64,000 nucleotides of DNA from Murinocardiopsis flavida (lineage in GTDB: Bacteria > Actinomycetota > Actinomycetes > Streptosporangiales > Streptosporangiaceae): the NCBI RefSeq assembly GCF_003014485.1, contig NZ_PYGA01000004.1, forward strand, positions 186,001 to 250,000, given 5' to 3'. The translations under genes and the position numbers were made by a program. Of the stretch, positions 1 through 64,000 are shown one piece after another; positions within the stretch are counted from its first letter, which is position 1, and each line of letters begins with the position of its first letter. Below the pieces are notes generated by a model, which saw only the letters and a list, made by a program, of their open reading frames with translations, had not been told where the DNA came from and made no database searches.

Positions 1-60
1 CTGAGGGCCGCGCCGACGTTCCGGCCCCTCGGCCCACGCGCGAGTACCGCTGCCCTCAGG

Positions 61-76
61 CCGGCCTAGCGGCCGG
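61..76. terminator. Short GC hairpin at left edge
   Basis: CCGGCC and GGCCGG flank a TAGC loop. It lies upstream of the kinase and could end a gene left of the window. There is no U-tract, as is common in actinobacteria. Confidence 0.3.
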
Positions 77-90
77 AGCCGGGGCCTGGT

Positions 91-96
91 TAGGTT
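91..96 (+). promoter_or_regulatory. Putative -10 box of kinase gene
   Basis: TAGGTT fits the actinobacterial TANNNT -10 consensus and would start transcription about 8 bases before the GTG at 111, giving a nearly leaderless message. No convincing -35 is visible. Confidence 0.35.
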
Positions 97-110
97 ATGG
101 CGCGCAGGCA

Positions 111-1556
111 GTGGCGGACGGAGGAGGAGCGCCGGTGGCGGTCGGACAACGGGTGGGCGGGTTCCGCCTGGTCCGACAACTGGGCGCGGGCGGGTTCGGC
201 ACGGTCCACCTGGGCGAGGACGCTGCGGGTCGGCGGGCGGCGGTGAAGTTGCTGCACCCCCACCTTGCCCAGGATCCCCAGGTGCGCCGCTACTTCGTCC
301 AGGAGCTGGCCACCGCGCGCACGGTGCAGGGGTTCTGCCTCGCGGCGATCGTGGCCGCCGACGCCGCGGGCGAGCGGCCCTGGATCGCCACCGAGTACGT
401 CGACGGCCCCACCCTGGACCAGGCCGTGCGCGAACACGGCCCCCGCACCGGCGGGGACGTGCAGCGCCTGGCGGTGCAGACCATCACCGCGCTGGCGGCG
501 ATCCACGCCGCCGGGGTGGTGCACCGCGACCTCAAACCCGCCAACATCCTGCTCGGGCCCGACGGGGCGCGGGTGATCGACTTCGGTATCGCCCGCGCCC
601 TGGACGCCGGCACCGCCTCGGCCACCCGCATCGGAACCCTGGGTTACATGGCGCCGGAGCAGGTCGAGGGCACCGCGCTGGGCCCGGCCGCGGACCTGTT
701 CGCCTGGGGCGCGGTCATGATCCACGCCGCGACCGGCGCGGAGGCGTTCCCCGGCCCCACCCAGGCCGCCCGCATCCACCAGGTCCTCACCCACCCGCCC
801 CAGACCGGGGACCTGGCCGACCCCCTGCTGGGCATCGTCCTGGCCTGCACGGCCAAGGACCCCGCCCACCGTCCCACCGCACGCCAGGTCCTGGACATGC
901 TCCTCACCGGCCGCACCACGCCCCCTCCGGATACGGAGCAGACCCGGCGCTACACCGCCGACGAGACCGTGCCCGAACCCGATCCGGCATTGTGGGACAG
1001 CAGCGCCACCGACCCGACCCCCTTCACCGCCGACGCCCTGCTCCCGCAGCGGTTCACCACCGACAATGCCATCGCGTTCGCCCGGGTGGCCACGGGAGCC
1101 CGTCCCTGCACCAAGGCCGCGACCGGCAAAGGCGGGCTCACCGCGGAGGAGGTGATCGAGGAGATCACGGCCCGCGGGTGCACGCAGGTGATGACCGGGG
1201 TCTATGTGGAGCAGCCCGGCCCGCGTGCCACCCCCGGCAACCCCGTCCAGGTCTCGGTCATGGTCCTCCCGTTCCCCGACACCGCAGCGGCCCGCGACGC
1301 CCGTGACTACCTCAGCGGCCCCGCGCGCTGGCACCTCACCACGTGGCGTGAGCACACCGGCCCCGGCACCCGGCCCATGACCCCGCACATCCGGTACTAC
1401 CGCTGGTCCCACAACCGCCTCGCCCACCGGTACGTGGTCACCGTGATGGCCCACCGCACCGACCTCACCACCGACGGCGGGATCAAGCCGTGGCTGGAAT
1501 CCGCGGCGGCCGAAGCCTGCCGCTCCAGCGGGCCGCAGAACCACCGCGGCCCCTGA
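111..1556 (+). CDS. Serine/threonine protein kinase
   Basis: This is a 481-residue Hanks-type (PknB-like) Ser/Thr kinase. The glycine loop GAGGFG is near residues 26-31, the ATP-binding Lys is K46 in AAVKLL, the catalytic loop HRDLKPAN spans 138-145, the DFG motif is at 157-159, and GTLGYMAPEQ lies in the activation segment, so the enzyme should be active. After about residue 270 comes a linker rich in Pro, Thr and Asp and then a C-terminal domain of about 180 residues that I do not recognise. No transmembrane helix is visible, unlike PknB with its PASTA tail, so it is probably cytosolic. The start is GTG; the nearest MFS gene is convergent with an 18-base gap. The substrate is unknown. Confidence 0.93.
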   Translation: MADGGGAPVAVGQRVGGFRLVRQLGAGGFGTVHLGEDAAGRRAAVKLLHPHLAQDPQVRRYFVQELATARTVQGFCLAAIVAADAAGERPWIATEYVDGPTLDQAVREHGPRTGGDVQRLAVQTITALAAIHAAGVVHRDLKPANILLGPDGARVIDFGIARALDAGTASATRIGTLGYMAPEQVEGTALGPAADLFAWGAVMIHAATGAEAFPGPTQAARIHQVLTHPPQTGDLADPLLGIVLACTAKDPAHRPTARQVLDMLLTGRTTPPPDTEQTRRYTADETVPEPDPALWDSSATDPTPFTADALLPQRFTTDNAIAFARVATGARPCTKAATGKGGLTAEEVIEEITARGCTQVMTGVYVEQPGPRATPGNPVQVSVMVLPFPDTAAARDARDYLSGPARWHLTTWREHTGPGTRPMTPHIRYYRWSHNRLAHRYVVTVMAHRTDLTTDGGIKPWLESAAAEACRSSGPQNHRGP

Positions 1557-1574
1557 CCGGGCCCGCCGCCGCGG

Positions 1575-2780
1575 TCAGCCGGGCCTGCTGGGCGTGCGGG
1601 CCGTACCCCGTTCGAGCGTGCGCAGCCGTGTGAACGGCACCGCTGCGGCGAGCGCCACGGCGACCGCCCCCACGAGCAGGAGGGCGGGCCCGGGGCCGGA
1701 GCCGTCGATGACGGCGCCCGCGGCCGCGGACGCCAGCGACGCCCCGAGGTTCACGGCGGTGTTGACCCAGGTCGAGGCTTCCGTCCGGCTGCGCTCCGCA
1801 ACGATCGTGTCGGCGATGAGGTACCCGGTGATGAGGGACGGGGCGAGGAAGAACCCGACGAGCGCGAGGCCCGCGGCGACGGGGACGAGCGCGTCCAGCC
1901 GGGACACGAGAACCGCGGCGAGCCCCATGCCGGCGCACAGGGCGAACAGCCGCGTTCCGATTCCCGCCCTCAAGTTCAGCTGCCCGTAGAGGAGCCCGCC
2001 GAGGGCGCTTCCGCCGGCGAAGGCCGCCAGGAGCCAGCCCGCGGCCGCGACGGAACCGTGCTGCTCGGCGACCGCCGGTGCCGCGATCTCCGCGACGCCG
2101 AGTACGCAGCCGACACCGAGGAGGGCGAGCAGGACCCGTACGAAACCGGGCTGCCGCAGCGGGCGGTCACCCCGCGCAAGCACCCCCCGTGTTCCGCGAA
2201 GTGCCCCCGACGACGCGCTGGAGGTCATCGCCGCGGTGCCGAGGAGGACGGCCACCGCGGTCACCCAGAGCCCGGCACCGGGAGAACTGGCCGCGATCAC
2301 CGCGGTGATGATGACGGGGCCGCCGACGAAGAGCAGTTCTTCGCACACCGCGTCGATGCTGAATGCTTTCGTCCGCTGGTCGCCGGCCGTCGTGAGCGAC
2401 GCCCAGATCGTTCGCATCGCCGCACCCAGGGGCGGCGATGCCAGGCCGACCACCGCGCTGAGGACGAGGAACCACACGACCGCGACCCCCTCCGCCGCCG
2501 CGGCGAGGGCCAGGGCGATGAACCCGGCGGCTTGGACCGACGCCATGGTGAGCAGCGCGATCCGCTGACCGAACCGGTCGACGGCCCGGGCGCGCCACGG
2601 CGCGGCGACGACGTTGGCGATTCCGAACGCCGCAGTCGCGAAACCGGCGTGGGCGTAGGAGCCCGTGCTGTCGTGGACGGCGAGGAGGAGGGCGAGACCG
2701 CCCATCGCGAGCGCCGAGCGGCCGATCAGGGCGGGGACGAAGGCGCGCAGCGCGCCGGGAAGCAGAAGTACTGCGAGCAC
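1575..2780 (-). CDS. MFS transporter (putative drug exporter)
   Basis: A 401-residue, very hydrophobic protein with the spacing of a 12-helix major facilitator. After a first helix pair, the loop WRARAVDRFGQR matches the cytoplasmic loop 2-3 signature (D-R-x-G-R type) of MFS exporters. It belongs to the actinobacterial group of putative efflux permeases; the substrate cannot be read from sequence. The GTG start at 2780 has a GGAG about ten bases upstream. It stands alone, convergent with the kinase. A TAGGAT box on the minus strand at 2944-2949 could be its -10, leaving a leader of about 160 bases. Confidence 0.85.
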   Translation of the reverse strand: MLAVLLLPGALRAFVPALIGRSALAMGGLALLLAVHDSTGSYAHAGFATAAFGIANVVAAPWRARAVDRFGQRIALLTMASVQAAGFIALALAAAAEGVAVVWFLVLSAVVGLASPPLGAAMRTIWASLTTAGDQRTKAFSIDAVCEELLFVGGPVIITAVIAASSPGAGLWVTAVAVLLGTAAMTSSASSGALRGTRGVLARGDRPLRQPGFVRVLLALLGVGCVLGVAEIAAPAVAEQHGSVAAAGWLLAAFAGGSALGGLLYGQLNLRAGIGTRLFALCAGMGLAAVLVSRLDALVPVAAGLALVGFFLAPSLITGYLIADTIVAERSRTEASTWVNTAVNLGASLASAAAGAVIDGSGPGPALLLVGAVAVALAAAVPFTRLRTLERGTARTPSRPG

Positions 2781-3117
2781 GGGAAGGCTCCGATGATGTG
2801 CGGCCGCCGCGGTGTGCGCGGCCGCCGTTGATCTGACGGTGGGCGAGGTCCGGAGGGCAGGACGACCTGCACCCTCAACGGATGAGAACCCGGGCGGGAG
2901 GGACCCGGGACCGTCAGACGAACATCAGGATGAGCATCCGGAGATCCTAGCCGATGGCGCGTCGTGGGATGCCGGACACGCGGGCGGCCTCATGCCCCGG
3001 TGTGGAGGCAGGGCGGGCCAGGGCGCGGGCGGCGAGGCCGCCCCCCACGCACCCGTGCCGATGGCCGTAGACGGTCACACCGGGCGTTCGATCCGTTTCG
3101 GGCCGTACCGTCCAGGC
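2781..3117. promoter_or_regulatory. Non-coding region upstream of MFS gene
   Basis: I see no convincing gene here. It holds a possible minus-strand -10 (TAGGAT, 2944-2949) and, just beside it, the inverted repeat GGATG-AG-CATCC at 2928-2939. That could be an operator for the MFS gene, but no local regulator gene is obvious. Confidence 0.3.
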
Positions 3118-3420
3118 GTGGACATCACCCTCGCCGACGCCTGGGATCTGTGGTGGTCGGGTCGTCAGCTCACCGGCTACTCCCTGCACGGGGCCCCGGT
3201 GCCGTGACCGGGCCGCGGCGGGAAGATCCTCGCGTTCCCGGCGGCGCCACCATTGTGCTGGACGCCATCGGATCCGAGCGCATCATCGCCTGGGGCGGCC
3301 GGTTGCAGAAGAACTCATGGCTGAGCACAGCACGGGCGGCCGTGGGCGCTCCGCTGGCGGTTGGCGCCATCGCGTCCCAGATCGGCAGGACGCCCCCACC
3401 GAGCGTTGAAACGTTCGCGC
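3118..3420 (+). pseudogene. Degraded remnant of a small membrane-associated protein
   Basis: Reading from GTG 3118 gives a peptide containing DAWDLWWSGRQLTGYSLHG that stops at TGA 3205-3207. In the same frame the next codons read GRGGKILAFP, and a one-base shift near 3237-3240 continues as GGATIVLDAIGSERIIAWG and onward to about 3420. The pieces join into one sensible amphipathic protein, which suggests a TGG-to-TGA change plus a frameshift. From memory this resembles a small conserved actinobacterial protein of unknown function that continues W-x-G-R-x-G-K and then a hydrophobic stretch. I could not confirm the family. The remnant is neighboured by the WYL regulator gene, which overlaps its 3' end. 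Confidence 0.4.
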
Positions 3421-3426
3421 GTGGCC

Positions 3427-4392
3427 TCAGGCGTCGGCGTAGAGGGCGGCCAGGGCGCGGACGGAGCGGGCCGCGAGGGCGACCGCCTCGGGCGGGGCGA
3501 GGACCTCGGCGTCGGCGCCGAACTGGAGGAGTTGGTTGACCCCGCCCAGGGCGGGATAGGTCAGGTCGACCTCGGTCCACTCCCCCGGGGTCTCCGGGGT
3601 CTGCTGTGGGGCGGCGGCGCGGCCGCCGACGATGCGCAGGAACATGTCCAGGCGGCGGGTGCGCACGCGGGCGCGGACCCGGACCTCGCCGGGGCGGTGC
3701 TCGACCTGGTGGCGCAGCCCCTCCCACACCTGGGCGAGTTCGGCGCCGTCGCGGCGGCGCACCGGGGTGTCGGTGAGGTGCGCGGCGGCGACCCGTTCGG
3801 CGCGGAACAGCCGCGGTGCGCCGCGGTGGTCGGCGACCAGGTACCACACGCCGGCCTTGGCGACGAGCCCGTAGGGGTCGACGGTGTAGGTGCGGGGGGC
3901 GGGCGTGTCGCTGTGGCGGTAGCGCAGGCGCACGCGGCAGTCGGCGAACACGGCGGCGTGCAGCGACTGGAGGTCGGCGTGGGGGCGGGGGTCGGCCATC
4001 CAGCGGTCGGGATCGATGAGGACGCGGCGGCTCATCTGCTCGGCGGCGGGGCGGTGGGCGGCGGGCAGGGCCGCCATGACCTTGCGCAGGGCGGATCCCA
4101 GGGCGCCGTCCAGGCCGAGCGCGGTGTGCGCGCCTTGGGCGGCGAGGACGAACAGGGCGGCGGCTTCGTCGGCGGTGAGCCCGGTGACGTCGGTGCGGAA
4201 GCCGGGGAGCAGGGCGATGCCGCCGTGGCGGCCGCGTTCGGCGTAGACGGGCACGCCCGCGGTGGACAGCGACTCCACGTCGCGGTAGATCGTGCGGGGC
4301 GAGACTTCGAGGCGGTGGGCGAGTTCGGTGGCCCGCACCCGGTCCCGGGTTTGCAGGAGCAGCAGGATCGACAGCATCCGGTCGGATTTCAC
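3427..4392 (-). CDS. WYL-domain transcriptional regulator (DeoR/YafY type)
   Basis: The 321-residue protein starts with a winged helix-turn-helix (residues about 1-60, RATELAHRLEVSPRTIYRDVESL), which is the HTH_11 type. A WYL ligand-sensing domain follows in the middle (VDPYGLVAKAGVWYLVADH) and a WCX-type C-terminal region ends it. Such proteins are usually repressors that respond to a small ligand or to nucleic acid. The gene is divergent from the FAD oxidase at 4533, and the 140-base gap is the likely shared control region. In related genomes WYL regulators often control the adjacent divergent oxidoreductase; that assignment here is inference. Confidence 0.9.
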   Translation of the reverse strand: MKSDRMLSILLLLQTRDRVRATELAHRLEVSPRTIYRDVESLSTAGVPVYAERGRHGGIALLPGFRTDVTGLTADEAAALFVLAAQGAHTALGLDGALGSALRKVMAALPAAHRPAAEQMSRRVLIDPDRWMADPRPHADLQSLHAAVFADCRVRLRYRHSDTPAPRTYTVDPYGLVAKAGVWYLVADHRGAPRLFRAERVAAAHLTDTPVRRRDGAELAQVWEGLRHQVEHRPGEVRVRARVRTRRLDMFLRIVGGRAAAPQQTPETPGEWTEVDLTYPALGGVNQLLQFGADAEVLAPPEAVALAARSVRALAALYADA

Positions 4393-4532
4393 GCCCTCCA
4401 GGATGCCCGAAAAACATGACGGGGATTGTCAACTTTGCGCGGCAGTGTCGGCACCGCTCACCGGGGGTGGCCGGGGCCCGGGCCCGGGCCGTTCGCGCCC
4501 CCGCATCACACCGACACGAACAGGAACACCGC

Positions 4533-5921
4533 ATGACGCACCAGGACACCGCCGCGGGGATCGACCGCCTGCGCGCCGACGTGCGCGGGGCCGTGCTCGT
4601 CCCCGGCGACCCCGCCTACGCCTCCCACACCACCGGTTTCAACACCGCCGTGGTCCACCGGCCCGCCGTCGTGGTCGCCGCCCGGACACCGGCGGACGTT
4701 GCCAATGCCGTGGCCCACGCCGCCGCGCACGGGCTGGCGGCGGGCGTGCAGGCGACCGGGCACGGCGCCGCTCAGGCGGCCGCGGGCGGGGTGCTCGTCT
4801 CCACCCGGGCGATGGACGGGGTGCGGGTGGACGCCGGACGGCGCCGGGCCGTCGTCGGGGCCGGGGCACGCTGGTCGCAGGTCATCGAGGCCGCGGCCGA
4901 GCACGGCCTGGCCCCGCTGAGCGGGTCGGCCCCGCACGTGGGCGCCGTCGGCTACACCCTGGGCGGCGGGTTGAGCCTGCTGGCGCGCCGCCACGGCTAC
5001 GCCGCCGACCACGTGCACGCCATGGACGTGGTCACCGCCCAGGGCCGCGAACACCGCGTCGATGCCGACACCGACCCCGAGCTGATGTGGGGCCTGCTGG
5101 GCGGGCGCGACAACCTCGCGATCGTCACCGGCATGGAGATCGGCCTGGTGGAGCTGCCCGCGTTCACCGGCGGCGGCCTGTACCTGGACGCCGCCGACCC
5201 GGCCGCGGTGCTGGCGGGGTGGGCGAAGTGGACCCGGGAGGTGCCCGAGGAGCTGACGACCTCGATCGCGCTGCTCACCTTCCCCGACGTGGCGGGCCTG
5301 CCCGAACCGCTGCGGGGGCGCCGCGCCGCCCACGTCCGCGTCTGCCACACCGGGCCGGAGGAGGAGGCGCGGCGCCTGGTGGAACCGCTGCGCGGGCTGG
5401 CCCCGGTGGTGATGGACACGGTCGCCGCGATGCCCTACACCGCCTCCGGCACCATCCACGGCGACCCGGCGGAACCCATGGCCTACACCGGCGACAACGC
5501 CCTGCTCGACGGCGTGGACGGGGCGGTTGCGGGCGCGGTCGCCGACGCGGTGGGGCCCGGCGCGGCCGCGCCCGCCATCGTGGAGGTGCGCCACCTGGGC
5601 GGGGCGCTGGAGCGGCGCCCGGGCGGGGACACCGCGGTGGGCCACCGCGGTGCCCGGTTCCTGGTGTCCTCGGCGGGGATGCTCGGCACCGCCGACGACG
5701 CGGGGGTGCGCGCCGCCCAGCGGCGGCTGATGGCGGCGTTGGAGCCGCGGACGGTGGGCCGGTTCCTCAGCTTCCTCGGCCCTGACGCGGGCCCCGAACG
5801 GGTCGCCGACGCCTATGAGGCGCACGACCTGGCCCGGTTGCGGGCGCTGAAGGCCGCCCGGGACCCCGGCACCGTGTTCCGCATGGGCCACACTCTCGCC
5901 CCGGCGGCGGCGCGGGGGTGA
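4533..5921 (+). CDS. FAD-binding oxidoreductase (berberine-bridge/VAO type)
   Basis: A 462-residue flavoenzyme of the FAD_binding_4/BBE family. The PCMH FAD domain occupies about residues 35-210, with the VVVAARTPADVANAV entry motif, GVQATGHGA (the His normally bonded to FAD), and GYTLGGGLSLL. The second cysteine attachment site seen in bicovalent members is not evident, so linkage is probably by one residue or none. The C-terminus (RLRALKAARDPGTVFRMGH) is the usual substrate-domain ending. The ATG at 4533 fits the family N-terminus; an in-frame extension upstream to 4416 is low-quality and was rejected. Substrates in this family are alcohols, sugars or phenolics. The gene is divergent from the WYL regulator. 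Confidence 0.88.
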   Translation: MTHQDTAAGIDRLRADVRGAVLVPGDPAYASHTTGFNTAVVHRPAVVVAARTPADVANAVAHAAAHGLAAGVQATGHGAAQAAAGGVLVSTRAMDGVRVDAGRRRAVVGAGARWSQVIEAAAEHGLAPLSGSAPHVGAVGYTLGGGLSLLARRHGYAADHVHAMDVVTAQGREHRVDADTDPELMWGLLGGRDNLAIVTGMEIGLVELPAFTGGGLYLDAADPAAVLAGWAKWTREVPEELTTSIALLTFPDVAGLPEPLRGRRAAHVRVCHTGPEEEARRLVEPLRGLAPVVMDTVAAMPYTASGTIHGDPAEPMAYTGDNALLDGVDGAVAGAVADAVGPGAAAPAIVEVRHLGGALERRPGGDTAVGHRGARFLVSSAGMLGTADDAGVRAAQRRLMAALEPRTVGRFLSFLGPDAGPERVADAYEAHDLARLRALKAARDPGTVFRMGHTLAPAAARG

Positions 5922-5954
5922 CCCGTGCGGGGGTGACGGCGCGGGTGCGCCCCT

Positions 5955-5973
5955 GTCCGCGGTGACCGCGGAC
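5955..5973. terminator. Hairpin between convergent genes
   Basis: GTCCGCGG and CCGCGGAC form a perfect 8-bp stem around a TGA loop. It lies between the ends of the oxidase and the 82-residue minus-strand gene, so it could serve both. Confidence 0.5.
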
Positions 5974-5992
5974 GCGGGCGTCCTCCGGGGGC

Positions 5993-6241
5993 TCAGGCGT
6001 GCTCATCGGTGCCGCCTTGGGGGACGCGGGGCGGCTGGGCGGCCAGGCGGGCGCACAGCTGTTCCAGGGTGGGGGCGCGCAGCAGCAGGGCCAGGGCGCC
6101 GGGGCGGGCGGTCTCGGTGAGCACGGCGGTGTAGTCGGGGCGGCCGTGCTCGTCGTGGAGCTCGCTGATGGCGTAGTGGGCGAAGCGCGCCCGCGCCTGA
6201 CGTAGTGCGGCGCTGGGGTAGAGGACGTACACCGGGGTCAC
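5993..6241 (-). CDS. Small conserved-looking protein of unknown function
   Basis: An 82-residue protein beginning VTPVYVLYPSAALRQA with a GTG start. It overlaps the upstream 127-residue gene by four bases (GTGA), so the two are translationally coupled. It has no signal peptide, membrane helix or metal motif. It contains a His/Asp-rich middle (ELHDEHGRPDYTAV) and a leucine-rich C-terminal half. I do not recognise the family. The pair sits back-to-back with the XRE/DUF397 pair, a context in which actinomycetes often keep small regulatory or competence-like genes of unknown role. Confidence 0.6.
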   Translation of the reverse strand: MTPVYVLYPSAALRQARARFAHYAISELHDEHGRPDYTAVLTETARPGALALLLRAPTLEQLCARLAAQPPRVPQGGTDEHA

Positions 6242-6621
6242 CCCGCACCGACCGGGACGGTGCGCACGGTGGTGGTGATGCGGCACGCGGCGAGGGGTCC
6301 GCCGCTGAGCGGCGCCCGGTCGGCCAGCGCGCGGGGGTCTCCGGGGCCGGGGGCGACGTGGATCCACAGGCCGGCGGCCGGGGTGAAGGCGCCGCGGATC
6401 TCCAGCCAGTCGCGCAGCGGGCCGAGGAGGTCCAGGCGCCGGGCCAGGTCGGTGAGTTCGCGACCGCGCGGTCCGGGCGGCCGGGGCGGTCCGCCGCGGA
6501 AGAGGCCGACGGTGCGGGTTTCGGTCCGTCCGCGGGAGATCTCTTTCGACAATGGGGTGGGAGTGGGGTCGGGGCCGTGCGGCGAAAGGGTGCGCCGAGC
6601 GGGGTTGTTAAGGTGCGACAT
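6238..6621 (-). CDS. Hypothetical protein coupled to the 82-residue gene
   Basis: A 127-residue protein from ATG 6621 (MSHLNNPARR...). The first 45 residues are polar and rich in Pro, Arg and Thr. The rest (RELTDLARRLDLLGPLRDWLEIRGAF) looks folded and ends in a Val/Thr-rich strand-like stretch. An in-frame ATG at 6729 would add 36 residues; neither start has a strong ribosome site. It is transcribed away from the XRE regulator and overlaps the next gene by GTGA. Function is unknown. Confidence 0.5.
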   Translation of the reverse strand: MSHLNNPARRTLSPHGPDPTPTPLSKEISRGRTETRTVGLFRGGPPRPPGPRGRELTDLARRLDLLGPLRDWLEIRGAFTPAAGLWIHVAPGPGDPRALADRAPLSGGPLAACRITTTVRTVPVGAG

Positions 6622-6907
6622 GGGTCCGCCTTGTCCGAGGAACAGGTCGGGGACCCACGGCCCTGACCGGTGCTCCACCACTGGTCGGGGCCACTTCTCA
6701 TGGTCGGCGCCGGCGGTGGGTCCCCGCATGTTCGCCGCGGCCCGAAGGGCCGTCGCTGAGCGCCTCAGCTCTAATTTGAACGGCCCTGGACTCTGCACGC
6801 CAGCAGCTTCAACGGACGCTCATAATTCCTCAGAAGCGGTGGCGGGACGTGGTGGGTCGATGGTCGAATTCGGAAGACATCGGCTTATCCCCTCCCGGAG
6901 GCCCGGA
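6622..6907. promoter_or_regulatory. Divergent promoter region of small-gene pair and XRE regulator
   Basis: This stretch is distinctly less GC-rich than its surroundings around 6770-6835. It includes CATAAT at 6821-6826, a good plus-strand -10 for the XRE gene, and an AT-rich segment near 6769-6778 that could serve the minus-strand pair. GGAGG at 6896-6900 is the ribosome site for the ATG at 6908. Confidence 0.4.
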
Positions 6908-7726
6908 ATGGCCATGAAGAAGATCAGCCCCGTATGGAAACGGTACGGCGCAGAAGTCCGCAAATGGAGAGAACTGGCGCAACTGACGCAGACCCGTCTC
7001 GCCGCCAAGGTGTCACTCTCGTCCTCTGCGGTCTCCTACATCGAAGCCGGGGTGCTCCGCCCGCAAGCCGACCATGCGCACGCCTTGGACGCAGCCCTCG
7101 ACGCAGGCGGAGCACTGGTCCGCATGTGGGAGGAGTACACCAAGCAGGGGACGTTCCCGGTAGGGTTCCGTCAGTTCGTCGACTTCGAACGAATCGCCAT
7201 CGAACTGCACGAGTACCAGAACATTCTGGTGCCGGGAATCGTGCAGACGGCGGATTATGCGCGGGCGCTGATTTCCCAGACCCGTCACGGAGACTCCAAG
7301 GAATCCATCGATCTGATGGTGGAGAGCCGCATGCGCAGGCAGGCGATCTTTGCCCGCCCGGACCCTCCACTATTGTTGCTGGTAGTCGAAGAAGTCGCCA
7401 TCCGGCAGGTCGTCGGAAATGCGGCTATTGCTGCGCGCCAACTGGACCGCCTCGCCGCCTTGGCGGAAGAACGAAAGATCCGCCTTCAGGTCGTCCCGCA
7501 GGGACTCAGCCCGCACCCGGCGCTCTTGGGGCCGTTCCGCATGTACATCTTCAAGGACCGACCGACGATCGCCTCGTGTGAGCATGCCGTCGATGAGCAG
7601 GTCATCGATGACGCCGAACAGGTACGGCGGCTGCGAGGAGTATTCGGAGCACTGCAAGCCGAGGCACTATGCGTCAGTGAGAGCGTCGACCTGATCCGTC
7701 GCATCCAAGGAGGCATCGATGAATGA
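6908..7726 (+). CDS. XRE-family regulator with DUF5753 domain
   Basis: A 272-residue protein. An XRE helix-turn-helix lies at about residues 10-65 (TQTRLAAKVSLSSSAVSYIEAG) and a DUF5753 sensor/effector domain from about 85 to the end (LVPGIVQTADYARALI, then ESRMRRQAIF). This is the abundant actinobacterial Scr1/AbaA-type architecture that pairs with a DUF397 partner. The ATG at 6908 has GGAGG seven bases upstream; the longer frame upstream lacks similarity to the family. It overlaps the DUF397 gene by eight bases. Family members affect antibiotic production and morphogenesis; the DUF397 protein may act as an antitoxin-like partner. Confidence 0.93.
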   Translation: MAMKKISPVWKRYGAEVRKWRELAQLTQTRLAAKVSLSSSAVSYIEAGVLRPQADHAHALDAALDAGGALVRMWEEYTKQGTFPVGFRQFVDFERIAIELHEYQNILVPGIVQTADYARALISQTRHGDSKESIDLMVESRMRRQAIFARPDPPLLLLVVEEVAIRQVVGNAAIAARQLDRLAALAEERKIRLQVVPQGLSPHPALLGPFRMYIFKDRPTIASCEHAVDEQVIDDAEQVRRLRGVFGALQAEALCVSESVDLIRRIQGGIDE

Positions 7727-7907
7727 CCAGCCCCGCTGGCACAAGTCCAGCTACAGCAACGGCAACAACTCAAGCTGCGTCGAGGTCGCCGAGGGCGCAC
7801 CGGTCCGGGTGCGCGACACCGACCACCGCCACCTCGGCCACCTTACTTTCACTCCCGCCGCCTGGACGGTGTTCCTCCGCCAGGTCGCGGCCGAGCGGAC
7901 CCGTTGA
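7719..7907 (+). CDS. DUF397 domain protein, partner of the XRE regulator
   Basis: This 62-residue protein is almost entirely one DUF397 domain: WHKSSYSNGNNSSCVEVAEG, then VRVRDT, then LTFTPAAWTVFLRQV. It overlaps the XRE gene by eight bases and is therefore co-expressed with it. Members are small cytosolic partners of XRE/DUF5753 proteins and have been compared to toxin-antitoxin or anti-regulator pairs; the exact biochemical role is not settled. Confidence 0.93.
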   Translation: MNDQPRWHKSSYSNGNNSSCVEVAEGAPVRVRDTDHRHLGHLTFTPAAWTVFLRQVAAERTR

Positions 7908-8002
7908 CGGGCGACGATAAGGCCAGGTCCTAGGGTGCTGGGGTACCGGCGCCCGCACGCGCCGGCCGCGAACGTCGGGCAACGAGTCGAGGAGTGTGCG
8001 CC

Positions 8003-9376
8003 GTGGGGGTTGCCGAGGAACTGGTGGCGGCGGTCGGAGCGGAGCAGGTCGTCACCGACCCCGCCGTCATGGCGGGCTACGCCCACGACGAGGCCGAATG
8101 GGCGCCCCACGGCGCCCCCGCCGCGGTGGTGCGCCCCCGCTCCACCGACGATGTCGCCGCGGTGGTGCGGGTGTGCGCCGCCACCGGCACCCCCGTCGTG
8201 GGGCGCGGCGCGGGCACCGGCCTGTCCGGCGCCGCCAACGCCGACCACGGGTGGGTGGTCGTGTCGTTCGAGCGGATGGACAAGGTCCTGGCGGTGGACG
8301 CGGCCGAGCAGACCGCCACCGTGCAGCCCGGCGTCGTCAACAACGCGCTTCGGGCCCGCGTCGCCGAGGACGGCCTGTGGTACCCGCCCGACCCCGCCTC
8401 CGCCCCCTGGTCCACCATCGGCGGCAACGTCGCCACCAACGCGGGCGGGCTGTGCTGCGTCAAGTACGGGGTGACCCGCGACTACGTCCTCGGGATGGAG
8501 GCCGTCATGGGCTCGGGCGAGGTGGTGCGGCTGGGCCGCACCACCGCCAAGGGCGTCACCGGCTACGACCTGGTCGGGCTGATGGTCGGCTCCGAGGGCA
8601 CCCTGGGCCTGGTCACCGAGGTCACCGTGCGCCTGGCGCCACTGCGCCGCGGCGGCGAGCACACCGTCGTCGGCTACTTCGACACCCTGGTCCAGGCCGG
8701 GGACGCGGTGGCGGCCGTCGCCGCCGCCGGGGTGGTGCCCTCCGCGCTGGAGCTGATCGACCGGTTCTGCCTGGAGGCCGTGGACGCCTGGAAGAACATG
8801 GGGCTGGCCGCCGAGGGCGCCGTGCTGCTGCTGGGCCGCAGCGACGCCCCGGGCGCGGCGGGCGAGGCCGAGGCCGCGCAGATCCTGGCGTGCTTCGAGG
8901 GCGCGGGCGCCGTCATGGCGATGCGCTCCACCGATGAGGAGGAGGCCGAGGCGCTGTTCGAGGCGCGCCGGCTGGCCTACCCCGCCCTGGAGCGGCTGGG
9001 CCCGCTGCTCACCGAGGACGTGTGCGTGCCGCGGGGCCGCGTCCCGGAGATGCTGCGCCTGATCGAGGACGCCGCCGCCCGCTTCGACACCCGCATCGGC
9101 AACATCGCCCACGCGGGCGACGGCAACCTGCACCCGCTGTTCATCGTCCCCGCCGGGGACGCGGCCGCCAAGGAGCGCGCCCAGGAGGCGTTCGAGGTCA
9201 TCGTGGACGGCGCCCTCGCGCTGGGCGGCACGGTCACCGGCGAGCACGGGGTGGGCCTGCTGAAGATGCGCGGCGCGGCCGACGAGCTGGGCCCGGAGGT
9301 GCTCGCCATGCACCGCGCCCTGAAGGACGCCCTGGATCCGCGGGGGGTCTTCAACCCCGGCAAGGTGTTCGCCTGA
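8003..9376 (+). CDS. FAD-linked oxidase, glycolate/D-lactate dehydrogenase type (GlcD-like)
   Basis: A 457-residue flavoprotein. The FAD_binding_4 domain (about residues 35-215) contains VVGRGAGTGLSGAAN, PPDPASAPWSTIGGNVATNAGG and GYDLVGLMVGSEGTLGLVTEV. The FAD-oxidase C domain ends with GNIAHAGDGNLHPLF and GTVTGEHGVGLLK. These motifs are diagnostic for the GlcD/D-lactate dehydrogenase family, which oxidises 2-hydroxy acids to 2-keto acids. I chose GTG 8003 because GAGGAG sits nine bases ahead; GTG 7994 would abut that ribosome site. No GlcE or GlcF subunits are adjacent, so it probably works as a stand-alone enzyme. Confidence 0.9.
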   Translation: MGVAEELVAAVGAEQVVTDPAVMAGYAHDEAEWAPHGAPAAVVRPRSTDDVAAVVRVCAATGTPVVGRGAGTGLSGAANADHGWVVVSFERMDKVLAVDAAEQTATVQPGVVNNALRARVAEDGLWYPPDPASAPWSTIGGNVATNAGGLCCVKYGVTRDYVLGMEAVMGSGEVVRLGRTTAKGVTGYDLVGLMVGSEGTLGLVTEVTVRLAPLRRGGEHTVVGYFDTLVQAGDAVAAVAAAGVVPSALELIDRFCLEAVDAWKNMGLAAEGAVLLLGRSDAPGAAGEAEAAQILACFEGAGAVMAMRSTDEEEAEALFEARRLAYPALERLGPLLTEDVCVPRGRVPEMLRLIEDAAARFDTRIGNIAHAGDGNLHPLFIVPAGDAAAKERAQEAFEVIVDGALALGGTVTGEHGVGLLKMRGAADELGPEVLAMHRALKDALDPRGVFNPGKVFA

Positions 9377-9380
9377 GCCC

Positions 9381-9397
9381 GGGCCCGCTCCGGGCCC
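9381..9397. terminator. GC hairpin between oxidase and arginine deiminase
   Basis: GGGCCCG, a CTC loop and CGGGCCC lie just after the oxidase stop and downstream of the convergent arginine deiminase gene. Confidence 0.4.
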
Positions 9398-9424
9398 CGG
9401 CGCACCAGAGGGCGGGACCCGGGG

Positions 9425-10657
9425 TCAGTAGTCGACGGGGTCGCGCACGAGCGGGCACGTCATGCAGTGCCCGCCGCCGCGCCCCCGGCCCAGTTCGGCG
9501 CCGACGATCGTGATGACCTCGATCCCGGCCTTGCGCAGCAGCGTGTTGGTGAGCGTGTCGCGGTCGTAGGTCATGACCACGCCCGGTTCCAGGGCGACCG
9601 CGTTGTTGGCGCTGTCCCACTGCCGGCGCTCGGAGGCGTAGATGTCGCCGCCGGTCTCGATGACCCGCAGCCGGGCCAGGCCCAGCGCCTCGGCGACCAC
9701 GTCGACGAACGCCCGGTCGCCCTCGTCGGTGACCTCCACCCCCGGGGCCGCATCCGCGGGGCGCAGCGAGAACGTGCGCACGGCGTCCATGATGTGCGGG
9801 TACAGGGTGACGGTGCCGCGGTCGACGAAGGTGAAGACCGTGTCGAGGTGCATCGCGGCGCGCAGCTTCGGCATGGCCGCCACGACCACCCGCTCGGCCG
9901 CGCCGTTGGCGAACAGGGCCGCCGCGACCTGGGTGATCGCCTGGCGGGACGTGCGCTCGCTCATGCCCATCAGCACCACCCCGTTGCCGACGGGCATGAC
10001 GTCGCCGCCCTCGAAGGTGGCCTGCCCCCAGTCGCGCTCCGGGTCGCCCCACCACACGGTGTCCGCGGCGAAGTCGGGGTGGAACGCGTACACGGCCTTC
10101 ATCAGCAGGGTCTCGCCGCGCCGCGCCGGCCAGTACAGCGGGTTGAGCGTCACCCCGCCGTACAGCCAGCAGGTCGTGTCCCGGGTGTAGAGGGTGTTGG
10201 GCAGCGGCGCCAGGAGGTACTCGCGCACCCCCGTCGACTCCCCGGCCAGGGCGAGCGAGCCGGGGCGGAACTCCGGCGGCAGGTCGGCGGCCGCCACCCC
10301 GCCGATGAGGAGCTCGGCGAGCCGGCGGGGGCTCTGCGCCTCCAGGAACGCGCGGGTGGCCTCGGTGAGGCCGAGGCCGACCTCGTTGGCGGTGATGCGG
10401 CGGTCCAGCAGCCAGGAGCGGGCCCGGGGCAGCGCCATGGTCTGGGCGAGGGCGTCGTGCAGCTCGACGACCTCGACGCCGCGGTGCCGGAGCTTGTTGA
10501 CGAAGTCGGCGTGGTCGCGCTGGGCGTTGTCGACCCACAGCACGTCGTCGAACAGCAGCGCGTCGGAGTTGGACGGGGTGAGGCGGCGGTGCGCGAGCCC
10601 CGGCGCGCACACCAGGACCTTCCCCTGCCGACCAAAACACCCCACCCCCACCAACAC
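9425..10657 (-). CDS. arcA: Arginine deiminase, divergent N-terminus
   Basis: The 410-residue protein hydrolyses L-arginine to citrulline and ammonia, the first step of the arginine deiminase pathway. Family marks are [44 protein letters not shown], and the terminal [13 protein letters not shown] with the nucleophilic Cys; the His and acidic partners are also in place. The start is odd. The GTG at 10657 lies three bases after the stop of the upstream gene, and the usual SEVGRLR element before KVLVCAPG is replaced by GCFGRQG with one residue lost. No ornithine carbamoyltransferase or carbamate kinase gene is nearby. It is probably expressed from the upstream gene's promoter. Confidence 0.92.
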
Positions 10658-10660
10658 GGA

Positions 10661-11494
10661 CTAGGGAGCTGCCAGGTCGGCGAGGAGGCCGAAGTGGTCG
10701 CTGGCCCACACCCCGTCCACGGGCTCCGCGAACAGCCGACGGCACGCGCGTACCTCCAGCGTGGGCCCGCCGTGCTCGCCGCACCGCACGAGGATGTAGT
10801 CGATGCGCCGGAACGGCCAGTCCCCGTCGGACATCAGCGGGTTGTCGGGCGTGTAGGTGTGCCCCGGCTCCCCGGGGTTGGCGCTGTCCCAGGCGTCGCG
10901 GAAGCACACGCTCGTCCCGCCCAGCGACTGGCGGCCGGTGAGGAACCGGATGCTCGCCGCCGCCGGGTCGGCGTCGAGGTCCCCGGCGAGGACCACATGC
11001 CCGCCCTCGGGCGCGGCCTCCTGCGCCGCACGCGCCGCGATGACGGCCTGCGCCTCCCGCTCGGCCTCCATGTCAAGCTTCCAACTGGGGAAATGGTTCA
11101 CCAGCAGCACCGGCCCCGCGGGCGTCGGGGTGCGCGCCAGCAGCGTCGTGCACGCGAAGTCCGCCGTGCGGGGGCTGACGTCCAGGTCGAGCCGGCGCAC
11201 CTGTGCCAGCGGCCACCGGCTCGCGATCGAGGCCCCCGACCCGTTCGCGGCGCGCCCCACCTGGTGGGCGATGTGGTACTCCTCCCCCAGCAGGTCGCGG
11301 ACCTGGTCGTAGGACTCGGTCACGATGGTCTCCTGCAAGGTGAGCAGGTCGGGGTCCGCCCGGCGCAGGCCCGCGCGCAGCACGGCGCGGCGCTGCTCCC
11401 AGTCGCCGAAGACGCCCCACACGTTCATCGTGGCCACGCGCACGCGACCGCCGCCCCGGCCCCGGCCCCCGCCCTGGTCCTGGTCCTGCGACAC
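10661..11494 (-). CDS. Endonuclease/exonuclease/phosphatase family protein
   Basis: A 277-residue member of the EEP superfamily (DNase I/AP endonuclease/phosphodiesterase fold). Visible motifs are VATMNVWG (N ligand), LLTLQET (metal-binding Glu), LLVNHFPS, VVLAGDLDADP (N/D-D pair), RRIDYILVR and WASDHFGLLADL (catalytic SDH). Substrates range from DNA to phospholipids and cannot be chosen here. The GTG at 11494 has an AGGGGG stretch upstream; a shorter start at 11443 and a Gly-rich longer start at 11566 are possible. It precedes arcA by only three bases, an unusual operon pairing. Confidence 0.85.
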   Translation of the reverse strand: MSQDQDQGGGRGRGGGRVRVATMNVWGVFGDWEQRRAVLRAGLRRADPDLLTLQETIVTESYDQVRDLLGEEYHIAHQVGRAANGSGASIASRWPLAQVRRLDLDVSPRTADFACTTLLARTPTPAGPVLLVNHFPSWKLDMEAEREAQAVIAARAAQEAAPEGGHVVLAGDLDADPAAASIRFLTGRQSLGGTSVCFRDAWDSANPGEPGHTYTPDNPLMSDGDWPFRRIDYILVRCGEHGGPTLEVRACRRLFAEPVDGVWASDHFGLLADLAAP

Positions 11495-11614
11495 CCCCGG
11501 CCCCCTCTCGCCTCCGCCTCCGCCTCCGCATCGGACACCGCCATCCTCCGGCCCGCCCCGCACCACCGGCCCCGCCCGCGCACCCCTCCCCGCGGGTGCG
11601 GGCCGGGAGCTCGG

Positions 11615-12640
11615 TCACCGCAGGCGCAGCCAGCCGGTGCGGACCTCGAAGGACCGGCCCGCGCGCAGGTGGTCGACGACCGCGTGTTCCAACCGGGTCG
11701 CCGGGACCACCGCCTCCGGGTCGGCCCCGCGGTGGCGGAACACGAACCGGAACACGTCGTCGTCGCCGGGCGCCCCGCCCGGCACCAGGGTGAACCGGTC
11801 CGCGAACCCCAGGATGTTGGAGTCGGCGCCCAGGTACTCGCGCAGCTGCGGGTCCAGCAGCCACGACGTGCACGTCGCCACCGGGTAGTCGGCGCCCAGG
11901 TGCGCGGCGAAGAACGGGCGCGCCCGCGCCAGCGACCCGCCCACCGCCTCCGGCGCGAACGACCCCGGCGCGGGGATGTGCACCCGCAGCACCGGCGCCC
12001 CCGCGCGCAGCTCCGCGGGCAGCGTGGTCTCCTCCGCGGCCCGGTACCACCGCACCGGGCCCTGCTCGCCCAGCCGGTGCGGCTCGAACTGGAGCCGGCC
12101 CAGCTCGAACAGGCCCACCCGGTAGTGCAGGGCGATCCACCCCGCGACGTCCAGCCCCAGCACCCCGTACATCGTGCGGGTGTGGCCGACGTGGCGGCCC
12201 ACATCGGCCAGGGTCGCCCCGGTGACGGCCGGGTCGACGCCGAGGCGGGCGTGGGCGGCGTGCAGCGCGGGCGCCTGGGCCGCGAACGCGAACACCGCGG
12301 CGGTGCGCGCCCGCACATCGGCGACCGCGGCCAGGTCCGGCCACGGCACCCACGGGTCCCCGGCGGCCGAGGCCGCGGCGAGGTCGGCGGCCAGGCGGGC
12401 GCACATCAGCTCCAGCAGCCGCCGCGCCGGCGCGGGCCAGGACCCGTCCGGCCACACCTGGAGCAGTTCGGCGGTGTCGCGGGGGTCCAGGTGCAGCGGG
12501 GCGAGGGCCTGGGCGTCGGCGCGGGCGGGCAGGTCCACGGTGACCGGGGGGAGTTCGGCGGCGCGGTCCAGCCAGTCCCGCATGGCCTCCGGCAGTCCGA
12601 GCGCGTCGGTGAGGGCGGCAGTGTCCATGGCGTTGATCAT
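11615..12640 (-). CDS. Acyltransferase domain-containing protein (GNAT-like C-terminus)
   Basis: A 341-residue protein that fits the actinobacterial family annotated as acyltransferase domain-containing (DUF5596-like): a helical N-terminal domain (about 1-140) and a GNAT-like C-terminal half with LRVHIPAPGSFAPEAVGGSLARARPFFAAHLG. The C-terminal region ends in TCTSWLLDPQLREYLGADSNIL, typical of this family. Its substrate is not known. ATG 12640 begins MINAMDTAAL; MDTAAL at 12628 is an alternative. The gene is on its own, transcribed toward the endonuclease-family gene. Confidence 0.75.
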   Translation of the reverse strand: MINAMDTAALTDALGLPEAMRDWLDRAAELPPVTVDLPARADAQALAPLHLDPRDTAELLQVWPDGSWPAPARRLLELMCARLAADLAAASAAGDPWVPWPDLAAVADVRARTAAVFAFAAQAPALHAAHARLGVDPAVTGATLADVGRHVGHTRTMYGVLGLDVAGWIALHYRVGLFELGRLQFEPHRLGEQGPVRWYRAAEETTLPAELRAGAPVLRVHIPAPGSFAPEAVGGSLARARPFFAAHLGADYPVATCTSWLLDPQLREYLGADSNILGFADRFTLVPGGAPGDDDVFRFVFRHRGADPEAVVPATRLEHAVVDHLRAGRSFEVRTGWLRLR

Positions 12641-12929
12641 CGCCGCCCGGGCCCCGGATTGTCACCACCGCCCCCGCGCGGACCTCGCCCCGTCCCCAGG
12701 GGTCTCGGTGATCCGGCCCCGCTGCGCCGCGCTCCTGCCCGCCGCGCTTGCCGACGCGGTCGCACCTGCCCGCCGCGACCACATCGCTGCGAAGGCGGAC
12801 GCACGGACGGGCGGGTGGCCGCCACAGGGAGGGGGTGCAGGGCGTCATCGGCCACTGCGGGCAATGCAGCGGCGCCCGCCGGAGCACATCCTTGATCGGG
12901 GCAGGTCAGGACGGCACCCCAACGGCCCC

Positions 12930-13301
12930 TCAGGGGGCGGTGATCGCGACGGCGACGGCCCAGGCGATGTAGGCGGTGTTGACGGCCAGCCGCGCGGCGA
13001 TCCCCGCGGGGCGGTCGATGAAGCGCGCGCGGTCCGCGTGGGCGTGCCGGGCGGCGTCCAGGTGGGACGCGAGGTAGCCGGTGATCAGCGCCGCCGCGGC
13101 CCACCCGCCGGCCGCGCGCAGGCCCGGCGCCATCAGCAGCCCGGCCACGGCGATCTCCGCCAGGCCGGTGGCCGCCACCACCGCGCCCGGGGCCGGGACC
13201 CAGGCGGGCACCAGGGTGCGGAAGTAGGCGGGCGCCGCGAAGTGCGCGGCGCCCGCGGTGACCAAGAAGACGCCGAGAACGATGGCCGCGAGAGTGTGCA
13301 T
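12930..13301 (-). CDS. DoxX-like small membrane protein
   Basis: A 123-residue, four-helix membrane protein starting MHTLAAIVLGVFLVTAGAAHF. The F-x-x-A-G-x-x-H-F motif, the P-x-W-x-P-x-P turn and A-x-G-x-x-E-I in the second helix are typical of the DoxX/DoxD superfamily, which is linked to membrane redox and thiol metabolism. It is divergent from a truncated AraC regulator 18 bases away, suggesting that the regulator once controlled it. The upstream extension of the frame is shadow sequence. Confidence 0.75.
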   Translation of the reverse strand: MHTLAAIVLGVFLVTAGAAHFAAPAYFRTLVPAWVPAPGAVVAATGLAEIAVAGLLMAPGLRAAGGWAAAALITGYLASHLDAARHAHADRARFIDRPAGIAARLAVNTAYIAWAVAVAITAP

Positions 13302-13319
13302 GCGGCGATCATCGTGGGC

Positions 13320-13769
13320 ATGGGCGGATGGCGGATTGAACGAAACGATCGCCGCGCGGCCCTGGTCCCCGGTGACGAGGCCACGGTGTACGCGGAGAGC
13401 GCGGCGGCCGCCGTGACCCGGCACGTCCACCCCGTGTGGAAGGTCGTGCTGCCCGTGGGCGGGACGGTGTGCGTCGCCGCGGGCGCGGGGCGGCCCTGGC
13501 ACGCGCCCGGCGCGGTGGTCCCGCCGGGGCTGGCGCACACCTGCGCGACGTCGTCGGGGTTCCTCGCGCTGTTCGTGGACGCGTGGCGGCTGCCGCCCGC
13601 GGCCGGGGCCCTGCCGCTGGACGCCGGGGCGGCGCTGCGGCTGCTGCGCGCGCTGGACAACACGGCCGCAGAGGAGGGCGCAGGGGAGGCGGTGGCCGCC
13701 GCCGACACCGGCACGGCCCGGCGGGGGCGGGTACGCCCCGGGGAGGGGCACATCACACCCACCACATAA
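13320..13769 (+). pseudogene. Truncated AraC-family regulator (sensor half only)
   Basis: The 149-residue product starts MGGWRIERNDRRAALVPGDE and carries the N-terminal cupin-like sensor of AraC regulators (HPVWKVVLPVGG, GAVVPPGLAHTC). Family members of about 250 residues continue with two helix-turn-helix motifs. Here the sequence degrades after LLRALDNTAAEEG into a low-complexity Ala/Gly/Arg tail and stops with no DNA-binding domain. It is either a pseudogene or a domain that can no longer bind DNA. It is divergent from the DoxX-like gene, the usual layout for a regulator and target. Confidence 0.6.
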
Positions 13770-13771
13770 GC

Positions 13772-13790
13772 TGTCGGGTGAAACCCGACA
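13772..13790. terminator. Perfect hairpin after truncated AraC gene
   Basis: TGTCGGGT, a GAA loop and ACCCGACA form an 8-bp stem three bases beyond the stop codon. It could end the AraC remnant or act as an operator for the acyl-CoA synthetase that starts 57 bases on. Confidence 0.5.
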
Positions 13791-13847
13791 TCACCGCCCC
13801 CGCCACCGGGGCCGCCGGGACGCACCAAAAGGGGGGTCGAGACACGC

Positions 13848-15443
13848 ATGGGCGACATGGGCGAAGCCGAGCAGCAGGTCAAGGCGTGGCTCGCCGAATA
13901 CGGCTCCGAGCAGGCATGCGTGGCGCACCTGCTGTGCGACCGCCACCCCGCCCACGCCCCCGCCGTCACCGAGATCGGCCCCGACCTCACCCCCACCGAC
14001 ACCACCTTCGGTGAGCTGCGCGAGTCCTCCCAACGCCTCGCCGCCGGACTCGCCGGGCTCGGCATCGGCCCCGGCGACCGCGTGGCGACCCTCATGGGCC
14101 GCGGCACCGACCTCACCACCGCCGCCCTCGCCATCTGGCGGCTCGGCGCCGTCCACGTCCCCCTCTCCCCCGGGTTCGCGCCCTCCGCCATCGCCCTGCG
14201 CCTGGCCGCCTCCGGCGCCGCCGCCGTCATCGCCTGCCCCGACCAGCGCCCCAAACTCGACCCCGGGCCCCACACCCCCGTCCACGTCATCACCGCAGGC
14301 CCCGCACCGGCCCGCCCCGGCGAACCCACCACCCGCGGCCTCGCCGAAAACGCCGGGACCGCACCCGCCCGCCCGGTCGCCGTGGGCGGCGACGCCCCCT
14401 TCATCCGCCTCTACACCTCCGGCGCCGCTGGCACCCCCCGCGGCGTCGACGTGCCCGTGCGCGCCCTGGCCGCCATCGCGTCCTACCACCACTACGGGCT
14501 GGAGGTCGCCGACGACGACGTGTACCTCAACACCGCCGACCCCGGGTGGTCCTACGGCCACTTCTACGGCCTGGTGTCGCCCCTGCTCGCCGGGCACCGC
14601 AGCCTCGCCCTCAACGCGCCCCCCGACCCCGAACTCCTCCTCGACGTCCTCGCCACCCACGGCGTCACGAACTTCGCCGCGACCCCCACCGCCTACCGGG
14701 CGCTGCGCGCCACCATCAAGACCGTGCCCCCCGAGATCTGGGTGCGGCGCCTGTCCAGCGCGGGCGAACCCCTCACCGCCGAACTCCTCGACTGGGCCTA
14801 CGACACCTTCGGCACCCACCTGGGCGACCACTACGGCCAGACCGAACTCGGCATCGTCGCCGCCGACCACAACCCCCGCACCCGACCCGGGTCCATCGGC
14901 GCGCCCCTGCCCGGGTGGGACGTCCTCGTCCTCGACGCCCTCACCGACGACCCCGCACCCACCGGGGCGCGCGGCCGCATCGCCGTCGACCTCGCCGCCA
15001 GCCCCGCCATGTGGTTCACCGGCTACCACGGCCAACCCGCCCACACCCCGCCCCGGTTCACCTCCTCAGGGCGCTACTACCTCACCGGCGACCTCGGCAC
15101 CCGCGAAGCCGACGCCACCCTGCGGTTCGCCGCCCGCACCGACGACGTCATCATCTCCGCGGGCCAGCGCATCGCCCCCACCGACATCGAAACCGTCCTG
15201 CTGGAGCACCCCGCCGTCACCGAAACCGCCGTCTACGGCGCCCCCGACGACCGCTACGGCCAGACCGTGGCCGCCCAGGTCGTCGCCGCCGACCCCGCGC
15301 CCGGACTCGACGCCGAACTCCACGCGCTGCTGCGGGACCGGTTCCCCGCCCACACCGCCCCGCACCGCATCACCTTCGTCGCGGCCCTGCCGCGCACCCG
15401 CGCCGGGAAACTCCAACGGGCCCGGCTGCGCGGACCCGTCTGA
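13848..15443 (+). CDS. AMP-forming acyl-CoA/acetyl-CoA synthetase-like ligase
   Basis: A 531-residue ANL-superfamily enzyme that activates a carboxylic acid as acyl-AMP and passes it to CoA. Core motifs in order are LYTSGAAGTPRGV (P-loop, ending in V rather than the common K), NTADPGWSYG, RLSSAGEPLTAEL, GDHYGQTELG, YYLTGDLG, AARTDDVIISAGQRIAPTDIE, and the catalytic Lys in RTRAGKLQRARL. The NTADPGWSYG sequence is like acetyl-CoA and medium-chain acyl-CoA synthetases. ATG 13848 is used; a second ATG nine bases on is equally possible. The substrate is unknown and the gene is monocistronic. Confidence 0.9.
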   Translation: MGDMGEAEQQVKAWLAEYGSEQACVAHLLCDRHPAHAPAVTEIGPDLTPTDTTFGELRESSQRLAAGLAGLGIGPGDRVATLMGRGTDLTTAALAIWRLGAVHVPLSPGFAPSAIALRLAASGAAAVIACPDQRPKLDPGPHTPVHVITAGPAPARPGEPTTRGLAENAGTAPARPVAVGGDAPFIRLYTSGAAGTPRGVDVPVRALAAIASYHHYGLEVADDDVYLNTADPGWSYGHFYGLVSPLLAGHRSLALNAPPDPELLLDVLATHGVTNFAATPTAYRALRATIKTVPPEIWVRRLSSAGEPLTAELLDWAYDTFGTHLGDHYGQTELGIVAADHNPRTRPGSIGAPLPGWDVLVLDALTDDPAPTGARGRIAVDLAASPAMWFTGYHGQPAHTPPRFTSSGRYYLTGDLGTREADATLRFAARTDDVIISAGQRIAPTDIETVLLEHPAVTETAVYGAPDDRYGQTVAAQVVAADPAPGLDAELHALLRDRFPAHTAPHRITFVAALPRTRAGKLQRARLRGPV

Positions 15444-15473
15444 GACCACCCCCCACCTCGGGGAGCACCCACC

Positions 15474-15770
15474 TCACCCGGGCAGTTCCTGGGCGACCAC
15501 CGTGTCGATCCGCCCCGCCATGGCCAAATCGCGCCGCGTCACCGCGCCGGTGTCGTGGCTGGTCAACCGGAACACCACCCGGGTGTAGCGGATGTCGATG
15601 TCGGGATGGTGCCCCGACGCCTCGGCCTGGCGCCCCACCTCCGCCACCAACCCCAGTGCCGCGTTGAAATCCGGGGCGTCCACCGCGCGCACGATCGCCG
15701 CGCCCTCGCGCTCCCACCCCTGCAACGCCCGCAGGCCCTGCTCGATCTCCGCATCCGACAACGCACCCAT
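15474..15770 (-). CDS. Pterin-4a-carbinolamine dehydratase
   Basis: The 98-residue protein matches the PCD/DCoH family: LQGWEREGAAIVRAV, FNAALGLVAEVGRQAEASGHHPDIDIRY with the active-site H-H-P motif, VVFRLTSHDTGAVTRRDLAMAGRID. The family dehydrates 4a-hydroxytetrahydropterins formed by aromatic amino-acid hydroxylases. No such hydroxylase is in the window. The ATG at 15770 has AGGGGTG close upstream. It is the last gene of a minus-strand run with the GNAT gene and the pseudokinase membrane gene. Confidence 0.92.
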   Translation of the reverse strand: MGALSDAEIEQGLRALQGWEREGAAIVRAVDAPDFNAALGLVAEVGRQAEASGHHPDIDIRYTRVVFRLTSHDTGAVTRRDLAMAGRIDTVVAQELPG

Positions 15771-15851
15771 CAGCACACCCCTTGTCAGCGCCCTCGCGTC
15801 CGCCCCGGGCGGGGCGGCCGCACCCCCACCCCTGCCCAAGGCACACCACCC

Positions 15852-16364
15852 CTACGCCCCCGGCGCCGCCACCGTGTACAGCACGAACGGGGCGCCGCGC
15901 AGCACGATCGGCCGCGCACCCCCCATGCCCAACCGGCGCATCACCGCGCGCGACGCCGTGTTCTGCGGCTCGGTGAACGCCACCACCTCCGCGGCGCCCA
16001 GCCCGCCGAACGCCAGCGCCAACCCCGCCGCGCCGATCTCCACGGCGAACCCCCGCCGCTGCATCCGCGGGTGCACCGTCCACCCCACCTCCAGGCGGCG
16101 CACCCCCTCCACCGCGGCGAACGACAGGCCGCCGCGCCCCACCAGGGCACCCGACCCCCGCTCGTACGCCATCCACTTGCCCGCGCCCTCCACCCGCCAC
16201 CGGTGCGCCATGGACTCCGCGAACGCCCGCGCCCGACCCCACGACCACGCCCCGTTGTGCCAGAACGCCACATCGGGGTGCGCGTGCAGCTCCACCAGGT
16301 CCTCGACGTGGCCCGGGCCCACCGGGACCAGGCGCAGCCGCGCCGTCACCACCGCCTGCCTCAC
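15852..16364 (-). CDS. GNAT-family N-acetyltransferase (RimJ-like)
   Basis: A 170-residue acetyltransferase that begins VRQAVVTARLRLVPV with a GTG overlapping the upstream stop by four bases. The RimJ/RimL-type pattern TARLRLVPV, GGLSFAAVEGVRRLEVGWTVHPRMQRRGFAVE (acetyl-CoA loop R-R-G-F-A) and FTEPQNTASRAVMRRLGM is clear. It transfers an acetyl group from acetyl-CoA to an amino group of an unknown substrate. Coupling to the pseudokinase membrane gene indicates co-translation. Confidence 0.9.
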   Translation of the reverse strand: MRQAVVTARLRLVPVGPGHVEDLVELHAHPDVAFWHNGAWSWGRARAFAESMAHRWRVEGAGKWMAYERGSGALVGRGGLSFAAVEGVRRLEVGWTVHPRMQRRGFAVEIGAAGLALAFGGLGAAEVVAFTEPQNTASRAVMRRLGMGGARPIVLRGAPFVLYTVAAPGA

Positions 16365-17116
16365 GCCATGCCGCTGGGGTCGTCCGGCACACCCGGGTCG
16401 CCCGACTGCTCGGGGTCGATCGGCACCGACGGCACATCCGACGGCGAGGGGCCCTGCGACGGATCCGGCGGCGGCTCCGAACCCCCCGGCGACTGCGACG
16501 GCTCCGGACCCGACTCCGACGGCGACGGGGACTGCGACGGCGACTGCGACTGCGACGAACTCGGATCCGGCGACGTCTCCACCGGCTGCGCACTGGCCTC
16601 CGCGAACAACTGCGCCAAGAAGAAGTACAACGCCACCAGCAGCGCCAAGAACAGCAGCAGCACCATCAGCAGCCCCACCACCACCGCCTTGTTGGACCGC
16701 GCGTCCACCGCGGCGCCCCCGCCGCGCCCCGCCGACAGCCACCCCCACCGCGCCGCCGCTGGCCCCGACGCGCCCGCCCAATACGGCACATACGACGGCC
16801 CGCCCGCACCGCCCGGCTCCCCCGCCACCGCCTCCAGCAGCTCCCGGGCATCACCCCCGCGCACCGCCGCCCACGACGACGCCGACGCCGTGTTCGACGC
16901 CGCCACCCGCCCCGAACGCTTCGCCGCCGCCGCGAACCGGTCCCGCGCCGCAGGATCGGCCGACGCGCCCTGGCTCAGCATCGCCACACTCACCGCGCGG
17001 CCCGCACCGTCGACCGCCGCGTACACCACCCCCTCACGGGTGGCGAAGGTGCGCTCCCGCAACCGGAACGCCCCCACCTGGCGCGGATCCTCATCCGTCA
17101 GCGGCCCAGGTCCCAA
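16361..17116 (-). CDS. Single-pass membrane protein with degenerate kinase N-lobe
   Basis: About 251 residues if started at TTG 17116 (GTG-less region; an ATG at 17191 would add 25 low-complexity residues). The N-terminus PLTDEDPRQVGAFRLRER, then EGVVYAAVDGAGRAVSVAML, mirrors the first strands of actinobacterial Ser/Thr kinases. However, the glycine loop is lost, the ATP-binding Lys of the V-A-x-K motif is replaced by Met, and no catalytic loop follows. One strong hydrophobic helix (about 28 residues of Val, Leu, Ala and Phe) precedes a long tail of Ser, Pro and Gln repeats that is probably extracellular. It overlaps the GNAT gene by GTGA and is divergent from moxR. Function is unknown; a sensor or scaffold is conceivable. 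Confidence 0.65.
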   Translation of the reverse strand: MGPGPLTDEDPRQVGAFRLRERTFATREGVVYAAVDGAGRAVSVAMLSQGASADPAARDRFAAAAKRSGRVAASNTASASSWAAVRGGDARELLEAVAGEPGGAGGPSYVPYWAGASGPAAARWGWLSAGRGGGAAVDARSNKAVVVGLLMVLLLFLALLVALYFFLAQLFAEASAQPVETSPDPSSSQSQSPSQSPSPSESGPEPSQSPGGSEPPPDPSQGPSPSDVPSVPIDPEQSGDPGVPDDPSGMA

Positions 17117-17207
17117 AACCCCGACCCACCCTTCCCAGCCTCGACCCGCACGGAAACGGCCCGCGCCCCACCGGGGCGCCAACCGGCACAACCAGCCCTC
17201 AAACGGG

Positions 17208-17213
17208 TAGTCT
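17208..17213 (+). promoter_or_regulatory. Putative -10 box of MoxR operon
   Basis: TAGTCT fits TANNNT and would give a leader of about 80 bases to the MoxR start at 17299. It sits in the 180-base divergent gap shared with the pseudokinase membrane gene. Confidence 0.35.
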
Positions 17214-17298
17214 CGCCCCTACGTCCCCCACAACGTACCCGGCGCACCGCCGCGCCGCCCACGACCCGCGACGACACACGAGAAGGACACGCGCGCCG

Positions 17299-18396
17299 AT
17301 GGCTGATGCCGAGTCCCGCCCCGAACCCAACGGCACCACACCCCCGGCCCCCCCGGCCGAACCAGCGCCCGCGGACCCGGCCGGCCAGCCCGCCAGCGAA
17401 TCGACCCGGCTGCTGCGCGCCGCGATGAACGAGGTCTCCACCGTCATCGTCGGCCAGGACCAGATGGTCGAACGCACCCTCGTCGCACTCATCGCCAAAG
17501 GCCACTGCCTCCTCGAAGGCGTCCCCGGCGTCGCCAAAACCCTCGCCGTGTCCACCCTCGCCACCGTCACCGGCGGCACCTTCACCCGCCTCCAGTTCAC
17601 CCCCGACCTCGTCCCCTCCGACATCGTCGGCACCCGCATCTACCACCCCTCCACCGAACAGTTCGACGTCGAACTCGGCCCCGTCTTCGCGAACTTCGTC
17701 CTCGCCGACGAGATCAACCGCGCCCCCGCCAAAGTCCAGTCCTCCCTCCTGGAGGTCATGGCCGAAAAACAGGTGTCCCTCGGCGGCATCACCCACCCCC
17801 TCCCCGACCCCTTCATCGTCATCGCCACCCAGAACCCCGTCGAATCCGAAGGCGTCTACCCCCTCCCCGAAGCCCAACGCGACCGGTTCCTCATGAAGGT
17901 CCTCGTCCCCCACCCCCGCGCCCACGAAGAACTCGACATCCTCCGCCGCATGTCCGCCGCCCCACCCGTCCCCCACCGCATCCTCGACCCCATCACCCTC
18001 AAAGAACTCCAATCCGACGCCGAACGCGTCCACGTCCACCAACTCATCGCCGACTACATCGTCCGCATCGTCATGGCCACCCGCGAACCCGAGAACTACG
18101 GCCTCGGCGACCTCCGCCGCGTCCTCGAAATCGGCGCCAGCCCCCGCGCCAGCCTCGGCCTCGTCGCCGCCACCCGCGCCCTCGCCCTCATCCGCGGCCG
18201 CGACTACGTCCTCCCCGAAGACGTCCGCGTCCTCGCCCGCGACATCATGGCCCACCGCCTCGTCCTCACCTTCGACGCCCTCGCCGACGGCATCACCCCC
18301 ACCCACGTCATCGACCGCGTCCTCGCCACCGTCCCCCCACCCCGCGTCATCTGGGACGACCCGCCCGCCACCACCGCGGCCGCCGCCGCCCACTGA
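17299..18396 (+). CDS. MoxR-family AAA+ ATPase
   Basis: A 365-residue MoxR-type chaperone-like ATPase. After a Pro/Ala-rich head of about 45 residues come IVGQDQMVERTLVALIAKGHCLLEG, Walker A GVPGVAKT, LQFTPDLVPSDIVG, Walker B VLADEINRAPAKVQSSLLEVM, sensor ATQNPVESEGVYPLPEAQRDRF and a C-terminal lid. MoxR proteins usually help metal insertion or assembly of VWA-domain protein complexes. It heads a plus-strand operon with DUF58 four bases downstream and a VWA membrane protein next, the classic MoxR-DUF58-VWA arrangement. The coding strand strongly favours C-ending codons and GAA, CAA and AAA over the G-ending forms used elsewhere in the window. Confidence 0.95.
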   Translation: MADAESRPEPNGTTPPAPPAEPAPADPAGQPASESTRLLRAAMNEVSTVIVGQDQMVERTLVALIAKGHCLLEGVPGVAKTLAVSTLATVTGGTFTRLQFTPDLVPSDIVGTRIYHPSTEQFDVELGPVFANFVLADEINRAPAKVQSSLLEVMAEKQVSLGGITHPLPDPFIVIATQNPVESEGVYPLPEAQRDRFLMKVLVPHPRAHEELDILRRMSAAPPVPHRILDPITLKELQSDAERVHVHQLIADYIVRIVMATREPENYGLGDLRRVLEIGASPRASLGLVAATRALALIRGRDYVLPEDVRVLARDIMAHRLVLTFDALADGITPTHVIDRVLATVPPPRVIWDDPPATTAAAAAH

Positions 18397-18400
18397 CCCC

Positions 18401-19369
18401 ATGCCCGCACACCCGCCCCACCTCGACCCGCGCACCCACACCGCGCTACGCCGCCTCGACCTCACCATCGTGCGCCGCCTCGACGGCCTCCTCCACGGCG
18501 AACACCTCGGCCTGCGCCTGGGCCCCGGCTCCGAACCCGCCGAAGCCCGCGTCTACCAACCCGGCGAAGACGACGTCCGCCGCATGGACTGGTCCGTCAC
18601 CGCCCGCACCACCGTCCCCCACGTCCGCGACCTCGTCGCCGACCGCGAACTCGACGCCTGGACCCTCCTCGACCTCTCCGCCAGCATGGAATTCGGCACC
18701 GCCGACGCCGAAAAACGCGACGTCGCCATCGGCGCCCTCGCCGCCGTCAACGTCCTCACCCAACGCATCGGCGACCGCTTCGGCGCCCACTTCCTGCACC
18801 GCGGCAACATCCGCCGCTGGCCCGCACGCTCCGGCAAAGCAGCCCTCCTCGCCCTGCTCACCACCGCCGTCGAAGCACCCCGCCACACCACCCCCGCCAC
18901 CGGCGGCGCCGACCTCACCACCGCCATGGCCGACCTCGCCCGCACCCGCACCCGCCGCGGACTCCGCGTCGTCATCTCCGACTTCCTCGACCAGGCACCC
19001 CCCAACCCCCAAGCCCGCGCCCCCTGGGAACGGCCCCTCCGCCAACTCGCCACCCGCCACCAGACCCTCGCCATCGAAATCCTCGACCCCCGGGAACTCG
19101 ACCTCCCCGACATAGGATTGACGGCGATGCACGACCCCGAAACCGGCCGGCTCCGCGAAGTGCACCTCACACCGCAGCTCAGGCACCGCTACGCCGCAGC
19201 CGCCCACGCCCAGCGCACCGGCATCCGCGCCGCCCTGCGCCGCTGCGGCGTCCCCCACCTCACCCTGCGCACCGACCGCGACTGGATCCTCGACATCGCC
19301 CGCTTCGTCATCGAACAACGCCGCACCGCCCACCGCCTCGCCCGGCACACCCCCGCCGACCCCCGATGA
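18401..19369 (+). CDS. DUF58 domain protein
   Basis: A 322-residue DUF58 protein with the hallmark YQPGEDDVRRMDWSVTARTT followed by a VWA-like half: LDLSASMEFGTADAEKRDVAI (a MIDAS-like D-x-S-x-S) and VVISDFLDQ. DUF58 proteins are partners of MoxR in Bat-type operons, likely in the periplasm or at the membrane. No signal peptide is seen. The start follows the moxR stop by four bases, so translation is probably coupled. Skewed codon use matches moxR. Confidence 0.93.
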   Translation: MPAHPPHLDPRTHTALRRLDLTIVRRLDGLLHGEHLGLRLGPGSEPAEARVYQPGEDDVRRMDWSVTARTTVPHVRDLVADRELDAWTLLDLSASMEFGTADAEKRDVAIGALAAVNVLTQRIGDRFGAHFLHRGNIRRWPARSGKAALLALLTTAVEAPRHTTPATGGADLTTAMADLARTRTRRGLRVVISDFLDQAPPNPQARAPWERPLRQLATRHQTLAIEILDPRELDLPDIGLTAMHDPETGRLREVHLTPQLRHRYAAAAHAQRTGIRAALRRCGVPHLTLRTDRDWILDIARFVIEQRRTAHRLARHTPADPR

Positions 19370-19412
19370 CACCCGCCCCGAGCCCGCGGCACCGGACCCA
19401 AGGAGCACCCGA

Positions 19413-20375
19413 GTGAACATCCTCGAACTGCGCTTCCTCAGCCCCTGGTGGCTCCTGCTGCTCCTCGTCCTCGCCGCGTTCATCGGCGCCTACATCTACC
19501 TCCAAGGCCGCCGCAAGCACTACGCCGTCCGCTTCACCAACCTCGCCCTGCTGTCCAGCGTCGCCCCCAACAACCCCGGCTGGCGACGCCACGCCTGCGC
19601 CGCACTGTTCTGCCTCACCACCGCCGTCCTCATCATGGCCATGGCCACCCCCGCCATGCCCGTCCAAGTCCCCCGCGAACGCGCCACCATCATCGTCGCC
19701 ATCGACGTCTCCCCCTCCATGGCCGCCACCGACGTCTCCCCCGACCGCCTCAACGCCGCCAAGGAATCCGCCCAAGGATTCGTCGACACCCTCCCCGACC
19801 GGTTCAACGTCGGACTCGTCGCGTTCTCCAACACCGCCTCCGTCGTGTCCTCCCCCACCCAGGACCACCAGGCCGTCGCCGACTCCATCGAAAACCTCCG
19901 CATCACCCCCGGCACCGCCATCGGCGAAGGCGTCTACACCTCACTCAAATCCATCGAATCCTTCGACGAAGAAGCCGCCCAAGACCCCCCGCCCGCCGCC
20001 GTCGTCCTCCTCTCCGACGGCGAGAACACCAGCGGCCGCCCCGTCTCCACCGCCGCCGACGCCGCCGCCGAAAGCGAAGTCCCCGTCTCCACCATCGCCT
20101 TCGGCACCGGCGCCGCCATCATCGAGATCCACGGCCAACTCGTCGAAGCCGACATCGACAAGGCCGCCCTGGAACGCCTCGCCGACACCACCGGCGGCAA
20201 CTTCTACGAAGCCGAATCCGGCTCCGAACTCTCCGACGTCTACGACGACATCGGATCCTCCCTCGGCACCGACACCGTCGACGAGGAAGTCGTCACACTC
20301 TTCGTCGGCATCGCCCTCCTCCTCGCCGCCGCAACCGCCACCGCGTCGCTCCTCTGGTTCCAGCGCCTCCCCTGA
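19413..20375 (+). CDS. VWA-domain membrane protein (BatA-like)
   Basis: A 320-residue protein with two N-terminal membrane helices (FLSPWWLLLLLVLAAFIGAYI and AALFCLTTAVLIMAMATPAM), a von Willebrand A domain with an intact MIDAS (DVSPSMAATD, then T in ITPGTAIGEG and LLSDGENTSGRP), and one C-terminal helix. This is the BatA/BatB type, metal-dependent adhesion of extracytoplasmic partners. GTG start, third gene of the MoxR operon. Probable role: the membrane-anchored client or partner of the MoxR ATPase. The actual process is not known for actinomycetes. Confidence 0.92.
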   Translation: MNILELRFLSPWWLLLLLVLAAFIGAYIYLQGRRKHYAVRFTNLALLSSVAPNNPGWRRHACAALFCLTTAVLIMAMATPAMPVQVPRERATIIVAIDVSPSMAATDVSPDRLNAAKESAQGFVDTLPDRFNVGLVAFSNTASVVSSPTQDHQAVADSIENLRITPGTAIGEGVYTSLKSIESFDEEAAQDPPPAAVVLLSDGENTSGRPVSTAADAAAESEVPVSTIAFGTGAAIIEIHGQLVEADIDKAALERLADTTGGNFYEAESGSELSDVYDDIGSSLGTDTVDEEVVTLFVGIALLLAAATATASLLWFQRLP

Positions 20376-20489
20376 CCCACCCCACCCATGGCCTCAACCG
20401 GCCACGAACCAGGACAAACACCGACACAACACCCCCCGACTGCGCTACCGTGGACCCGTTTTCGCACCACACGCACCGGGGGACCCGCC

Positions 20490-21221
20490 ATGCCCGACAC
20501 CGCCACACCCACCGCCGTCTTCTTCGACCTCGACGACACCCTCCTCGACGACCACACCGCCACCGCCGCCGGCCTCCACACCCTCATGGAACTCCTCGGC
20601 CACCCCGACAGATCCGCGGCACGCCACCTCTGGGACGTCCAAACCGACATCTCCTTCGGCGCCTACATCGCCGGCCGCCTCACCCTCACCGAACAACGCC
20701 GAGAACGCATCCGCGCCCTCGCCACCCAAGCCGGCCACGCCAGCATCTCCGACCACCACTGCGACGACCTCTACAACCGCTACCTCGCCGCCCACCGCCA
20801 CGCCTGGCGCGCCTACCCCGACGCCACCCCCGCCCTCACCCACCTCGCCGCCAACGGCATCAAACTCGGCATCATCACCAACGGCACCGAAACCCTCCAA
20901 CGCGACAAACTCGCCGCCCTCGACCTCACCCACCACTTCCACAGCATCGTCTGCGCCGACGCCGCCGGCGCCGGCAAACCCGACCCCCGCATCTTCCACG
21001 CCGCCTGCACCCACATCGGCACCCCGCCCGAGAACGCCTGGCACATCGGCGACCAGCTCCGCGCCGACGCCATCGGCGCCATCGCCGCCGGAATCCGCCC
21101 CATCCTCCTCGACCGCCGCACCACCCACGGCCCCCAACCCGACATCACCACCATCACCACCCTCGACGAACTCCCCGCCCTCCTCACCCCCCACCCCACA
21201 ACCGAACCCAGCCACCCCTGA
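20490..21221 (+). CDS. HAD-superfamily hydrolase (YjjG/phosphoglycolate phosphatase-like)
   Basis: A 243-residue HAD phosphatase. Motif I is FFDLDDTLLDD (Asp nucleophile and acid-base Asp), motif II IITNGTE, motif III Lys in AGKPDPRIF, and motif IV HIGDQLRAD. The cap of about 80 helical residues after motif I fits subfamily IA. ATG 20490 is preceded by GGGGGA; TACCGT at 20446-20451 may be its own -10. Substrate unknown: nucleotides and small phosphate esters are typical. Same skewed codon use as the MoxR operon. Confidence 0.9.
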   Translation: MPDTATPTAVFFDLDDTLLDDHTATAAGLHTLMELLGHPDRSAARHLWDVQTDISFGAYIAGRLTLTEQRRERIRALATQAGHASISDHHCDDLYNRYLAAHRHAWRAYPDATPALTHLAANGIKLGIITNGTETLQRDKLAALDLTHHFHSIVCADAAGAGKPDPRIFHAACTHIGTPPENAWHIGDQLRADAIGAIAAGIRPILLDRRTTHGPQPDITTITTLDELPALLTPHPTTEPSHP

Positions 21222-21244
21222 CCCCACCAGCCCCACCCGCCCGG

Positions 21245-21250
21245 CATAAT
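21245..21250 (+). promoter_or_regulatory. -10 box for a leaderless Nudix message
   Basis: CATAAT is six bases before the ATG at 21257, the spacing that puts transcription start on the A of ATG. No ribosome site is present, which supports leaderless translation. Confidence 0.5.
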
Positions 21251-21256
21251 CACCCC

Positions 21257-22108
21257 ATGGGCACCCCGACCAGCGACGACACCACCACCCCGACCACCCT
21301 GCGACGCGCCACCGCCCACACCCTCACCACCGCACCCCCCGACCGCGCCGTCCGCCCCACCACCCCCCACCTGCCCGGCGCCCGCATCCGCTTCGGCGAC
21401 GACCCCGCCGCCACCGCCCGCACCGCGGCCGGACTCCCGCCCCACACCCCGCTCACCGCACACCACGTCCGCACCGAACTCACCACCGTCACCACCCCCG
21501 ACGGCCCCCGCCCCCTCCACATCGACCGCATCTACTACACGACCCCCGCCACCGGCGGCCCCGCAGCGACCATCCCCCTCACCGCGACCATCCCCCTCAC
21601 CGCGGCCCTCGCCCTCCCCGCGACCCCCACCGCCGCCGACCTCGTCGCCGACGAACTACCCCACACCGGACACCGGCTCCGCCGCTTCGCCGCCTACGGG
21701 CTCGTCACCGACCCCACCGGCCGCCTCCTCCTCTCCAAGATCGCCCCCGGCTACCCCGCCGAAGGCACCTGGCACCTGCCCGGCGGCGGCGTCGACACCG
21801 GCGAAACCCCCCAGAACGCCCTCACTCGCGAGATCTACGAGGAAACCGGGCAGCACGGCACCACCGGCGCCCTCATCGGCGTCGATCACCACCGCCGCGC
21901 CGGCCAAATAGGCCCCGAAAGCCCCGACACCGACATCTACGCCTTGTGGGTGTACTTCCACGTCCACATCGCCGACCCCGACGAACCCCGCGTCACCGAG
22001 ATCAACGGATCCACCATCGACTGCGGCTGGTTCACCCCCGACGACCTCCCCCACATCCCCCTGTCCAGCACCGCGCGCAAGGGCCTCACCGCCCTCGCCG
22101 CCACCTGA
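21257..22108 (+). CDS. Nudix hydrolase with N-terminal extension
   Basis: A 283-residue protein. The C-terminal half holds a Nudix box, GGVDTGETPQNALTREIYEE, matching G-x5-E-x7-R-E-x2-E-E-x-G, followed by TGQ. The final hydrophobic position is Gln, a mild deviation. Such enzymes hydrolyse nucleoside diphosphates linked to other groups. The first 130 residues are Thr/Pro/Ala-rich and include a perfect 18-base tandem duplication. The short spacing of the -10 to ATG 21257 suggests a leaderless start. It is the last gene of the C-rich block. Confidence 0.88.
   Translation: MGTPTSDDTTTPTTLRRATAHTLTTAPPDRAVRPTTPHLPGARIRFGDDPAATARTAAGLPPHTPLTAHHVRTELTTVTTPDGPRPLHIDRIYYTTPATGGPAATIPLTATIPLTAALALPATPTAADLVADELPHTGHRLRRFAAYGLVTDPTGRLLLSKIAPGYPAEGTWHLPGGGVDTGETPQNALTREIYEETGQHGTTGALIGVDHHRRAGQIGPESPDTDIYALWVYFHVHIADPDEPRVTEINGSTIDCGWFTPDDLPHIPLSSTARKGLTALAAT
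21564..21602 (+). repeat. In-frame 18-base tandem duplication in Nudix gene
   Basis: The unit encoding ATIPLT occurs twice in succession in the N-terminal extension, before a partial third start. Replication slippage is the simple explanation, and the reading frame is kept. Confidence 0.6.
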
Positions 22109-22240
22109 ACCCCCCGCCGCGCACCGACAACGGGCGGCACCACCCGCCGCACGCCTGCCGCGACCATGCGGCCCTCGCGGCGGAACGCCCCTCAGCGACT
22201 GGTGGGTACCGGTCCGGATCCCGGCCGAGAGGACGTGTCT

Positions 22241-22272
22241 CGGCGGTCGCTGCTGCGCAGCAGCGACCGCCG
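22241..22272. terminator. Perfect 32-bp palindrome between convergent genes
   Basis: The arms CGGCGGTCGCTGCTGC (22241-22256) and GCAGCAGCGACCGCCG (22257-22272) are exact reverse complements with no spacer, and t22240 pairs with a22273. It lies between the ends of the Nudix and amino-acid permease genes, so a bidirectional factor-independent-like terminator is the simplest reading. There is no U-tract. Confidence 0.6.
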
Positions 22273-22306
22273 AAGCACATCCCGACCGGGAAACCCCAAC
22301 AGCCGC

Positions 22307-23590
22307 TCAAGGGCCGCTCAGGCCCGCCGAGGCGCGACCCGACCACCAGTGCCGGCCCAACCACACCCCCGCGCCCACCGCCAGCACCGCGGCCCCCACC
22401 AGCACCGACCCCGTCGGCAGGCTCAGCGCCAGCACCACACACCCCACCAGCCCCACGATCGGCACCAGCAGCGGCGGCCGGTTCTCCTCCGGGCCCAACC
22501 GCAGCGCCGACGCGTTCGCGATCGCGTAGTACACCAGCACCCCGAACGCCGAGAACCCGATCGCCCCCCGCAGATCGACCGAGAGCACCAGCACCACCAC
22601 CACGGCCCCCACCGCCAACTCCGCCCGGTGCGGCACCCCGAACCGCGGATGGATCGACGCCAGCGCGCGCGGCAGGTGGCCGTCGGCCGACATCGCCAGC
22701 ACCGTCCGCGACACCCCCAGCACCAGCGACAGCAGCGCCCCCAGGCACGCCATCGCCGCACCCACCGCCACCACCCACACCAGCCACGGCCCCGCACTCG
22801 CCAAGGCGAGGTCCTCCACCGGTGCCACACTGCGCGCCAGGTTCCGCGGCCCCAGCACCGCCAGCGCCGACACCCCCACCGCCAAATACACCAGCAGCAC
22901 ACCCACCAGCGACGCCGTGACCGCCCGCGGGATCACCCGCGCGTCGCGCACCTCACCGGCCAGCGTCGACACCCGGGCATAGCCCGCGAACGCGAAGAAC
23001 ACCATGCCCGCCGCACCGAACAGCCCGAAGAACCCCGGCCAGTCGGCGCCCAGGTCCAACCGGGCCGGGTCGGCGCCCCCGCCCGTCCACGCGGCCACCA
23101 CCACCGCGCCCAGCGCCAGCAGCACCCCCGCCAGCAGCACCCGGGTCACCGCCAGGGAGCGGCGCAGCCCCACATAGTTGACCGCGGTCAGCACCACCAC
23201 CGCGCTCACCGCGACCGCGCGCTCGTACCCGGGCAGCACATAGGCCGCGAAGGTCAGCGCCATGACCGCGCACGACGCCACCTTGCCCACGACGAACGAC
23301 CACCCCGCGAGGTAGCCCCACACCTCGCCCAGGCGCTCGCGCCCGTACACGTAGGTGCCGCCGGACTCGGCGTGGCGGGCCGCCAACCGGGCCGAGGAGG
23401 TCGCATTGCAGTAGGCCACCACGGCGGCGATCAGCATCGCCACCGGCAGCCACACGCCCGCCCGGTGCGCGGCCGGTGCGAACACCGCGAAAACGCCGGC
23501 GCCGATCATCGCCCCCGCGCCGATCAGCGTCGCGTCGCCCGCGCCGAGCACTCGGGCGGGCTCACCGCGCTGCTCAGAAGGAGAGGTCAT
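22307..23590 (-). CDS. APC-family amino-acid permease
   Basis: A 427-residue, 12-helix permease of the amino acid-polyamine-organocation family. The N-terminus LGAGDATLIGAGAMIGAGVFAVFAPAA has the G-x-G-x-x-I-G-x-G unwound helix 1, and SGGTYVYGRERLGEVWGYLAGW is helix 3 of the family. No C-terminal USP domain. It imports or exchanges an amino acid or polyamine across the membrane; specificity unknown. Stands alone, with a 206-base upstream gap that holds a dispersed repeat element. Confidence 0.9.
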   Translation of the reverse strand: MTSPSEQRGEPARVLGAGDATLIGAGAMIGAGVFAVFAPAAHRAGVWLPVAMLIAAVVAYCNATSSARLAARHAESGGTYVYGRERLGEVWGYLAGWSFVVGKVASCAVMALTFAAYVLPGYERAVAVSAVVVLTAVNYVGLRRSLAVTRVLLAGVLLALGAVVVAAWTGGGADPARLDLGADWPGFFGLFGAAGMVFFAFAGYARVSTLAGEVRDARVIPRAVTASLVGVLLVYLAVGVSALAVLGPRNLARSVAPVEDLALASAGPWLVWVVAVGAAMACLGALLSLVLGVSRTVLAMSADGHLPRALASIHPRFGVPHRAELAVGAVVVVLVLSVDLRGAIGFSAFGVLVYYAIANASALRLGPEENRPPLLVPIVGLVGCVVLALSLPTGSVLVGAAVLAVGAGVWLGRHWWSGRASAGLSGP

Positions 23591-23697
23591 GTAGGCAGAG
23601 TCTGCCGCACCTCGATCACCGAAGGGTCAACGACGCACCTGCCGCGAGCGGCCGGACCTGGCCGATCCCCGCTGTAGGGCGGCTTTGCGGGAGTCTG

Positions 23698-23714
23698 CGG
23701 CGGCGTAGCCGCCG
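23698..23714. terminator. Hairpin downstream of the SDR gene
   Basis: CGGCGGC, GTA and GCCGCCG form a 7-bp stem about 80 bases beyond the SDR stop. It also lies in the leader region of the permease gene. Confidence 0.35.
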
Positions 23715-23746
23715 ACGATTCACGTGGTTGTCGCTTTTCGCCTTCC

Positions 23747-23772
23747 GAACCGTCACCTTTACAACGTAGATT
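23747..23772. repeat. Dispersed 26-base element, copy 1
   Basis: The core CACCTTTACA-A-CGTAGATT is shared with 35339-35364; 23 of 26 bases match. On the minus strand it reads T-C-TAC-GTT-GTA-A-A, an imperfect inverted repeat TYTAC-N3-GTARA, and contains a TANNNT box. It lies about 160 bases before the permease start. Confidence 0.55.
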
Positions 23773-23796
23773 CATAACTGCGTGGCGGCGGGGGAG

Positions 23797-24555
23797 CTAC
23801 TCGACCCCCGCGCCCAGCGTCCGGCCGCCGTCGAGGGTGTGCGTCTGCCCCGTCACCCACGCCGCGTCGTCGGACGCCAGGTACGCGATCGCCGCCGCCA
23901 CATCGTCGGGCTCCCCCAGCCGCCCCAGCGGGTAGCCCGCCGTGACCGCCGCCTCGTCCCCCGCGAACAGCGCCTCGGCGAACCGCGTCCGCACCACCGC
24001 CGGCGCCACCGCGTTCACCCGGATCCCCGGCGCCAGCTCATAGGCCAACTGGCCGGTCAGGTTGATCAGCGCCGCCTTGCTGGCCCCGTACACGCCGATC
24101 CCCGGCGATGGGTGCTGGCCCGCCAGCGACGCGACGTTCACCACCGCTCCCCCGTTGTCCCGCATCCACGCGTGGTACACCGCGCGCACCCACGCCGCCG
24201 CGGCGATCACGTTGACCTCGAACACCTTCGCCATGGCCGCCTCCTCCACGTTGACCACCGCGTCGAAGACCGGATTGGTGCCCGCGTTGTTCACCAGCAC
24301 GTCGATGCGCCCGAACTCCGCCAGTGCGCGCCGCACGGCCTCCTCCCGGTGCTCGGCGTCGTGGGCCTTGCCCGCGACGCCGAGCGCACGCCCCGGCCCG
24401 CCCAGCGACGCCACCGCCTCCTCCAGCGGGCCGGCCGACCGGCCGGTCACCACCACCCGGCCGCCCTCCTCGGCGATGCGCCGCGCCGCCGCCAGCCCGA
24501 TCCCCCGGCTCGCCCCGGTGACGATGGCGACCCTGCCCTCGAAACGTCCCACCAC
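23797..24555 (-). CDS. Short-chain dehydrogenase/reductase (FabG-like)
   Basis: A 252-residue classical SDR. The cofactor motif TGASRGIG sits near the N-terminus, NNAG follows DVLVNNAGT, the catalytic Ser is in VNVASLAG and the Tyr-x3-Lys is YGASK. The C-terminus ends in the LDGGRTLG shape of FabG-like enzymes. It oxidises or reduces a carbonyl/hydroxyl with NAD(P)H. GTG 24555 is preferred because it follows AGGGAAGG and gives the family start [15 protein letters not shown] 24588 would add 11 residues and is possible. The adjacent TetR-type operator suggests repression by a regulator encoded elsewhere. Confidence 0.92.
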
Positions 24556-24606
24556 GCCGCTGCCCGCCTTCCCTCGACCACGTTGCATGTCGCGCCACAC
24601 AGTACA

Positions 24607-24618
24607 GACCGTCCGGTC
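24607..24618. promoter_or_regulatory. TetR-type operator in SDR promoter
   Basis: GACCG-TC-CGGTC is a perfect inverted repeat, resembling the A/G-ACCG...CGGT-C/T operators of actinobacterial TetR regulators of lipid metabolism. It lies directly behind a minus-strand -10 box TACTGT (24604-24599), within the -35/-10 spacer. Confidence 0.5.
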
Positions 24619-24660
24619 GGTCCGCCGCCCGGTGGCAGGGCACACCGTCATCGCCGCTGG

Positions 24661-24666
24661 TACCGT
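24661..24666 (+). promoter_or_regulatory. -10 box for leaderless methyltransferase message
   Basis: TACCGT is exactly six bases before GTG 24673, placing transcription start at the initiation codon. Confidence 0.5.
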
Positions 24667-24672
24667 CGCCGC

Positions 24673-25323
24673 GTGGCCCAGCACTACTTCGACCCCGAGC
24701 CCGGCGCGGCACACCGCCCCGGCACCGTCGACCTCGTCCTGCCCGACCTGCACCTGCGGCTCGGCACCGACAGCGGCGTGTTCTCCCCCGACCAGGTCGA
24801 CCTCGGCACCCGCATCCTGCTCGACACCGTCCCCCCGCCGCCGCCCCGCGGCCGCCTCCTCGACGTCGGCTGCGGCTACGGGCCCATCGCCCTGGCCATG
24901 GCCCGCCGCGCCCCCGCGGCCGCCGTCCTCGGCGTCGACGTCAACACCCGCGCCCTCGACCTCGCCCGCGCCAACGCCGCCGCCAACGGCATCGCCAACG
25001 CCCGCTTCGCCGCCGTCACCGACACCAGCGACGACAGCGACGGCGAGCTCGACGGCCCTTTCGACGCCCTGTGGTCCAATCCGCCCATCCGGGTCGGCAA
25101 GGCCGCCCTGCACACCCTGCTGCGCACCTGGCTCGCCCGCCTGTCCCCCGGTGCCCACGCCCACCTCGTCGTCCACCGCCACCTGGGCGCCGACTCCCTG
25201 CACCGCTGGCTCGACGCCCACGGCCACCCCGCCGAACGCGTCGCGTCCCGGTCCGGCTACCGCGTCCTGCGCACCGGGGCCCCTGAGCACCCGCCCCGCC
25301 CACCCGGTGCGACCTGCCGCTAA
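24673..25323 (+). CDS. RsmC/MTS-type class I SAM methyltransferase
   Basis: A 216-residue methyltransferase. The SAM motif [17 protein letters not shown] is followed by [17 protein letters not shown], and motif [12 protein letters not shown] matches the N-P-P-I/F/Y active site of base N-methyltransferases such as 16S rRNA G1207 (RsmC). It lacks the N-terminal pseudo-domain of E. coli RsmC, as is usual in actinobacteria. Likely substrate is rRNA. Start is GTG 24673 with a leaderless promoter; divergent from the SDR gene. Confidence 0.88.
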
Positions 25324-25326
25324 ACT
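25321..25326 (+). promoter_or_regulatory. -10 box overlapping methyltransferase stop
   Basis: TAAACT overlaps the TAA stop of the methyltransferase and could start the next RNA methyltransferase message about 45 bases before its GTG. Confidence 0.35.
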
Positions 25327-25377
25327 GGGCCGGGCACACACCCGACCCCGACCGCACAGCCGAGGAACACACACCTG

Positions 25378-25992
25378 GTGAGCACGCAACTGCGCCCCAC
25401 CGACGTCAAGCGGCTGAACCGCCAATGGCGCCGACGCACCGAGGGCCGCATCGCCCTCCTCGTCGAATCCGTCACCCAGCCGTTCAACCTCGGCTCCATC
25501 CTGCGCAGCGCCGCGGCCTTCGGAGTCCAGACCGTCTGGCTCACCGGCAACGCCATCGACCCCGACCACCCCCAGGTCGGCAAGACCGCACTGGGCTCCG
25601 AGCAGAAGCTGCGCTGGGCGAAGCTGCGCACCAGCGCCGAAGCCGCCCAGGCCGCGCGCGACGACGGCTACCGCGTCGTCGCCGTCGAACTCACCCGCGA
25701 CGCCGCCCCGCTGCACGAGGCCCCGCTCGACGGCGACATCTGCCTCGCGGTGGGCGCCGAGGACCACGGCTGCTCCCCCGCGCTGCTCGCCGCCTCCGAC
25801 GCCCGCGCCTACATCCCGCAGATCGGCCGCGTCGGCTCCCTCAACGTCGCCGTCGCCACCGCCATCGCCCTGGCCGAGACCCGGCGCCGCGAATGGCAGG
25901 CCGGCGCCGACAGCGCACCCCACGGCGCCACCGACCGCGCCCTTGACAGTGCTTCTAAAGCCCCGGTGAGCAGCGCCGACACCGTGAACTGA
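25378..25992 (+). CDS. SPOUT-family tRNA/rRNA 2'-O-methyltransferase (TrmH/SpoU)
   Basis: A 204-residue SPOUT methyltransferase. The three SpoU motifs are present: [15 protein letters not shown] (N and R catalytic), [12 protein letters not shown], and [20 protein letters not shown]. These proteins make 2'-O-methylribose in tRNA (Gm18 type) or rRNA. The N-terminal extension is short and there is no L30e-like domain, closer to TrmH. The last 30 residues are polar and variable. GTG 25378 is used. It follows the RsmC-type gene by 54 bases on the same strand; both modify RNA. Confidence 0.9.
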
Positions 25993-26272
25993 CCCGCGGC
26001 CCCCGCCCCGCCCGCCGCCGGCGACCCGCCATGGCGGGCCTTGCGGCGACCGCGCACCCGAGCCGATGATTCAACATGACGCAGGCGGGAACTTCACAGC
26101 CACGGCACGCGTCTTCACCGCATCCAGGCGAACCAATCGAGAGAGGACCATTGGACCCGTCCCGAAGTAGTCGCAGCGTCCACACCGGACGCTGTGCCTC
26201 CGATATCGACGAACCCCCCTCACCAGCGAGCGCGCGCTCCGAGACCATCCGCTCCGAGGCGGTGCGCGCGAC
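25993..26272 (+). promoter_or_regulatory. Structured leader of the CNNM/CorC pair
   Basis: The 280-base gap contains a hairpin palindrome CCCGCC-AT-GGCGGG at 26025-26038 (possible terminator of the SpoU gene) and a CCAAT...ATTGG stem around 26134-26156 that encloses GAGAGAGGA. A strong 8-bp stem CAGCGTCC-ACACC-GGACGCTG lies at 26174-26194. It also holds a Pro-rich short reading frame listed separately. I do not recognise a known riboswitch. A regulatory leader is inference. Confidence 0.35.
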
Positions 26273-26276
26273 ATGA
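26076..26276 (+). CDS. Candidate upstream leader ORF (66 residues)
   Basis: Begins MTQAGTSQPRHASSPHPGEP and ends at a TGA that overlaps the ATG of the transporter gene by four bases (ATGA). The peptide is hydrophilic and rich in Pro, Ser and Arg and has no domain. Translation across the two hairpins would couple to the transporter gene. Proline-rich leader ORFs regulate Mg2+ transporter genes in enterobacteria; this parallel is only a hypothesis. No strong ribosome site precedes the ATG. Confidence 0.25.
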   Translation: MTQAGTSQPRHASSPHPGEPIERGPLDPSRSSRSVHTGRCASDIDEPPSPASARSETIRSEAVRAT

Positions 26277-27658
26277 TGATCTTCCTCAACATCCTCCTCG
26301 GAGCACTGGTGGTCTTCCTGATCACCGTCGCCACCGGGTATTTCGTGGCCCAGGAATTCGGCTACATGGCGGTCGACCGGTCCCGCCTCAAGTCCCGCTC
26401 CGCCCAAGGCGACACCGGAGCCACGCGGGCACTCGCCATCACCTCGCGCACCTCGTTCATGCTCTCGGGCGCCCAACTCGGCATCACCGTCACCGGGCTG
26501 CTCGTCGGCTACGTCGCCGAACCCATGATCGGCACCGGCCTGGGCGAGCTCCTCGGCGGTGTCGGCGTCCCCGACGGCGTCGGCGTGCTCCTGGGCACCA
26601 CGCTCGCCCTGCTGTTCTCCACGGTCGTGCAGATGGTGTTCGGCGAGCTGTTCCCCAAGAACCTCGCCATCGCCCGGCCCGAACCCGTGGCGCGCTGGCT
26701 GGCGCTGTCCACCGGCATCTACCTCAAGGCGTTCGGCTGGCTCATCTGGCTGTTCGACCAGGCCGCGATCCTGCTGCTCAAGGCCATGCGGATCGAGCCG
26801 GTCGAGGACGTCCAGCACGCCGCGACACCGCGCGACCTCGAACGCATCGTCGCCGAGTCCCGCGACTCCGGCGACCTGCCCGCCGAGCTGTCCACCCTGC
26901 TCGACCGCACCCTGGACTTCCACGAGCGCACCGCGGCCCACGCCATGATCCCGCGGCCCCAGGTCGCCTCCATCGAGGTCGACGACCCCGTGAGCCGCGT
27001 GATCGAACTCATGGCCTCCGGCCACTCGCGCTTCCCCGTCCTCGGCAACGGCGTCGACGACATCGTCGGCGTCATCTGCCTGCGCGACGTCCTCGCGCTC
27101 GACGACGACCGCGCGCTGTCCGACACCACCGTCGGCGAGGTCGTCCGCGAAGCCGTCATGGTGCCCACGTCCCTGCCGCTGACCGGCGTCCTGCACCAGC
27201 TCCGCGAGAACGGCGAGGAGTTCGCCTGCGTCGTGGACGAGTACGGCGGCCTGGCCGGGGTCATCACCATGGAGGACATCGCCGAGGAGCTCGTGGGCGA
27301 GATCGCCGACGAGCACGACCCCGAGGACGAAGGCCGCGCCCGCGTCGGCGACGACGGAAGCTGGCTCATCCCCGGCGCACTCCACGTCGACGAGGTCGAA
27401 CGGCTCCTCGGCCACGACCTGCCCGAAGGCGACTACGAGACCATCAACGGCCTCGTCATCGCCGAACTGCGGCGGCTGCCCGAACCCGGCGACCAGGTGA
27501 CCGTGCACCTGCCCCGGCCGCCCAGCGCCCACGACGCCGACCCCGACCACTCGGTCCGGCTCACCGTCGAAAGCGTCGACCGGCACGTGCCCGAGACCGT
27601 CCGGCTGGAGCTCGACGCGATCCCCGCCGACTCCGCCGACCGGGAGGTGACCGCATGA
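26273..27658 (+). CDS. CNNM/CorC-type transport protein (DUF21-CBS-CorC_HlyC), gene 1
   Basis: A 461-residue membrane protein of the CNNM/HlyC-CorC family. The DUF21 domain with about four helices spans residues 1-190 (FVAQEFGYMAVDRSRLKSRS). It is followed by a CBS pair (about 205-340; AHAMIPRPQVASIEVDD, then EFACVVDEYGGLAGVITMEDI) and a C-terminal CorC_HlyC domain (GSWLIPGALHVDEVERLLG, then ETINGLVIAEL). The family exports Mg2+ or other divalent cations, gated by nucleotide binding to CBS. It overlaps the next gene by four bases, implying co-production of two subunits. Confidence 0.92.
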   Translation: MMIFLNILLGALVVFLITVATGYFVAQEFGYMAVDRSRLKSRSAQGDTGATRALAITSRTSFMLSGAQLGITVTGLLVGYVAEPMIGTGLGELLGGVGVPDGVGVLLGTTLALLFSTVVQMVFGELFPKNLAIARPEPVARWLALSTGIYLKAFGWLIWLFDQAAILLLKAMRIEPVEDVQHAATPRDLERIVAESRDSGDLPAELSTLLDRTLDFHERTAAHAMIPRPQVASIEVDDPVSRVIELMASGHSRFPVLGNGVDDIVGVICLRDVLALDDDRALSDTTVGEVVREAVMVPTSLPLTGVLHQLRENGEEFACVVDEYGGLAGVITMEDIAEELVGEIADEHDPEDEGRARVGDDGSWLIPGALHVDEVERLLGHDLPEGDYETINGLVIAELRRLPEPGDQVTVHLPRPPSAHDADPDHSVRLTVESVDRHVPETVRLELDAIPADSADREVTA

Positions 27659-28674
27659 GCGACATGAACCCCGCGGTGGCACTCGCCATCTCGGCCGTCA
27701 TCATCGCCCTCAGCGCGTTCTTCGTCGCCATCGAGTTCGCGCTGGTCGCGGCGCGCCGCTACCGGCTTGAGGAGGCCGCCGAGACCAGCGCCTCGGCGCG
27801 GGCCGCGCTCAAGAGCGCCCGCGACCTGTCGCTGCTGCTCGCCGGGTCCCAGCTCGGCATCACCCTGTGCACGCTCGCCCTGGGCGCCATCACCAAGCCG
27901 GCCGTCCACCACCTCATGGAACCCCTGTTCCACGGGTGGATGCCCACGTCGGTGTCCTATGTGGTGTCGTTCGTCGTCTCCCTGATCGTGGTGACCTTCC
28001 TGCACCTGGTCGTGGGGGAGATGGCGCCCAAGTCCTGGGCCATCTCGCACCCCGAGCGGTCGGCGACCCTGCTGGCGATCCCCATGCGGGCGTTCATGTG
28101 GGTCACCCGCCCCGTCCTGGTGCTGCTCAACGGCATGGCGAACTGGTGCCTGCACCGCGTCGGCGTCGAGGCGGTCGACGAGGTCGCCGGCGGCCACTCG
28201 GCCGACGACCTGCGCCAGCTCGTCGACCACTCGGCACAGGCCGGCGCGCTCGACGCCGACCGCCGCGCCCAGCTCGCCACCGCGCTGGAGGTCAACCGCA
28301 GCCCGCTGCGCGAGATCGTCACGCCCAAGGCCGAGCTGGCGTCGGTGCGGCCCGGCGCCGACCTCGACGAGATCAAACGGGTCTCCCGCGAGTCAGGGCA
28401 CATGCGCCTGGTCGTCAGCGACGGCGACCAGCCCATCGGGGTACTGCACGTACGCGACGCCCTGACCACCGCCGACGGCACAACCGCCGACGAACTCATG
28501 CGGCCGGTGCTCACCCTCGACGCGGAGACGCCCATCTACGCGGCGCTGAGCATCATGCGCGAGAGCCGCAGCCACCTCGCCCTGGTCGAGGACGAAGGGC
28601 ACGAGTCCCTGCTGGGCCTGGTCACCTTGCAGGACATGCTCGACCGCCTGCTGCTGACCGACACCGCGGCCTGA
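27655..28674 (+). CDS. CNNM/CorC-type transport protein, gene 2 (no CorC_HlyC domain)
   Basis: A 339-residue paralogue with DUF21 helices (FFVAIEFALVAARRYRLEEAA), the G-E-M-A-P-K-S motif and a CBS pair ending at LLTDTAA. It lacks the terminal CorC_HlyC domain of gene 1. The ATG overlaps the previous stop (ATGA), so the two are stoichiometrically coupled and may form a heteromer, as paired CNNM genes often do in actinobacteria. Likely role is divalent cation efflux. Confidence 0.9.
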   Translation: MSDMNPAVALAISAVIIALSAFFVAIEFALVAARRYRLEEAAETSASARAALKSARDLSLLLAGSQLGITLCTLALGAITKPAVHHLMEPLFHGWMPTSVSYVVSFVVSLIVVTFLHLVVGEMAPKSWAISHPERSATLLAIPMRAFMWVTRPVLVLLNGMANWCLHRVGVEAVDEVAGGHSADDLRQLVDHSAQAGALDADRRAQLATALEVNRSPLREIVTPKAELASVRPGADLDEIKRVSRESGHMRLVVSDGDQPIGVLHVRDALTTADGTTADELMRPVLTLDAETPIYAALSIMRESRSHLALVEDEGHESLLGLVTLQDMLDRLLLTDTAA

Positions 28675-28712
28675 CCGGCCGGGCCGCCCCGTCCGCGGGG
28701 CGGCCCGGCCGG
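28675..28712 (+). terminator. Strong 17-bp terminator hairpin
   Basis: The arms 28675-28691 and 28696-28712 are perfectly complementary over 17 bases (CCGGCCGGGCCGCCCCG on the 5' side) with a TCCG loop. The hairpin starts directly after the stop of the second CNNM gene. Confidence 0.75.
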
Positions 28713-28749
28713 GGGCGGGGCGCCGCCACCCGGGCCGTACCCGCCGGGT

Positions 28750-28755
28750 TAACCT
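28750..28755 (+). promoter_or_regulatory. -10 box of leaderless HD-domain gene
   Basis: TAACCT lies six bases before ATG 28762, again placing transcription start at the start codon. Confidence 0.45.
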
Positions 28756-28761
28756 CCGGGA

Positions 28762-29385
28762 ATGCAGCTCCCGACCGACCCCGAGATCCGCGCCCTGCAC
28801 GCGCGGCACGCGCCCACGCCCGCGGCCTTCGACCTCGTCTACACGCACTGCGCGATCGTCTGCCGGATCGCCGAGCAGTTCCTCGACCGCCGCGGCACCG
28901 GACTCGACCGCGGCCTGGTGCGGGCCGGCAGCCTCCTCCACGACATCGGGGTCTACCGCCTCTTCGGCGCGTCCGGCGAACTCGACCACGCGCGCTACAT
29001 CCGGCACGGCATCCTCGGCCACGAGATCCTGGCCGAAGAGGGCCTTCCCGACGCGCTGCGCCGCTTCTGCTCCCACCACACGGGCATCAGCAGCGACGAC
29101 GTGCGCGCCCAGTGCCTGCCCGTCCCCATCGGCGACTACCTGCCCGAGACCGGCGAGGAACTGCTCGTGAGCCACGCCGACGCGTTCCACAGCAAGACCG
29201 ACCCGCCGGTGTTCCGCACCGCGGCGTCCTACACCCACAGCATCCGCCGCTTCGGCGCCCACAAGACCACGCGGTTCGCCGCGATGCTGGCGGCGTTCGG
29301 CGAACCCGACTTCGGGCCGCTCACCGCCGCCTACGGGCACGCCCTGGCGGACCGGCCCTCCAGGCGGTCATTCCGAGACGGCTGA
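28762..29385 (+). CDS. HD-domain phosphohydrolase
   Basis: A 207-residue protein with an HD superfamily core: the first metal His lies in TPAAFDLVYTHC, HDIGVYRL is the HD pair, HGILGHEIL follows, and SHADAFHSK supplies the last Asp. Members hydrolyse phosphate mono- or diesters of nucleotides. No REL or GGDEF-type partner domain is attached. The 3' end overlaps the convergent AraC gene by 18 bases. Substrate unknown. Confidence 0.85.
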   Translation: MQLPTDPEIRALHARHAPTPAAFDLVYTHCAIVCRIAEQFLDRRGTGLDRGLVRAGSLLHDIGVYRLFGASGELDHARYIRHGILGHEILAEEGLPDALRRFCSHHTGISSDDVRAQCLPVPIGDYLPETGEELLVSHADAFHSKTDPPVFRTAASYTHSIRRFGAHKTTRFAAMLAAFGEPDFGPLTAAYGHALADRPSRRSFRDG

Positions 29386-30351
29386 GGGGGCCGCGGGGGC
29401 CGCCGTGCGGCGGTGCTCGCCGGGGGTCCCGCCCGACCAGGCGCGAAACGCCAGGTGGAACCCTGCCGTGGAGCGGTAGCCGACCCGTTCGGCGATCCGG
29501 GCCTGGGACATGTCGGTCTCGGTGAGCAGCCGCGCCGCCTCCTGCATGCGGCGGGCGGTCAGATGCGCCATGGGCGGCTCCCCCACCAGCTCGCGGAACA
29601 CCGCGGCGAACGCCGAACGCGACAATCCGGCCTCCGCGGCCAGGGACTCCAGCGTCCACGGCTCCGCGAAGCGGGTCTGCACGGCCAGCAGCGCGGCGGC
29701 GACCGCCGGGTGCCCCACCGCCCGCAGCAGCGGTTCCGAGTGGGCGAGCCCGCTGAGTGCCGCCCGCATGGCCAGCACGAACACCATCTCGAACGCGCGC
29801 AGTGCCACCAGCGGCCCGCCGGGACCGGTGTGCACGTCGTCCGCGGAGATCCGGCCCAGCGTGTCCGCGAGCATCGGTTCGGACTCGACCGCGGCCCGGT
29901 CGAGGACCAGGACGGCCGGCAGCGCGCGGTAGAGCGGGGCAGCGGCAGCGGCGGCGTAGTGCAGCCCGCCGCAGATCAGCTCCGTGCGCGGTCCAGGACC
30001 ACCGGTGCGCACCGTGCGGACCGCACCCGGCGGGCGCCGCGGCAGCAGGTCCACGAGCGGGACCGTGTCCCGCCCGGGCCGGTCGCCGAGCCGGTGCGCG
30101 GTTCCGTGGGGGAAGACCGCCAGGTCGCCCCGGCGCAGCAGCAGCGGTTCGCTCCGCCCCGCCAACTCCACCGCGCACTCGCCCTCGCGGATGTAGTGCA
30201 GCAGCGCGCAGTCCTCCGAATCACCCGCGATCCCCCACGGGGCGGCCAGCGACCAGCGGCTGTGGAACACGCCGTGCAGCCGCAGCGGCGCCAGCAGCTC
30301 ACTCAGCAGATCGCGGTCCCGGACGATCCTTGATTGTTCGGAGACGTTCAT
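29368..30351 (-). CDS. AraC-family regulator with cupin sensor
   Basis: A 327-residue regulator. The first 190 residues form an AraC-type cupin sensor of the Cupin_6 kind (HGVFHSRWSLAAPWGI, ELICGGLHY). The C-terminal about 100 residues hold two helix-turn-helices (LESLAAEAGLSRSAFAAVFRELVGEPPMAHLTARR and SQARIAERVGYRSTAGFHLAFRAW). It is divergent from the NmrA-like gene, which it most likely controls. The gap contains an inverted repeat suited to an AraC dimer. The family often responds to aromatic or reactive carbonyl compounds. Confidence 0.92.
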   Translation of the reverse strand: MNVSEQSRIVRDRDLLSELLAPLRLHGVFHSRWSLAAPWGIAGDSEDCALLHYIREGECAVELAGRSEPLLLRRGDLAVFPHGTAHRLGDRPGRDTVPLVDLLPRRPPGAVRTVRTGGPGPRTELICGGLHYAAAAAAPLYRALPAVLVLDRAAVESEPMLADTLGRISADDVHTGPGGPLVALRAFEMVFVLAMRAALSGLAHSEPLLRAVGHPAVAAALLAVQTRFAEPWTLESLAAEAGLSRSAFAAVFRELVGEPPMAHLTARRMQEAARLLTETDMSQARIAERVGYRSTAGFHLAFRAWSGGTPGEHRRTAAPAAPSAVSE

Positions 30352-30361
30352 TCATTGATCG

Positions 30362-30367
30362 TACTGT
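30362..30367 (+). promoter_or_regulatory. -10 box of the NmrA-like operon
   Basis: TACTGT fits TANNNT; transcription could begin near 30374. It overlaps the inverted repeat listed next. Confidence 0.45.
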
Positions 30368-30393
30368 GCCGCCATGGCGACAATAGCGGCACA
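30365..30393. promoter_or_regulatory. Inverted repeat at the AraC/NmrA divergent promoter
   Basis: TGTGCCGC (30365-30372) and GCGGCACA (30386-30393) are exact complements with a 13-base spacer. The left arm overlaps the -10 box, so binding there would block or reposition polymerase. Confidence 0.45.
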
Positions 30394-30424
30394 CCATCGA
30401 ATCGGACACGGAAGCGGAGACCTC

Positions 30425-31333
30425 ATGGCAATGGCGCAGCACCGGCACGACCTGGTGACCGGGGCCGGCGGCGCCCAAGGCGGCGCGGTCGCCCGGCGCC
30501 TGCTCGCAGCAGGGCACCAGGTCCGCGGACTGGTCCGCACCGCGGCCGGCCGACAGCGCGTTCCCGTCGGGGCCCGGCCCCACACCGCCGACCTCGGCGA
30601 CTCCGCAGCAGTCGAGGCGGCGTTCGACACGGTCACCCATGCGGCCCTGCACCTGCCCCTCGTCCACGACCCTGCGGCCGCGGCGCACCACGTCGCGAAC
30701 ATGGCCGCCGCCGCACGCGCGGCGGGCCTCGAGCAGATCGTGTACAGCACCGGCAACCGGATCCCCGCCGCACCCACGGGCATCGCGGCATTCGAGACGC
30801 TGCGGGCCGCCGCCGCGACCCTCCTCGCACCGGACCTGCCCACCGTGGTCCTGCGCCCACCCGTGTTCCTGGACAACCTCCGCGCCCCGTGGGTCACCGG
30901 CCCACTGCTGCACGAGGGGGTACTGCGCTACCCGCTGCCCGCCGCGGCCCCTGTGGCATGGCTGAGCCACGACGACCTCGCCGCGGCCACTGCCGCGGCA
31001 CTCGACCGGCCGGACCTCGCCGGGTGCAGCCTGGACCTCGGCGGCCCCGAAGCACTCACCGGGCCGCAACTCGCCCGCGCGTTCTCCGACGTCCTCGACC
31101 GCCCCGTGCGCTACGAGGAACAGGATCCCGACGCGTTCGAAGCCGGCCTCTCCGCCGTACTCGGACCCGCTGCCACCGGCATCGCCGACACCTACCGCCA
31201 CGCCGCCGCCGACCCCGCGCTCTACGCGGCCGACCCTGCCCCCGCCCACCAGGCGCTCGGCATCGAGCCGACCCCGCTGCGCACCTGGATCGCGGCACAG
31301 CCGTGGCACGCGCCTGCCGGGGCCGCCCGATGA
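30425..31333 (+). CDS. NmrA/NAD(P)-binding atypical SDR
   Basis: A 302-residue Rossmann protein. The cofactor motif LVTGAGGAQGGAVARRLLAAGHQVRGLVR is the G-x-x-G-x-x-G form of NmrA-like atypical SDRs; the Tyr-Lys pair of catalytic SDRs is not obvious. Such proteins act as NAD(P)H-dependent quinone/azo reductases or redox sensors. ATG 30425 follows a GGAGA site; ATG 30374 would be a leaderless start adding 17 residues. The stop overlaps the next ATG by four bases. The divergent AraC regulator is the likely controller. Confidence 0.88.
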   Translation: MAMAQHRHDLVTGAGGAQGGAVARRLLAAGHQVRGLVRTAAGRQRVPVGARPHTADLGDSAAVEAAFDTVTHAALHLPLVHDPAAAAHHVANMAAAARAAGLEQIVYSTGNRIPAAPTGIAAFETLRAAAATLLAPDLPTVVLRPPVFLDNLRAPWVTGPLLHEGVLRYPLPAAAPVAWLSHDDLAAATAAALDRPDLAGCSLDLGGPEALTGPQLARAFSDVLDRPVRYEEQDPDAFEAGLSAVLGPAATGIADTYRHAAADPALYAADPAPAHQALGIEPTPLRTWIAAQPWHAPAGAAR

Positions 31334-31743
31334 CCGGGCCGGACGGAGGGCAGGCAGCGGCACACGCCGAGATCCGGCGCCAGCACCGCTTCCTCCAGGA
31401 CTGGTTCGCCGGGACGCTCCCCCGCACCGCCGAGGCGTTCGCACCCTTCGCCGCGTCGACCCCGCCCGACTTCACGTTCATCGACACCAGCGCCGCCCGG
31501 ACGTCGCGGCCGGAGCTGCTCCGCCAGGTCGAATCGGCGCACGGCGCGGTCCCCGGGCTCGTGATCGAGGTCAGCGAGGTGTCCCTCATCGCCGCGGCCG
31601 GTCCGCTCGTCATCGCCGGCTTCACCGAGGTGCACGTCACCGCCGACGCGCGCACCACCCGCCTCGTGACCGCCGTGCTGCGCCACGACCCCGCCGCCCC
31701 CGGCGGCCTGGCGTGGCTGCACCTCCACGAGACCGCGCGCTGA
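31330..31743 (+). CDS. SnoaL/DUF4440-like protein
   Basis: A 137-residue protein with the NTF2-like length and pattern (HRFLQDWFAGTLPRTAEAF; then DFTFIDTSAARTSRPELLRQ; then VIAGFTEVHV). The NTF2-like cone fold accommodates small hydrophobic ligands, either as isomerase/hydrolase or as binding protein. It overlaps the NmrA-like gene by ATGA and is thus translationally coupled. No catalytic residues can be assigned with certainty. Confidence 0.7.
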   Translation: MTGPDGGQAAAHAEIRRQHRFLQDWFAGTLPRTAEAFAPFAASTPPDFTFIDTSAARTSRPELLRQVESAHGAVPGLVIEVSEVSLIAAAGPLVIAGFTEVHVTADARTTRLVTAVLRHDPAAPGGLAWLHLHETAR

Positions 31744-32058
31744 ACCCCCATCCCACGGGCCGCGACAGGCAACGACCGGGCGGGAGCCCCCGGGTGCCGC
31801 CCGCGGCCGGCGGGGAGCCGCAGGGACGGCCCGCGGCGCCGCCGCACCCGCCGGGCGGGGTGCGGGGCCGTCCGGCGGGAGAGCCGGGGAGGACCACGGA
31901 CGCGCCCGGGCGCGCGCACGCCGGGCCCGGCCCGGGTCCGCCACCGCCGCGACGACCTGCGGGCGATACGATTCGGATGAAACCGGGCAGCAGCCGGGTG
32001 GTCCCGCCGTCACGCCCCTGCCGTCTCCCGCCCACTGCGCACCAGAGGATCGTGGCAC
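31744..32058 (+). promoter_or_regulatory. Non-coding region upstream of EamA transporter
   Basis: No gene is supported here. A possible -10 TACGAT is at 31967-31972, giving a leader of about 80 bases before GTG 32059; AGAGGA at 32044-32049 is the ribosome site. Long GC-palindromic runs near 31916-31938 make it structured, but I cannot assign a function. Confidence 0.3.
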
Positions 32059-33006
32059 GTGACCCAACCGCACCCGCCGGCCCGCACCCGAGGCGCCGAC
32101 CGCATGTGGGCGGTGGCGCTGGCCGCCGCGTTCTGGGGCACCTCCGCGCTGATGCGCGAACCACTCGCCGCGCACCTGCCCGCCCCCACCATCGTCTTCT
32201 ACGAACACGTGATCATCGTGCTGTGCCTGAGCCCGTGGATCGTCCCGGCGATGCGCGCACTGGCGGCAGCGGGGCCCCGCGTCATCGCCGCGATGCTCGT
32301 CATCGGCGGCGGGTCCTCCGCGCTCGCCGCCACCCTGTTCACCGCCGCCTTCACCGTCGGCGACCCCATCACCCCGCAGGTCCTCCAGAAGCTCCAGCCG
32401 GTGTTCGCCATCGTGCTCGCGGTGTGGCTGCTGGGCGAGCGCCTCACCCCCCGCTTCGCCTGGTACGCCGTCCCCGCGCTCCTCGGCGCGTGGCTGCTCG
32501 CCTTCCCCGACCCCTTCGCCGTCGGCGTGCAGAGCGCGCAGGCCGCCGCGCTCGCCATCGGCGCCGCCCTGCTGTGGGGCGCGGGCACGGTGCTGGGCCG
32601 CATCGCCGGCGCCTCACTGTCACCGATCCACGTCACCGCGATGCGCTTCACCATCGCCCTGCCCGTCGCACTGGGGCTCTCCCTCGCCACCGGCTCGTCC
32701 CTGGCGATCGGGGCGGCGCACCTCCCGCTGCTGCTCGCCCTCGCTCTCATCCCGGGCCTGGCCGCCCTCGCCCTGTACTACTGGGCGCTGGGCCGCACCG
32801 CCGCCACCCGCGCCACCCTCGCCGAACTGGCCTTCCCGCTGGTGTCGGCGGTCGTCGGGGTGGTCTTCCTCGGGGCGAGCCTCGGCTGGTCGCAGTGGGT
32901 GGGCGCGGCGATCGTCCTCATCGCCGTCACCGCCATGACGCTCAGCCGCTCCCGCCGCCCCAGCGGCGTCATCGCCCCCGACATCGCCCCGGCCCCGCAG
33001 CCCTGA
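32059..33006 (+). CDS. EamA/DMT-family transporter
   Basis: A 315-residue protein with ten predicted helices in two EamA repeats (AAAFWGTSALMREPLAAHLP; then QKLQPVFAIVLAVWLLGE; and AAALAIGAALLWGAGTVLGR; then LAELAFPLVSAVVGVVFLGASLG). The drug/metabolite transporter superfamily exports amino acids, metabolites or drugs. GTG start. Stands alone. Confidence 0.88.
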   Translation: MTQPHPPARTRGADRMWAVALAAAFWGTSALMREPLAAHLPAPTIVFYEHVIIVLCLSPWIVPAMRALAAAGPRVIAAMLVIGGGSSALAATLFTAAFTVGDPITPQVLQKLQPVFAIVLAVWLLGERLTPRFAWYAVPALLGAWLLAFPDPFAVGVQSAQAAALAIGAALLWGAGTVLGRIAGASLSPIHVTAMRFTIALPVALGLSLATGSSLAIGAAHLPLLLALALIPGLAALALYYWALGRTAATRATLAELAFPLVSAVVGVVFLGASLGWSQWVGAAIVLIAVTAMTLSRSRRPSGVIAPDIAPAPQP

Positions 33007-33154
33007 CCCGCCCCGGTCACGGGCACCCCGCGGCACAGCGGCGCCGAGCGCGGTCCCGACTGCCCGCACGCGGGCGCACGGGGTCCTGGCCGGTTGCGCG
33101 TGCCAACGGGCCTCGTTCCGCTGCCCGCGCGGGCGCGCCGCGCGGCCTGCGCCG

Positions 33155-34630
33155 CTACGCGCGCCGCGGTGCGGCGCAGTAGGCCGCCAGCACCGCCGCC
33201 CCCCACACCGCCTGCACCGCGAGGAGCGGGCCGCTCACCCCGATGGTGAACGCCGCGAGCGCGGGCAGGCACCCGAGTGCGGCGATGTCGGCGCCTGCCA
33301 GCGCCCACATCGCCGGGCCGAGCGGCACCGCACCGAGGGGCGTGTCCAGGACGGGCATCGCGTGCTCGACAGGAGGGCGCCGCGCCATCCGCAGCGCGCC
33401 CGCGGCCAGCGCCGGAGCGCACAGCAGCCCGAGCGGCCAGAAGGGCCCGCCCGGCACCGCGGTGTCGAGCCCGGCCAGCGCGGCACTCAGCCACGCGCCG
33501 CCGAGCAGCGCGGGCAGCACCGCCCGCGCCGCGAGGAGCGCGCGCGGACCGGCGCCCAGCAGCCGCGCCAGCGCCGCGTCCCCGGCGTCCCGCCGCGCCC
33601 CCGCGGTCCCCGTCGCCGCGACCGCCAGCGCGCCCGCGGCGAGGACGGCCAGCGCCGCCGGTGTCCCGCCGCCCGCCTGCGCGGCCAGCATGGGCAGCGC
33701 CGAGGCCGCGGCCGCCAGCAAGAGCCGGCCCGGCCGCCGCGCCACCCGCCGCCAGTCCAGCCAGGCCACCGCCGCGGCCCCGCGCAGCCGCGGCGGCCAC
33801 GCGCGCGACCGCAGCACGCGCGTTCGCCAGTGCGCGTCCTCGGCGATCCAGGTCAGCGCGCCCGGGTCCATGACGGTCAGCGCGCCCGCCGCATTGCCCG
33901 CCCGGGTCGAGGCGTCCAGGACCGCGCGGGCCGGCATGCGGGCGGCAACGGCCCAGGCCCGCCCCGCGAGGCAGGCCGCGACCGCCGCGGATGCCGACGC
34001 CGCCGCCGTCCACGCCGCCGAGGGGGCGGACGCGATGCCGACGAGCAGCCCCTGCCCCGGCCCCATGCTCATGACCACCGCGGCGGCCGCCGCGACCACC
34101 AGGGCGACGAGGACGGCGACCAGCCGGGCGTCCCACGCCGGCGACGCCTGCGCCAGCACGGCCGCCGCCATGCCGCCCAGCGTCCACGACGCGCCCAGCA
34201 CCACCGACGCGAGCAGCCGGAGGGTCAGCGCGTCGGAGGCGCCGAGCGCGCTCAGCAGCGCCAGCCCGACGACCGCGCCGACAGCGGCGCCCACCACGGC
34301 GAGGACCAGCAGCGTGCGGGCCAGCACGCTGCGGCGCGACAGCGGCGAGAGCACCAGCCACGCCGCGTCCGCCGACGACACCGCAACGGGCCCGACCACG
34401 CGCGCGAGGGCGAGTGCGCCCGCCAGCAGCACGCCGACCAGCGCCAGCCCCGCGCCCGCCCGCGCCGGGTCGACGCCCGTGGGCACGGCCGCCACCGCGC
34501 GGTCGATCACCGGGGCCGCCAGCACCACCAGCAGGCCGAGGGTCAGCAGGGTGATGTACCGGTCGGACCAGCTGCGGCGCGTGCGGCCGCGCGCCCGCAC
34601 GAACGCCCGGACCGCCGCCACCCCGGTCAC
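33155..34630 (-). CDS. ABC-exporter membrane component (DUF6297-like)
   Basis: A 491-residue polytopic protein, very rich in Ala and Val, with about 12 hydrophobic segments. Its start (VRARGRTRRSWSDRYITLLTLGLL) and tandem helix blocks fit the DUF6297 ABC-2-like family of actinobacteria. Its start overlaps the end of the ATPase gene by four bases, so it is the transmembrane half of the same exporter. Substrate unknown. Confidence 0.8.
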   Translation of the reverse strand: MTGVAAVRAFVRARGRTRRSWSDRYITLLTLGLLVVLAAPVIDRAVAAVPTGVDPARAGAGLALVGVLLAGALALARVVGPVAVSSADAAWLVLSPLSRRSVLARTLLVLAVVGAAVGAVVGLALLSALGASDALTLRLLASVVLGASWTLGGMAAAVLAQASPAWDARLVAVLVALVVAAAAAVVMSMGPGQGLLVGIASAPSAAWTAAASASAAVAACLAGRAWAVAARMPARAVLDASTRAGNAAGALTVMDPGALTWIAEDAHWRTRVLRSRAWPPRLRGAAAVAWLDWRRVARRPGRLLLAAAASALPMLAAQAGGGTPAALAVLAAGALAVAATGTAGARRDAGDAALARLLGAGPRALLAARAVLPALLGGAWLSAALAGLDTAVPGGPFWPLGLLCAPALAAGALRMARRPPVEHAMPVLDTPLGAVPLGPAMWALAGADIAALGCLPALAAFTIGVSGPLLAVQAVWGAAVLAAYCAAPRRA

Positions 34631-35244
34631 GCGGCGGTCTCCAGGACGACGGTGCGGGCGTCCTCGGCGAACAGCGGGTCGTGCGTCACCATCACCACAG
34701 TGCCGCCGTCAGCGGCGTAGGCGGCGAGCAGCCCCGCGAGCCGTTGTCGGAAGGCCGCGTCGAGCCCCCGCTCCGGCTCGTCCAGCAGCAGCAGGCGGCT
34801 CGGCCGCAGCAGCGCCATGGCCAGGGACAGCCGCTGGCGCTGCCCAGTCGACAGCGACAACGGGGCCCGGTCGGCGCACCCGGCCAGCTCGAACAGCTCC
34901 AACGCCGCCTCGACCGCCAGCCGCCCGGGGCCGTGCACCGCGCGCATCAGGCCCAGGTGCTCCCGCACGGTGAGCCCCGGGTACCAGGTGGGCTCGTCGC
35001 CGACCAGGACGACGTCGCGCCAGAAGTCCGGCTCGTCGGCCGGCGGGCGGCCCAGCACCCCCACGCTGCCCGCCGCCCGCTGCAAGCCCGCGAGGCAGCG
35101 CAGCAGGGTCGTCTTCCCGGCACCATTGGCGCCGGTCACCGCGACCACCTCCCCGGCGGCGACCGTGAGGTCGACTCCGCGCAGGACCGGGGCGCCGCCC
35201 AGCTCCACGCCCACGTCTCGGGCCACGATGATCGATTCGGTCAC
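34627..35244 (-). CDS. ABC transporter ATP-binding protein
   Basis: A 205-residue ATPase with Walker A GANGAGKTTLL, signature LSTGQRQRL, Walker B LLLLDEPERGLD and the switch His in VTHD. The arrangement is that of small exporter-type ATPases without extra domains. It precedes and overlaps the DUF6297-like permease gene (34627-34630), forming a two-gene exporter operon. A dispersed repeat with a possible -10 TACGAT lies about 100 bases ahead. Confidence 0.94.
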   Translation of the reverse strand: MTESIIVARDVGVELGGAPVLRGVDLTVAAGEVVAVTGANGAGKTTLLRCLAGLQRAAGSVGVLGRPPADEPDFWRDVVLVGDEPTWYPGLTVREHLGLMRAVHGPGRLAVEAALELFELAGCADRAPLSLSTGQRQRLSLAMALLRPSRLLLLDEPERGLDAAFRQRLAGLLAAYAADGGTVVMVTHDPLFAEDARTVVLETAA

Positions 35245-35338
35245 CGGCCCAGCCTAGGACCCGGACCCGGGTACCCCGGTGCTGCTTTGCTGTGGGGTGT
35301 GGGGGTGTGCGATGCCGCGCCACAGCGGGGTGTGCACA

Positions 35339-35364
35339 GAACGGCCACCTTTACATCGTAGATT
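35339..35364. repeat. Dispersed 26-base element, copy 2
   Basis: Matches 23747-23772 at 23 of 26 positions; the core reads CACCTTTACA-T-CGTAGATT. In both places the minus-strand reading points at a membrane-transport gene (the ABC ATPase here), and the second gene on the plus strand here is the SNF2 helicase. Confidence 0.55.
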
Positions 35365-35440
35365 TCTTATGGTCGGGGTTGTCGGTGCCGGTCGGCATAC
35401 TGGGCACCGACCGCGGAACGCGATCACGAGGGGGCGCGCG

Positions 35441-38400
35441 GTGCTGGTTCTGCACGGAGGGTGGCACGACGACGCCCTGCTGGTGTGGGGCGAAGACGCC
35501 GGCCTCCCCGCGCGCACCGCCTCCCGCGCCGCCGTGCGGCCGCACCCCTACGCCGCGGCCGAACCCGCCCTGCGCGAGGCGCTCACCGCACGCGCCGCAG
35601 CCGCCGAGCACCCCGAGCCGGAGAAGGCCGAGCCCGCCGTACTCCGCATCGACCTGCCCGGATCCGCCGCCCATCCGCTCCCCTCCCCCGCGCTCGGGCC
35701 GCTGCCGGGCGCGCCGGCGCTCCGCTCGCCCGCGTTCCACCGCTGGAGCGCGCCCGCCCTGCGGTTCCGCCCGGCCGCGCTGCCCGCACTGGCCGCCGTC
35801 CTCGACGGCGGCGGCAGCGGCGACACCGCCCTCGGGCCCGGGCTGCGGCACTTCACGGCGGTCGCCGCGTTCGCCGGGCGCCTCATCGACTCCGGGCGGC
35901 TGGTGCCGCTCCTGGTCGGCGAGCCCGCCGAGGCCCGCTGGCGCCCCGTGCTCACCGGGGCCGACTCCGCCCACTTCCGGGCGCTGGTCGCCGCCCTGCC
36001 CGAATCCGCAGCGGCCCTGCGCACGGCGCACGCCGCCGAGCCGCCCCGCACGCCGGCGCCCGACCTCGTCTTCCGCACCCTGTGCGCCGTGCTCGACGCC
36101 GCCGCCCGGCTGCGCACACCCCCGACCGCCCGCGGGGCCGCATCGGGCCCCGCCGCGCACCTGGCCCGCGCGCTCACCGGCGCCGACCCCCTCTTCGACG
36201 CGACCGCAGCCGGGCGCCGCACCGGCAGCGACCGCCGGGACGGCGAGGACGCCGCCGTGCAGCGGGCCCGGCTGGGCGCCCGGCTGCGGTCCTGGGCCGA
36301 CGCCTGCCACCAGCGGGGCGACCGCGCGCAACTCGGGTTCCGCCTGGTCGAACCCGAGCACCCCGGCGCGTCCGGCGGCGACCCCGCGCCGCCGGGCGGG
36401 CCCGAGGAGTGGCGGGTGGAGTTCTGGGTCCGCTCCGACCGCGACCCCAGCCTGCACGTGCCGCTGCGCGAACTGTGGCTGGGCAGCGGCGCGGCGTGGC
36501 TGCCCGACGACATCGAGTCCACGGTCCTGCGCGACCTCGCCCGCGCGGCCCGCAGCTACCCCGCGCTGCACCGCGTCCTGCGCGACCTCGCACCGTCCGC
36601 CCTGACCATGGGCACCGGCGGCGCCCACGCCTTCATCCGCGACGCCGCGCCCGCGCTCGCCGCCGCCGGGTTCGAGGTGGTCCTGCCGCAGTGGGCGCGC
36701 GGCACGGGCCTCGGCCTGCACATGGAGGCGGCCGAGCGGGGCCCCGCACCGGCGGGCGGCGGCATCGGGATCGCGGACCTCGTCGACTTCAGCTTCGCGG
36801 CGGTCCTCGGCGAGAACCGCCTCGACCTCGACGAACTCACCGAGCTCGCCCGGCTCAAGCAGCCGCTGGTGCGGCTGCGCGGCCGGTGGGTGTGCGCCGA
36901 CCCCGAGCAGATCGACGCCGCACTGGAGTTCCTGCGCCAGCGGGGGCGCGGCACGATGCGCCGCGACGAGGCGCTGCGGATGCTGCTGTCCCCCGGCGGC
37001 GACACTCCCCCCGTCACGGGCATCGACGCCGACGGCGCACTGGGCGCGCTCCTCAGCGGCGGCACCGAGCGCACCATCACCCCGCTGGCCGACCCCGCGG
37101 GGTTCACCGGCACGCTCCGCCCCTACCAGCAGCGCGGCGCGTCGTGGCTGCGGTTCCTCGGCGGTCTCGGGCTCGGCGCGGTCCTCGCCGACGACATGGG
37201 GCTCGGCAAGACCGTCCAGCTCCTCGCGCTGCTGGCCGACGAGCGCGCCCCCGGCACCGGCACCGCGCCCGTGGGGCCCACGCTGCTGATCTGCCCGGTG
37301 TCGCTGGTCGGCAACTGGCGCCGCGAGGCCGCCCGGTTCACGCCCGGCCTGCGCGTCCACGTCCACCACGGCCCCGACCGCCCGCACGGCAACGCGCTGG
37401 CCCGGCTCCTCGGCGGCACCGACCTCGTCGTCACCACCTACGGCGTGGTGCTGCGCGACGCCGAGGAGCTCGCCGCGATGCCCTGGTACCGGGTGGTGTG
37501 CGACGAGGCCCAGGCGGTGAAGAACAGCGGCACCCGGCAGGCGCGCGCGGTCCGCTCGCTCCCCGCGGCGACCCGGATCGCCCTCACCGGCACCCCGGTC
37601 GAGAACAACGTCGGCGAACTGTGGTCGATCATGGAGTTCGCCAACCCCGGGCTGCTGGGGTCCCGGGCGTCCTTCGACACCCGCATCGCCGCGCGGGTCA
37701 CCGGCCCCGACGCGGAACCCGGCGACGGCGCGGAACCCGGCGACGGCGCGGAACCCGGCGACGGCGCGGCCCTGCTCAAGCGCCTGACCGGCCCGTTCAT
37801 CCTGCGCCGGGTGAAGACCGACCGCAGCATCATCTCCGACCTCCCCGCGAAGAACGAGATGCGCGCCTGGTGCACGCTCACCCCCGAGCAGGCGTCGCTG
37901 TACCAGGCGGCCGTGACCGAGATGACCGAGCGGGTCGACGGCGCCGACGGCATCCAGCGCAAGGGCCTGATCCTGGCGACCATGGCGCGGCTCAAGCAGA
38001 TCTGCAACCACCCCGCCCACTTCCTCGGCGACGGTTCGGCGCTGGCCGGCCGGTCGGGCAAGCTCGCCCGGCTGGAGGAGCTGCTCGCCGAGGCGCTCGC
38101 CGAGGGCGACAAGGCGCTGTGCTTCACCCAGTACACGGCGCTGGGCGAACGGCTGGCGCCCTACCTGGCGGCGCGGCTGGGACGCCCGGTGCTGTGGCTG
38201 CACGGCGGCACCCCGCGGGCCCGCCGCGAGGAGCTCATGGCGCGCTTCCAGAACGCGGCCGAACCCATGGTGTTCCTGCTGTCGCTCAAGGCCGCCGGCA
38301 CCGGGCTGAACCTGACCGCGGCGAACCACGTGGTGCACATCGACCGCTGGTGGAACCCCGCGGTCGAGGACCAGGCCACCGACCGCGCGTTCCGCATCGG

Positions 38401-38593
38401 CCAGCGGCGCGACGTCCAGGTCCGCAAGCTCGTCTGCGTCGGCACCATCGAAGAGCGGGTCGACGCGATGATCGAGACGAAGAAGGCGCTGGCGCACAGC
38501 GTCGTCGGCACCGGCGAGGACTGGCTGGGCGGGCTGTCGACCGCCGAGCTGCGCGCGGCCGTGCGGCTCGCCCCCGAGGCGGTGGCCGGATGA
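35441..38593 (+). CDS. SNF2-family helicase (HepA/RapA-like)
   Basis: A 1050-residue SF2 helicase. The first 500 residues are a variable SNF2-associated region. The ATPase half has LADDMGLGKTVQLLALL, CDEAQAVKN (DEAQ box) and LTGTPVENN; the C-terminal half has RIGQ and KAAGTGLNLTAANHVVHIDRWWNPAVEDQATDRAFR. It translocates on double-stranded DNA. GTG 35441 follows GAGGGGG and gives the usual VLVLHGGW start; a longer frame begins at 35279. In the middle it carries three copies of an EPGDGA-coding repeat. It overlaps the SWIM gene, the standard actinobacterial pairing. Confidence 0.93.
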   Translation: MLVLHGGWHDDALLVWGEDAGLPARTASRAAVRPHPYAAAEPALREALTARAAAAEHPEPEKAEPAVLRIDLPGSAAHPLPSPALGPLPGAPALRSPAFHRWSAPALRFRPAALPALAAVLDGGGSGDTALGPGLRHFTAVAAFAGRLIDSGRLVPLLVGEPAEARWRPVLTGADSAHFRALVAALPESAAALRTAHAAEPPRTPAPDLVFRTLCAVLDAAARLRTPPTARGAASGPAAHLARALTGADPLFDATAAGRRTGSDRRDGEDAAVQRARLGARLRSWADACHQRGDRAQLGFRLVEPEHPGASGGDPAPPGGPEEWRVEFWVRSDRDPSLHVPLRELWLGSGAAWLPDDIESTVLRDLARAARSYPALHRVLRDLAPSALTMGTGGAHAFIRDAAPALAAAGFEVVLPQWARGTGLGLHMEAAERGPAPAGGGIGIADLVDFSFAAVLGENRLDLDELTELARLKQPLVRLRGRWVCADPEQIDAALEFLRQRGRGTMRRDEALRMLLSPGGDTPPVTGIDADGALGALLSGGTERTITPLADPAGFTGTLRPYQQRGASWLRFLGGLGLGAVLADDMGLGKTVQLLALLADERAPGTGTAPVGPTLLICPVSLVGNWRREAARFTPGLRVHVHHGPDRPHGNALARLLGGTDLVVTTYGVVLRDAEELAAMPWYRVVCDEAQAVKNSGTRQARAVRSLPAATRIALTGTPVENNVGELWSIMEFANPGLLGSRASFDTRIAARVTGPDAEPGDGAEPGDGAEPGDGAALLKRLTGPFILRRVKTDRSIISDLPAKNEMRAWCTLTPEQASLYQAAVTEMTERVDGADGIQRKGLILATMARLKQICNHPAHFLGDGSALAGRSGKLARLEELLAEALAEGDKALCFTQYTALGERLAPYLAARLGRPVLWLHGGTPRARREELMARFQNAAEPMVFLLSLKAAGTGLNLTAANHVVHIDRWWNPAVEDQATDRAFRIGQRRDVQVRKLVCVGTIEERVDAMIETKKALAHSVVGTGEDWLGGLSTAELRAAVRLAPEAVAG
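37712..37765 (+). repeat. Three 18-base repeats inside SNF2 gene
   Basis: Three exact tandem copies (37712-37729, 37730-37747, 37748-37765) encode A-E-P-G-D-G. They lie in a non-conserved loop between the helicase halves, so they are probably a tolerated slippage insertion. Confidence 0.75.
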
Positions 38594-39387
38594 GCGGCGC
38601 CGAGGAGCGCCCGGAGCACTCCTGGTGGTCGGGGCGCTTCGTCGCGGCGCTGGAGTCGCGCGGCGACCGCGCCCGGCTCCAGCGGGGCCGCGGCTACGCC
38701 CGCGGCAACGCGGTGCGCGACCTCGCGGTGCGCGAGGGCGAGGTCACCGCGCGGGTCCAGGGGTCGCGGGCCCGCCCCTACCGGGTCAGCCTCATCGCGG
38801 CGACCCTCGACGACGACCAGTGGGCCCTCGCCACCGCGGCGCTCGCCGCCCAGCCGCTGTTCCGCGCCGCGCTGCTCGCCGGGCGGCTGCCCCCCGAGGT
38901 CGAGGAGGTGTTCGCGGTCCTGGGGCTGCCGCTGTTCCCCCGCGGCCCCGACGACCTCGTGCTCACCTGCTCGTGCCCCGACTGGGGCCACCCGTGCAAG
39001 CACGCGGCCGCCACCCTGTACGTGCTCGCCGCACAACTCGACGCCGACCCCTTCCTGCTGTTCGCGTGGCTCGGCCGCGACCGCGCGGCCTTCCTCGCCG
39101 AACTGCGCCGCAGCGCCCGCACGGCCACCGGGGCGGCTCCCGGCGAGGGCCCGGCGACCGGCGACCTCGCGCCGCCGCCCTGCGAGCCGCGGCCCGAGAG
39201 CGGCGCGCCCGCCGACTTCTGGGACGCTCCCCCGCTGCCCGTGCCCGCGCCGCCCGGCCCGCCGCGCCCCCCGGTCCTCGCCGACCTGGAGCCAGGCGGC
39301 GGCCAGGAGCCCGGCGGCGGCCCCGGCCTCGCCGCCGCGCTGGAACCCCTCTACGCCGCCTGGACCGGCGCGGTCCGGCAGCGGTGA
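38590..39387 (+). CDS. SWIM zinc-finger protein, SNF2 partner
   Basis: A 265-residue protein with a SWIM zinc finger, C-x-C-x(n)-C-x-H, in LTCSCPDWGHPCKHAAATLY, preceded by YARGNAVRDLAVREGEVTARVQG. SWIM domains bind DNA or protein; the family travels with SNF2 helicases and may guide them. The second half is Pro/Gly-rich and disordered. ATG overlaps the helicase stop by four bases. Confidence 0.9.
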   Translation: MSGAEERPEHSWWSGRFVAALESRGDRARLQRGRGYARGNAVRDLAVREGEVTARVQGSRARPYRVSLIAATLDDDQWALATAALAAQPLFRAALLAGRLPPEVEEVFAVLGLPLFPRGPDDLVLTCSCPDWGHPCKHAAATLYVLAAQLDADPFLLFAWLGRDRAAFLAELRRSARTATGAAPGEGPATGDLAPPPCEPRPESGAPADFWDAPPLPVPAPPGPPRPPVLADLEPGGGQEPGGGPGLAAALEPLYAAWTGAVRQR

Positions 39388-39446
39388 GCGGCCGCACCGG
39401 CGGTCGTCCGACGGCCCCGGCGGGGCACCCGTGCGAGGATGAGCCC

Positions 39447-40037
39447 ATGACCGAGGATCCGGCCAAGCCCGCCGGGCGCGGGCTGCGCGCCGACGCCTCG
39501 CGCAACCGCGAGCGCATCATCCACTCGGCAACGGCCCTGCTCGCCCACCATCCCGCGGCGACGATGGACGAGCTCACCGCCGCCTGCGGACTCGGCCGCA
39601 CCACCGTCTACCGCCACTTCCACACCCGCGAGGAGCTGGTCGCGGCGGTCTACGCCGGCGCGTTCGCGGGCGTGCGGCAGGTGTTCGCCGACGCCGGGCT
39701 GCACGAATGCGACCCCGACGTGCTGCTCGACCGGGCGGTGCAGGCGTCCATCCGCGCCCTGAACGCCTACCCGGTGCTGGTCAGCGGGCCCGGACCGGAG
39801 GCGGCGGGCGAAGCGGGCGGCCGCCTCGCCGCCTGCCTCGAACCGCTGGAGCTGGCCATGCGCGCGGCGCAGCGGCACGGCCTGCTCGACGGGTCGCTGC
39901 CGCCGCGCTGGCTGGCCAGTTCGCTGCTGGACGACTGCGCCGGGGCGGTGCTGTTCGCCGCCGAGCTGCGCGCCCGCGGCCACGACCCGGGCACGGTGGT
40001 ACGCGGGTCGTTCGAGCGGGCGTGGGCCGCAGGCTGA
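39447..40037 (+). CDS. TetR-family transcriptional regulator
   Basis: A 196-residue TetR protein. The helix-turn-helix at about residues 20-60 is RIIHSATALLAHHPAATMDELTAACGLGRTTVYRHFHTREELV. The C-terminal ligand domain is unclassified. Its ATG has GAGGA ahead. It is followed on the same strand by a methyltransferase gene; which gene it controls is not evident from the sequence. Confidence 0.92.
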   Translation: MTEDPAKPAGRGLRADASRNRERIIHSATALLAHHPAATMDELTAACGLGRTTVYRHFHTREELVAAVYAGAFAGVRQVFADAGLHECDPDVLLDRAVQASIRALNAYPVLVSGPGPEAAGEAGGRLAACLEPLELAMRAAQRHGLLDGSLPPRWLASSLLDDCAGAVLFAAELRARGHDPGTVVRGSFERAWAAG

Positions 40038-40120
40038 GCCCCCGCCCCTGCGGCCCACCCGCCGCCGCGCGCGGCACCCTGCTAGACAGGGACCGGCACC
40101 GGACCACGGGAGGGGCGGAC

Positions 40121-40927
40121 ATGGACGACGGCGCGGCGCCGGGCGGCGGCGAACGGCACTGGGGCACCCTGCTGCACGCGTTCGGCCGGCAGGCCGAGAC
40201 CTTCGAGGACGCCCGCTACAACACCGCGTTCACCATGCACCTGGACCGGCTGGTGGACTTCGCCGCGCCCGCCGCCGAGGACGTGTGCCTGGACGCCGCG
40301 TGCGGCACCGGGATCGTCGCGCGCGCCCTCGCGCCCCGCGTGCGCCAGGTGCAGGCGCTCGACGCCACCCCGGAGATGCTGGCCGCGGGCAAGGAGCGGG
40401 CCGCGGCCGAGGGCGCGCACAACGTCCTGTTCCAGCGCGGCGACGCGGCGGCGCTGCCGTTCCTGGACGACTCGTTCTCCCTGGTCGTCACGCGGTTCTC
40501 GGTCCACCACGTGGCCGACCCCGCGGCGCTCACGGCGGAGCTCGTGCGGGTGTGCCGCCCCGGCGGGCGGGTGGTCGTGGCCGACATGGTGGTGGACCCG
40601 GCGCTGCCCGGCGACATCGACCGGGTGGAGCGCCTGCGCGACCCGTCCCACGGCACCACGCTGCCGGTCGAGCGCATCACCGGGCTGCTGGCCGCCGCCG
40701 GGGCCCGGGTCGAGCGCAGCGACGTGTTCGACGTCCCGCGCCCGCTGCGGCCGTGGCTCCAGCAGGCCCGCACCCCCGACGATGTCGGCGCGCGGATCGA
40801 GGCCGAGCTCCGCGCCGAGATCGGCGGCGGCCCCGCGACGGGCGCCCGGCCGCACCTGGTCGACGACGCGCTCTGGTTCACCCAGACCTGGGCGCACCTG
40901 CTGGCCGCGCCGCACCCGGCGGGCTGA
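40121..40927 (+). CDS. Class I SAM-dependent methyltransferase (UbiE/COQ5-like)
   Basis: A 268-residue protein with SAM motif I LDAACGTGIVARALA, LDATPEMLAAGKERA and VTRFSVHHVADPAALTAELVRVCRPGGRVVVADMV, the Methyltransf_11 pattern. UbiE-like proteins methylate quinones or small molecules. GGGAGG lies just upstream of ATG 40121. No biosynthetic gene cluster is around it, so the substrate is unknown. Confidence 0.88.
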   Translation: MDDGAAPGGGERHWGTLLHAFGRQAETFEDARYNTAFTMHLDRLVDFAAPAAEDVCLDAACGTGIVARALAPRVRQVQALDATPEMLAAGKERAAAEGAHNVLFQRGDAAALPFLDDSFSLVVTRFSVHHVADPAALTAELVRVCRPGGRVVVADMVVDPALPGDIDRVERLRDPSHGTTLPVERITGLLAAAGARVERSDVFDVPRPLRPWLQQARTPDDVGARIEAELRAEIGGGPATGARPHLVDDALWFTQTWAHLLAAPHPAG

Positions 40928-41039
40928 CCCGGCCGCGCCGCCCGCACCTCCCCGCCCTGCGCCGCACTGGGGCCCGGCGGTGTCGCCGCGGGCAGCGGGG
41001 GCACCTCCCTGCGGCCCGCCGCCCGGTGCGGGCCCGGCG

Positions 41040-41687
41040 TCAGCGCGCGGCGCCGCGGACGGTGTCGGCGAGGCCGGAGTCGCGGGCAACGCGGGTCAGC
41101 CCGGCGGTGAAGCGCGCCATGTCGTGCCCGTCGACGAGGCGGCCGAGCGCCTGCTCGTCCGCCGGCAGGCCGACCGCTTCGGCGCCGCGGCGGGCGAGCG
41201 TGTCGGTGTAGGGGCGCAGCCAGGACCAGACGTCCTGCGCCTCCCGGCAGAACATGTGCGCCCCGGTGGGGCCGATGCCGGGGAACCCCTGGAGGCGCGA
41301 CTCCAGCCGCGCGCGGTCGTGCTGCGCGGCGTTGGCGAGGCGGCGCAGGTCGCCGCGGTACTCGTCGGTGACCTGGGCCGCGCAGTCGCCGAGGCGGGTG
41401 GCGGTGCTCTCGTCGTAGCGGACGTAGTGCGCGCGGCCCAGGGCGTCCACGCGGTCCTGCCAGGTCAGGCCGGCCATGCCGTGCGGGGTGGTGCCGCCCG
41501 CGGTGTTGAGCTCGCGTGCGGCGGCGATGGCGATGTCCGCGGAGATCCGGGTCGAGAGCAGGTTGACCAGGACCAGGAGCTGCCACAGGGGCGCGGGCTT
41601 GTCGGCGAGGCGGATCCGCGCCTCCTCGGCGAGGGTGTGTCCCGCCTCGCGCAGGACGGCGCGGGCGCGCTGCTGCTGGGTGCTCAT
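41040..41687 (-). CDS. HhH/endonuclease III-like DNA-binding protein
   Basis: A 215-residue helical protein. LQGFPGIGPTGAHMFCREAQDVW resembles the helix-hairpin-helix and following segment of the HhH-GPD DNA glycosylase family, but the Asp/Lys catalytic signature and the FeS cluster are not obvious. The N-terminal half (LLSTRISADIAIAAARELN) also resembles that of endonuclease III-like proteins. Probably a DNA-repair-related protein of uncertain activity. ATG start; separated from the AsnC gene by 104 bases. Confidence 0.7.
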   Translation of the reverse strand: MSTQQQRARAVLREAGHTLAEEARIRLADKPAPLWQLLVLVNLLSTRISADIAIAAARELNTAGGTTPHGMAGLTWQDRVDALGRAHYVRYDESTATRLGDCAAQVTDEYRGDLRRLANAAQHDRARLESRLQGFPGIGPTGAHMFCREAQDVWSWLRPYTDTLARRGAEAVGLPADEQALGRLVDGHDMARFTAGLTRVARDSGLADTVRGAAR

Positions 41688-41791
41688 GTCCTCGTTCCTT
41701 CCTCCCGGCCTTCCCCCGGCCTTCCTTCCCGGGCCGGGGCCCGCCGGTCGTGCCCCCGCTACCCGCAGCGGGCGGGCCCACCCGTGCGGGT

Positions 41792-42808
41792 TCAGTCGGC
41801 GGGGTGCGGTTCCGACAGCGGCAGGTCGGCCGCTCCGAGGCGCACGCCGTCGCGGCGGATCCAGTAGCGGCAGAGGACGTCCAGGACGACCGAGACGCGG
41901 ATCCCGCCGACGCCGGGCAGCCGGGCGAGGTCGACGGAGAGGAAGTCGGCGAGGCGCTCCTCGTCGGGGAAGACGCCGTGCAGGATGAGGGCCTCGGCGC
42001 CGGCGACGATCGTCACGTAGCGGGCGTGCGGGTCGTCGGCCAGCGCGTCGGCGACCGCGGTGATCGCCCCCGGCTGCACGGTGAGCGCGAGCACCGCTTC
42101 CAGGCCCATGCCGAGCAGGGCGGGTTCCACCTCGACGCGGGGGCGCACCACGCCGCGGCCGAGCAGCGACTGCACCACCCGGTAGGCGGTGGACTGGCTC
42201 ACGCCGAGTTCGCGGGCGACCTCGCCGGAGGCGGTGCGGCCGTTGCGGTGCAGCAGGCGCGCGACCGCCAGTTCCTGGGGGGAGAGCGGGTCGGTGTCGC
42301 CGTGCGCGCCCGCGGCGGGCACGGCGTGCGGCTCCAGTGCCGCGACCCGGTCGGGGGTGAGCCGGCGCAGCCGCCAGGAGTCGGCGCGGCTGACCGGGCG
42401 CAGGACGAGGTCGGAGCGTGTCGCCACGATGCCGGGGATGGAGGGGACGTCCAGGGTGAGCAGGTCGCGCACCGCCGCGCGGCCGCGGGGGTGCAGCACC
42501 CCGTAGACGTCGGCGTCGCCGCTGGTCATGGCGACGAACTGGGTGTCGCCGCGTTCGGCGAGGCGGTGCGCGACCTCCTGGGCCCGGCCGGGCACGGTGC
42601 TGATCCAGACGTGGCGGGGGCGCGCGTCGGAGAACAGCCGCCAGTCGACCTGGCCGATGACGCGCAGCAGCGACTCTGCGTGCAGGCGCTGGATGCGGCG
42701 TCCGACGGTGCTGGCGGAGGCGCCGAGGACGTCGGCGACGACGTTGGCCGGCGCGCGGGGGGCGACCTGCAAGGCGGCGATGAGGTCGAGATCGAGGTCG
42801 TCGAGCAT
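41792..42808 (-). CDS. Lrp/AsnC-family regulator with two AsnC units
   Basis: A 338-residue protein containing two helix-turn-helices, one at the N-terminus (IAALQVAPRAPANVVADVLGASASTVGRRIQRL) and one near residue 180 (ARLLHRNGRTASGEVARELGVSQSTAYRVVQSLL), each followed by an AsnC/RAM-like ligand domain. This double-unit type is common in actinobacteria. It is divergent from abgT and probably represses or activates that operon through a palindromic site that overlaps its promoter. Ligand unknown; an acyl-glutamate or amino acid is likely. Confidence 0.9.
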   Translation of the reverse strand: MLDDLDLDLIAALQVAPRAPANVVADVLGASASTVGRRIQRLHAESLLRVIGQVDWRLFSDARPRHVWISTVPGRAQEVAHRLAERGDTQFVAMTSGDADVYGVLHPRGRAAVRDLLTLDVPSIPGIVATRSDLVLRPVSRADSWRLRRLTPDRVAALEPHAVPAAGAHGDTDPLSPQELAVARLLHRNGRTASGEVARELGVSQSTAYRVVQSLLGRGVVRPRVEVEPALLGMGLEAVLALTVQPGAITAVADALADDPHARYVTIVAGAEALILHGVFPDEERLADFLSVDLARLPGVGGIRVSVVLDVLCRYWIRRDGVRLGAADLPLSEPHPAD

Positions 42809-42874
42809 CGTGCTCCGATCATATCGGCTATCGCGTCGGATCCCCATGAATGATCCCACCACACTGATGCGCCT

Positions 42875-42885
42875 ATTTGACAAAT
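42875..42885. promoter_or_regulatory. Palindromic AsnC operator candidate
   Basis: ATTTG-A-CAAAT is a perfect 11-base palindrome in an otherwise GC-rich gap, and it overlaps the -35 box of the abgT promoter. AT-rich palindromes are typical Lrp/AsnC targets. Confidence 0.55.
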
Positions 42886-42905
42886 TCAGCCACAGGATCT
42901 GAGAT
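42877..42905 (+). promoter_or_regulatory. Consensus-like promoter for abgT
   Basis: A TTGACA -35 is followed 17 bases later by TGAGAT. It would start the abgT-M20 transcript about 50 bases before the TTG start at 42966. The -35 overlaps the palindrome at 42875-42885. Confidence 0.6.
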
Positions 42906-42965
42906 GGGCCGGTCGGGGGCAGGAAGATCCGCCCTGCTCGCCACCCACGAGAACGAGGAGCAGCG

Positions 42966-44510
42966 TTGGCAGCGCCGAACTCCGCCCCACCCGCACGCTC
43001 GATGCGTGTCCTGCTGCGCACCCTGGGCGCCGTCGAACGGCTCGGCAACAAGCTGCCGCACCCCTTCTGGCTCTTCGTGATCATGGCGGGCGTCGTCGTC
43101 GCGCTGAGCGTGGTGCTCAACGCCCTCGGGGCGTTCGCGGTCTCGCCCGTCGACGGCGAGCGCATCACCGTGAAGAGCCTGGTCTCCGCCGAGGGCATGC
43201 AGACCATCGTCGGCGACGCCGTCACCAACTTCGCCACCTTCCCGCCGCTGGCGCTGATCATCGTGGTGATGCTCGGGGTCTCCGTCGCGGAGAAGGCGGG
43301 CCTGCTGCACGCGCTGCTGCGCGGCAGCGTCACCAAGGTCCCCGCGAAGTGGCTGACCTTCGCCCTGGCGCTGACCGGGGTCACCGGCAGCGTGGCCTCC
43401 GACGCCGCCTACGTCGTCCTCATCCCCTTGGGCGCGCTGGTGTTCAAGGCGGCGGGGCGCAGCCCGATCCTGGGCCTGGTGGTCGCGTTCACCTCCATCT
43501 CGGCGGGCTACGACGCGTCGCTCGTCCTCACCCCGACCGACGCGCTGCTGGCGGGGATCACCACCTCGGCCGCGCAGGTCATCGACCCCGACTACGTGGT
43601 CAGCCCGCTGGCCAACTACTTCTTCACCGCCGTGAGCGCGGTGTTCCTCGCGGTGCTGATCACGATCGTCGCCGAGTTCGTGCTGTCGCGCAGCACCAAG
43701 GAGGTCGAGGCCGACGGCGAGGACTCCGACAAGGAGCTCGGCTCGATGCTGCTGAGCCCCGAGGAGCGCCGCGGGCTGCGCAACGCCGGGATCGCCGTCC
43801 TGGTCGTCCTCATCGCCCTCGCCGCGGCGCTGATCCCCAGCGGGTCGCCGTTCCGCGGCGAGGACAACGGCGTGCTCAACTCCCCGCTGATCACCGGGAT
43901 CGCCTACATCCTCGGCCTGCTGTTCCTGGTCATGGGCTACGCCTACGGCCGGGCCGTCGGCACGATGACCCGGCTGCGCGACGTCCCCGAGGCGATGGCC
44001 GGCGGGGTGCGCGACCTCGCACCGGTGATCGTGCTGTTCTTCGCCGCCTCGCAGTTCCTCGCCTACTTCAGCTGGACGGGGCTGGGCGAGATCATCGCGA
44101 TCCGCGGCGCCGACGTCCTCAAGTCCGCCGAGGTGCCCCCGGTCGTGCTGTTCCTCGGCATGATCGTGATCGTCGCGGTGATGAACCTGCTCATCACCAG
44201 CGGGTCGGCGCAGTGGACCCTCATCGGGCCGATCTTCGTGCCGATGCTCATGCTGCTCGACGTGCCGCCGGAGACCACCCAGGCGCTGTACCGCATCCCC
44301 GACTCCACGACGAACGTCATCACCCCGATGAGCCCGTACTTCGTCATGGCGCTCGGCTTCCTCCAGCGCTACCGCAAGGACGCCGGCATCGGCACCCTCA
44401 TGTCGATGACCCTGCCCATCTCCATCACCCTGCTCATCGGCTGGACGCTGCTGTTCCTCGGCTGGTGGGCGCTGGGCATCCCGCTGGGGCCGGGGGCCCC
44501 GGTGCACTGA
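42966..44510 (+). CDS. abgT: AbgT-family transporter (p-aminobenzoyl-glutamate-like)
   Basis: A 514-residue membrane protein of the AbgT family, with the signature ITSGSAQWTLIGPIFVPMLM near its C-terminus and a matching helical hairpin earlier (TGVTGSVASDAAYVVLIPLG). AbgT proteins move p-aminobenzoyl-glutamate, a folate breakdown product, and some export sulfonamides. The TTG start at 42966 follows GAGGAG. An M20 peptidase able to cut acyl-glutamates follows, and a divergent AsnC regulator precedes, so a folate-catabolite salvage unit is likely. Confidence 0.92.
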   Translation: MAAPNSAPPARSMRVLLRTLGAVERLGNKLPHPFWLFVIMAGVVVALSVVLNALGAFAVSPVDGERITVKSLVSAEGMQTIVGDAVTNFATFPPLALIIVVMLGVSVAEKAGLLHALLRGSVTKVPAKWLTFALALTGVTGSVASDAAYVVLIPLGALVFKAAGRSPILGLVVAFTSISAGYDASLVLTPTDALLAGITTSAAQVIDPDYVVSPLANYFFTAVSAVFLAVLITIVAEFVLSRSTKEVEADGEDSDKELGSMLLSPEERRGLRNAGIAVLVVLIALAAALIPSGSPFRGEDNGVLNSPLITGIAYILGLLFLVMGYAYGRAVGTMTRLRDVPEAMAGGVRDLAPVIVLFFAASQFLAYFSWTGLGEIIAIRGADVLKSAEVPPVVLFLGMIVIVAVMNLLITSGSAQWTLIGPIFVPMLMLLDVPPETTQALYRIPDSTTNVITPMSPYFVMALGFLQRYRKDAGIGTLMSMTLPISITLLIGWTLLFLGWWALGIPLGPGAPVH

Positions 44511-44543
44511 CGGCCCGCACTGACGGGTCCGCACTGACGGCCC
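44504..44543 (+). repeat. Three tandem 13-14-base repeats over the abgT stop
   Basis: Units starting GCACTGACGG occur at 44504, 44517 and 44531, with a degenerate fourth at 44544. The TGA of the first unit is the abgT stop codon, and the later units place two more TGA trinucleotides in other frames. Confidence 0.55.
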
Positions 44544-44589
44544 GCACCGGCGGGCACCACCGAGGTTCGACAACGAGGGGGCGAGGGAC

Positions 44590-45750
44590 ATGACCGCTGC
44601 GGCGGCACCGGAACTGCGCGAGGCGGCACAGCGACACCTGAACGAGGTGCTCGACGACCTGCGCACACTGGTCGAACTGGAGACGCCCAGCAACGACAAG
44701 GCCCTGCTGGACGCCGGGCTCGACGGGATCGAGGCGTGGCTCGGCGCCCGGCTCGGCGCCCCGGCGGAGCGCACCCGCTTCGCCGGCGGCGACCACGGCG
44801 ACGTGCTGGAACTCCGCTACCCGGGCACCGCCGAGGCGGAGGTGCTGATGGTGTGCCACTACGACACGGTGTGGCCGCGCGGCACCCTCGCCCAGTGGCC
44901 GGTCACAGTCGAGGGCGACCGGTTCAGCGGACCGGGGTGCTTCGACATGAAGGCCGGCCTGGTCCAGGGCGTGTGGGCGCTGCGGCTGCTGCGCGCGGCC
45001 GGGCTCCCGACACCGGCGGTGCGCCTGCTCCTCAACGGCGACGAGGAGATCGGCAGCCCCGCGTCGCGCCCGCACATCGAGCGCGCCAGCGAGGACGCCG
45101 TCCTCACCCTGATCATGGAGCCCAGCCGCGCCGGGCGGGTCAAGACCGGCCGCAAGGGCATGGGGCTGTTCGACATCACCGCCACCGGGGTCGAGTCGCA
45201 CGCCGGGCTGGACCCCGAGGCGGGCGCCAGCGCCGTCCACGCACTCGCGGGCCTGGTCTCCCAGGTCGCCGCCCTGGAGAACCCCGCGCAGGGCACCACG
45301 GTCAACGTCGGGGTGTTCACCGGCGGGACCGGCCGCAACGTCGTGGCCGGCCGCGCCGTCTGCGAGGTCGACGTGCGCATCCAGGACCCCGCGGAGATGG
45401 CGCGCATCGACGACGGGCTCGCGGCGCTGAAGTCCGCCGACCCCCGCGTCGAGATCACGGTCAGCGGGGAGTGGAACCGGCCGCCGATGAACCCCAACGC
45501 CGAGACGCGGCGCATGGTCGCGCTCGCCCGCGAGGTGGCCGCCGACCTCGGCGGCGACCTCGGCGAGATCGCCGTGGGCGGCGCCAGCGACGGCAACTTC
45601 GTCTCGGCGCTGGACCGCCCCGTCCTGGACGGCATGGGCGCCCAGGGCGCCGGCCCTCACTCTCGCGACGAACACGTCCAGATCAGCGGCACCCCCCACC
45701 AGATCGCCCTGGCAGCCGCCCTGATGACCCGCCTGGCAGAAAAAGGCTGA
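44590..45750 (+). CDS. M20-family metallopeptidase (carboxypeptidase G2/acyl-glutamate hydrolase-like)
   Basis: A 386-residue M20 peptidase with two-zinc ligands visible: VCHYDTVWP (His), GCFDMKAGL (bridging Asp), LNGDEEIGSP (Glu pair), LIMEPSRAG (Glu) and PHSRDEHV (His). The dimerisation insert lies between. The family includes carboxypeptidase G2, which removes glutamate from folates and p-aminobenzoyl-glutamate. Directly downstream of the AbgT transporter, it most likely cleaves the imported acyl-glutamate in the cytosol. A hairpin after its stop ends the operon. Confidence 0.9.
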   Translation: MTAAAAPELREAAQRHLNEVLDDLRTLVELETPSNDKALLDAGLDGIEAWLGARLGAPAERTRFAGGDHGDVLELRYPGTAEAEVLMVCHYDTVWPRGTLAQWPVTVEGDRFSGPGCFDMKAGLVQGVWALRLLRAAGLPTPAVRLLLNGDEEIGSPASRPHIERASEDAVLTLIMEPSRAGRVKTGRKGMGLFDITATGVESHAGLDPEAGASAVHALAGLVSQVAALENPAQGTTVNVGVFTGGTGRNVVAGRAVCEVDVRIQDPAEMARIDDGLAALKSADPRVEITVSGEWNRPPMNPNAETRRMVALAREVAADLGGDLGEIAVGGASDGNFVSALDRPVLDGMGAQGAGPHSRDEHVQISGTPHQIALAAALMTRLAEKG

Positions 45751-45757
45751 CCTTCCC

Positions 45758-45799
45758 GCGGTCGGTGCCCCGTCCGATACCGGAAGGAGCACCGACCGC
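45758..45799. terminator. Bidirectional terminator of M20 and UvrD-like genes
   Basis: GCGGTCGGTGC (45758-45768) and GCACCGACCGC (45789-45799) form an 11-bp perfect stem around a 20-base loop. It lies in the 71-base gap between convergent genes and can serve both. Confidence 0.6.
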
Positions 45800-45821
45800 A
45801 TACCCGACGACTGCGCCGCGG

Positions 45822-48164
45822 TCAGAACATTGCGTTGTCCGGCGCGAACAGGGCACCGTCGATCGTGCCGCCACCCTGAGCGGACGACACGGATTCGGTG
45901 TCCTGAGGGAGGAACGGGCTCGGGGTGCCGGACCATGCGATGACGAGCGCGTCGCGGGCGCGGGTCGCGGCGACGAACAGGAGCGAGCGGGCCTTCTGGA
46001 GTTCGCGGCGGTAGCGGAGCGGATCGGCGTCGCGCAGGCGCGTGACGGCCGCGCGCGGGATGATCCCGTCGGCCGCACCGGCGATGAGGACATGGCGGTA
46101 TTCGAGGCCCTTGAACCGGTGCAGCGTGCCGACGTGCACCGAACCGCTGTCCTCCGCGGCGTCGCTGCCGATCGTGACGGAGCGGAGGCCGGCCGCGAGC
46201 AGGCGCCGCTGGACCTCGCCCACCATGGACTTGGTCGGGGCGGCCACGGCGACCGCGGCTTCGTCGCCGTACCGCCGATGCCAACCGGAGACGACCTCGG
46301 CGACGGTGTCGAGTTCCTCCTCGGGGGTCGCCGCGGCCAGGAAGCGCAGGGGCGGGCCCGTGAGGACCGAGCGGTAGCCGGCCAGATCGTCGCTCTGGTC
46401 GTCCATGTCGTCCCAGCTCTCGTCGCCGAGGAGCCGCATGGCCGACCCGAGGATCTGGCGGGTGGTCCGGTAGCTCAGGGTGAGGCGGGACGACCGCCCC
46501 CGGATGTTGACGCCGAGACTGCTGAGGGACACGTGGTTGTCGTAGATCCGCTGGTGGGTGTCCCCGACGAGGAAGATGTCGTCGTCGCGCTCGGCGACCA
46601 TCGCCCGCAGCAGGGTCCAGTGCGCCGGGCTGAGATCCTGGGCCTCGTCGACGACGATGTGCTCGTAGTCGTAGCGCAGGCCGGCCCACGACTGCTCCTG
46701 GCGGTGCAGGAAGACCGCCCCGTGCTCCTCCTCGCGGCGTCGGTTCTCCTCGATCTTCGCCGCCTGCTCCGCCTTGACCCGGGCCGCGGTCTCGGCCACC
46801 TGGCGATAGGTCCATACGCCCTTCTCGTTGAGCCGCATGGTGAACCGCTCGACGAGTTCCCAGATCCGGGCACGCTGGGCCCGGCTGATGCGCTGCCCGC
46901 GGCCGGCGCGCCGCGCGCGGAAGTACCCGGACCGGGTGGCGATGCCCTGACCGAGGATCACCTGGTTCCATTCGGCACTGAGGAACTCCGCGTCCCACGA
47001 GGTCTCGCCCAGCTCGACGAGCATGTCCCGCCACTCGTCGGTCGCTTGCAGGTCGTTGATGCGGCGCCGGCGCCCGCCCAATGCCGCCTCGGTGACGATG
47101 CGGCTCGCGAGCTTGTCGATGTTGACGATGTCGACGCGGTCGACCAGCTCCTGCCCGCCGAGTTCGAGCAGGCGCTTGCGCAGGTCGGCGACGAGATTGG
47201 TGGTGAACGTGGTGAGGAGTACCTGCTTGCGCTTGGCCGGGGGCAGCTGCTCCACCAGGTACTTGACCCGATGCAGTGCGACGATGGTCTTGCCGGTGCC
47301 GGGCCCGCCGCTGACCCGTGCGGGCCCTTTGTAGGAGCGGCGGACCAGCTTCCGCTGAGCCGGGTGGAGGAAGACCTTCCACCGGTTGAACGGGTCCTCG
47401 ATGGCGTCCTGGAGATCGGTGTCCTCGGTGCTGACCCGGGTGGCCGGGCGCCGCAGCGCCGCGCCGAAGTCACTGGTGTCGACCGGTTCGGGTACCGCGA
47501 CGGGCCGGGTGATCTGCTCCAGTACCTCGTCGAAGCCCTTGCCGTCGGCCAGGGCCAGCAGCACCTCCTCGGTCATCGACGGGGCGTACTTGATGAGTCG
47601 GAGCAGGGTCTCCTCGGAGTCGACTGCCATGGCGCTGGGGATGAGCACCTCGGTGACGCCGAGTTCGCGCAGGCCTTCGGCGCCGATGTGGGCGAACATC
47701 GACTGCGGAGTGTCGGGGGCATTGGCAGGGGCCGTCGGCCGGGACGGCGGGGCCGACTCTGGCTCCGGTGCGGCGACGGGGACGGCCGCCGTCTCGGGGG
47801 GCTGTGCGTCGATCTCCGTCGAGGGCACGATCTCCAGGAACTCGATCGCGCCGGTGACTTCGTTGATCTGCGTCCGGAAGCGGTCGAGGTTGTCGTAGAC
47901 GTCCTGGCGGGCCCGGACCCCGACGAGGATGTAGTCGTTGTCGCCCGCGTGCAGGATCAACGCGCGGTAGTCGCTCGTCACCCGCGCCGAATACAGCAGG
48001 TCGTGCCCCTGGAGCCGCTTGAACTGGAGACCTGGGGTGGCGGGGTTCTCCCGGAAGCGGTACTGGAAGTCGTAGATCGCGCCCTTGACCGGTCGGGGCA
48101 GTGCGCGGATCTGCTTGTCGGCCTTGTCCAGCAGCCGCAGTGTGGCCTTGCCGTGCACGCTCAT
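45822..48164 (-). CDS. UvrD-family helicase with RelE/ParE-fold N-terminal domain
   Basis: A 780-residue SF1 helicase. Residues 1-95 (LDKADKQIRALPRPVKGAIY, then LLYSARVTSDYRALILHAG, then VGVRARQDVYDNL) match the RelE/ParE toxin fold, including the basic core residues. Residues 95-270 form a Pro/Ala linker and a helical HhH-like part. The helicase follows: Walker A SGGPGTGKTIVALHR near 285, VVDEAQDLSP near 500, and a C-terminal motif GTLHRFKGLEYRHVLI near 680. ATG 48164 overlaps the upstream giant helicase gene by four bases, so the proteins are made together. Whether the RelE-like part is active is unknown. No RelB-like antitoxin is adjacent. Confidence 0.88.
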   Translation of the reverse strand: MSVHGKATLRLLDKADKQIRALPRPVKGAIYDFQYRFRENPATPGLQFKRLQGHDLLYSARVTSDYRALILHAGDNDYILVGVRARQDVYDNLDRFRTQINEVTGAIEFLEIVPSTEIDAQPPETAAVPVAAPEPESAPPSRPTAPANAPDTPQSMFAHIGAEGLRELGVTEVLIPSAMAVDSEETLLRLIKYAPSMTEEVLLALADGKGFDEVLEQITRPVAVPEPVDTSDFGAALRRPATRVSTEDTDLQDAIEDPFNRWKVFLHPAQRKLVRRSYKGPARVSGGPGTGKTIVALHRVKYLVEQLPPAKRKQVLLTTFTTNLVADLRKRLLELGGQELVDRVDIVNIDKLASRIVTEAALGGRRRRINDLQATDEWRDMLVELGETSWDAEFLSAEWNQVILGQGIATRSGYFRARRAGRGQRISRAQRARIWELVERFTMRLNEKGVWTYRQVAETAARVKAEQAAKIEENRRREEEHGAVFLHRQEQSWAGLRYDYEHIVVDEAQDLSPAHWTLLRAMVAERDDDIFLVGDTHQRIYDNHVSLSSLGVNIRGRSSRLTLSYRTTRQILGSAMRLLGDESWDDMDDQSDDLAGYRSVLTGPPLRFLAAATPEEELDTVAEVVSGWHRRYGDEAAVAVAAPTKSMVGEVQRRLLAAGLRSVTIGSDAAEDSGSVHVGTLHRFKGLEYRHVLIAGAADGIIPRAAVTRLRDADPLRYRRELQKARSLLFVAATRARDALVIAWSGTPSPFLPQDTESVSSAQGGGTIDGALFAPDNAMF

Positions 48165-51100
48165 TCCTTTCGTCCGCCTCTCTCCGCCAGTCGGCGCGCG
48201 ATCTCCGCGGCCTCCCACGCCTGTGCACCGCGCGCCTCCCAGCCCGCGCGCGCGTAGGCGTCGTCGCGCTTGCGCTTCTCCTCGGCGTGCATGGCCCCCA
48301 CGACCCGGATGTCCTCCAGGACCACGGCGATCTGCACCTCGGGCCACGCGAGTTCGGCCTGGAATCCGTCGCGGGCCAGTTCATAACCCACCTCGGGTGC
48401 GGGTGCCCCGCGGCGGAACAGGCTGCGGGCGAGCTCGGCCAGCCCGGCCTCCTCCGGCTCGATCAGTTCGAGTACCTCTGCCCAGCCGGGGTCGCCGATC
48501 GGCTCGGGGGTGCCGGCGTGTTGTGCTTCGGGTGTTTGTGCGGCTCGAATCCCCGCCGGCGTCCCGGAATCGGCGCGCCGTGGTGCGGACGGTCCGTCCT
48601 CGGGCGCTGCGGCGCCGTCCGCCGCGTCCCGTTCCAGCAGCGGCCTCGTCAACCGGGTCCGGTCGAGCGTGTCGCCGAACGTCGCCTCCGCGTCGTCCGC
48701 TCCGATGGGAGCGGCTGCGATGTCGGCGTCGAGACCCGTCCCACCGGCCACGGCGAGGATCCCGGTGTCGAACCCGTCGAGTTCGCTCCATGCCAGCTGG
48801 GCGCACTCGCCTTCGCCGCTCGCCAGGAACTGCACCAGGTTGCCCCAGTACAGCCAGGACCGCCAGCGCCGCTTGCGCACCTCCGGCTCCTGTGTCGCCG
48901 CCGTCTCCGGTCGGTCGTCGAAGACGACGAAACCGCTGAACACGGGCGGGTTCTGGCCGACAAGCACGGTGACCGGGGTCCCTGCGGCGTCCGCCGCCCG
49001 CACCAGCGCGTGCGGCGCGCCCGACCGGTCCGGCGGCAGGGGCGCTCCCCGAAGGCCGTCCGCCACTGCCGACGGCACCGCCGCGGCGCCGATACGGGCG
49101 CGCTGCGCGCCGCGCACGGCCGGCAGCCCTCCGAGGGCGGCCTCGACACGCCCTCGCCACACCTCGGGGTCAGGGTCGGTCAGGAACGCCAGGAGGGTGT
49201 GCACGGGGTTGGTCCACACCGTCCGCGCGAGTTCCTCGGGATCACCGCCGCGGCGCCGGTAGGCGGCGCGGGCCTCCTTCATCGGGTTGTGGCTGTACGG
49301 CTGCCATGCCGGTGACGTCACCGTCGCCCGCTCGTCCTCCCAGGCGCTGACGTCTTCCAGGTTCAACTGGAACACGGTGACCCCGTGCGCGCGCAGCCGC
49401 GCCCGCTTCGCGGCGTCGTCGGCCGTGCGGTCGGTGTCCGGCGCGGCGTGGTAGGTGTAGCCGTCGAGGTAGACGGCGACCTGCACGGGCCGGTTGTCGC
49501 GCCGGCGGAACACCACGTCGGGCCGGGTGCCGCGCAGGGTGTTCTGAAGGACGACCTGCCAGTTCTCCACGGTCCCGGTCGGGCTCTCGACCCGCAGGGT
49601 GCCCGTGATGCGGTCGATCAACCGGCTGTCGGTGGTGAACGACCGGCCCGTTCCGGGTTCATCGGCCCATCGTTGCAACCGGCTGAGGAAGCGCCGTTCG
49701 AGTTCGCTCTCCACCTGGTCCCAGAGGGAGATCTCGCTGATGCCCCCGATGCTCTCGACGTCCCAATCGCCCAGGAGTTCGTCGAGCATCTCCTTGGCCG
49801 TTGCGCGGTCGGCGTAGGAGAACTCCTCGTCGGTGACGTGCAGGAGCAGGCACCGGTGGCACGCCGCGAGAGAGGCGTCGACGCGGCAGTCGCACTCGGC
49901 GACGATGTCCCGTGCGGCTTCGAGGACCTCGCGGATGCCGTCGGGCCCCGACCTCGGGTACAGGTAGCCGCTGCCGCCCGGGAGTGTGTCGTAGACGACG
50001 AGGTAGCGCCGCAGCCCGTCGATCTCCCTGTCGGGCATCGTCGCCACGGTGGCGTCGAGATGGCCGAGCGTGCCGCCGAAGATCCGCGCGAACCCTGCCA
50101 TCAGGGCGGCCTTGAACGAGACGGTCCGTTCGGGGACGTGGATGGTCGCGGCGGGCAGCAGGATGCGCAGCGCCTCGGTGTGCAGGGTGTGGGCGAGCAC
50201 GAGTTGGACGTGTTCGACCTCGCGTCCGCGGCGGCGGGGGCACCACGGCCGGTGGTAGCCGGGCTGGGTGTCGTGCCCGCTGCTGGTGTGCGGTTGGGCG
50301 GAGCCGGAGTCGGGCACGCCGGTGGAGGTGGCACCGCCGCAGGACGTGCAAATGTGGAAGGGGTGGTACCGGACCAGCCTCCCGGCGAGCACCCCGTCGG
50401 CGGCCCCGTGCATGCGCACCGGTCCGAGGTTGAGCAGGCGCACTGCCGCCCCCCGGCTGAACTCCACGCCGAAGGCGCGCTCTCGGCGCCGCCACGCGCC
50501 GGGCACGATGGTGTCCTCAGGGATGTCGATGGCCGTGGCGACCTCGTAGTACACACGTCGGCGCTCGTCGCGATCGTCGCTGATGCGGGCGTCCTCGCGG
50601 CGGTCGCGGGAGTAGACGCGGGTGGGTTCGAGCACGCGGTGCAGCGCAGACTGGTCGCCGATGTGCCCGCTCTTGCAGCGGGGGCAGGGGCTCGTGTCGG
50701 CGGCGGCCCCCGTGGTGCGGGCGTAGCCGCACTGGGGGCAGATCCGCCAGCTGCGGTAGGCAGGGCTGGTGGGCGCCCCGATGTCCAGTCCGTTCACGGA
50801 GTGGCGATATCCCAGGACGTAGAAGTCGTTGCCGGGAGCGAGCTCGGTCAGGGCGCGGCGGGCCGGCCGCCCGTGCTCGTAGATCACCGACTCGTAATGG
50901 CGGTCGCCGTCATCGGTACGGTCGTTCCAGAACACGGTGGCTTCGAGGAAGGTGGGCGTGTCGGTCAGCGAGTAGTTGGGGAGGACGCCGAGCTCGACCA
51001 GCGCGCTGTGGGCGGTGGTCCGCCCGATCTCGCGGATGCGCTTAGCGACGGCCTTGCGTTCGGCACGCAGTTCGCGTTTGCGCCGGAACTGCTCGGGGTC

Positions 51101-54100
51101 GGAGTCGATGAGGGCGCCCGCCGCTGTGTCGAGGACATCGATCCGGGCGCGCAGGTCGCTCAGTCGGTCGTGCCAGGTGTTCTCGGCAGCGGCCAGTTCC
51201 TCCTTGATGCCGACCTGGGCGAAGTCGCGCAGGTGCGTCGCGGCCTCGACCGAGACGGGCTCCCCCGCCCCGCCGAACAGCGCGAGGAACCGTTCCACCA
51301 ATGCTGTTCCGTGGGCTTGGGCGGCGGCTCCGAAGGCGGGCAGCCAGCCGCTCTCACCGAACAGGGATGTGGCCCGGCCGGGGAGGGGCAGGACGTCGGC
51401 CAGTAGGCCGCGTGCCGCTGAGTCGACCAGGTAGGCGGCGTATTGGCGGCGCAGGATCTCCACGGCGGAGGTGAAGCTTCCCGGCGGGACGATCTCCCCG
51501 GCGATCATGTCCAGCGGTTCGCGGAGGTAGTAGCGTTCCCGCGCCCGCCGCCCGACGAAGGTCAGCACGAGCGCGTTTCCGGAGCTGCGCCCGGCGCGCC
51601 CGGCGCGCTGGACGTAGTTGGCCGGGCCGGGCGGCAGGGAACCGAGCAGCACCACCGACAGCGCTCCGATGTCGATGCCCAGTTCGAGGGTCGGTGTGCA
51701 GGAGAGCACATTGGGGTCGGTGTAGCGGTCGCCCACGACGAACCGCTGCTCCACCCGTTCGCGCTGGGCGCGGGTCAGCTGGCCGGTGTGCTCGGCCGTG
51801 GTGACTCGGAACGGCCCGGCGTCCAGGTAGAGCCGCCGGTAGTAGTCGTCGGCGAAGCGAGCGTCGTCGTGCGGTCCGAGCCGGCCGGTGCACCGGTAGC
51901 GCGGGCATGCCGCCCCGGCCCATCGGTCCAGGGTGTCGGGGTGGGCGGTCTGGCGCCAGTTGCAGACGGGGCAGAGGACGCCGCCGCCCTTGGCGCCGTC
52001 GGCGTCGAGCCGGCGGACGAGCACGTGGCCCGGGGTGATCCCGTAGACCCGGGTCGCGCCGTCGTTGGCGGTGGTGCGGGTGAGGACCCCTTCGTCGTGC
52101 AGCAGGTCCAGCAGCCGCGGCAGGTAGCGGTCGGCGGTGTCGGGATCCACGTTGAGGCTGCGCTTGGTGAAGTCCTGGTACCAGTTGCCGCGGCCGGCCA
52201 CCGAGTCGACGTCGCCGGACCGTGCGGCCCGGCCGCCTTTGGCGCGGTCGATGACGAACCGGGGTGCGGGCACTCCGGTGGGGAACGCGGGCATGCCGTC
52301 GGGGCGCTGGCCCCAGATGGTGCCGTAGCGCCTGGCCCCGGCGGCCTTGACCCACGGCTGCAACCAGTGATGCGCGATCCCGCCGCGGGTGCGCACCCGC
52401 TCCAGGAGGCCCCGGAGGTAGGCATGGAAGGTGTCGGGCCCGGGGACGGCGTCCAGGGACATGGCCCCTTCGTGCGGGGCGTGCACGAGGATGTCCCTTG
52501 CCAGCGCCGCGAGCCGGACGGGGTCGCCCAGGTCCACGTCGACCGATGCGGTGCGGGTGAGTTCCAGGGTGCGCCCTTGCCGGGAGCGGAGCCCGAACTC
52601 CATGACCGCCGCGAACGCCAGGCGCTCCCCGATGAGCTGCCACGTCTTGGTCCCGCCGGTACTCGTCCCGGCGAGGACCGGGTCGATCTCGGTTCGCCCG
52701 TGCAGGTCCGGGGGGACGACGCAGGCCAGGTACGCCGGTGTGGCCGCCTCGCGGACGGTATCGGCGATGAGGTCGTTGAGGGCCACGGGGGTACCGTCGG
52801 CGGGCAGCCGGGCGGCGAGGAGACTGCGCAGCGAGAACGTGTACGAGCGGTTGGAGACGAACCCGGCGCGATGGGCCGCGTCCTGGACGGAGTCGTTGAA
52901 CAGCAGCGTCTTGGGCGGTTCGGCGGCGCCGTCCCCGCCGAACCGCCCGGTGAACAGTTCGGTGATGGCAACCGATGCCAGCGCGGCGAGGCCCGAACCG
53001 AGGAAGCGGGTGCCCTGCTCGGCGCCGCATGCCGGACACCGGTCGTTCTCGGCGTCGCGGAAGGCGTCGGGGTTGTGGGCGAGGTCGGCGAGGACGAAGG
53101 CGCCGTCGAGGTCGCCGCGTGCGGCCCGGTCGAAGTCGACTCGCTCGTCGACGGGCCGGATGCGCCCGCCGTGGCCTTCGAGGACGTGCACGCCGCCGTC
53201 CTTCAGGTGCCTGCGGGCCTCGCCGGCGGTCGCGCTGATGAGGGAGCGCACGAAGCGCTTCGCGGAGATACCGGAGCGATAGATCTTATCGGGGTCGGTG
53301 TCGAGGTCGTGGGGCCGGCTCTCGGGCGAGTAGGCGGCCCAGCCGGAGCGCCCGCAGTGCCGGCAGTAGACGGCCGGCAGGCTGGCGCGGGACGTGATCG
53401 ACGCCGTCGTCTCGGTGTCGAGGGCCGGTGCCGCTTCGCCGTGCCAACTGAAAGCGGGTCGGCCCGTGCCGATGGTGCGCAGGAGTCGGCTGACCGAGCG
53501 GATCCACATGTGGACCTCGACGGTGAGCAGCGGGGAGTCGGGGTCGTCGGGGTCGCGCGCGGTCGACAGCAGCGCGATGTAGCGGGCGAGCGCCTCGGCC
53601 GCCAACTGCGGCGTCCCCTTGATCGCGCGCCCCCACGTGTAGGCGCCCCGTTGCGGCAGCCGGGGGAGCAGCAGGTCGAGGTCCATCACGCCGCCGGAGA
53701 GGATGTCCAGGAGGGCGTGGGTCAGGATGTGCTTCTTGAGGACGCGTCCGAGCTCGGCGGGGTCGAGGTCGTCGCGGTCGGTGAACGCGCGCATGACCGG
53801 GGCGAGCGTGCCGGTGGAACCGTACGGGTCGCGGATGTTGGCGACGCCGACCGGGTCGGGGACCGGCAGGCTGTAGTCGAGGTCGTCCATGAACCGGGCG
53901 GGGTCGATCCGGTCCTCGCCGATGAGGGAGTCGGCACCGAAAGGAGTGCCGAAGACCGCGGACGCGACCGCGAGGACGTCCTCGCGGCGGTAGCCGGTGT
54001 CGCCGGCACCGAGGGTCGCGCTGGTGGCGACCGGGCAGATGTCGCCGAGGGGTCGGTCCGAGCGGCTGTGTCCGGTGGCGGCCGCGAGCCGGCGCAGCAG

Positions 54101-54847
54101 CATGGCGACATCGGTGCCCTGCGCGCCGTCGTAGGTGTGGAACTCGTCGACGACGATGTAGGCGAGGTCGGCGTCCTCCCACAAAGGGACGTCCTGCTCG
54201 CGCTGGAGCAGCAGGTCGAGCATCTTGTAGTTGGTGATCAGCACGTCGGGGCGGGCGCGCCGGATCGCCGTGCGATCGGTGCGCACCCGGTCGTACCCCG
54301 TCTCCGGGGTATCGCCGATGTAAAGGCCCGCGCTGACCTGCTCCATGCCGGGGCCGCGCAGGAATTCGTTGATCCGCCCCGCCTGGTCGGTGGCGAGTGC
54401 GTTCATCGGGTAGAGGAGCACGGCCTTCACACCGGCCCGCCCTTGAGCCCGCATCCGGCGGCAGTGGTCGAGCACGGGCACGAGGAAGGATTCGGTCTTG
54501 CCGGATCCGGTGCCGGTGGTGATGACGGTCGGCTGCGCCGGCCCTGACCGTGTGGAAAGCCGATGGAAGGCCGCGGCCTGGTGCCGGTAGGGCGTGAACC
54601 CCGGGGGGTGCCAGTCGAGGTGCTCTCGCCACCCGTCGGCGGCCTTGCGGAAAGGGGTGCGCAATCGCAGGTAGGGGCCGCGGAAGATGCCCTCGCTCTT
54701 GTGGCCGAGGAAGTCCTCCAACCCTTCGCGCACGTGCTCGTCGGCGAGCGCGAAGGTCGTGGCGAGGTACTGCGTGACGTTGCGCCGCACTTCGGCCGCT
54801 GCGAGAGTCGGCTGCATGGGTCGGAGGTGCTCCCGTCGCTCGTCCAT
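48161..54847 (-). CDS. Giant DEAD/DEAH helicase with DUF1998 (DruE/MrfA-like)
   Basis: A 2228-residue protein. Helicase motif I TGTGSGKTES is at about 111-120, VVDEFHTYDGAQGTD (motif II, DEFH) near 233, and helicase C ends with NYVQRAGRAGR near 1080. Zinc ribbons occur near 955 (CPVCNW, CPRYRC) and 1370-1395 (CPQCGY, CPRCKSG). DUF1998 runs from about 1590, with GGSGYLY and the four-Cys set CDC...CHRC. A segment near 1775-1800 (GTRPDVVF, then VQVAVYLDGYTYH) looks like a PD-(D/E)XK nuclease core. Hrq1/MrfA and Druantia DruE share the helicase-DUF1998 layout. No druA or druH neighbour is present. It is the first gene of the minus-strand defence operon. Confidence 0.85.
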   Translation of the reverse strand: MDERREHLRPMQPTLAAAEVRRNVTQYLATTFALADEHVREGLEDFLGHKSEGIFRGPYLRLRTPFRKAADGWREHLDWHPPGFTPYRHQAAAFHRLSTRSGPAQPTVITTGTGSGKTESFLVPVLDHCRRMRAQGRAGVKAVLLYPMNALATDQAGRINEFLRGPGMEQVSAGLYIGDTPETGYDRVRTDRTAIRRARPDVLITNYKMLDLLLQREQDVPLWEDADLAYIVVDEFHTYDGAQGTDVAMLLRRLAAATGHSRSDRPLGDICPVATSATLGAGDTGYRREDVLAVASAVFGTPFGADSLIGEDRIDPARFMDDLDYSLPVPDPVGVANIRDPYGSTGTLAPVMRAFTDRDDLDPAELGRVLKKHILTHALLDILSGGVMDLDLLLPRLPQRGAYTWGRAIKGTPQLAAEALARYIALLSTARDPDDPDSPLLTVEVHMWIRSVSRLLRTIGTGRPAFSWHGEAAPALDTETTASITSRASLPAVYCRHCGRSGWAAYSPESRPHDLDTDPDKIYRSGISAKRFVRSLISATAGEARRHLKDGGVHVLEGHGGRIRPVDERVDFDRAARGDLDGAFVLADLAHNPDAFRDAENDRCPACGAEQGTRFLGSGLAALASVAITELFTGRFGGDGAAEPPKTLLFNDSVQDAAHRAGFVSNRSYTFSLRSLLAARLPADGTPVALNDLIADTVREAATPAYLACVVPPDLHGRTEIDPVLAGTSTGGTKTWQLIGERLAFAAVMEFGLRSRQGRTLELTRTASVDVDLGDPVRLAALARDILVHAPHEGAMSLDAVPGPDTFHAYLRGLLERVRTRGGIAHHWLQPWVKAAGARRYGTIWGQRPDGMPAFPTGVPAPRFVIDRAKGGRAARSGDVDSVAGRGNWYQDFTKRSLNVDPDTADRYLPRLLDLLHDEGVLTRTTANDGATRVYGITPGHVLVRRLDADGAKGGGVLCPVCNWRQTAHPDTLDRWAGAACPRYRCTGRLGPHDDARFADDYYRRLYLDAGPFRVTTAEHTGQLTRAQRERVEQRFVVGDRYTDPNVLSCTPTLELGIDIGALSVVLLGSLPPGPANYVQRAGRAGRSSGNALVLTFVGRRARERYYLREPLDMIAGEIVPPGSFTSAVEILRRQYAAYLVDSAARGLLADVLPLPGRATSLFGESGWLPAFGAAAQAHGTALVERFLALFGGAGEPVSVEAATHLRDFAQVGIKEELAAAENTWHDRLSDLRARIDVLDTAAGALIDSDPEQFRRKRELRAERKAVAKRIREIGRTTAHSALVELGVLPNYSLTDTPTFLEATVFWNDRTDDGDRHYESVIYEHGRPARRALTELAPGNDFYVLGYRHSVNGLDIGAPTSPAYRSWRICPQCGYARTTGAAADTSPCPRCKSGHIGDQSALHRVLEPTRVYSRDRREDARISDDRDERRRVYYEVATAIDIPEDTIVPGAWRRRERAFGVEFSRGAAVRLLNLGPVRMHGAADGVLAGRLVRYHPFHICTSCGGATSTGVPDSGSAQPHTSSGHDTQPGYHRPWCPRRRGREVEHVQLVLAHTLHTEALRILLPAATIHVPERTVSFKAALMAGFARIFGGTLGHLDATVATMPDREIDGLRRYLVVYDTLPGGSGYLYPRSGPDGIREVLEAARDIVAECDCRVDASLAACHRCLLLHVTDEEFSYADRATAKEMLDELLGDWDVESIGGISEISLWDQVESELERRFLSRLQRWADEPGTGRSFTTDSRLIDRITGTLRVESPTGTVENWQVVLQNTLRGTRPDVVFRRRDNRPVQVAVYLDGYTYHAAPDTDRTADDAAKRARLRAHGVTVFQLNLEDVSAWEDERATVTSPAWQPYSHNPMKEARAAYRRRGGDPEELARTVWTNPVHTLLAFLTDPDPEVWRGRVEAALGGLPAVRGAQRARIGAAAVPSAVADGLRGAPLPPDRSGAPHALVRAADAAGTPVTVLVGQNPPVFSGFVVFDDRPETAATQEPEVRKRRWRSWLYWGNLVQFLASGEGECAQLAWSELDGFDTGILAVAGGTGLDADIAAAPIGADDAEATFGDTLDRTRLTRPLLERDAADGAAAPEDGPSAPRRADSGTPAGIRAAQTPEAQHAGTPEPIGDPGWAEVLELIEPEEAGLAELARSLFRRGAPAPEVGYELARDGFQAELAWPEVQIAVVLEDIRVVGAMHAEEKRKRDDAYARAGWEARGAQAWEAAEIARRLAERGGRKE

Positions 54848-54903
54848 CGCCTCACCCGCAGCACGGGGCGGCCCGGCCCAGTGGCTGTGGGCTCGCCTGT
54901 ACC

Positions 54904-54917
54904 GACCCTAAAGGGTC
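54904..54917. promoter_or_regulatory. Palindrome over helicase -10 box
   Basis: GACCCT-AA-AGGGTC is a perfect inverted repeat. On the minus strand it contains TAGGGT, a TANNNT -10 for the giant helicase about 55 bases ahead of its start. A repressor bound here would shut the promoter. Confidence 0.5.
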
Positions 54918-55115
54918 CGCACCCGTTGGTGCGTCCGCGATCGCGGGCTATGTCCCCTCGGTACTGCGGGCGCATATTGTCGCAGTCGGCCGAGGATCAT
55001 GGGGACAGATCGGCCGGTTCCGGCCGGTGCGCGGCCGGCCGCCGTCGCCGTACGTCCGACCGCGCCCGGAAGCGGCGCGCCCCGAAGCGGTCTCGGACCG
55101 TGCACGCTCGGCGTT

Positions 55116-55136
55116 TCGATAACCTGCCCCTATCGA
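55116..55136. promoter_or_regulatory. Inverted repeat at the DUF262 promoter
   Basis: TCGATA and TATCGA with a 9-base spacer. TAACCT (55120-55125) inside it fits a -10, and GGAGGAGG just after is the ribosome site of GTG 55154. Confidence 0.45.
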
Positions 55137-55153
55137 CAGGCGGAGGAGGACGC

Positions 55154-56815
55154 GTGGCCAAGGTGACCCGCCCGAAGATCGTCGACACGCGTCCGAGCGA
55201 GTTGGTGGACTGGGCGCGCGACGGCCGGATCCGATTGCCGTCGTTCCAGCGCTCCTACCAGTGGGAGTCGTCGGATGTTCGACGGCTGTTCGACAGCCTG
55301 CTGCGCGGTTACCCCATCGGCAACCTGCTCGTCTGGGAGCGCCCCGCCTCAGCCGAGGACGTGACGATCGGCCATCTCACCGTGACCGCCGCGGATACGC
55401 ACTCCGCCTACTGGGTGGTCGACGGACAGCAGCGCATCACCTCCCTGGTCGGGGCGCTCACCGCCACCGGCGACACGGTCGACCCGCGCTTCCGCGTCTA
55501 CTACGACCTCGACTCCGGCGACTTCGCGACCCTGCCGCGCCGGCGCAAGCCCTCTCCCGACTGGTTCCCGGTACCGCTGACCCTGGACACGGCGCGGGCG
55601 AACGCGTGGATCCGTGAGCGGCCGCATCTCACCGGTGAGCAGATCGCGCAGGCCGACGAGCTCATCGCCGCGGTCCGCGACTACCGGATCCCGATGTACA
55701 TCGTCTCCGGCGACGACGAGCGCGCACTGCGCGAGATCTTCGACCGGATGAACACCTACGGCAAGGCGTTGAAGAGCGCCGACGTGTTCCGGGCGCTGCA
55801 CGCTTCGTCCGACGCCCGCGAGCCCGGAGACCTCACCTCGCTCAGCGCCGAGGTCGAGGCCCACGGCTTCGGCCGCTTCACCGACCAGCTCCTCATGCAG
55901 AGCATCCTGGCAATCCGGGGGCCAGTACTCGACCGGGACTTCCGCAAGGAGTTCGCCGATGCGGAGGACCTGAAGCACGCGCTCTCATCGACCCGCGACG
56001 CTTTGGGCCACGTGGTGGACTTCCTCCGCGACGAGGCCGGAATCCCGCACATCAAGCTGCTGCCCTACGCGCTCTTCGTGCCGGTCCTGGCCCGCTTCGT
56101 CGCCGCGTTCGGCCCGCCCCGGGGCCGCTCGGAGCGACTTCTGCGCCGCTGGATCTGGCGCGGTTCCGTCCTCGGCGTGGCTCCGCAGGGCAACACCGTG
56201 GGTCTGCGGAAGAACGCCCAGGCGGTGCGGGACGACCCCACCGCGAGCGCCGAACGGCTGATCGGACTGCTGCCCGCCGGGGCGGCGGCGACCTGGGTAC
56301 CGGATCTCTCGCACACCCGCATCAACTCGGCCCTCGGCAAGGTCAACATCCTCGGGCTTCTCTCTCGCGCGCCCCGGCCGCTGCCCAGCGCGGGCACGCT
56401 CATGCGCACCGAGGCCGAGGAGCGCCCCATCGACATCTCCGCTGTTCTCGAACTGGATGCCCCGCCTCCACTTCTCGCACCGGTCTTCGACCTCGCGTGG
56501 CCGGAGGGCGAGAACATCGCCAACCGGCTCGTCGCGCCGGGGGCCAAGGCGGCCCAGGTGCACGCCGCGCTGCTCGACGGGGAGGTCGACGACCGGTTCC
56601 TCACCGGCCAATGCCTCGATGCAGCCTGCCTGAAGTTCCTGCGCTCCGGCGACTCCCACGGCTTCCTGGCCCACCGCGGTGAGCTCGCGCGATCCGTGAT
56701 CGCGGCCCACGTCCAGGAATACGCCCTGTTCGGATTCCGCGACGGACCGACACTGTCCACCATGTTCGAGGACACCCCGCTCCCGGTGGATTCCGACAGA
56801 GGAGACCGCGCATGA
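55154..56815 (+). CDS. DUF262 (GmrS/ParB-like NTPase) protein
   Basis: A 553-residue DUF262 protein. The family motifs are clear: LPSFQRSYQWESSDVRRLF near residue 28, GYPIGNLLVW, VVDGQQRITSL near 90, and IFDRMNTYGKAL. GmrS-type DUF262 domains are ParB-fold NTPases, usually followed by a DUF1524 HNH nuclease. Here I see no HNH motif in the C-terminal half, and a HipA-like kinase gene follows instead, overlapping by four bases. Strong GGAGGAGG ribosome site. A role in sensing phage or modified DNA is inference. Confidence 0.9.
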   Translation: MAKVTRPKIVDTRPSELVDWARDGRIRLPSFQRSYQWESSDVRRLFDSLLRGYPIGNLLVWERPASAEDVTIGHLTVTAADTHSAYWVVDGQQRITSLVGALTATGDTVDPRFRVYYDLDSGDFATLPRRRKPSPDWFPVPLTLDTARANAWIRERPHLTGEQIAQADELIAAVRDYRIPMYIVSGDDERALREIFDRMNTYGKALKSADVFRALHASSDAREPGDLTSLSAEVEAHGFGRFTDQLLMQSILAIRGPVLDRDFRKEFADAEDLKHALSSTRDALGHVVDFLRDEAGIPHIKLLPYALFVPVLARFVAAFGPPRGRSERLLRRWIWRGSVLGVAPQGNTVGLRKNAQAVRDDPTASAERLIGLLPAGAAATWVPDLSHTRINSALGKVNILGLLSRAPRPLPSAGTLMRTEAEERPIDISAVLELDAPPPLLAPVFDLAWPEGENIANRLVAPGAKAAQVHAALLDGEVDDRFLTGQCLDAACLKFLRSGDSHGFLAHRGELARSVIAAHVQEYALFGFRDGPTLSTMFEDTPLPVDSDRGDRA

Positions 56816-58029
56816 GCGAACGCACCGCAGGGGTCTTCCTCGGCGAGCGCAGGGTGGGCACGCTCGGCTACGCCCACGGCAACACCTGGTTCGACTACGA
56901 GGACTTCGCGCCCGACCACCCGGTGCTCGGCCAGGCGTTCGAGGCGGACCCGTCGTTCCGTCGGACAGCGAGCGGCTCGGTACCCGAGTGGTTCGCCAAC
57001 CTCCTGCCGGAGCGCGGCAGCGGCCTGCGGCGCATCATCGGACGCGAACTCGGTATCGAGCACCCGCACGACTTCCAGGTCATCTGCCGCATCGGCGACG
57101 ACCTGGCCGGGGCCGTCCGCGTCCGCCCCGATGCCGACCTCGGCGAGTTCTCGGTCTTCGGTGAGGAGAGCGACTGCGCACACGACCACCCCGTCCGCTT
57201 CTCCCTGGCGGGGGTCCAGGCGAAGTTCTCCATGCGCTGGGAGGGCAAGGGCCTGGTCCTGCCCATGACGGGCGAGGGCGGCGACTGGATCGTCAAGCTC
57301 GCCGATGCCCGCTTCCCCGACGTGCCCCGCAACGAGTTCGCGATGCTGACGTGGGCCGCGTCCGCAGGGGTCGAGGTCCCCGACATCCGGCTCGTTGCCA
57401 CGACCGAACTGCGCGGCCTGCCAGAGGGCCTCGCCGGGAGCGAAGAGTCGGTACTGGCCGTGCGCCGCTTCGACCGCGCCCAAGACCACCGCATCCACCA
57501 GGAGGACCTCGCCCAGGTGCGGGAGGTCTCGGTCGACGCCAAGTACGACCGCGCCTCCTACAGCGGGATCGCCCGTGTCATCAACGCGCTGTGCCCGCAG
57601 GACATCGACGAGTACATCCGCCGCCTCGCCGCGATCGTCGTCATGGGCAACCTCGACGCCCATCTGAAGAACTGGACACTGCGGTACCCCGACGGCCGCT
57701 CCGCGCGGCTGTCCCCCGCCTACGACTTCGTGTCGGTCTCCTCCTACGCCGGTCACGACGCCTCGTTCCGCGACGACCGCCTCGCCTTCGCCGTCAACGG
57801 CGGCCAGACGGCGCGGCTCGTCACGCTGCGGCACTTCCACCACCTGGCCGACCGCGCCGGCCTCGACCCGGATCGCGTCCGCGGCGTGGTCCGCGACACC
57901 GTCCGGACGATGTCCGACACCTGGGCCGAGGTCAAGCGGGAGGCGCCCGTCCCCGGGTTCCTCGCCGAACACCTCGATGCCCGGCTGGCGTCGCTCCCGC
58001 TCGTGACCGACGTGCGCCTCCGCACCTGA
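56812..58029 (+). CDS. HipA-like Ser/Thr kinase
   Basis: A 405-residue HipA-family kinase. The HipA N domain contains LGYAHGNTWFDY and GSVPEWFANLLPE. The C domain has SLAGVQAKFS near 132 (usually S-G-x-Q-x-K), DWIVKLA near 160, catalytic GNLDAHLKNW near 280 (canonical G-N-x-D-x-H-x-K-N) and LSPAYDFVS near 302. HipA phosphorylates aminoacyl-tRNA synthetases and is held by HipB; no HipB gene is adjacent. The ATG overlaps the DUF262 stop by four bases, so the DUF262 protein may be its control partner. Confidence 0.92.
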   Translation: MSERTAGVFLGERRVGTLGYAHGNTWFDYEDFAPDHPVLGQAFEADPSFRRTASGSVPEWFANLLPERGSGLRRIIGRELGIEHPHDFQVICRIGDDLAGAVRVRPDADLGEFSVFGEESDCAHDHPVRFSLAGVQAKFSMRWEGKGLVLPMTGEGGDWIVKLADARFPDVPRNEFAMLTWAASAGVEVPDIRLVATTELRGLPEGLAGSEESVLAVRRFDRAQDHRIHQEDLAQVREVSVDAKYDRASYSGIARVINALCPQDIDEYIRRLAAIVVMGNLDAHLKNWTLRYPDGRSARLSPAYDFVSVSSYAGHDASFRDDRLAFAVNGGQTARLVTLRHFHHLADRAGLDPDRVRGVVRDTVRTMSDTWAEVKREAPVPGFLAEHLDARLASLPLVTDVRLRT

Positions 58030-58105
58030 CCGTCGACTCTCGGTTCGTGGCCGCATCGGGCCGTCCGCCTCGCCCCGTTGCGCCCGTTGTGTCGCGGCCC
58101 GCCCA

Positions 58106-58111
58106 TAGGGT
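58106..58111 (+). promoter_or_regulatory. -10 box of the helicase-PLD gene
   Basis: TAGGGT fits TANNNT, about 40 bases before ATG 58153. The heptamer TAGGGTC is also part of the palindrome at the giant helicase promoter. Confidence 0.3.
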
Positions 58112-58152
58112 CACGCGAGAAGGGATCCACAACTGAAAGGCGGACGCCGCTG

Positions 58153-61100
58153 ATGCAGCCCTCCTCCCGACCGCAATGGCTGGCCGATGTGATCGCGGCG
58201 GTGCGTACGTGGCACAAGGCCGAAGGCGGCGGAGCGGCCGACAAGAGCAGGGCCGATGTCGACCTGGGGCGGGTACTGACGGAGTCCACCCGCGGGCCTG
58301 GCTGGTTCCTTTGGTCGGCCCGCGACTCCCCGCCCGACGAGACCGCCCTCGAAGAGGCCTACCTGGCACCGGCGTCCGGTAGCAAGGACATCCGCTACCG
58401 GCTCCGCGAGACGATCAACGACGAGGGGCGGCTCCTCATCCGGGTCGCCACCGACGCACCGCGCGAGGGCCTGCACCTGTGGAAGCGCGGGCGGCCCACG
58501 GCCCATCTGGTGCAGACGCTGCTCGACGGCCTGGAGCGCCTCACTGGCGACGGCCCCGCAGCGGCGTTCGGGGCAGGACGCGCCGACCCGCTGAGGAGCG
58601 AACTCGCCGGGCCCGTCGCCGGCCTCAACCCGGGCCAGCGGCTGGCCTATTCCGCCTGCGTCTCACCGGGGCTGCAACTCGTCTGGGGGCCTCCGGGGAC
58701 CGGCAAGACCGAGGTCATCATCCGAGCGCTGCTCAGTGCAATCAAGACCGGGAAGTCGGTGCTGCTGGTCTCGGGTACGAACGTCGCCGTGGACAACGCC
58801 CTCGACCGGGCCATCAGAAGCCTGCGCCCGGCCGCGGGGACGGTCATCCGGGTGGGCACCCCGCATCTCGCGTCCGTCGCCGACAACCCCAACGTGTCCC
58901 TGACCACGCTGAAACGCCGCCGCCAGGAGGCCAAGGAGAAGGAGGTGCTCGACCTCGAACAGCGGGTGGTGCAGGCCCGCGTACCCGTCGAGACGCTCGC
59001 AAAGGCGCAGGAGCGCCTCGCGCGGTTCGACCCCGCAACCGACCGCGCGGCGCGTGCCCGCATCGCGTCCGCTGACCGCGCGGCTCGTATCGCCGCCGAG
59101 GTCGCGGCGGCACAGGAGCGGCTCAACGCCAAGGGCGCGGAGCTGGAAATCGGGCGGCAGGTCGCCGCCGAGGTCGAGGAGGAATGGGCGTCGGTCTCCC
59201 TCGCAGCCGAACGATGGTCGAGGATCGACCGGAGCCACCGAGAACTGGCCGAGCTCGGGCAACGGCGCGATCGATCGGCGCTGGCCGTCAGCGACGGCCG
59301 GTCAGCCGTGCGCGCGGCCGAGGAAGAGCGCGACCGACACACTGCAACCGGGATGTTCTCACGCCTCCGTGACAGGCAACAGCGCAGAACCGCGGAGCAA
59401 GGAGTCGTCGACGCACAGCACCGCCTCGCTGCCGCCGAGGCCGAGCACGCGGCGCTGCTCCCGGTGCTGGCCCGGGAGGAGGGCCGGGTCAACGCGTTGA
59501 TCGCCGAACTGGAGCGGCAGAACCACGGTACCCCCCGGTACTTTGTTCAGAACGTTTCGCGGCGCCTGGCCGAAGCGCGGCGGACCGTTCGCGATGGCAG
59601 CACCGCCTACGACCGGGCCGTCGGCGACCACCGGCGCTTCGAAGCGAACCTTGCCGAGGCGCGTGCCCGCTCCATGCCCACCGACCACGACCGGAAGCTC
59701 GTCGCGTGGGCCGACCGGAACGGACTGCTCCGTCTCCATCAAGGACTCGACGCCCTTTCCAAGGCGGCTGAGCAAGCGCTGTCGGAGGTCAAGCGGCTCA
59801 CCACGGCACGGCAGAAGGCCGAACAGGAGCTCGCCGAGTTGGGCCGCGACGCCGAGCGCTACTTCGTCGGCCGGGCGACCGTGGTGGCCACCACCCTGGC
59901 CATGATGCGGATGAAGCCGGTCATCGGCTCCCGCACCTACGACCTCGTGATCGTCGACGAGTGCGCTGCGGCCGGCATCCCTGAGGTCCTGCTCGCGGCC
60001 GGACGCGCCACCTCCGGGGTCACCCTCCTGGGCGACTTCATGCAGAACATGCCGATCGAGGCGGCCAGTCTGCGCCGGAACAGCGACCCCCACGTGAAGC
60101 GGTGGCTGGCGCCCCGGGACTGCTTCGCCGCGCTGGACGTCACCCGCCCCGAAGAGGCCGAGGCCGCGCCCGGCTGTGTCGTGCTCACCGAGCAGCACCG
60201 CTTCGGCCCGGAACTCACCCGCCTGGTCAACGCCGCCTCATACGGCGGCCTGCTCACCTCCGCAGCGGGAGCCGCGGCGACCGACATCTGCTTCGTCGAC
60301 GTGGACGGCCTCGGGGACTCCCTCGCCGGTGTCCATCCGAGCCCGGACGGCGCCAAGGGCAAGTGGTGGAGCGTAGGCGGCGTCATCTCCCGCGCCATCG
60401 CCGAGCAGCAGCTTGCGACCAAGGAGGCGCGCAGTGTCGGCATCGTCGCCCCGTACAAGGTGCAGGCCGGTCTCACCAAGGCCATCATCGACGACGCCGG
60501 CGGGAACCCGCTGATCGACATCGGCACCTCGCACCGTTTCCAGGGCCGGGAGTTCGACACGGTCGTGTTCGACATGGTCGAGGACGGCAACGGCTGGGTC
60601 GCGGCGGGCGAGTTCGGTTCGAACGGATTCAAGCTCGCCGGGCTCAAGCTGAGCAACGTCGCGATGACCCGGGCGCGCCGCCGCCTGTACCTCATCGGCA
60701 ACGGCGCCGCAGTCGAACGCGCCCGCTCCGGGGTCCTCTCCCACATCCGCGCTGGGATCGGCCGCGGCGACATCCGAGTGGTGCCGGTCCGCGACATCCT
60801 GCACAGCCCTGCGCCCTCGGCTCTCGAAGGCCCCGCCGCGGACCTGTGGGACGCGGTGAGCCAGTACGTCAAGTACACCGGGTTGTACGACGAGGGCGAC
60901 CTGCCCGACGAACTGGTCTCCCGGATCGAGGGGGCCCGCCGCAGCGTGTGGCTGTGGGCGCCCTGGACCGGCGCACGGCTCCACGAGTTCCTGCCCGCGC
61001 TGGAGGCGGCCCAGGCGCGCGGGGTCCATGTCCAGGTGACGACACTGCCCACGTGGGACGAGATGTACCGGGGGCCCAGCCCCAAGGCCCAGCGGATGCG

Positions 61101-61515
61101 CGACTGCCACGAGGATCTGACCACGCGTGTCCGCAAGGTCGTGTACATGGAGAACATGCACCAGAAGATCGCGGTGATCGATGAGGAGGTCGTCTTCATC
61201 GGCAGCATGAACGTGCTGTCCCACCGGCGCGACGGAGGCCGTCGGGAGATCATGACGGTCGTGGAGAGCGCCGCCTATGCCCGGCACATCCTCGACTTCG
61301 AGCGCGTCGACCAGTTGTCGCGACCGCCACGCTGTCCCAAGTGCAATGAGCGCATCCGCACCTTCGCCTTCAAGAAGCCGTCGAAGGCCCCGGCCCTGTA
61401 CTGGTTGTGCCGGTCCGCACCGCCGTCCACTCCGGGGAGGACCCCGAGGGTCTGCTCCGAGCAGGCCTTTCCTCCCCTGTCGCGGGGACGCAACCAGCAG
61501 CGCGGGTCCCGGTAA
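58153..61515 (+). CDS. COG1112-type helicase fused to PLD nuclease (Mokosh type II-like)
   Basis: A 1120-residue protein. SF1 (Upf1/Dna2-like) Walker A GPPGTGKTEV is near 178. A long coiled coil of about 300 residues comes next, then VIVDECAAAGIPE near 602, GTSHRFQGREFDTVVFD near 792, and MTRARRRLYL near 837. A PLD nuclease part starts near 920 (VWLWAPWTGARL) with one H-x-K-x4-D motif, HQKIAVID, near 1003. A CPKC zinc motif ends the chain. Mokosh type II systems put exactly these two activities in one protein. One HKD motif means nuclease activity would need a dimer. Confidence 0.88.
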   Translation: MQPSSRPQWLADVIAAVRTWHKAEGGGAADKSRADVDLGRVLTESTRGPGWFLWSARDSPPDETALEEAYLAPASGSKDIRYRLRETINDEGRLLIRVATDAPREGLHLWKRGRPTAHLVQTLLDGLERLTGDGPAAAFGAGRADPLRSELAGPVAGLNPGQRLAYSACVSPGLQLVWGPPGTGKTEVIIRALLSAIKTGKSVLLVSGTNVAVDNALDRAIRSLRPAAGTVIRVGTPHLASVADNPNVSLTTLKRRRQEAKEKEVLDLEQRVVQARVPVETLAKAQERLARFDPATDRAARARIASADRAARIAAEVAAAQERLNAKGAELEIGRQVAAEVEEEWASVSLAAERWSRIDRSHRELAELGQRRDRSALAVSDGRSAVRAAEEERDRHTATGMFSRLRDRQQRRTAEQGVVDAQHRLAAAEAEHAALLPVLAREEGRVNALIAELERQNHGTPRYFVQNVSRRLAEARRTVRDGSTAYDRAVGDHRRFEANLAEARARSMPTDHDRKLVAWADRNGLLRLHQGLDALSKAAEQALSEVKRLTTARQKAEQELAELGRDAERYFVGRATVVATTLAMMRMKPVIGSRTYDLVIVDECAAAGIPEVLLAAGRATSGVTLLGDFMQNMPIEAASLRRNSDPHVKRWLAPRDCFAALDVTRPEEAEAAPGCVVLTEQHRFGPELTRLVNAASYGGLLTSAAGAAATDICFVDVDGLGDSLAGVHPSPDGAKGKWWSVGGVISRAIAEQQLATKEARSVGIVAPYKVQAGLTKAIIDDAGGNPLIDIGTSHRFQGREFDTVVFDMVEDGNGWVAAGEFGSNGFKLAGLKLSNVAMTRARRRLYLIGNGAAVERARSGVLSHIRAGIGRGDIRVVPVRDILHSPAPSALEGPAADLWDAVSQYVKYTGLYDEGDLPDELVSRIEGARRSVWLWAPWTGARLHEFLPALEAAQARGVHVQVTTLPTWDEMYRGPSPKAQRMRDCHEDLTTRVRKVVYMENMHQKIAVIDEEVVFIGSMNVLSHRRDGGRREIMTVVESAAYARHILDFERVDQLSRPPRCPKCNERIRTFAFKKPSKAPALYWLCRSAPPSTPGRTPRVCSEQAFPPLSRGRNQQRGSR

Positions 61516-61565
61516 CCGGGATGGCAGGGCGGAACAACCCGCGTGCGAGCGTCCGCTACGCCCGG

Positions 61566-61571
61566 TAATGT
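61566..61571 (+). promoter_or_regulatory. -10 box of the EVE-CBS-HEPN gene
   Basis: TAATGT fits TANNNT, with AAGGAG (61611-61616) as the ribosome site before GTG 61627. The gene therefore has its own promoter. Confidence 0.4.
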
Positions 61572-61626
61572 CGGCACCGTCGCCGAACTCCCCCTGCGGC
61601 GCGTGGCGCGAAGGAGACGATCCCCC

Positions 61627-63195
61627 GTGGAATTCCCCAGTTCCCCCGTTCCTGCTGCGTGGCTCGTCCGCGCCGGCCGCGACGGCGAACGCGAGAAGGA
61701 AGCCCTCGAGGTCGGCCTCGCCATCGCCGGATGGCACGAACTCGACGATCTCAGCGTGTTCGCCACCAGGGAGGGGCTGCGGGAGTACGTCCGTGCGACC
61801 TATCCGCATGCCGGCACCGCCCTAGTGGGCAACTGGACCGGCCAGCTGTGGCGGTTCTGCTCCCAGATCGCCGTAGGAGACCACATCGTCATGCCGATGA
61901 AGACCCGGCCGGGCGTGGTCGCCGTCGGCCGGGTCACCGCCGAGTACCGTTACCGTGCCGATTCTCCGGTGGGGTTCCAGCACGTGCGCCCGGTCGAATG
62001 GCTGCGCACCGACATCGCGAAGGCCGCCATCAGGCAGGACCTCCTCGACAGCATGGGGTCACTGCTGACCGTGTGCGGGTTGACCCGCTATGACGCCGCC
62101 CGCAGGGTCGCCGCACTCGCCGAGCGCGGAATTGATCCGGGCGCGAGTGACGACGTCGGCGCGGACATCGCGGTGCAGAACAGCCGGGACCTGCTGAACG
62201 AGGCCGCGAGGCGTGATGCGAACGACCCGGTCCGAATGACGGTCCGCGACTTCTTGGACCGGTGGGGCCTGGTCCGGCGCGGGTCCACCTCCGTCGAACG
62301 CGTCACGGCCGACCTGGCCGAGCAGGGCTTGACCACGCGGCCTCCGTTCCCTGACGTCGGCATCGACAGCACGATCGACATCATCCAAGTGGGCGAAGAG
62401 CCCACTCTGAAGTTCGCGCTGACCGAGGCGCAGACGGCCGAGGACACCAAGGACGCCTCCGAGATGCCGTCGGTGAGCCTGCACGTTGGTGCGCTGCCCG
62501 CCGCCAACCAAGGGGTGGCGAGCGTGCGCCCGGACGACACGCTCAAGCAGGCCACGACCACGATGCTGACCAAGCGGTACTCACAGCTGGCCGTGATCGA
62601 CGGGGACGGCAAGCTACACGGCGCGGTGAGCTGGCAGTCCATCGCCGAAGCGTGGATCAATGATCCTGGGGCACCGCTCACGAAGGCCATCGCACGATCG
62701 AAGCCGGCCGCCTTCGACGAACCGCTGCTGGACCTCATCAAACCGATCTCGGAAAACGACTTCGTGTTCGTGCTCGGCGCGGACAAGGTCAGCATCGTTG
62801 GAATCGTGACCGCAGCAGACCTCACCCAGCGGTTCGGCGATCACGCCGGACCGTTCGTCCTACTGGAGGAGATCGAGCGCCGCTTGCGGCAGGTGGTGGA
62901 CAACAGTGTGCCGCGCGATCAGATCACGAAGCACGCCCGCGACAAGAAGCTCGCGAGCCTGCACGGTGCGTCCGCACTGACGATGGGAAACTACTGCCGC
63001 CTGCTGAGTGATGCGGACAACTGGCAGCGCCTGGCCTGGAGCATCGACCACGCTCTCTTCCTCCATGAACTGGATGAGGTGCGCAATATCCGCAACGAAA
63101 CCATGCATTTCAGCGCGGACCCGATCCAGAAGGATCACATCAGGCGGCTCGACGGCTTCCTCAATCTCATCAGGACCGTCACCCCGGATTTCTGA
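61627..63195 (+). CDS. Mrr_N/EVE-like, CBS pair and HEPN fusion protein
   Basis: A 522-residue protein with an unusual domain order. Residues 1-120 (WLVRAGRDGEREKEALE, then VGNWTGQLWRF) fit the Mrr_N/EVE-like reader that recognises modified DNA or RNA bases. A middle part of about 170 residues has a winged-helix look. Two CBS units follow at about 299-340 and 360-405 (GAVSWQSIAEAW; GIVTAADLTQRF). The C-terminal Swt1-like HEPN part carries R489-N-E-T-M-H494, an intact R-x4-H RNase motif. Likely a nucleotide-gated abortive RNase; that is inference. GTG start, own promoter. Confidence 0.85.
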   Translation: MEFPSSPVPAAWLVRAGRDGEREKEALEVGLAIAGWHELDDLSVFATREGLREYVRATYPHAGTALVGNWTGQLWRFCSQIAVGDHIVMPMKTRPGVVAVGRVTAEYRYRADSPVGFQHVRPVEWLRTDIAKAAIRQDLLDSMGSLLTVCGLTRYDAARRVAALAERGIDPGASDDVGADIAVQNSRDLLNEAARRDANDPVRMTVRDFLDRWGLVRRGSTSVERVTADLAEQGLTTRPPFPDVGIDSTIDIIQVGEEPTLKFALTEAQTAEDTKDASEMPSVSLHVGALPAANQGVASVRPDDTLKQATTTMLTKRYSQLAVIDGDGKLHGAVSWQSIAEAWINDPGAPLTKAIARSKPAAFDEPLLDLIKPISENDFVFVLGADKVSIVGIVTAADLTQRFGDHAGPFVLLEEIERRLRQVVDNSVPRDQITKHARDKKLASLHGASALTMGNYCRLLSDADNWQRLAWSIDHALFLHELDEVRNIRNETMHFSADPIQKDHIRRLDGFLNLIRTVTPDF

Positions 63196-63307
63196 CCGGC
63201 CCGGGGTCGGCGGGCGTCCTTGTGCCGCCCAGCGTGTTCCGGCGCCGTCGTCCACAGGCCCTGACTTGCGCTGGCCGAGCGGTTCTCCCGGGCCGCATGG
63301 TTGCACC

Positions 63308-64000
63308 ATGGCACGGTCCCTTTCACTGCCGAGCGACCTCATGCGGACCGCTGCCGCCCAGCACGGCCTGGTCACGCGGCGGCAGGCGTTCTTCCAGGGC
63401 CTCAACGACACCGGGATCAAGCGGCTCCTGCGCGAGGGCCGCCTGCAACGGTGGCACCCCGGCGTCTACGCCGTGCGCGCACTGACCGGCGAGGGCAGCG
63501 CCGCCGGTGACCTCCGCACCGCGGTCATGGCCGCCCAGCTCGCCATCGGCCCGGCCGCGGTCGCGGTCGGGCCCACCGCCGCGTCCCTGTGGGGCATGCA
63601 GGGGCTTGCTGCCCGAGACGGAGGGCCGGTCCACGTGAGCGTTCCCGGCAGCGCGCGCTTCCTCCTCTCCGGGGTGGCCGTCAACGCCGGCGCCGTCCAC
63701 GCCGACGAAACCGTCCGCCGGGCCGGCATCCGCATCACCACGCCGGGGAGAACACTGCGCGACACGGTCCTGTCCACGCCCCGAGAGGTGGCGGTGTCCC
63801 TGATGGACTCCGCGCGCAACGGCGGGATGCTCAGCGAGGCGGAGTTCGCGTCGCTGCGGTCGGCCAACGCCGGGCGGCGCGGGCAGCGCGCGTCGGCGCC
63901 GTGGTGGGCACTCTCCGACCCCCGCGCGCAGAGCCCGCTGGAGACCCGAATCCGGCTCATCTGCACCGACGCCGACCTGCCGCCCGACGACCTCCAGCAC
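63308..64000 (+). CDS. AbiEi-like protein, cut by window end
   Basis: At least 231 residues, open at position 64000. The N-terminus (MARSLSLPSDLMRTAAAQHG...VTRRQAFFQGLNDTGIKRLL) is the AbiEi_4 winged-helix type of type IV antitoxins. The remainder up to QSPLETRIRLIC resembles the part leading into the Vsr/DUF559-type endonuclease domain that many actinobacterial members carry. The ATG at 63308 has no strong ribosome site. In its usual form it is a DNA-binding regulator; the 3' end and any AbiEii partner lie outside the window. Confidence 0.7.
   Translation, partial: MARSLSLPSDLMRTAAAQHGLVTRRQAFFQGLNDTGIKRLLREGRLQRWHPGVYAVRALTGEGSAAGDLRTAVMAAQLAIGPAAVAVGPTAASLWGMQGLAARDGGPVHVSVPGSARFLLSGVAVNAGAVHADETVRRAGIRITTPGRTLRDTVLSTPREVAVSLMDSARNGGMLSEAEFASLRSANAGRRGQRASAPWWALSDPRAQSPLETRIRLICTDADLPPDDLQH

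Follow-up and report, generated by a model that had tools for sequence, protein, structure and literature searches.

The defence system closest to the locus described here is ARMADA Type II, which is defined in the parts of Bell et al. 2025 (bioRxiv, PMC12458937) covered here by four proteins. ArmA is a BrxHII-like helicase, ArmB is a PglX-like methyltransferase, ArmC is a YprA-like helicase with a Vsr-type nuclease and BrxA-like, Zn, and OB-CON-DUF1998 parts, and ArmD combines a RelE domain at its N-terminus with a GajB-like UvrD helicase. According to the same parts of that paper, each single deletion of the four genes abolished defence in Escherichia coli. Defence was likewise lost when the Walker motifs of ArmA and ArmC, the Walker A motif of ArmD, or the NPPW motif of ArmB were mutated. 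Mutants in Walker B of ArmD and in the SAM motif of ArmB showed partial loss only, and the defence is non-abortive.

Genetic context of the armC-armD pair

The window analyzed here is a stretch of 64,000 nucleotides of the Murinocardiopsis flavida genome, corresponding to positions 186001-250000 of contig NZ_PYGA01000004.1 (C4). It contains a minus-strand open reading frame of 2228 aa with an ATG start, armC (48161..54847; C4:234161-240847), followed on the same strand by armD (780 aa, 45822..48164; C4:231822-234164). The first encodes a YprA-family SF2 helicase with a DUF1998/MZB region and a C-terminal PD-(D/E)XK-like (Vsr-type) domain, and the second a RelE-fold domain joined to a UvrD/GajB-like SF1 helicase. 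The first-pass annotation of this DNA, which had described the large open reading frame correctly, took the two genes for a two-gene operon that matches no named system. Both statements were mistaken: the 2228-aa protein corresponds to ArmC and the RelE-UvrD protein to ArmD of ARMADA Type II, and armA and armB lie on the same contig and strand, just outside the window past position 250000 of C4. A better match to a named system, which the annotation itself had said would overturn its reading, is provided by ARMADA, with the RelE-UvrD protein as the stated fourth partner. This removes a false ‘unknown system’ and illustrates how a single window can hide half of an operon.

Searches of the same genome with ArmA and ArmB located armA (C4:257786-260734, minus strand), encoding a BrxHII/RapA-like helicase, and armB (C4:252737-257776, minus strand), encoding a PglX-like methyltransferase. 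A gene for a Ser/Thr kinase of 345 aa (C4:260759-261796, minus strand; Pkinase 1.8e-36) lies upstream of armA. The order within the locus is kinase, armA, armB, a cargo slot of 11.9 kb, armC, and armD, with all system genes on the minus strand. Since all four Arm proteins match their counterparts in the E. coli Zorya-Druantia-ARMADA locus, the armC-armD pair is very probably part of a complete four-gene ARMADA Type II system. Each match is a single-piece blastp alignment over most of the protein length, with 33.8% identity for ArmA (over 48-982), 30.9% for ArmB (1-1669), 29.4% for ArmC (residues 11-1822, 645 bits), and 33.0% for ArmD (22-755). The motifs probed by mutation in E. coli are intact in ArmA (GLGKT with K182, DESH 282), ArmB (PALGSG 615, NPPW 1013), ArmC (GTGSGKT 112, DEFH 234), and ArmD (GPGTGKT, DEAQD 506).

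A plasmid-borne ArmC from E. coli (L010) served as a bridge sequence. Its DNA is 98.6% identical to that of the record encoding WP_000937974.1, which Bell et al. 2025 give as their ARMADA II representative in the covered parts of PMC12458937. ArmC relatives on plasmids of Streptomyces, Tsukamurella, and E. coli have a UvrD gene next downstream, and a helicase and a giant methyltransferase are found upstream in three of the four records; that of S. griseoaurantiacus shows only part of ArmB. For wider comparison, a scan of 84,980 species genomes supplied the best 80 of 581 ArmC loci listed, which were combined with plasmids and the two loci of this genome. The resulting sample over-represents the clade of the window and should not be read as a census. 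The two halves of the C4 locus have their nearest relatives in common, as L025 is the best and L051 the next-best match for ArmA, ArmC, and ArmD, and for ArmB the two come directly after L043 in that order (best 80 of 581). A second ARMADA locus is present on contig C14 of the same genome, with an ArmC that is 54% identical and the same A-B-C-D order, and all four arm genes are open in both loci.

Domains of ArmC and ArmD

The combination of helicase, Zn-binding, DUF1998, and PD-(D/E)XK parts read from the ArmC sequence at first pass was borne out by Pfam, an AlphaFold2 model, and conserved residues. Pfam places DEAD at 88-279, Helicase_C at 1014-1088, and MZB (MrfA Zn-binding, DUF1998 region) at 1579-1667, which, along with the one-piece alignment to E. 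coli ArmC, agrees with the helicase part of the ARMADA II protein. The nuclease-like domain was delimited to residues 1700-1866 (49250..49750, minus strand) by alignment, modelling, and structural alignment, and includes the segment RPDVVF...VAVYLDG (residues 1775-1796) that had first drawn attention. In VIA-align, many of the top matches to the AlphaFold2 model of this region (mean pLDDT 84.6) are PD-(D/E)XK nucleases, namely BsoBI (Z 7.4), I-Bth0305I (Z 7.3, rmsd 2.6 over 84 residues), TnsA (6.4), and NGO0050 (6.4), all of these values being moderate and below the tool's own caution level of 8. Proteins of different fold also appear among the structural matches, including mitoribosomal proteins whose Z values are similar, and Foldseek alone gave no match for the model at E<=0.001. 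Residues E1717, D1777, G1796, H1800, D1811, and R1815 are invariant in all 44 aligned ArmC sequences, and K1814 is nearly so. The model and the conserved acidic, histidine, and basic residues together support a PD-(D/E)XK-like assignment at moderate Z, while the more specific Vsr-type label, for which the structural match is moderate (Z 7.3), draws on the covered parts of PMC12458937 and on the Vsr-like relatives in the structural list.

The first 124 residues of ArmD (47793..48164, minus strand), defined by a model with pLDDT 84.1 and by Foldseek, fold as RelE, with 1wmi matched at E 1.5e-5 and 27 matches at E<=0.001. The remainder is UvrD by Pfam and GajB by PADLOC (1.8e-31), so that Pfam, PADLOC, the model, Foldseek, and blastp all point to the RelE-GajB-like UvrD fusion of an ARMADA II ArmD. 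Conservation of the pair in other genomes, which had been anticipated from the window, was confirmed by the genome survey, with tight coupling of armC and armD. The overlap of four bases between them (48161-48164) is not a chance feature, as it recurs in surveyed loci. The armD start was taken as the ATG or GTG nearest to the armC stop, a choice that leans towards overlap, and on this basis armD overlaps armC by 4 bases in 41 of the 80 loci in which ArmD could be placed and by 1 base in 13, and lies more than 600 bp away in 3. Measured to the first ArmD match, a measurement in which L056 is misplaced, the distance from armC is 701 bp in L086, 662 bp in L088, and ∼4 kb in L007 and L076, where the ArmC frames are interrupted.

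The E. coli system and these domains suggest a mechanism, to whose steps we give a roughly even chance of being right. Judging from the E. coli mutants and the domains, host DNA would be methylated or marked in some other way by ArmB. Phage DNA that is replicating or lacks this mark would be the target of the ArmA, ArmC, and ArmD helicases, and its cutting by the Vsr-like domain of ArmC would block infection without killing the cell. The RelE domain of ArmD may be an RNase, or else a docking, sensing, or structural module. Co-expression of the two halves of the locus is assumed in this scheme, because armC is no longer translationally coupled to armB and the cargo in the window runs against armC.

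The upstream Ser/Thr kinase

A kinase match is present in 20 of the 33 loci with at least 1 kb of sequence upstream of the ArmA match (19 database loci and the C14 locus; best 80 of 581), a count of loci with visible upstream sequence that leaves split loci with a distant armA mostly outside it. These 20 kinases end 16-537 bp upstream of the ArmA match and run in the same direction. Kinases are also found at the C4 locus, at L054, and in the genome of L011 (L101). The other 13 loci comprise 12 in another actinobacterial clade and one in Halobacillus (best 80 of 581), and since all of them are outside the window's clade, every judged locus of that 53-row clade has the kinase.

A short motif, LRxxY[A/T], occurs within the last 40 residues in 20 of 22 such kinases (best 80 of 581), the exceptions being L047 and a near-match in L066. 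Among 30 kinases retrieved from the M. flavida genome, which has 49 Pkinase matches, only the C14 ARMADA kinase has the tail, and it was found in none of 290 cargo ORFs. This pattern of conservation makes the LRxxYA tail look like a docking peptide and, more speculatively, the kinase might tune the complex through it. The word ‘kinase’ has no occurrences in the main text of PMC12458937, and a Ser/Thr kinase preceding armA is a difference between the locus here and ARMADA Type II as presented there. A kinase adjoining a methyltransferase/helicase system is also known from BREX type 2 (Pgl), in the form of PglW, although PglW combines endonuclease and kinase domains (PMC12839542, in the parts covered) and the kinase here has 345 aa. 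In 9 of 74 loci (best 80 of 581), armD has downstream of it, in the same orientation, a kinase-like gene distinct from the one before armA.

The armB/armC junction

The locus on C4 shares with ARMADA Type II homologues of ArmA-D along most of their length, the relative order A-B-C-D, the PD-(D/E)XK-like domain on ArmC, and the RelE domain on ArmD. The gene order is called strict in the covered parts of PMC12458937, whereas 11,889 bp of other genes separate armB from armC on C4, with order and strand kept, so that the four genes do not follow each other without intervening genes. The C14 locus is also split, by 17,687 bp, and carries different cargo. Because a split is common in the sampled clade, we read the C4 arrangement as a variant form and not as grounds for exclusion.

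The gap between armB and armC is at least 600 bp in 38 of the 74 judged rows and below 600 bp in the other 36, and at a threshold of 3 kb it is open in 25 of 72 (best 80 of 581). With both thresholds, at least 12 changes between split and contiguous forms are required on the ArmC tree; this is the minimum on that tree, which was made quickly and has some long branches. The tree was built from 82 rows with an ArmC of 1500 aa or more, with the gap judged in 74 and 8 rows not judgeable, and leaves out L007, L036, L061, and L076, where the ArmC frame is interrupted or cut. Gaps in L015, L021, L026, and L044 are lower bounds, with armB on another contig. As a control, the gap between armA and armB exceeds 600 bp in only 1 of 47 loci (L069; best 80 of 581). 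Whole-genome searches found an ArmB match (E<=1e-20) in 15 of the 16 genomes that have no whole armB beside armC, including a remnant of 211 residues in L061 and an ArmB in pieces in L076, and for ten of the 16 genomes armB-armC distances of 10.7-31.2 kb were readable. The sister loci of the window in Nocardiopsis (L025 and L051) are contiguous, with gaps of 36 and 90 bp, which means that the split in the window is likely to be younger than that divergence; some other clades are split throughout their judged rows (best 80 of 581). A cargo slot at the armB/armC junction is a recurrent feature of these loci.

The system is a known one, and its architecture had been recognized correctly at first pass. 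Two features look unreported as far as the literature covered extends: the slot of the split form, through which many related soil bacteria have foreign genes, several of them for defence, within this system, and the conserved kinase along with its tail. No account of an armB/armC slot or an ARMADA kinase was recognized in that literature, although either may already be described in PMC12458937. Should both features be borne out, many actinobacterial systems would be overlooked or broken up by defence finders that expect ARMADA genes to be adjacent. The search for new defence genes could then turn to the slot, and the kinase would offer a control switch, open to testing, for a large machine of helicases and nuclease.

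Cargo of the slot

The slot cargo within the window lies on the plus strand. It begins with a GmrSD_N (DUF262) protein of 552 aa (55157..56815; Pfam 2e-28, PADLOC PDC-M55C 2.3e-53) and a HipA-like protein of 405 aa (56812..58029; Pfam HipA_C 1.5e-48). These are followed by a Mokosh-like SF1 helicase of 1120 aa with a C-terminal PLD (58153..61515; PADLOC MkoA 1.2e-41 and MkoC 3.7e-29, PLDc_2 2.3e-12), and by a CBS-domain protein (61612..63195) in which a PDC-S02-like N-terminus (PADLOC 8.8e-55 over 15-217) precedes a DS11_antiphage region in the same chain (residues 212-519; NCBIfam NF053863, E 3e-81, above the cut-off). An AbiEi-like protein (63323..64000; PADLOC AbiEi 1.7e-23, L097:1824-2747) runs past the end of the window. 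Start codons of cargo genes, including those of the GmrSD_N, helicase, and CBS-domain proteins, were chosen by hand.

The cargo was surveyed in 35 slots totalling 287,049 bp (best 80 of 581), with the gap in L059 cut at 11,578 of 12,407 bp. ORFs were called by a crude GC3-based method that missed at least one gene (the DUF397 gene of C4). Several families recur in this sample of the best 80 of 581. By blastp clustering, an XRE regulator is present in 19 loci, and DUF397 is found in 18 of the 35 slots (17 clustered and the one in C4), with XRE-DUF397 pairs among the recurrent cargo. The background of DUF397 in ten genomes is 407 matches in ∼80.7 Mb, or one per 198 kb, from which ∼1.5 would be expected in the slots; the excess is only indicative because related loci are not independent. 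Genes like NsnA, NsnB, and NsnC of the Menshen system occur together in 6 loci by clustering, one of which (L022) was also matched by PADLOC (2.7e-128, 4.9e-112, and 1.6e-103) and the other five placed by clustering. Furthermore, an AAA and partner pair of the HEC-01 kind is present in 4 loci (PADLOC on L019 only), a Beta protein in 5 slots, CBS-type and DUF3800-like proteins in 4 each, and the SF1 helicase-PLD in 2 loci, one of them the window. A GmrSD_N domain was recognized in 9 of the 145 cargo proteins scanned, a count that overlaps with that of NsnA because NsnA itself carries GmrSD_N.

These observations allow a tentative and rather doubtful proposal, in which actinobacterial ARMADA Type II is a kinase-controlled shell of two modules. 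A dedicated Ser/Thr kinase would dock through its LRxxYA tail, and armAB and armCD would flank a defence cassette that can be swapped (NsnABC, GmrSD, helicase-PLD, AAA pairs). Both the inheritance of this cassette and its regulation via XRE-DUF397 would be tied to ARMADA. Among the more speculative steps of the mechanism is that the slot might allow further defence systems to move together with ARMADA and perhaps to share its regulation.

Alternative explanations

The slot and the kinase may instead be incidental, reflecting islands that grow by accretion and a junction that tolerates inserts, with no functional link between cargo and ARMADA. We regard this as evenly balanced between true and false. 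The cargo is varied and shows no strand preference, with 145 of the 290 called ORFs on each strand (35 slots; best 80 of 581). A PADLOC search of 30 hand-picked proteins (29 cargo and 1 kinase, at differing E limits) gave no match for 11, and some of the other matches were only generic, such as TPR, which suggests that much of the cargo is not known defence. TerD, Hsp70, and FG-GAP families are present in the larger gaps. In the stretches compared, neither locus of this genome has direct or inverted repeats of at least 11 bp common to the slot ends, as a mobile insertion might leave, where ∼0.4 would be expected by chance in C4. In one cargo set, the first 25 of its 46 families include a single IS110 transposase, and no integrase was found among the families listed (25 of 64 and 25 of 46). 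Against accretion alone stand the contrast between the control junction, open in 1 of 47 loci, and armB/armC, open in 38 of 74 with its repeated changes on the tree (best 80 of 581), the recurrence of NsnABC-like sets and DUF397 across slots, and the conserved tail of the kinase.

It is improbable that the locus is a broken, decaying ARMADA in which an insertion separated the halves and left the system dead. Contiguous sister loci and the interrupted ArmC frames elsewhere (L007, L061, and the split locus L076) are compatible with decay, but all four genes are open in both M. flavida loci and several whole clades are split. In the 38 split rows the ArmC frame also spans 1500 aa or more, though rows were admitted to the tree only with this length.

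The tight coupling of armC and armD also brings to mind a stand-alone armCD module working without armA and armB, the two-helicase module suggested at first pass. Streptomyces sp. JJ36 (L080), with no ArmB match at E<=1e-20 and a weak ArmA-like match (30%), may have such an armCD-only locus. For the M. flavida genome, a stand-alone two-gene system was rejected once armA and armB were found, since these are intact, on the same strand, and share the same nearest relatives. ArmB matches persist in nearly all genomes that have no whole adjacent armB, even if as a remnant in L061 and pieces in L076, and all four genes are needed in E. coli (PMC12458937, parts covered); as an explanation of the pair in the window, the module is highly unlikely.

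There is next to no chance that the four-gene ARMADA reading should give way to a variant of Druantia Type III, with which ArmC shares a giant YprA-family helicase. The best PADLOC model for ArmC is DruE3 (3.6e-89), and E. coli DruE itself aligns over residues 85-280 (124 bits) and 1005-1688 (97 bits), but this match is weak and in two pieces, against one piece and 645 bits for E. coli ArmC. The DruE3 label does not separate the two systems, because the ArmC-type protein of L010 receives it with a better score (2.7e-104); the name ARMADA does not appear in PADLOC output for the proteins scanned here. DruE has two C-terminal PLD-like domains, whereas ArmC has the PD-(D/E)XK-like domain instead and no Pfam PLD match at E<=0.1, and DruH gave no tblastn match at E<=1 in the window and five neighbouring pieces. 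Membership of Druantia Type III was rejected on these grounds, in agreement with the first-pass annotation, which had also set the protein apart from MrfA.

Other related systems were compared with the locus and rejected. In DISARM, separate genes (DrmA and DrmB) encode the helicase and DUF1998 parts, and here DEAD, Helicase_C, and MZB are in one protein; the likeness to DISARM Class 1 is in shared helicase and methyltransferase relatives, as seen in DrmMI matches of the related ArmB proteins of L010 and L008. The distinction from MrfAB/YprAB also held, since ArmC has 2228 aa compared with 751 for MrfA, and that system pairs a helicase of ∼750 aa with the MrfB exonuclease, where the adjacent gene here encodes RelE-UvrD. 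What ArmC has in common with MrfA/YprA is the helicase core (6znp, E 6.8e-20) and the MZB domain.

Cargo in the armB/armC slot

The junction between armB and armC of ARMADA Type II loci is often opened by other genes, and in the locus on Murinocardiopsis flavida contig NZ_PYGA01000004.1 (C4) this cargo includes a CBS protein (window 61612-63195), a fusion of a PDC-S02-like N-terminus and a DS11_antiphage region (NF053863, score exceeding the cut-off). Clustering by blastp identified relatives of this protein in three further slots. An XRE regulator gene and a DUF397 gene (4157-5201 of L097, a piece of C4) form a pair convergent with armB, which stops 36 bases before the end of armB; such XRE-DUF397 pairs are recurrent in armB/armC slots.

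In another genome, the slot of locus L024 contains a 1300-aa fusion of a caspase-like peptidase and a Mokosh-like SF1 helicase (L024:2740-6642), which adjoins a Beta protein (PD-Lambda-2_C-like), and a 1547-aa relative from the same cluster at locus L020 again has a Beta protein as its neighbour.

The M. flavida genome has a second complete ARMADA II locus, likewise split between armB and armC, on contig C14 (C14:152792-188749; pieces L098, L099, and L006). Its cargo differs from that of the C4 locus: an AbiLi-like ATPase (5.4e-96), a type IIG restriction-methylation enzyme (3.9e-273), and a TPR protein.

Flanking kinases

A Ser/Thr kinase with a C-terminal LRxxYA tail is encoded immediately 5' of armA on C4 (L097:13260-14297, or C4:260759-261796), and kinases with this tail also adjoin armA upstream in related loci. 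The tail was present in none of 29 other kinases examined from the same genome. Separately, armD is immediately followed by a same-strand kinase-like gene, distinct from the armA-upstream kinase, at L012, L013, L014, L015, L043, L044, L050, L054, and L071.

Distribution

Locus L080 of Streptomyces sp. JJ36 contains armC-armD; searching its genome gave just a weak ArmA-like match and no ArmB match at E<=1e-20. It is possibly an orphan armCD locus, or else the product of assembly loss. Among complete E. coli genomes, an ArmC-type gene, counted when the match spanned at least 80% of the query, occurs at 525 places, 510 of them chromosomal; 518 of the 5426 genomes carry it.
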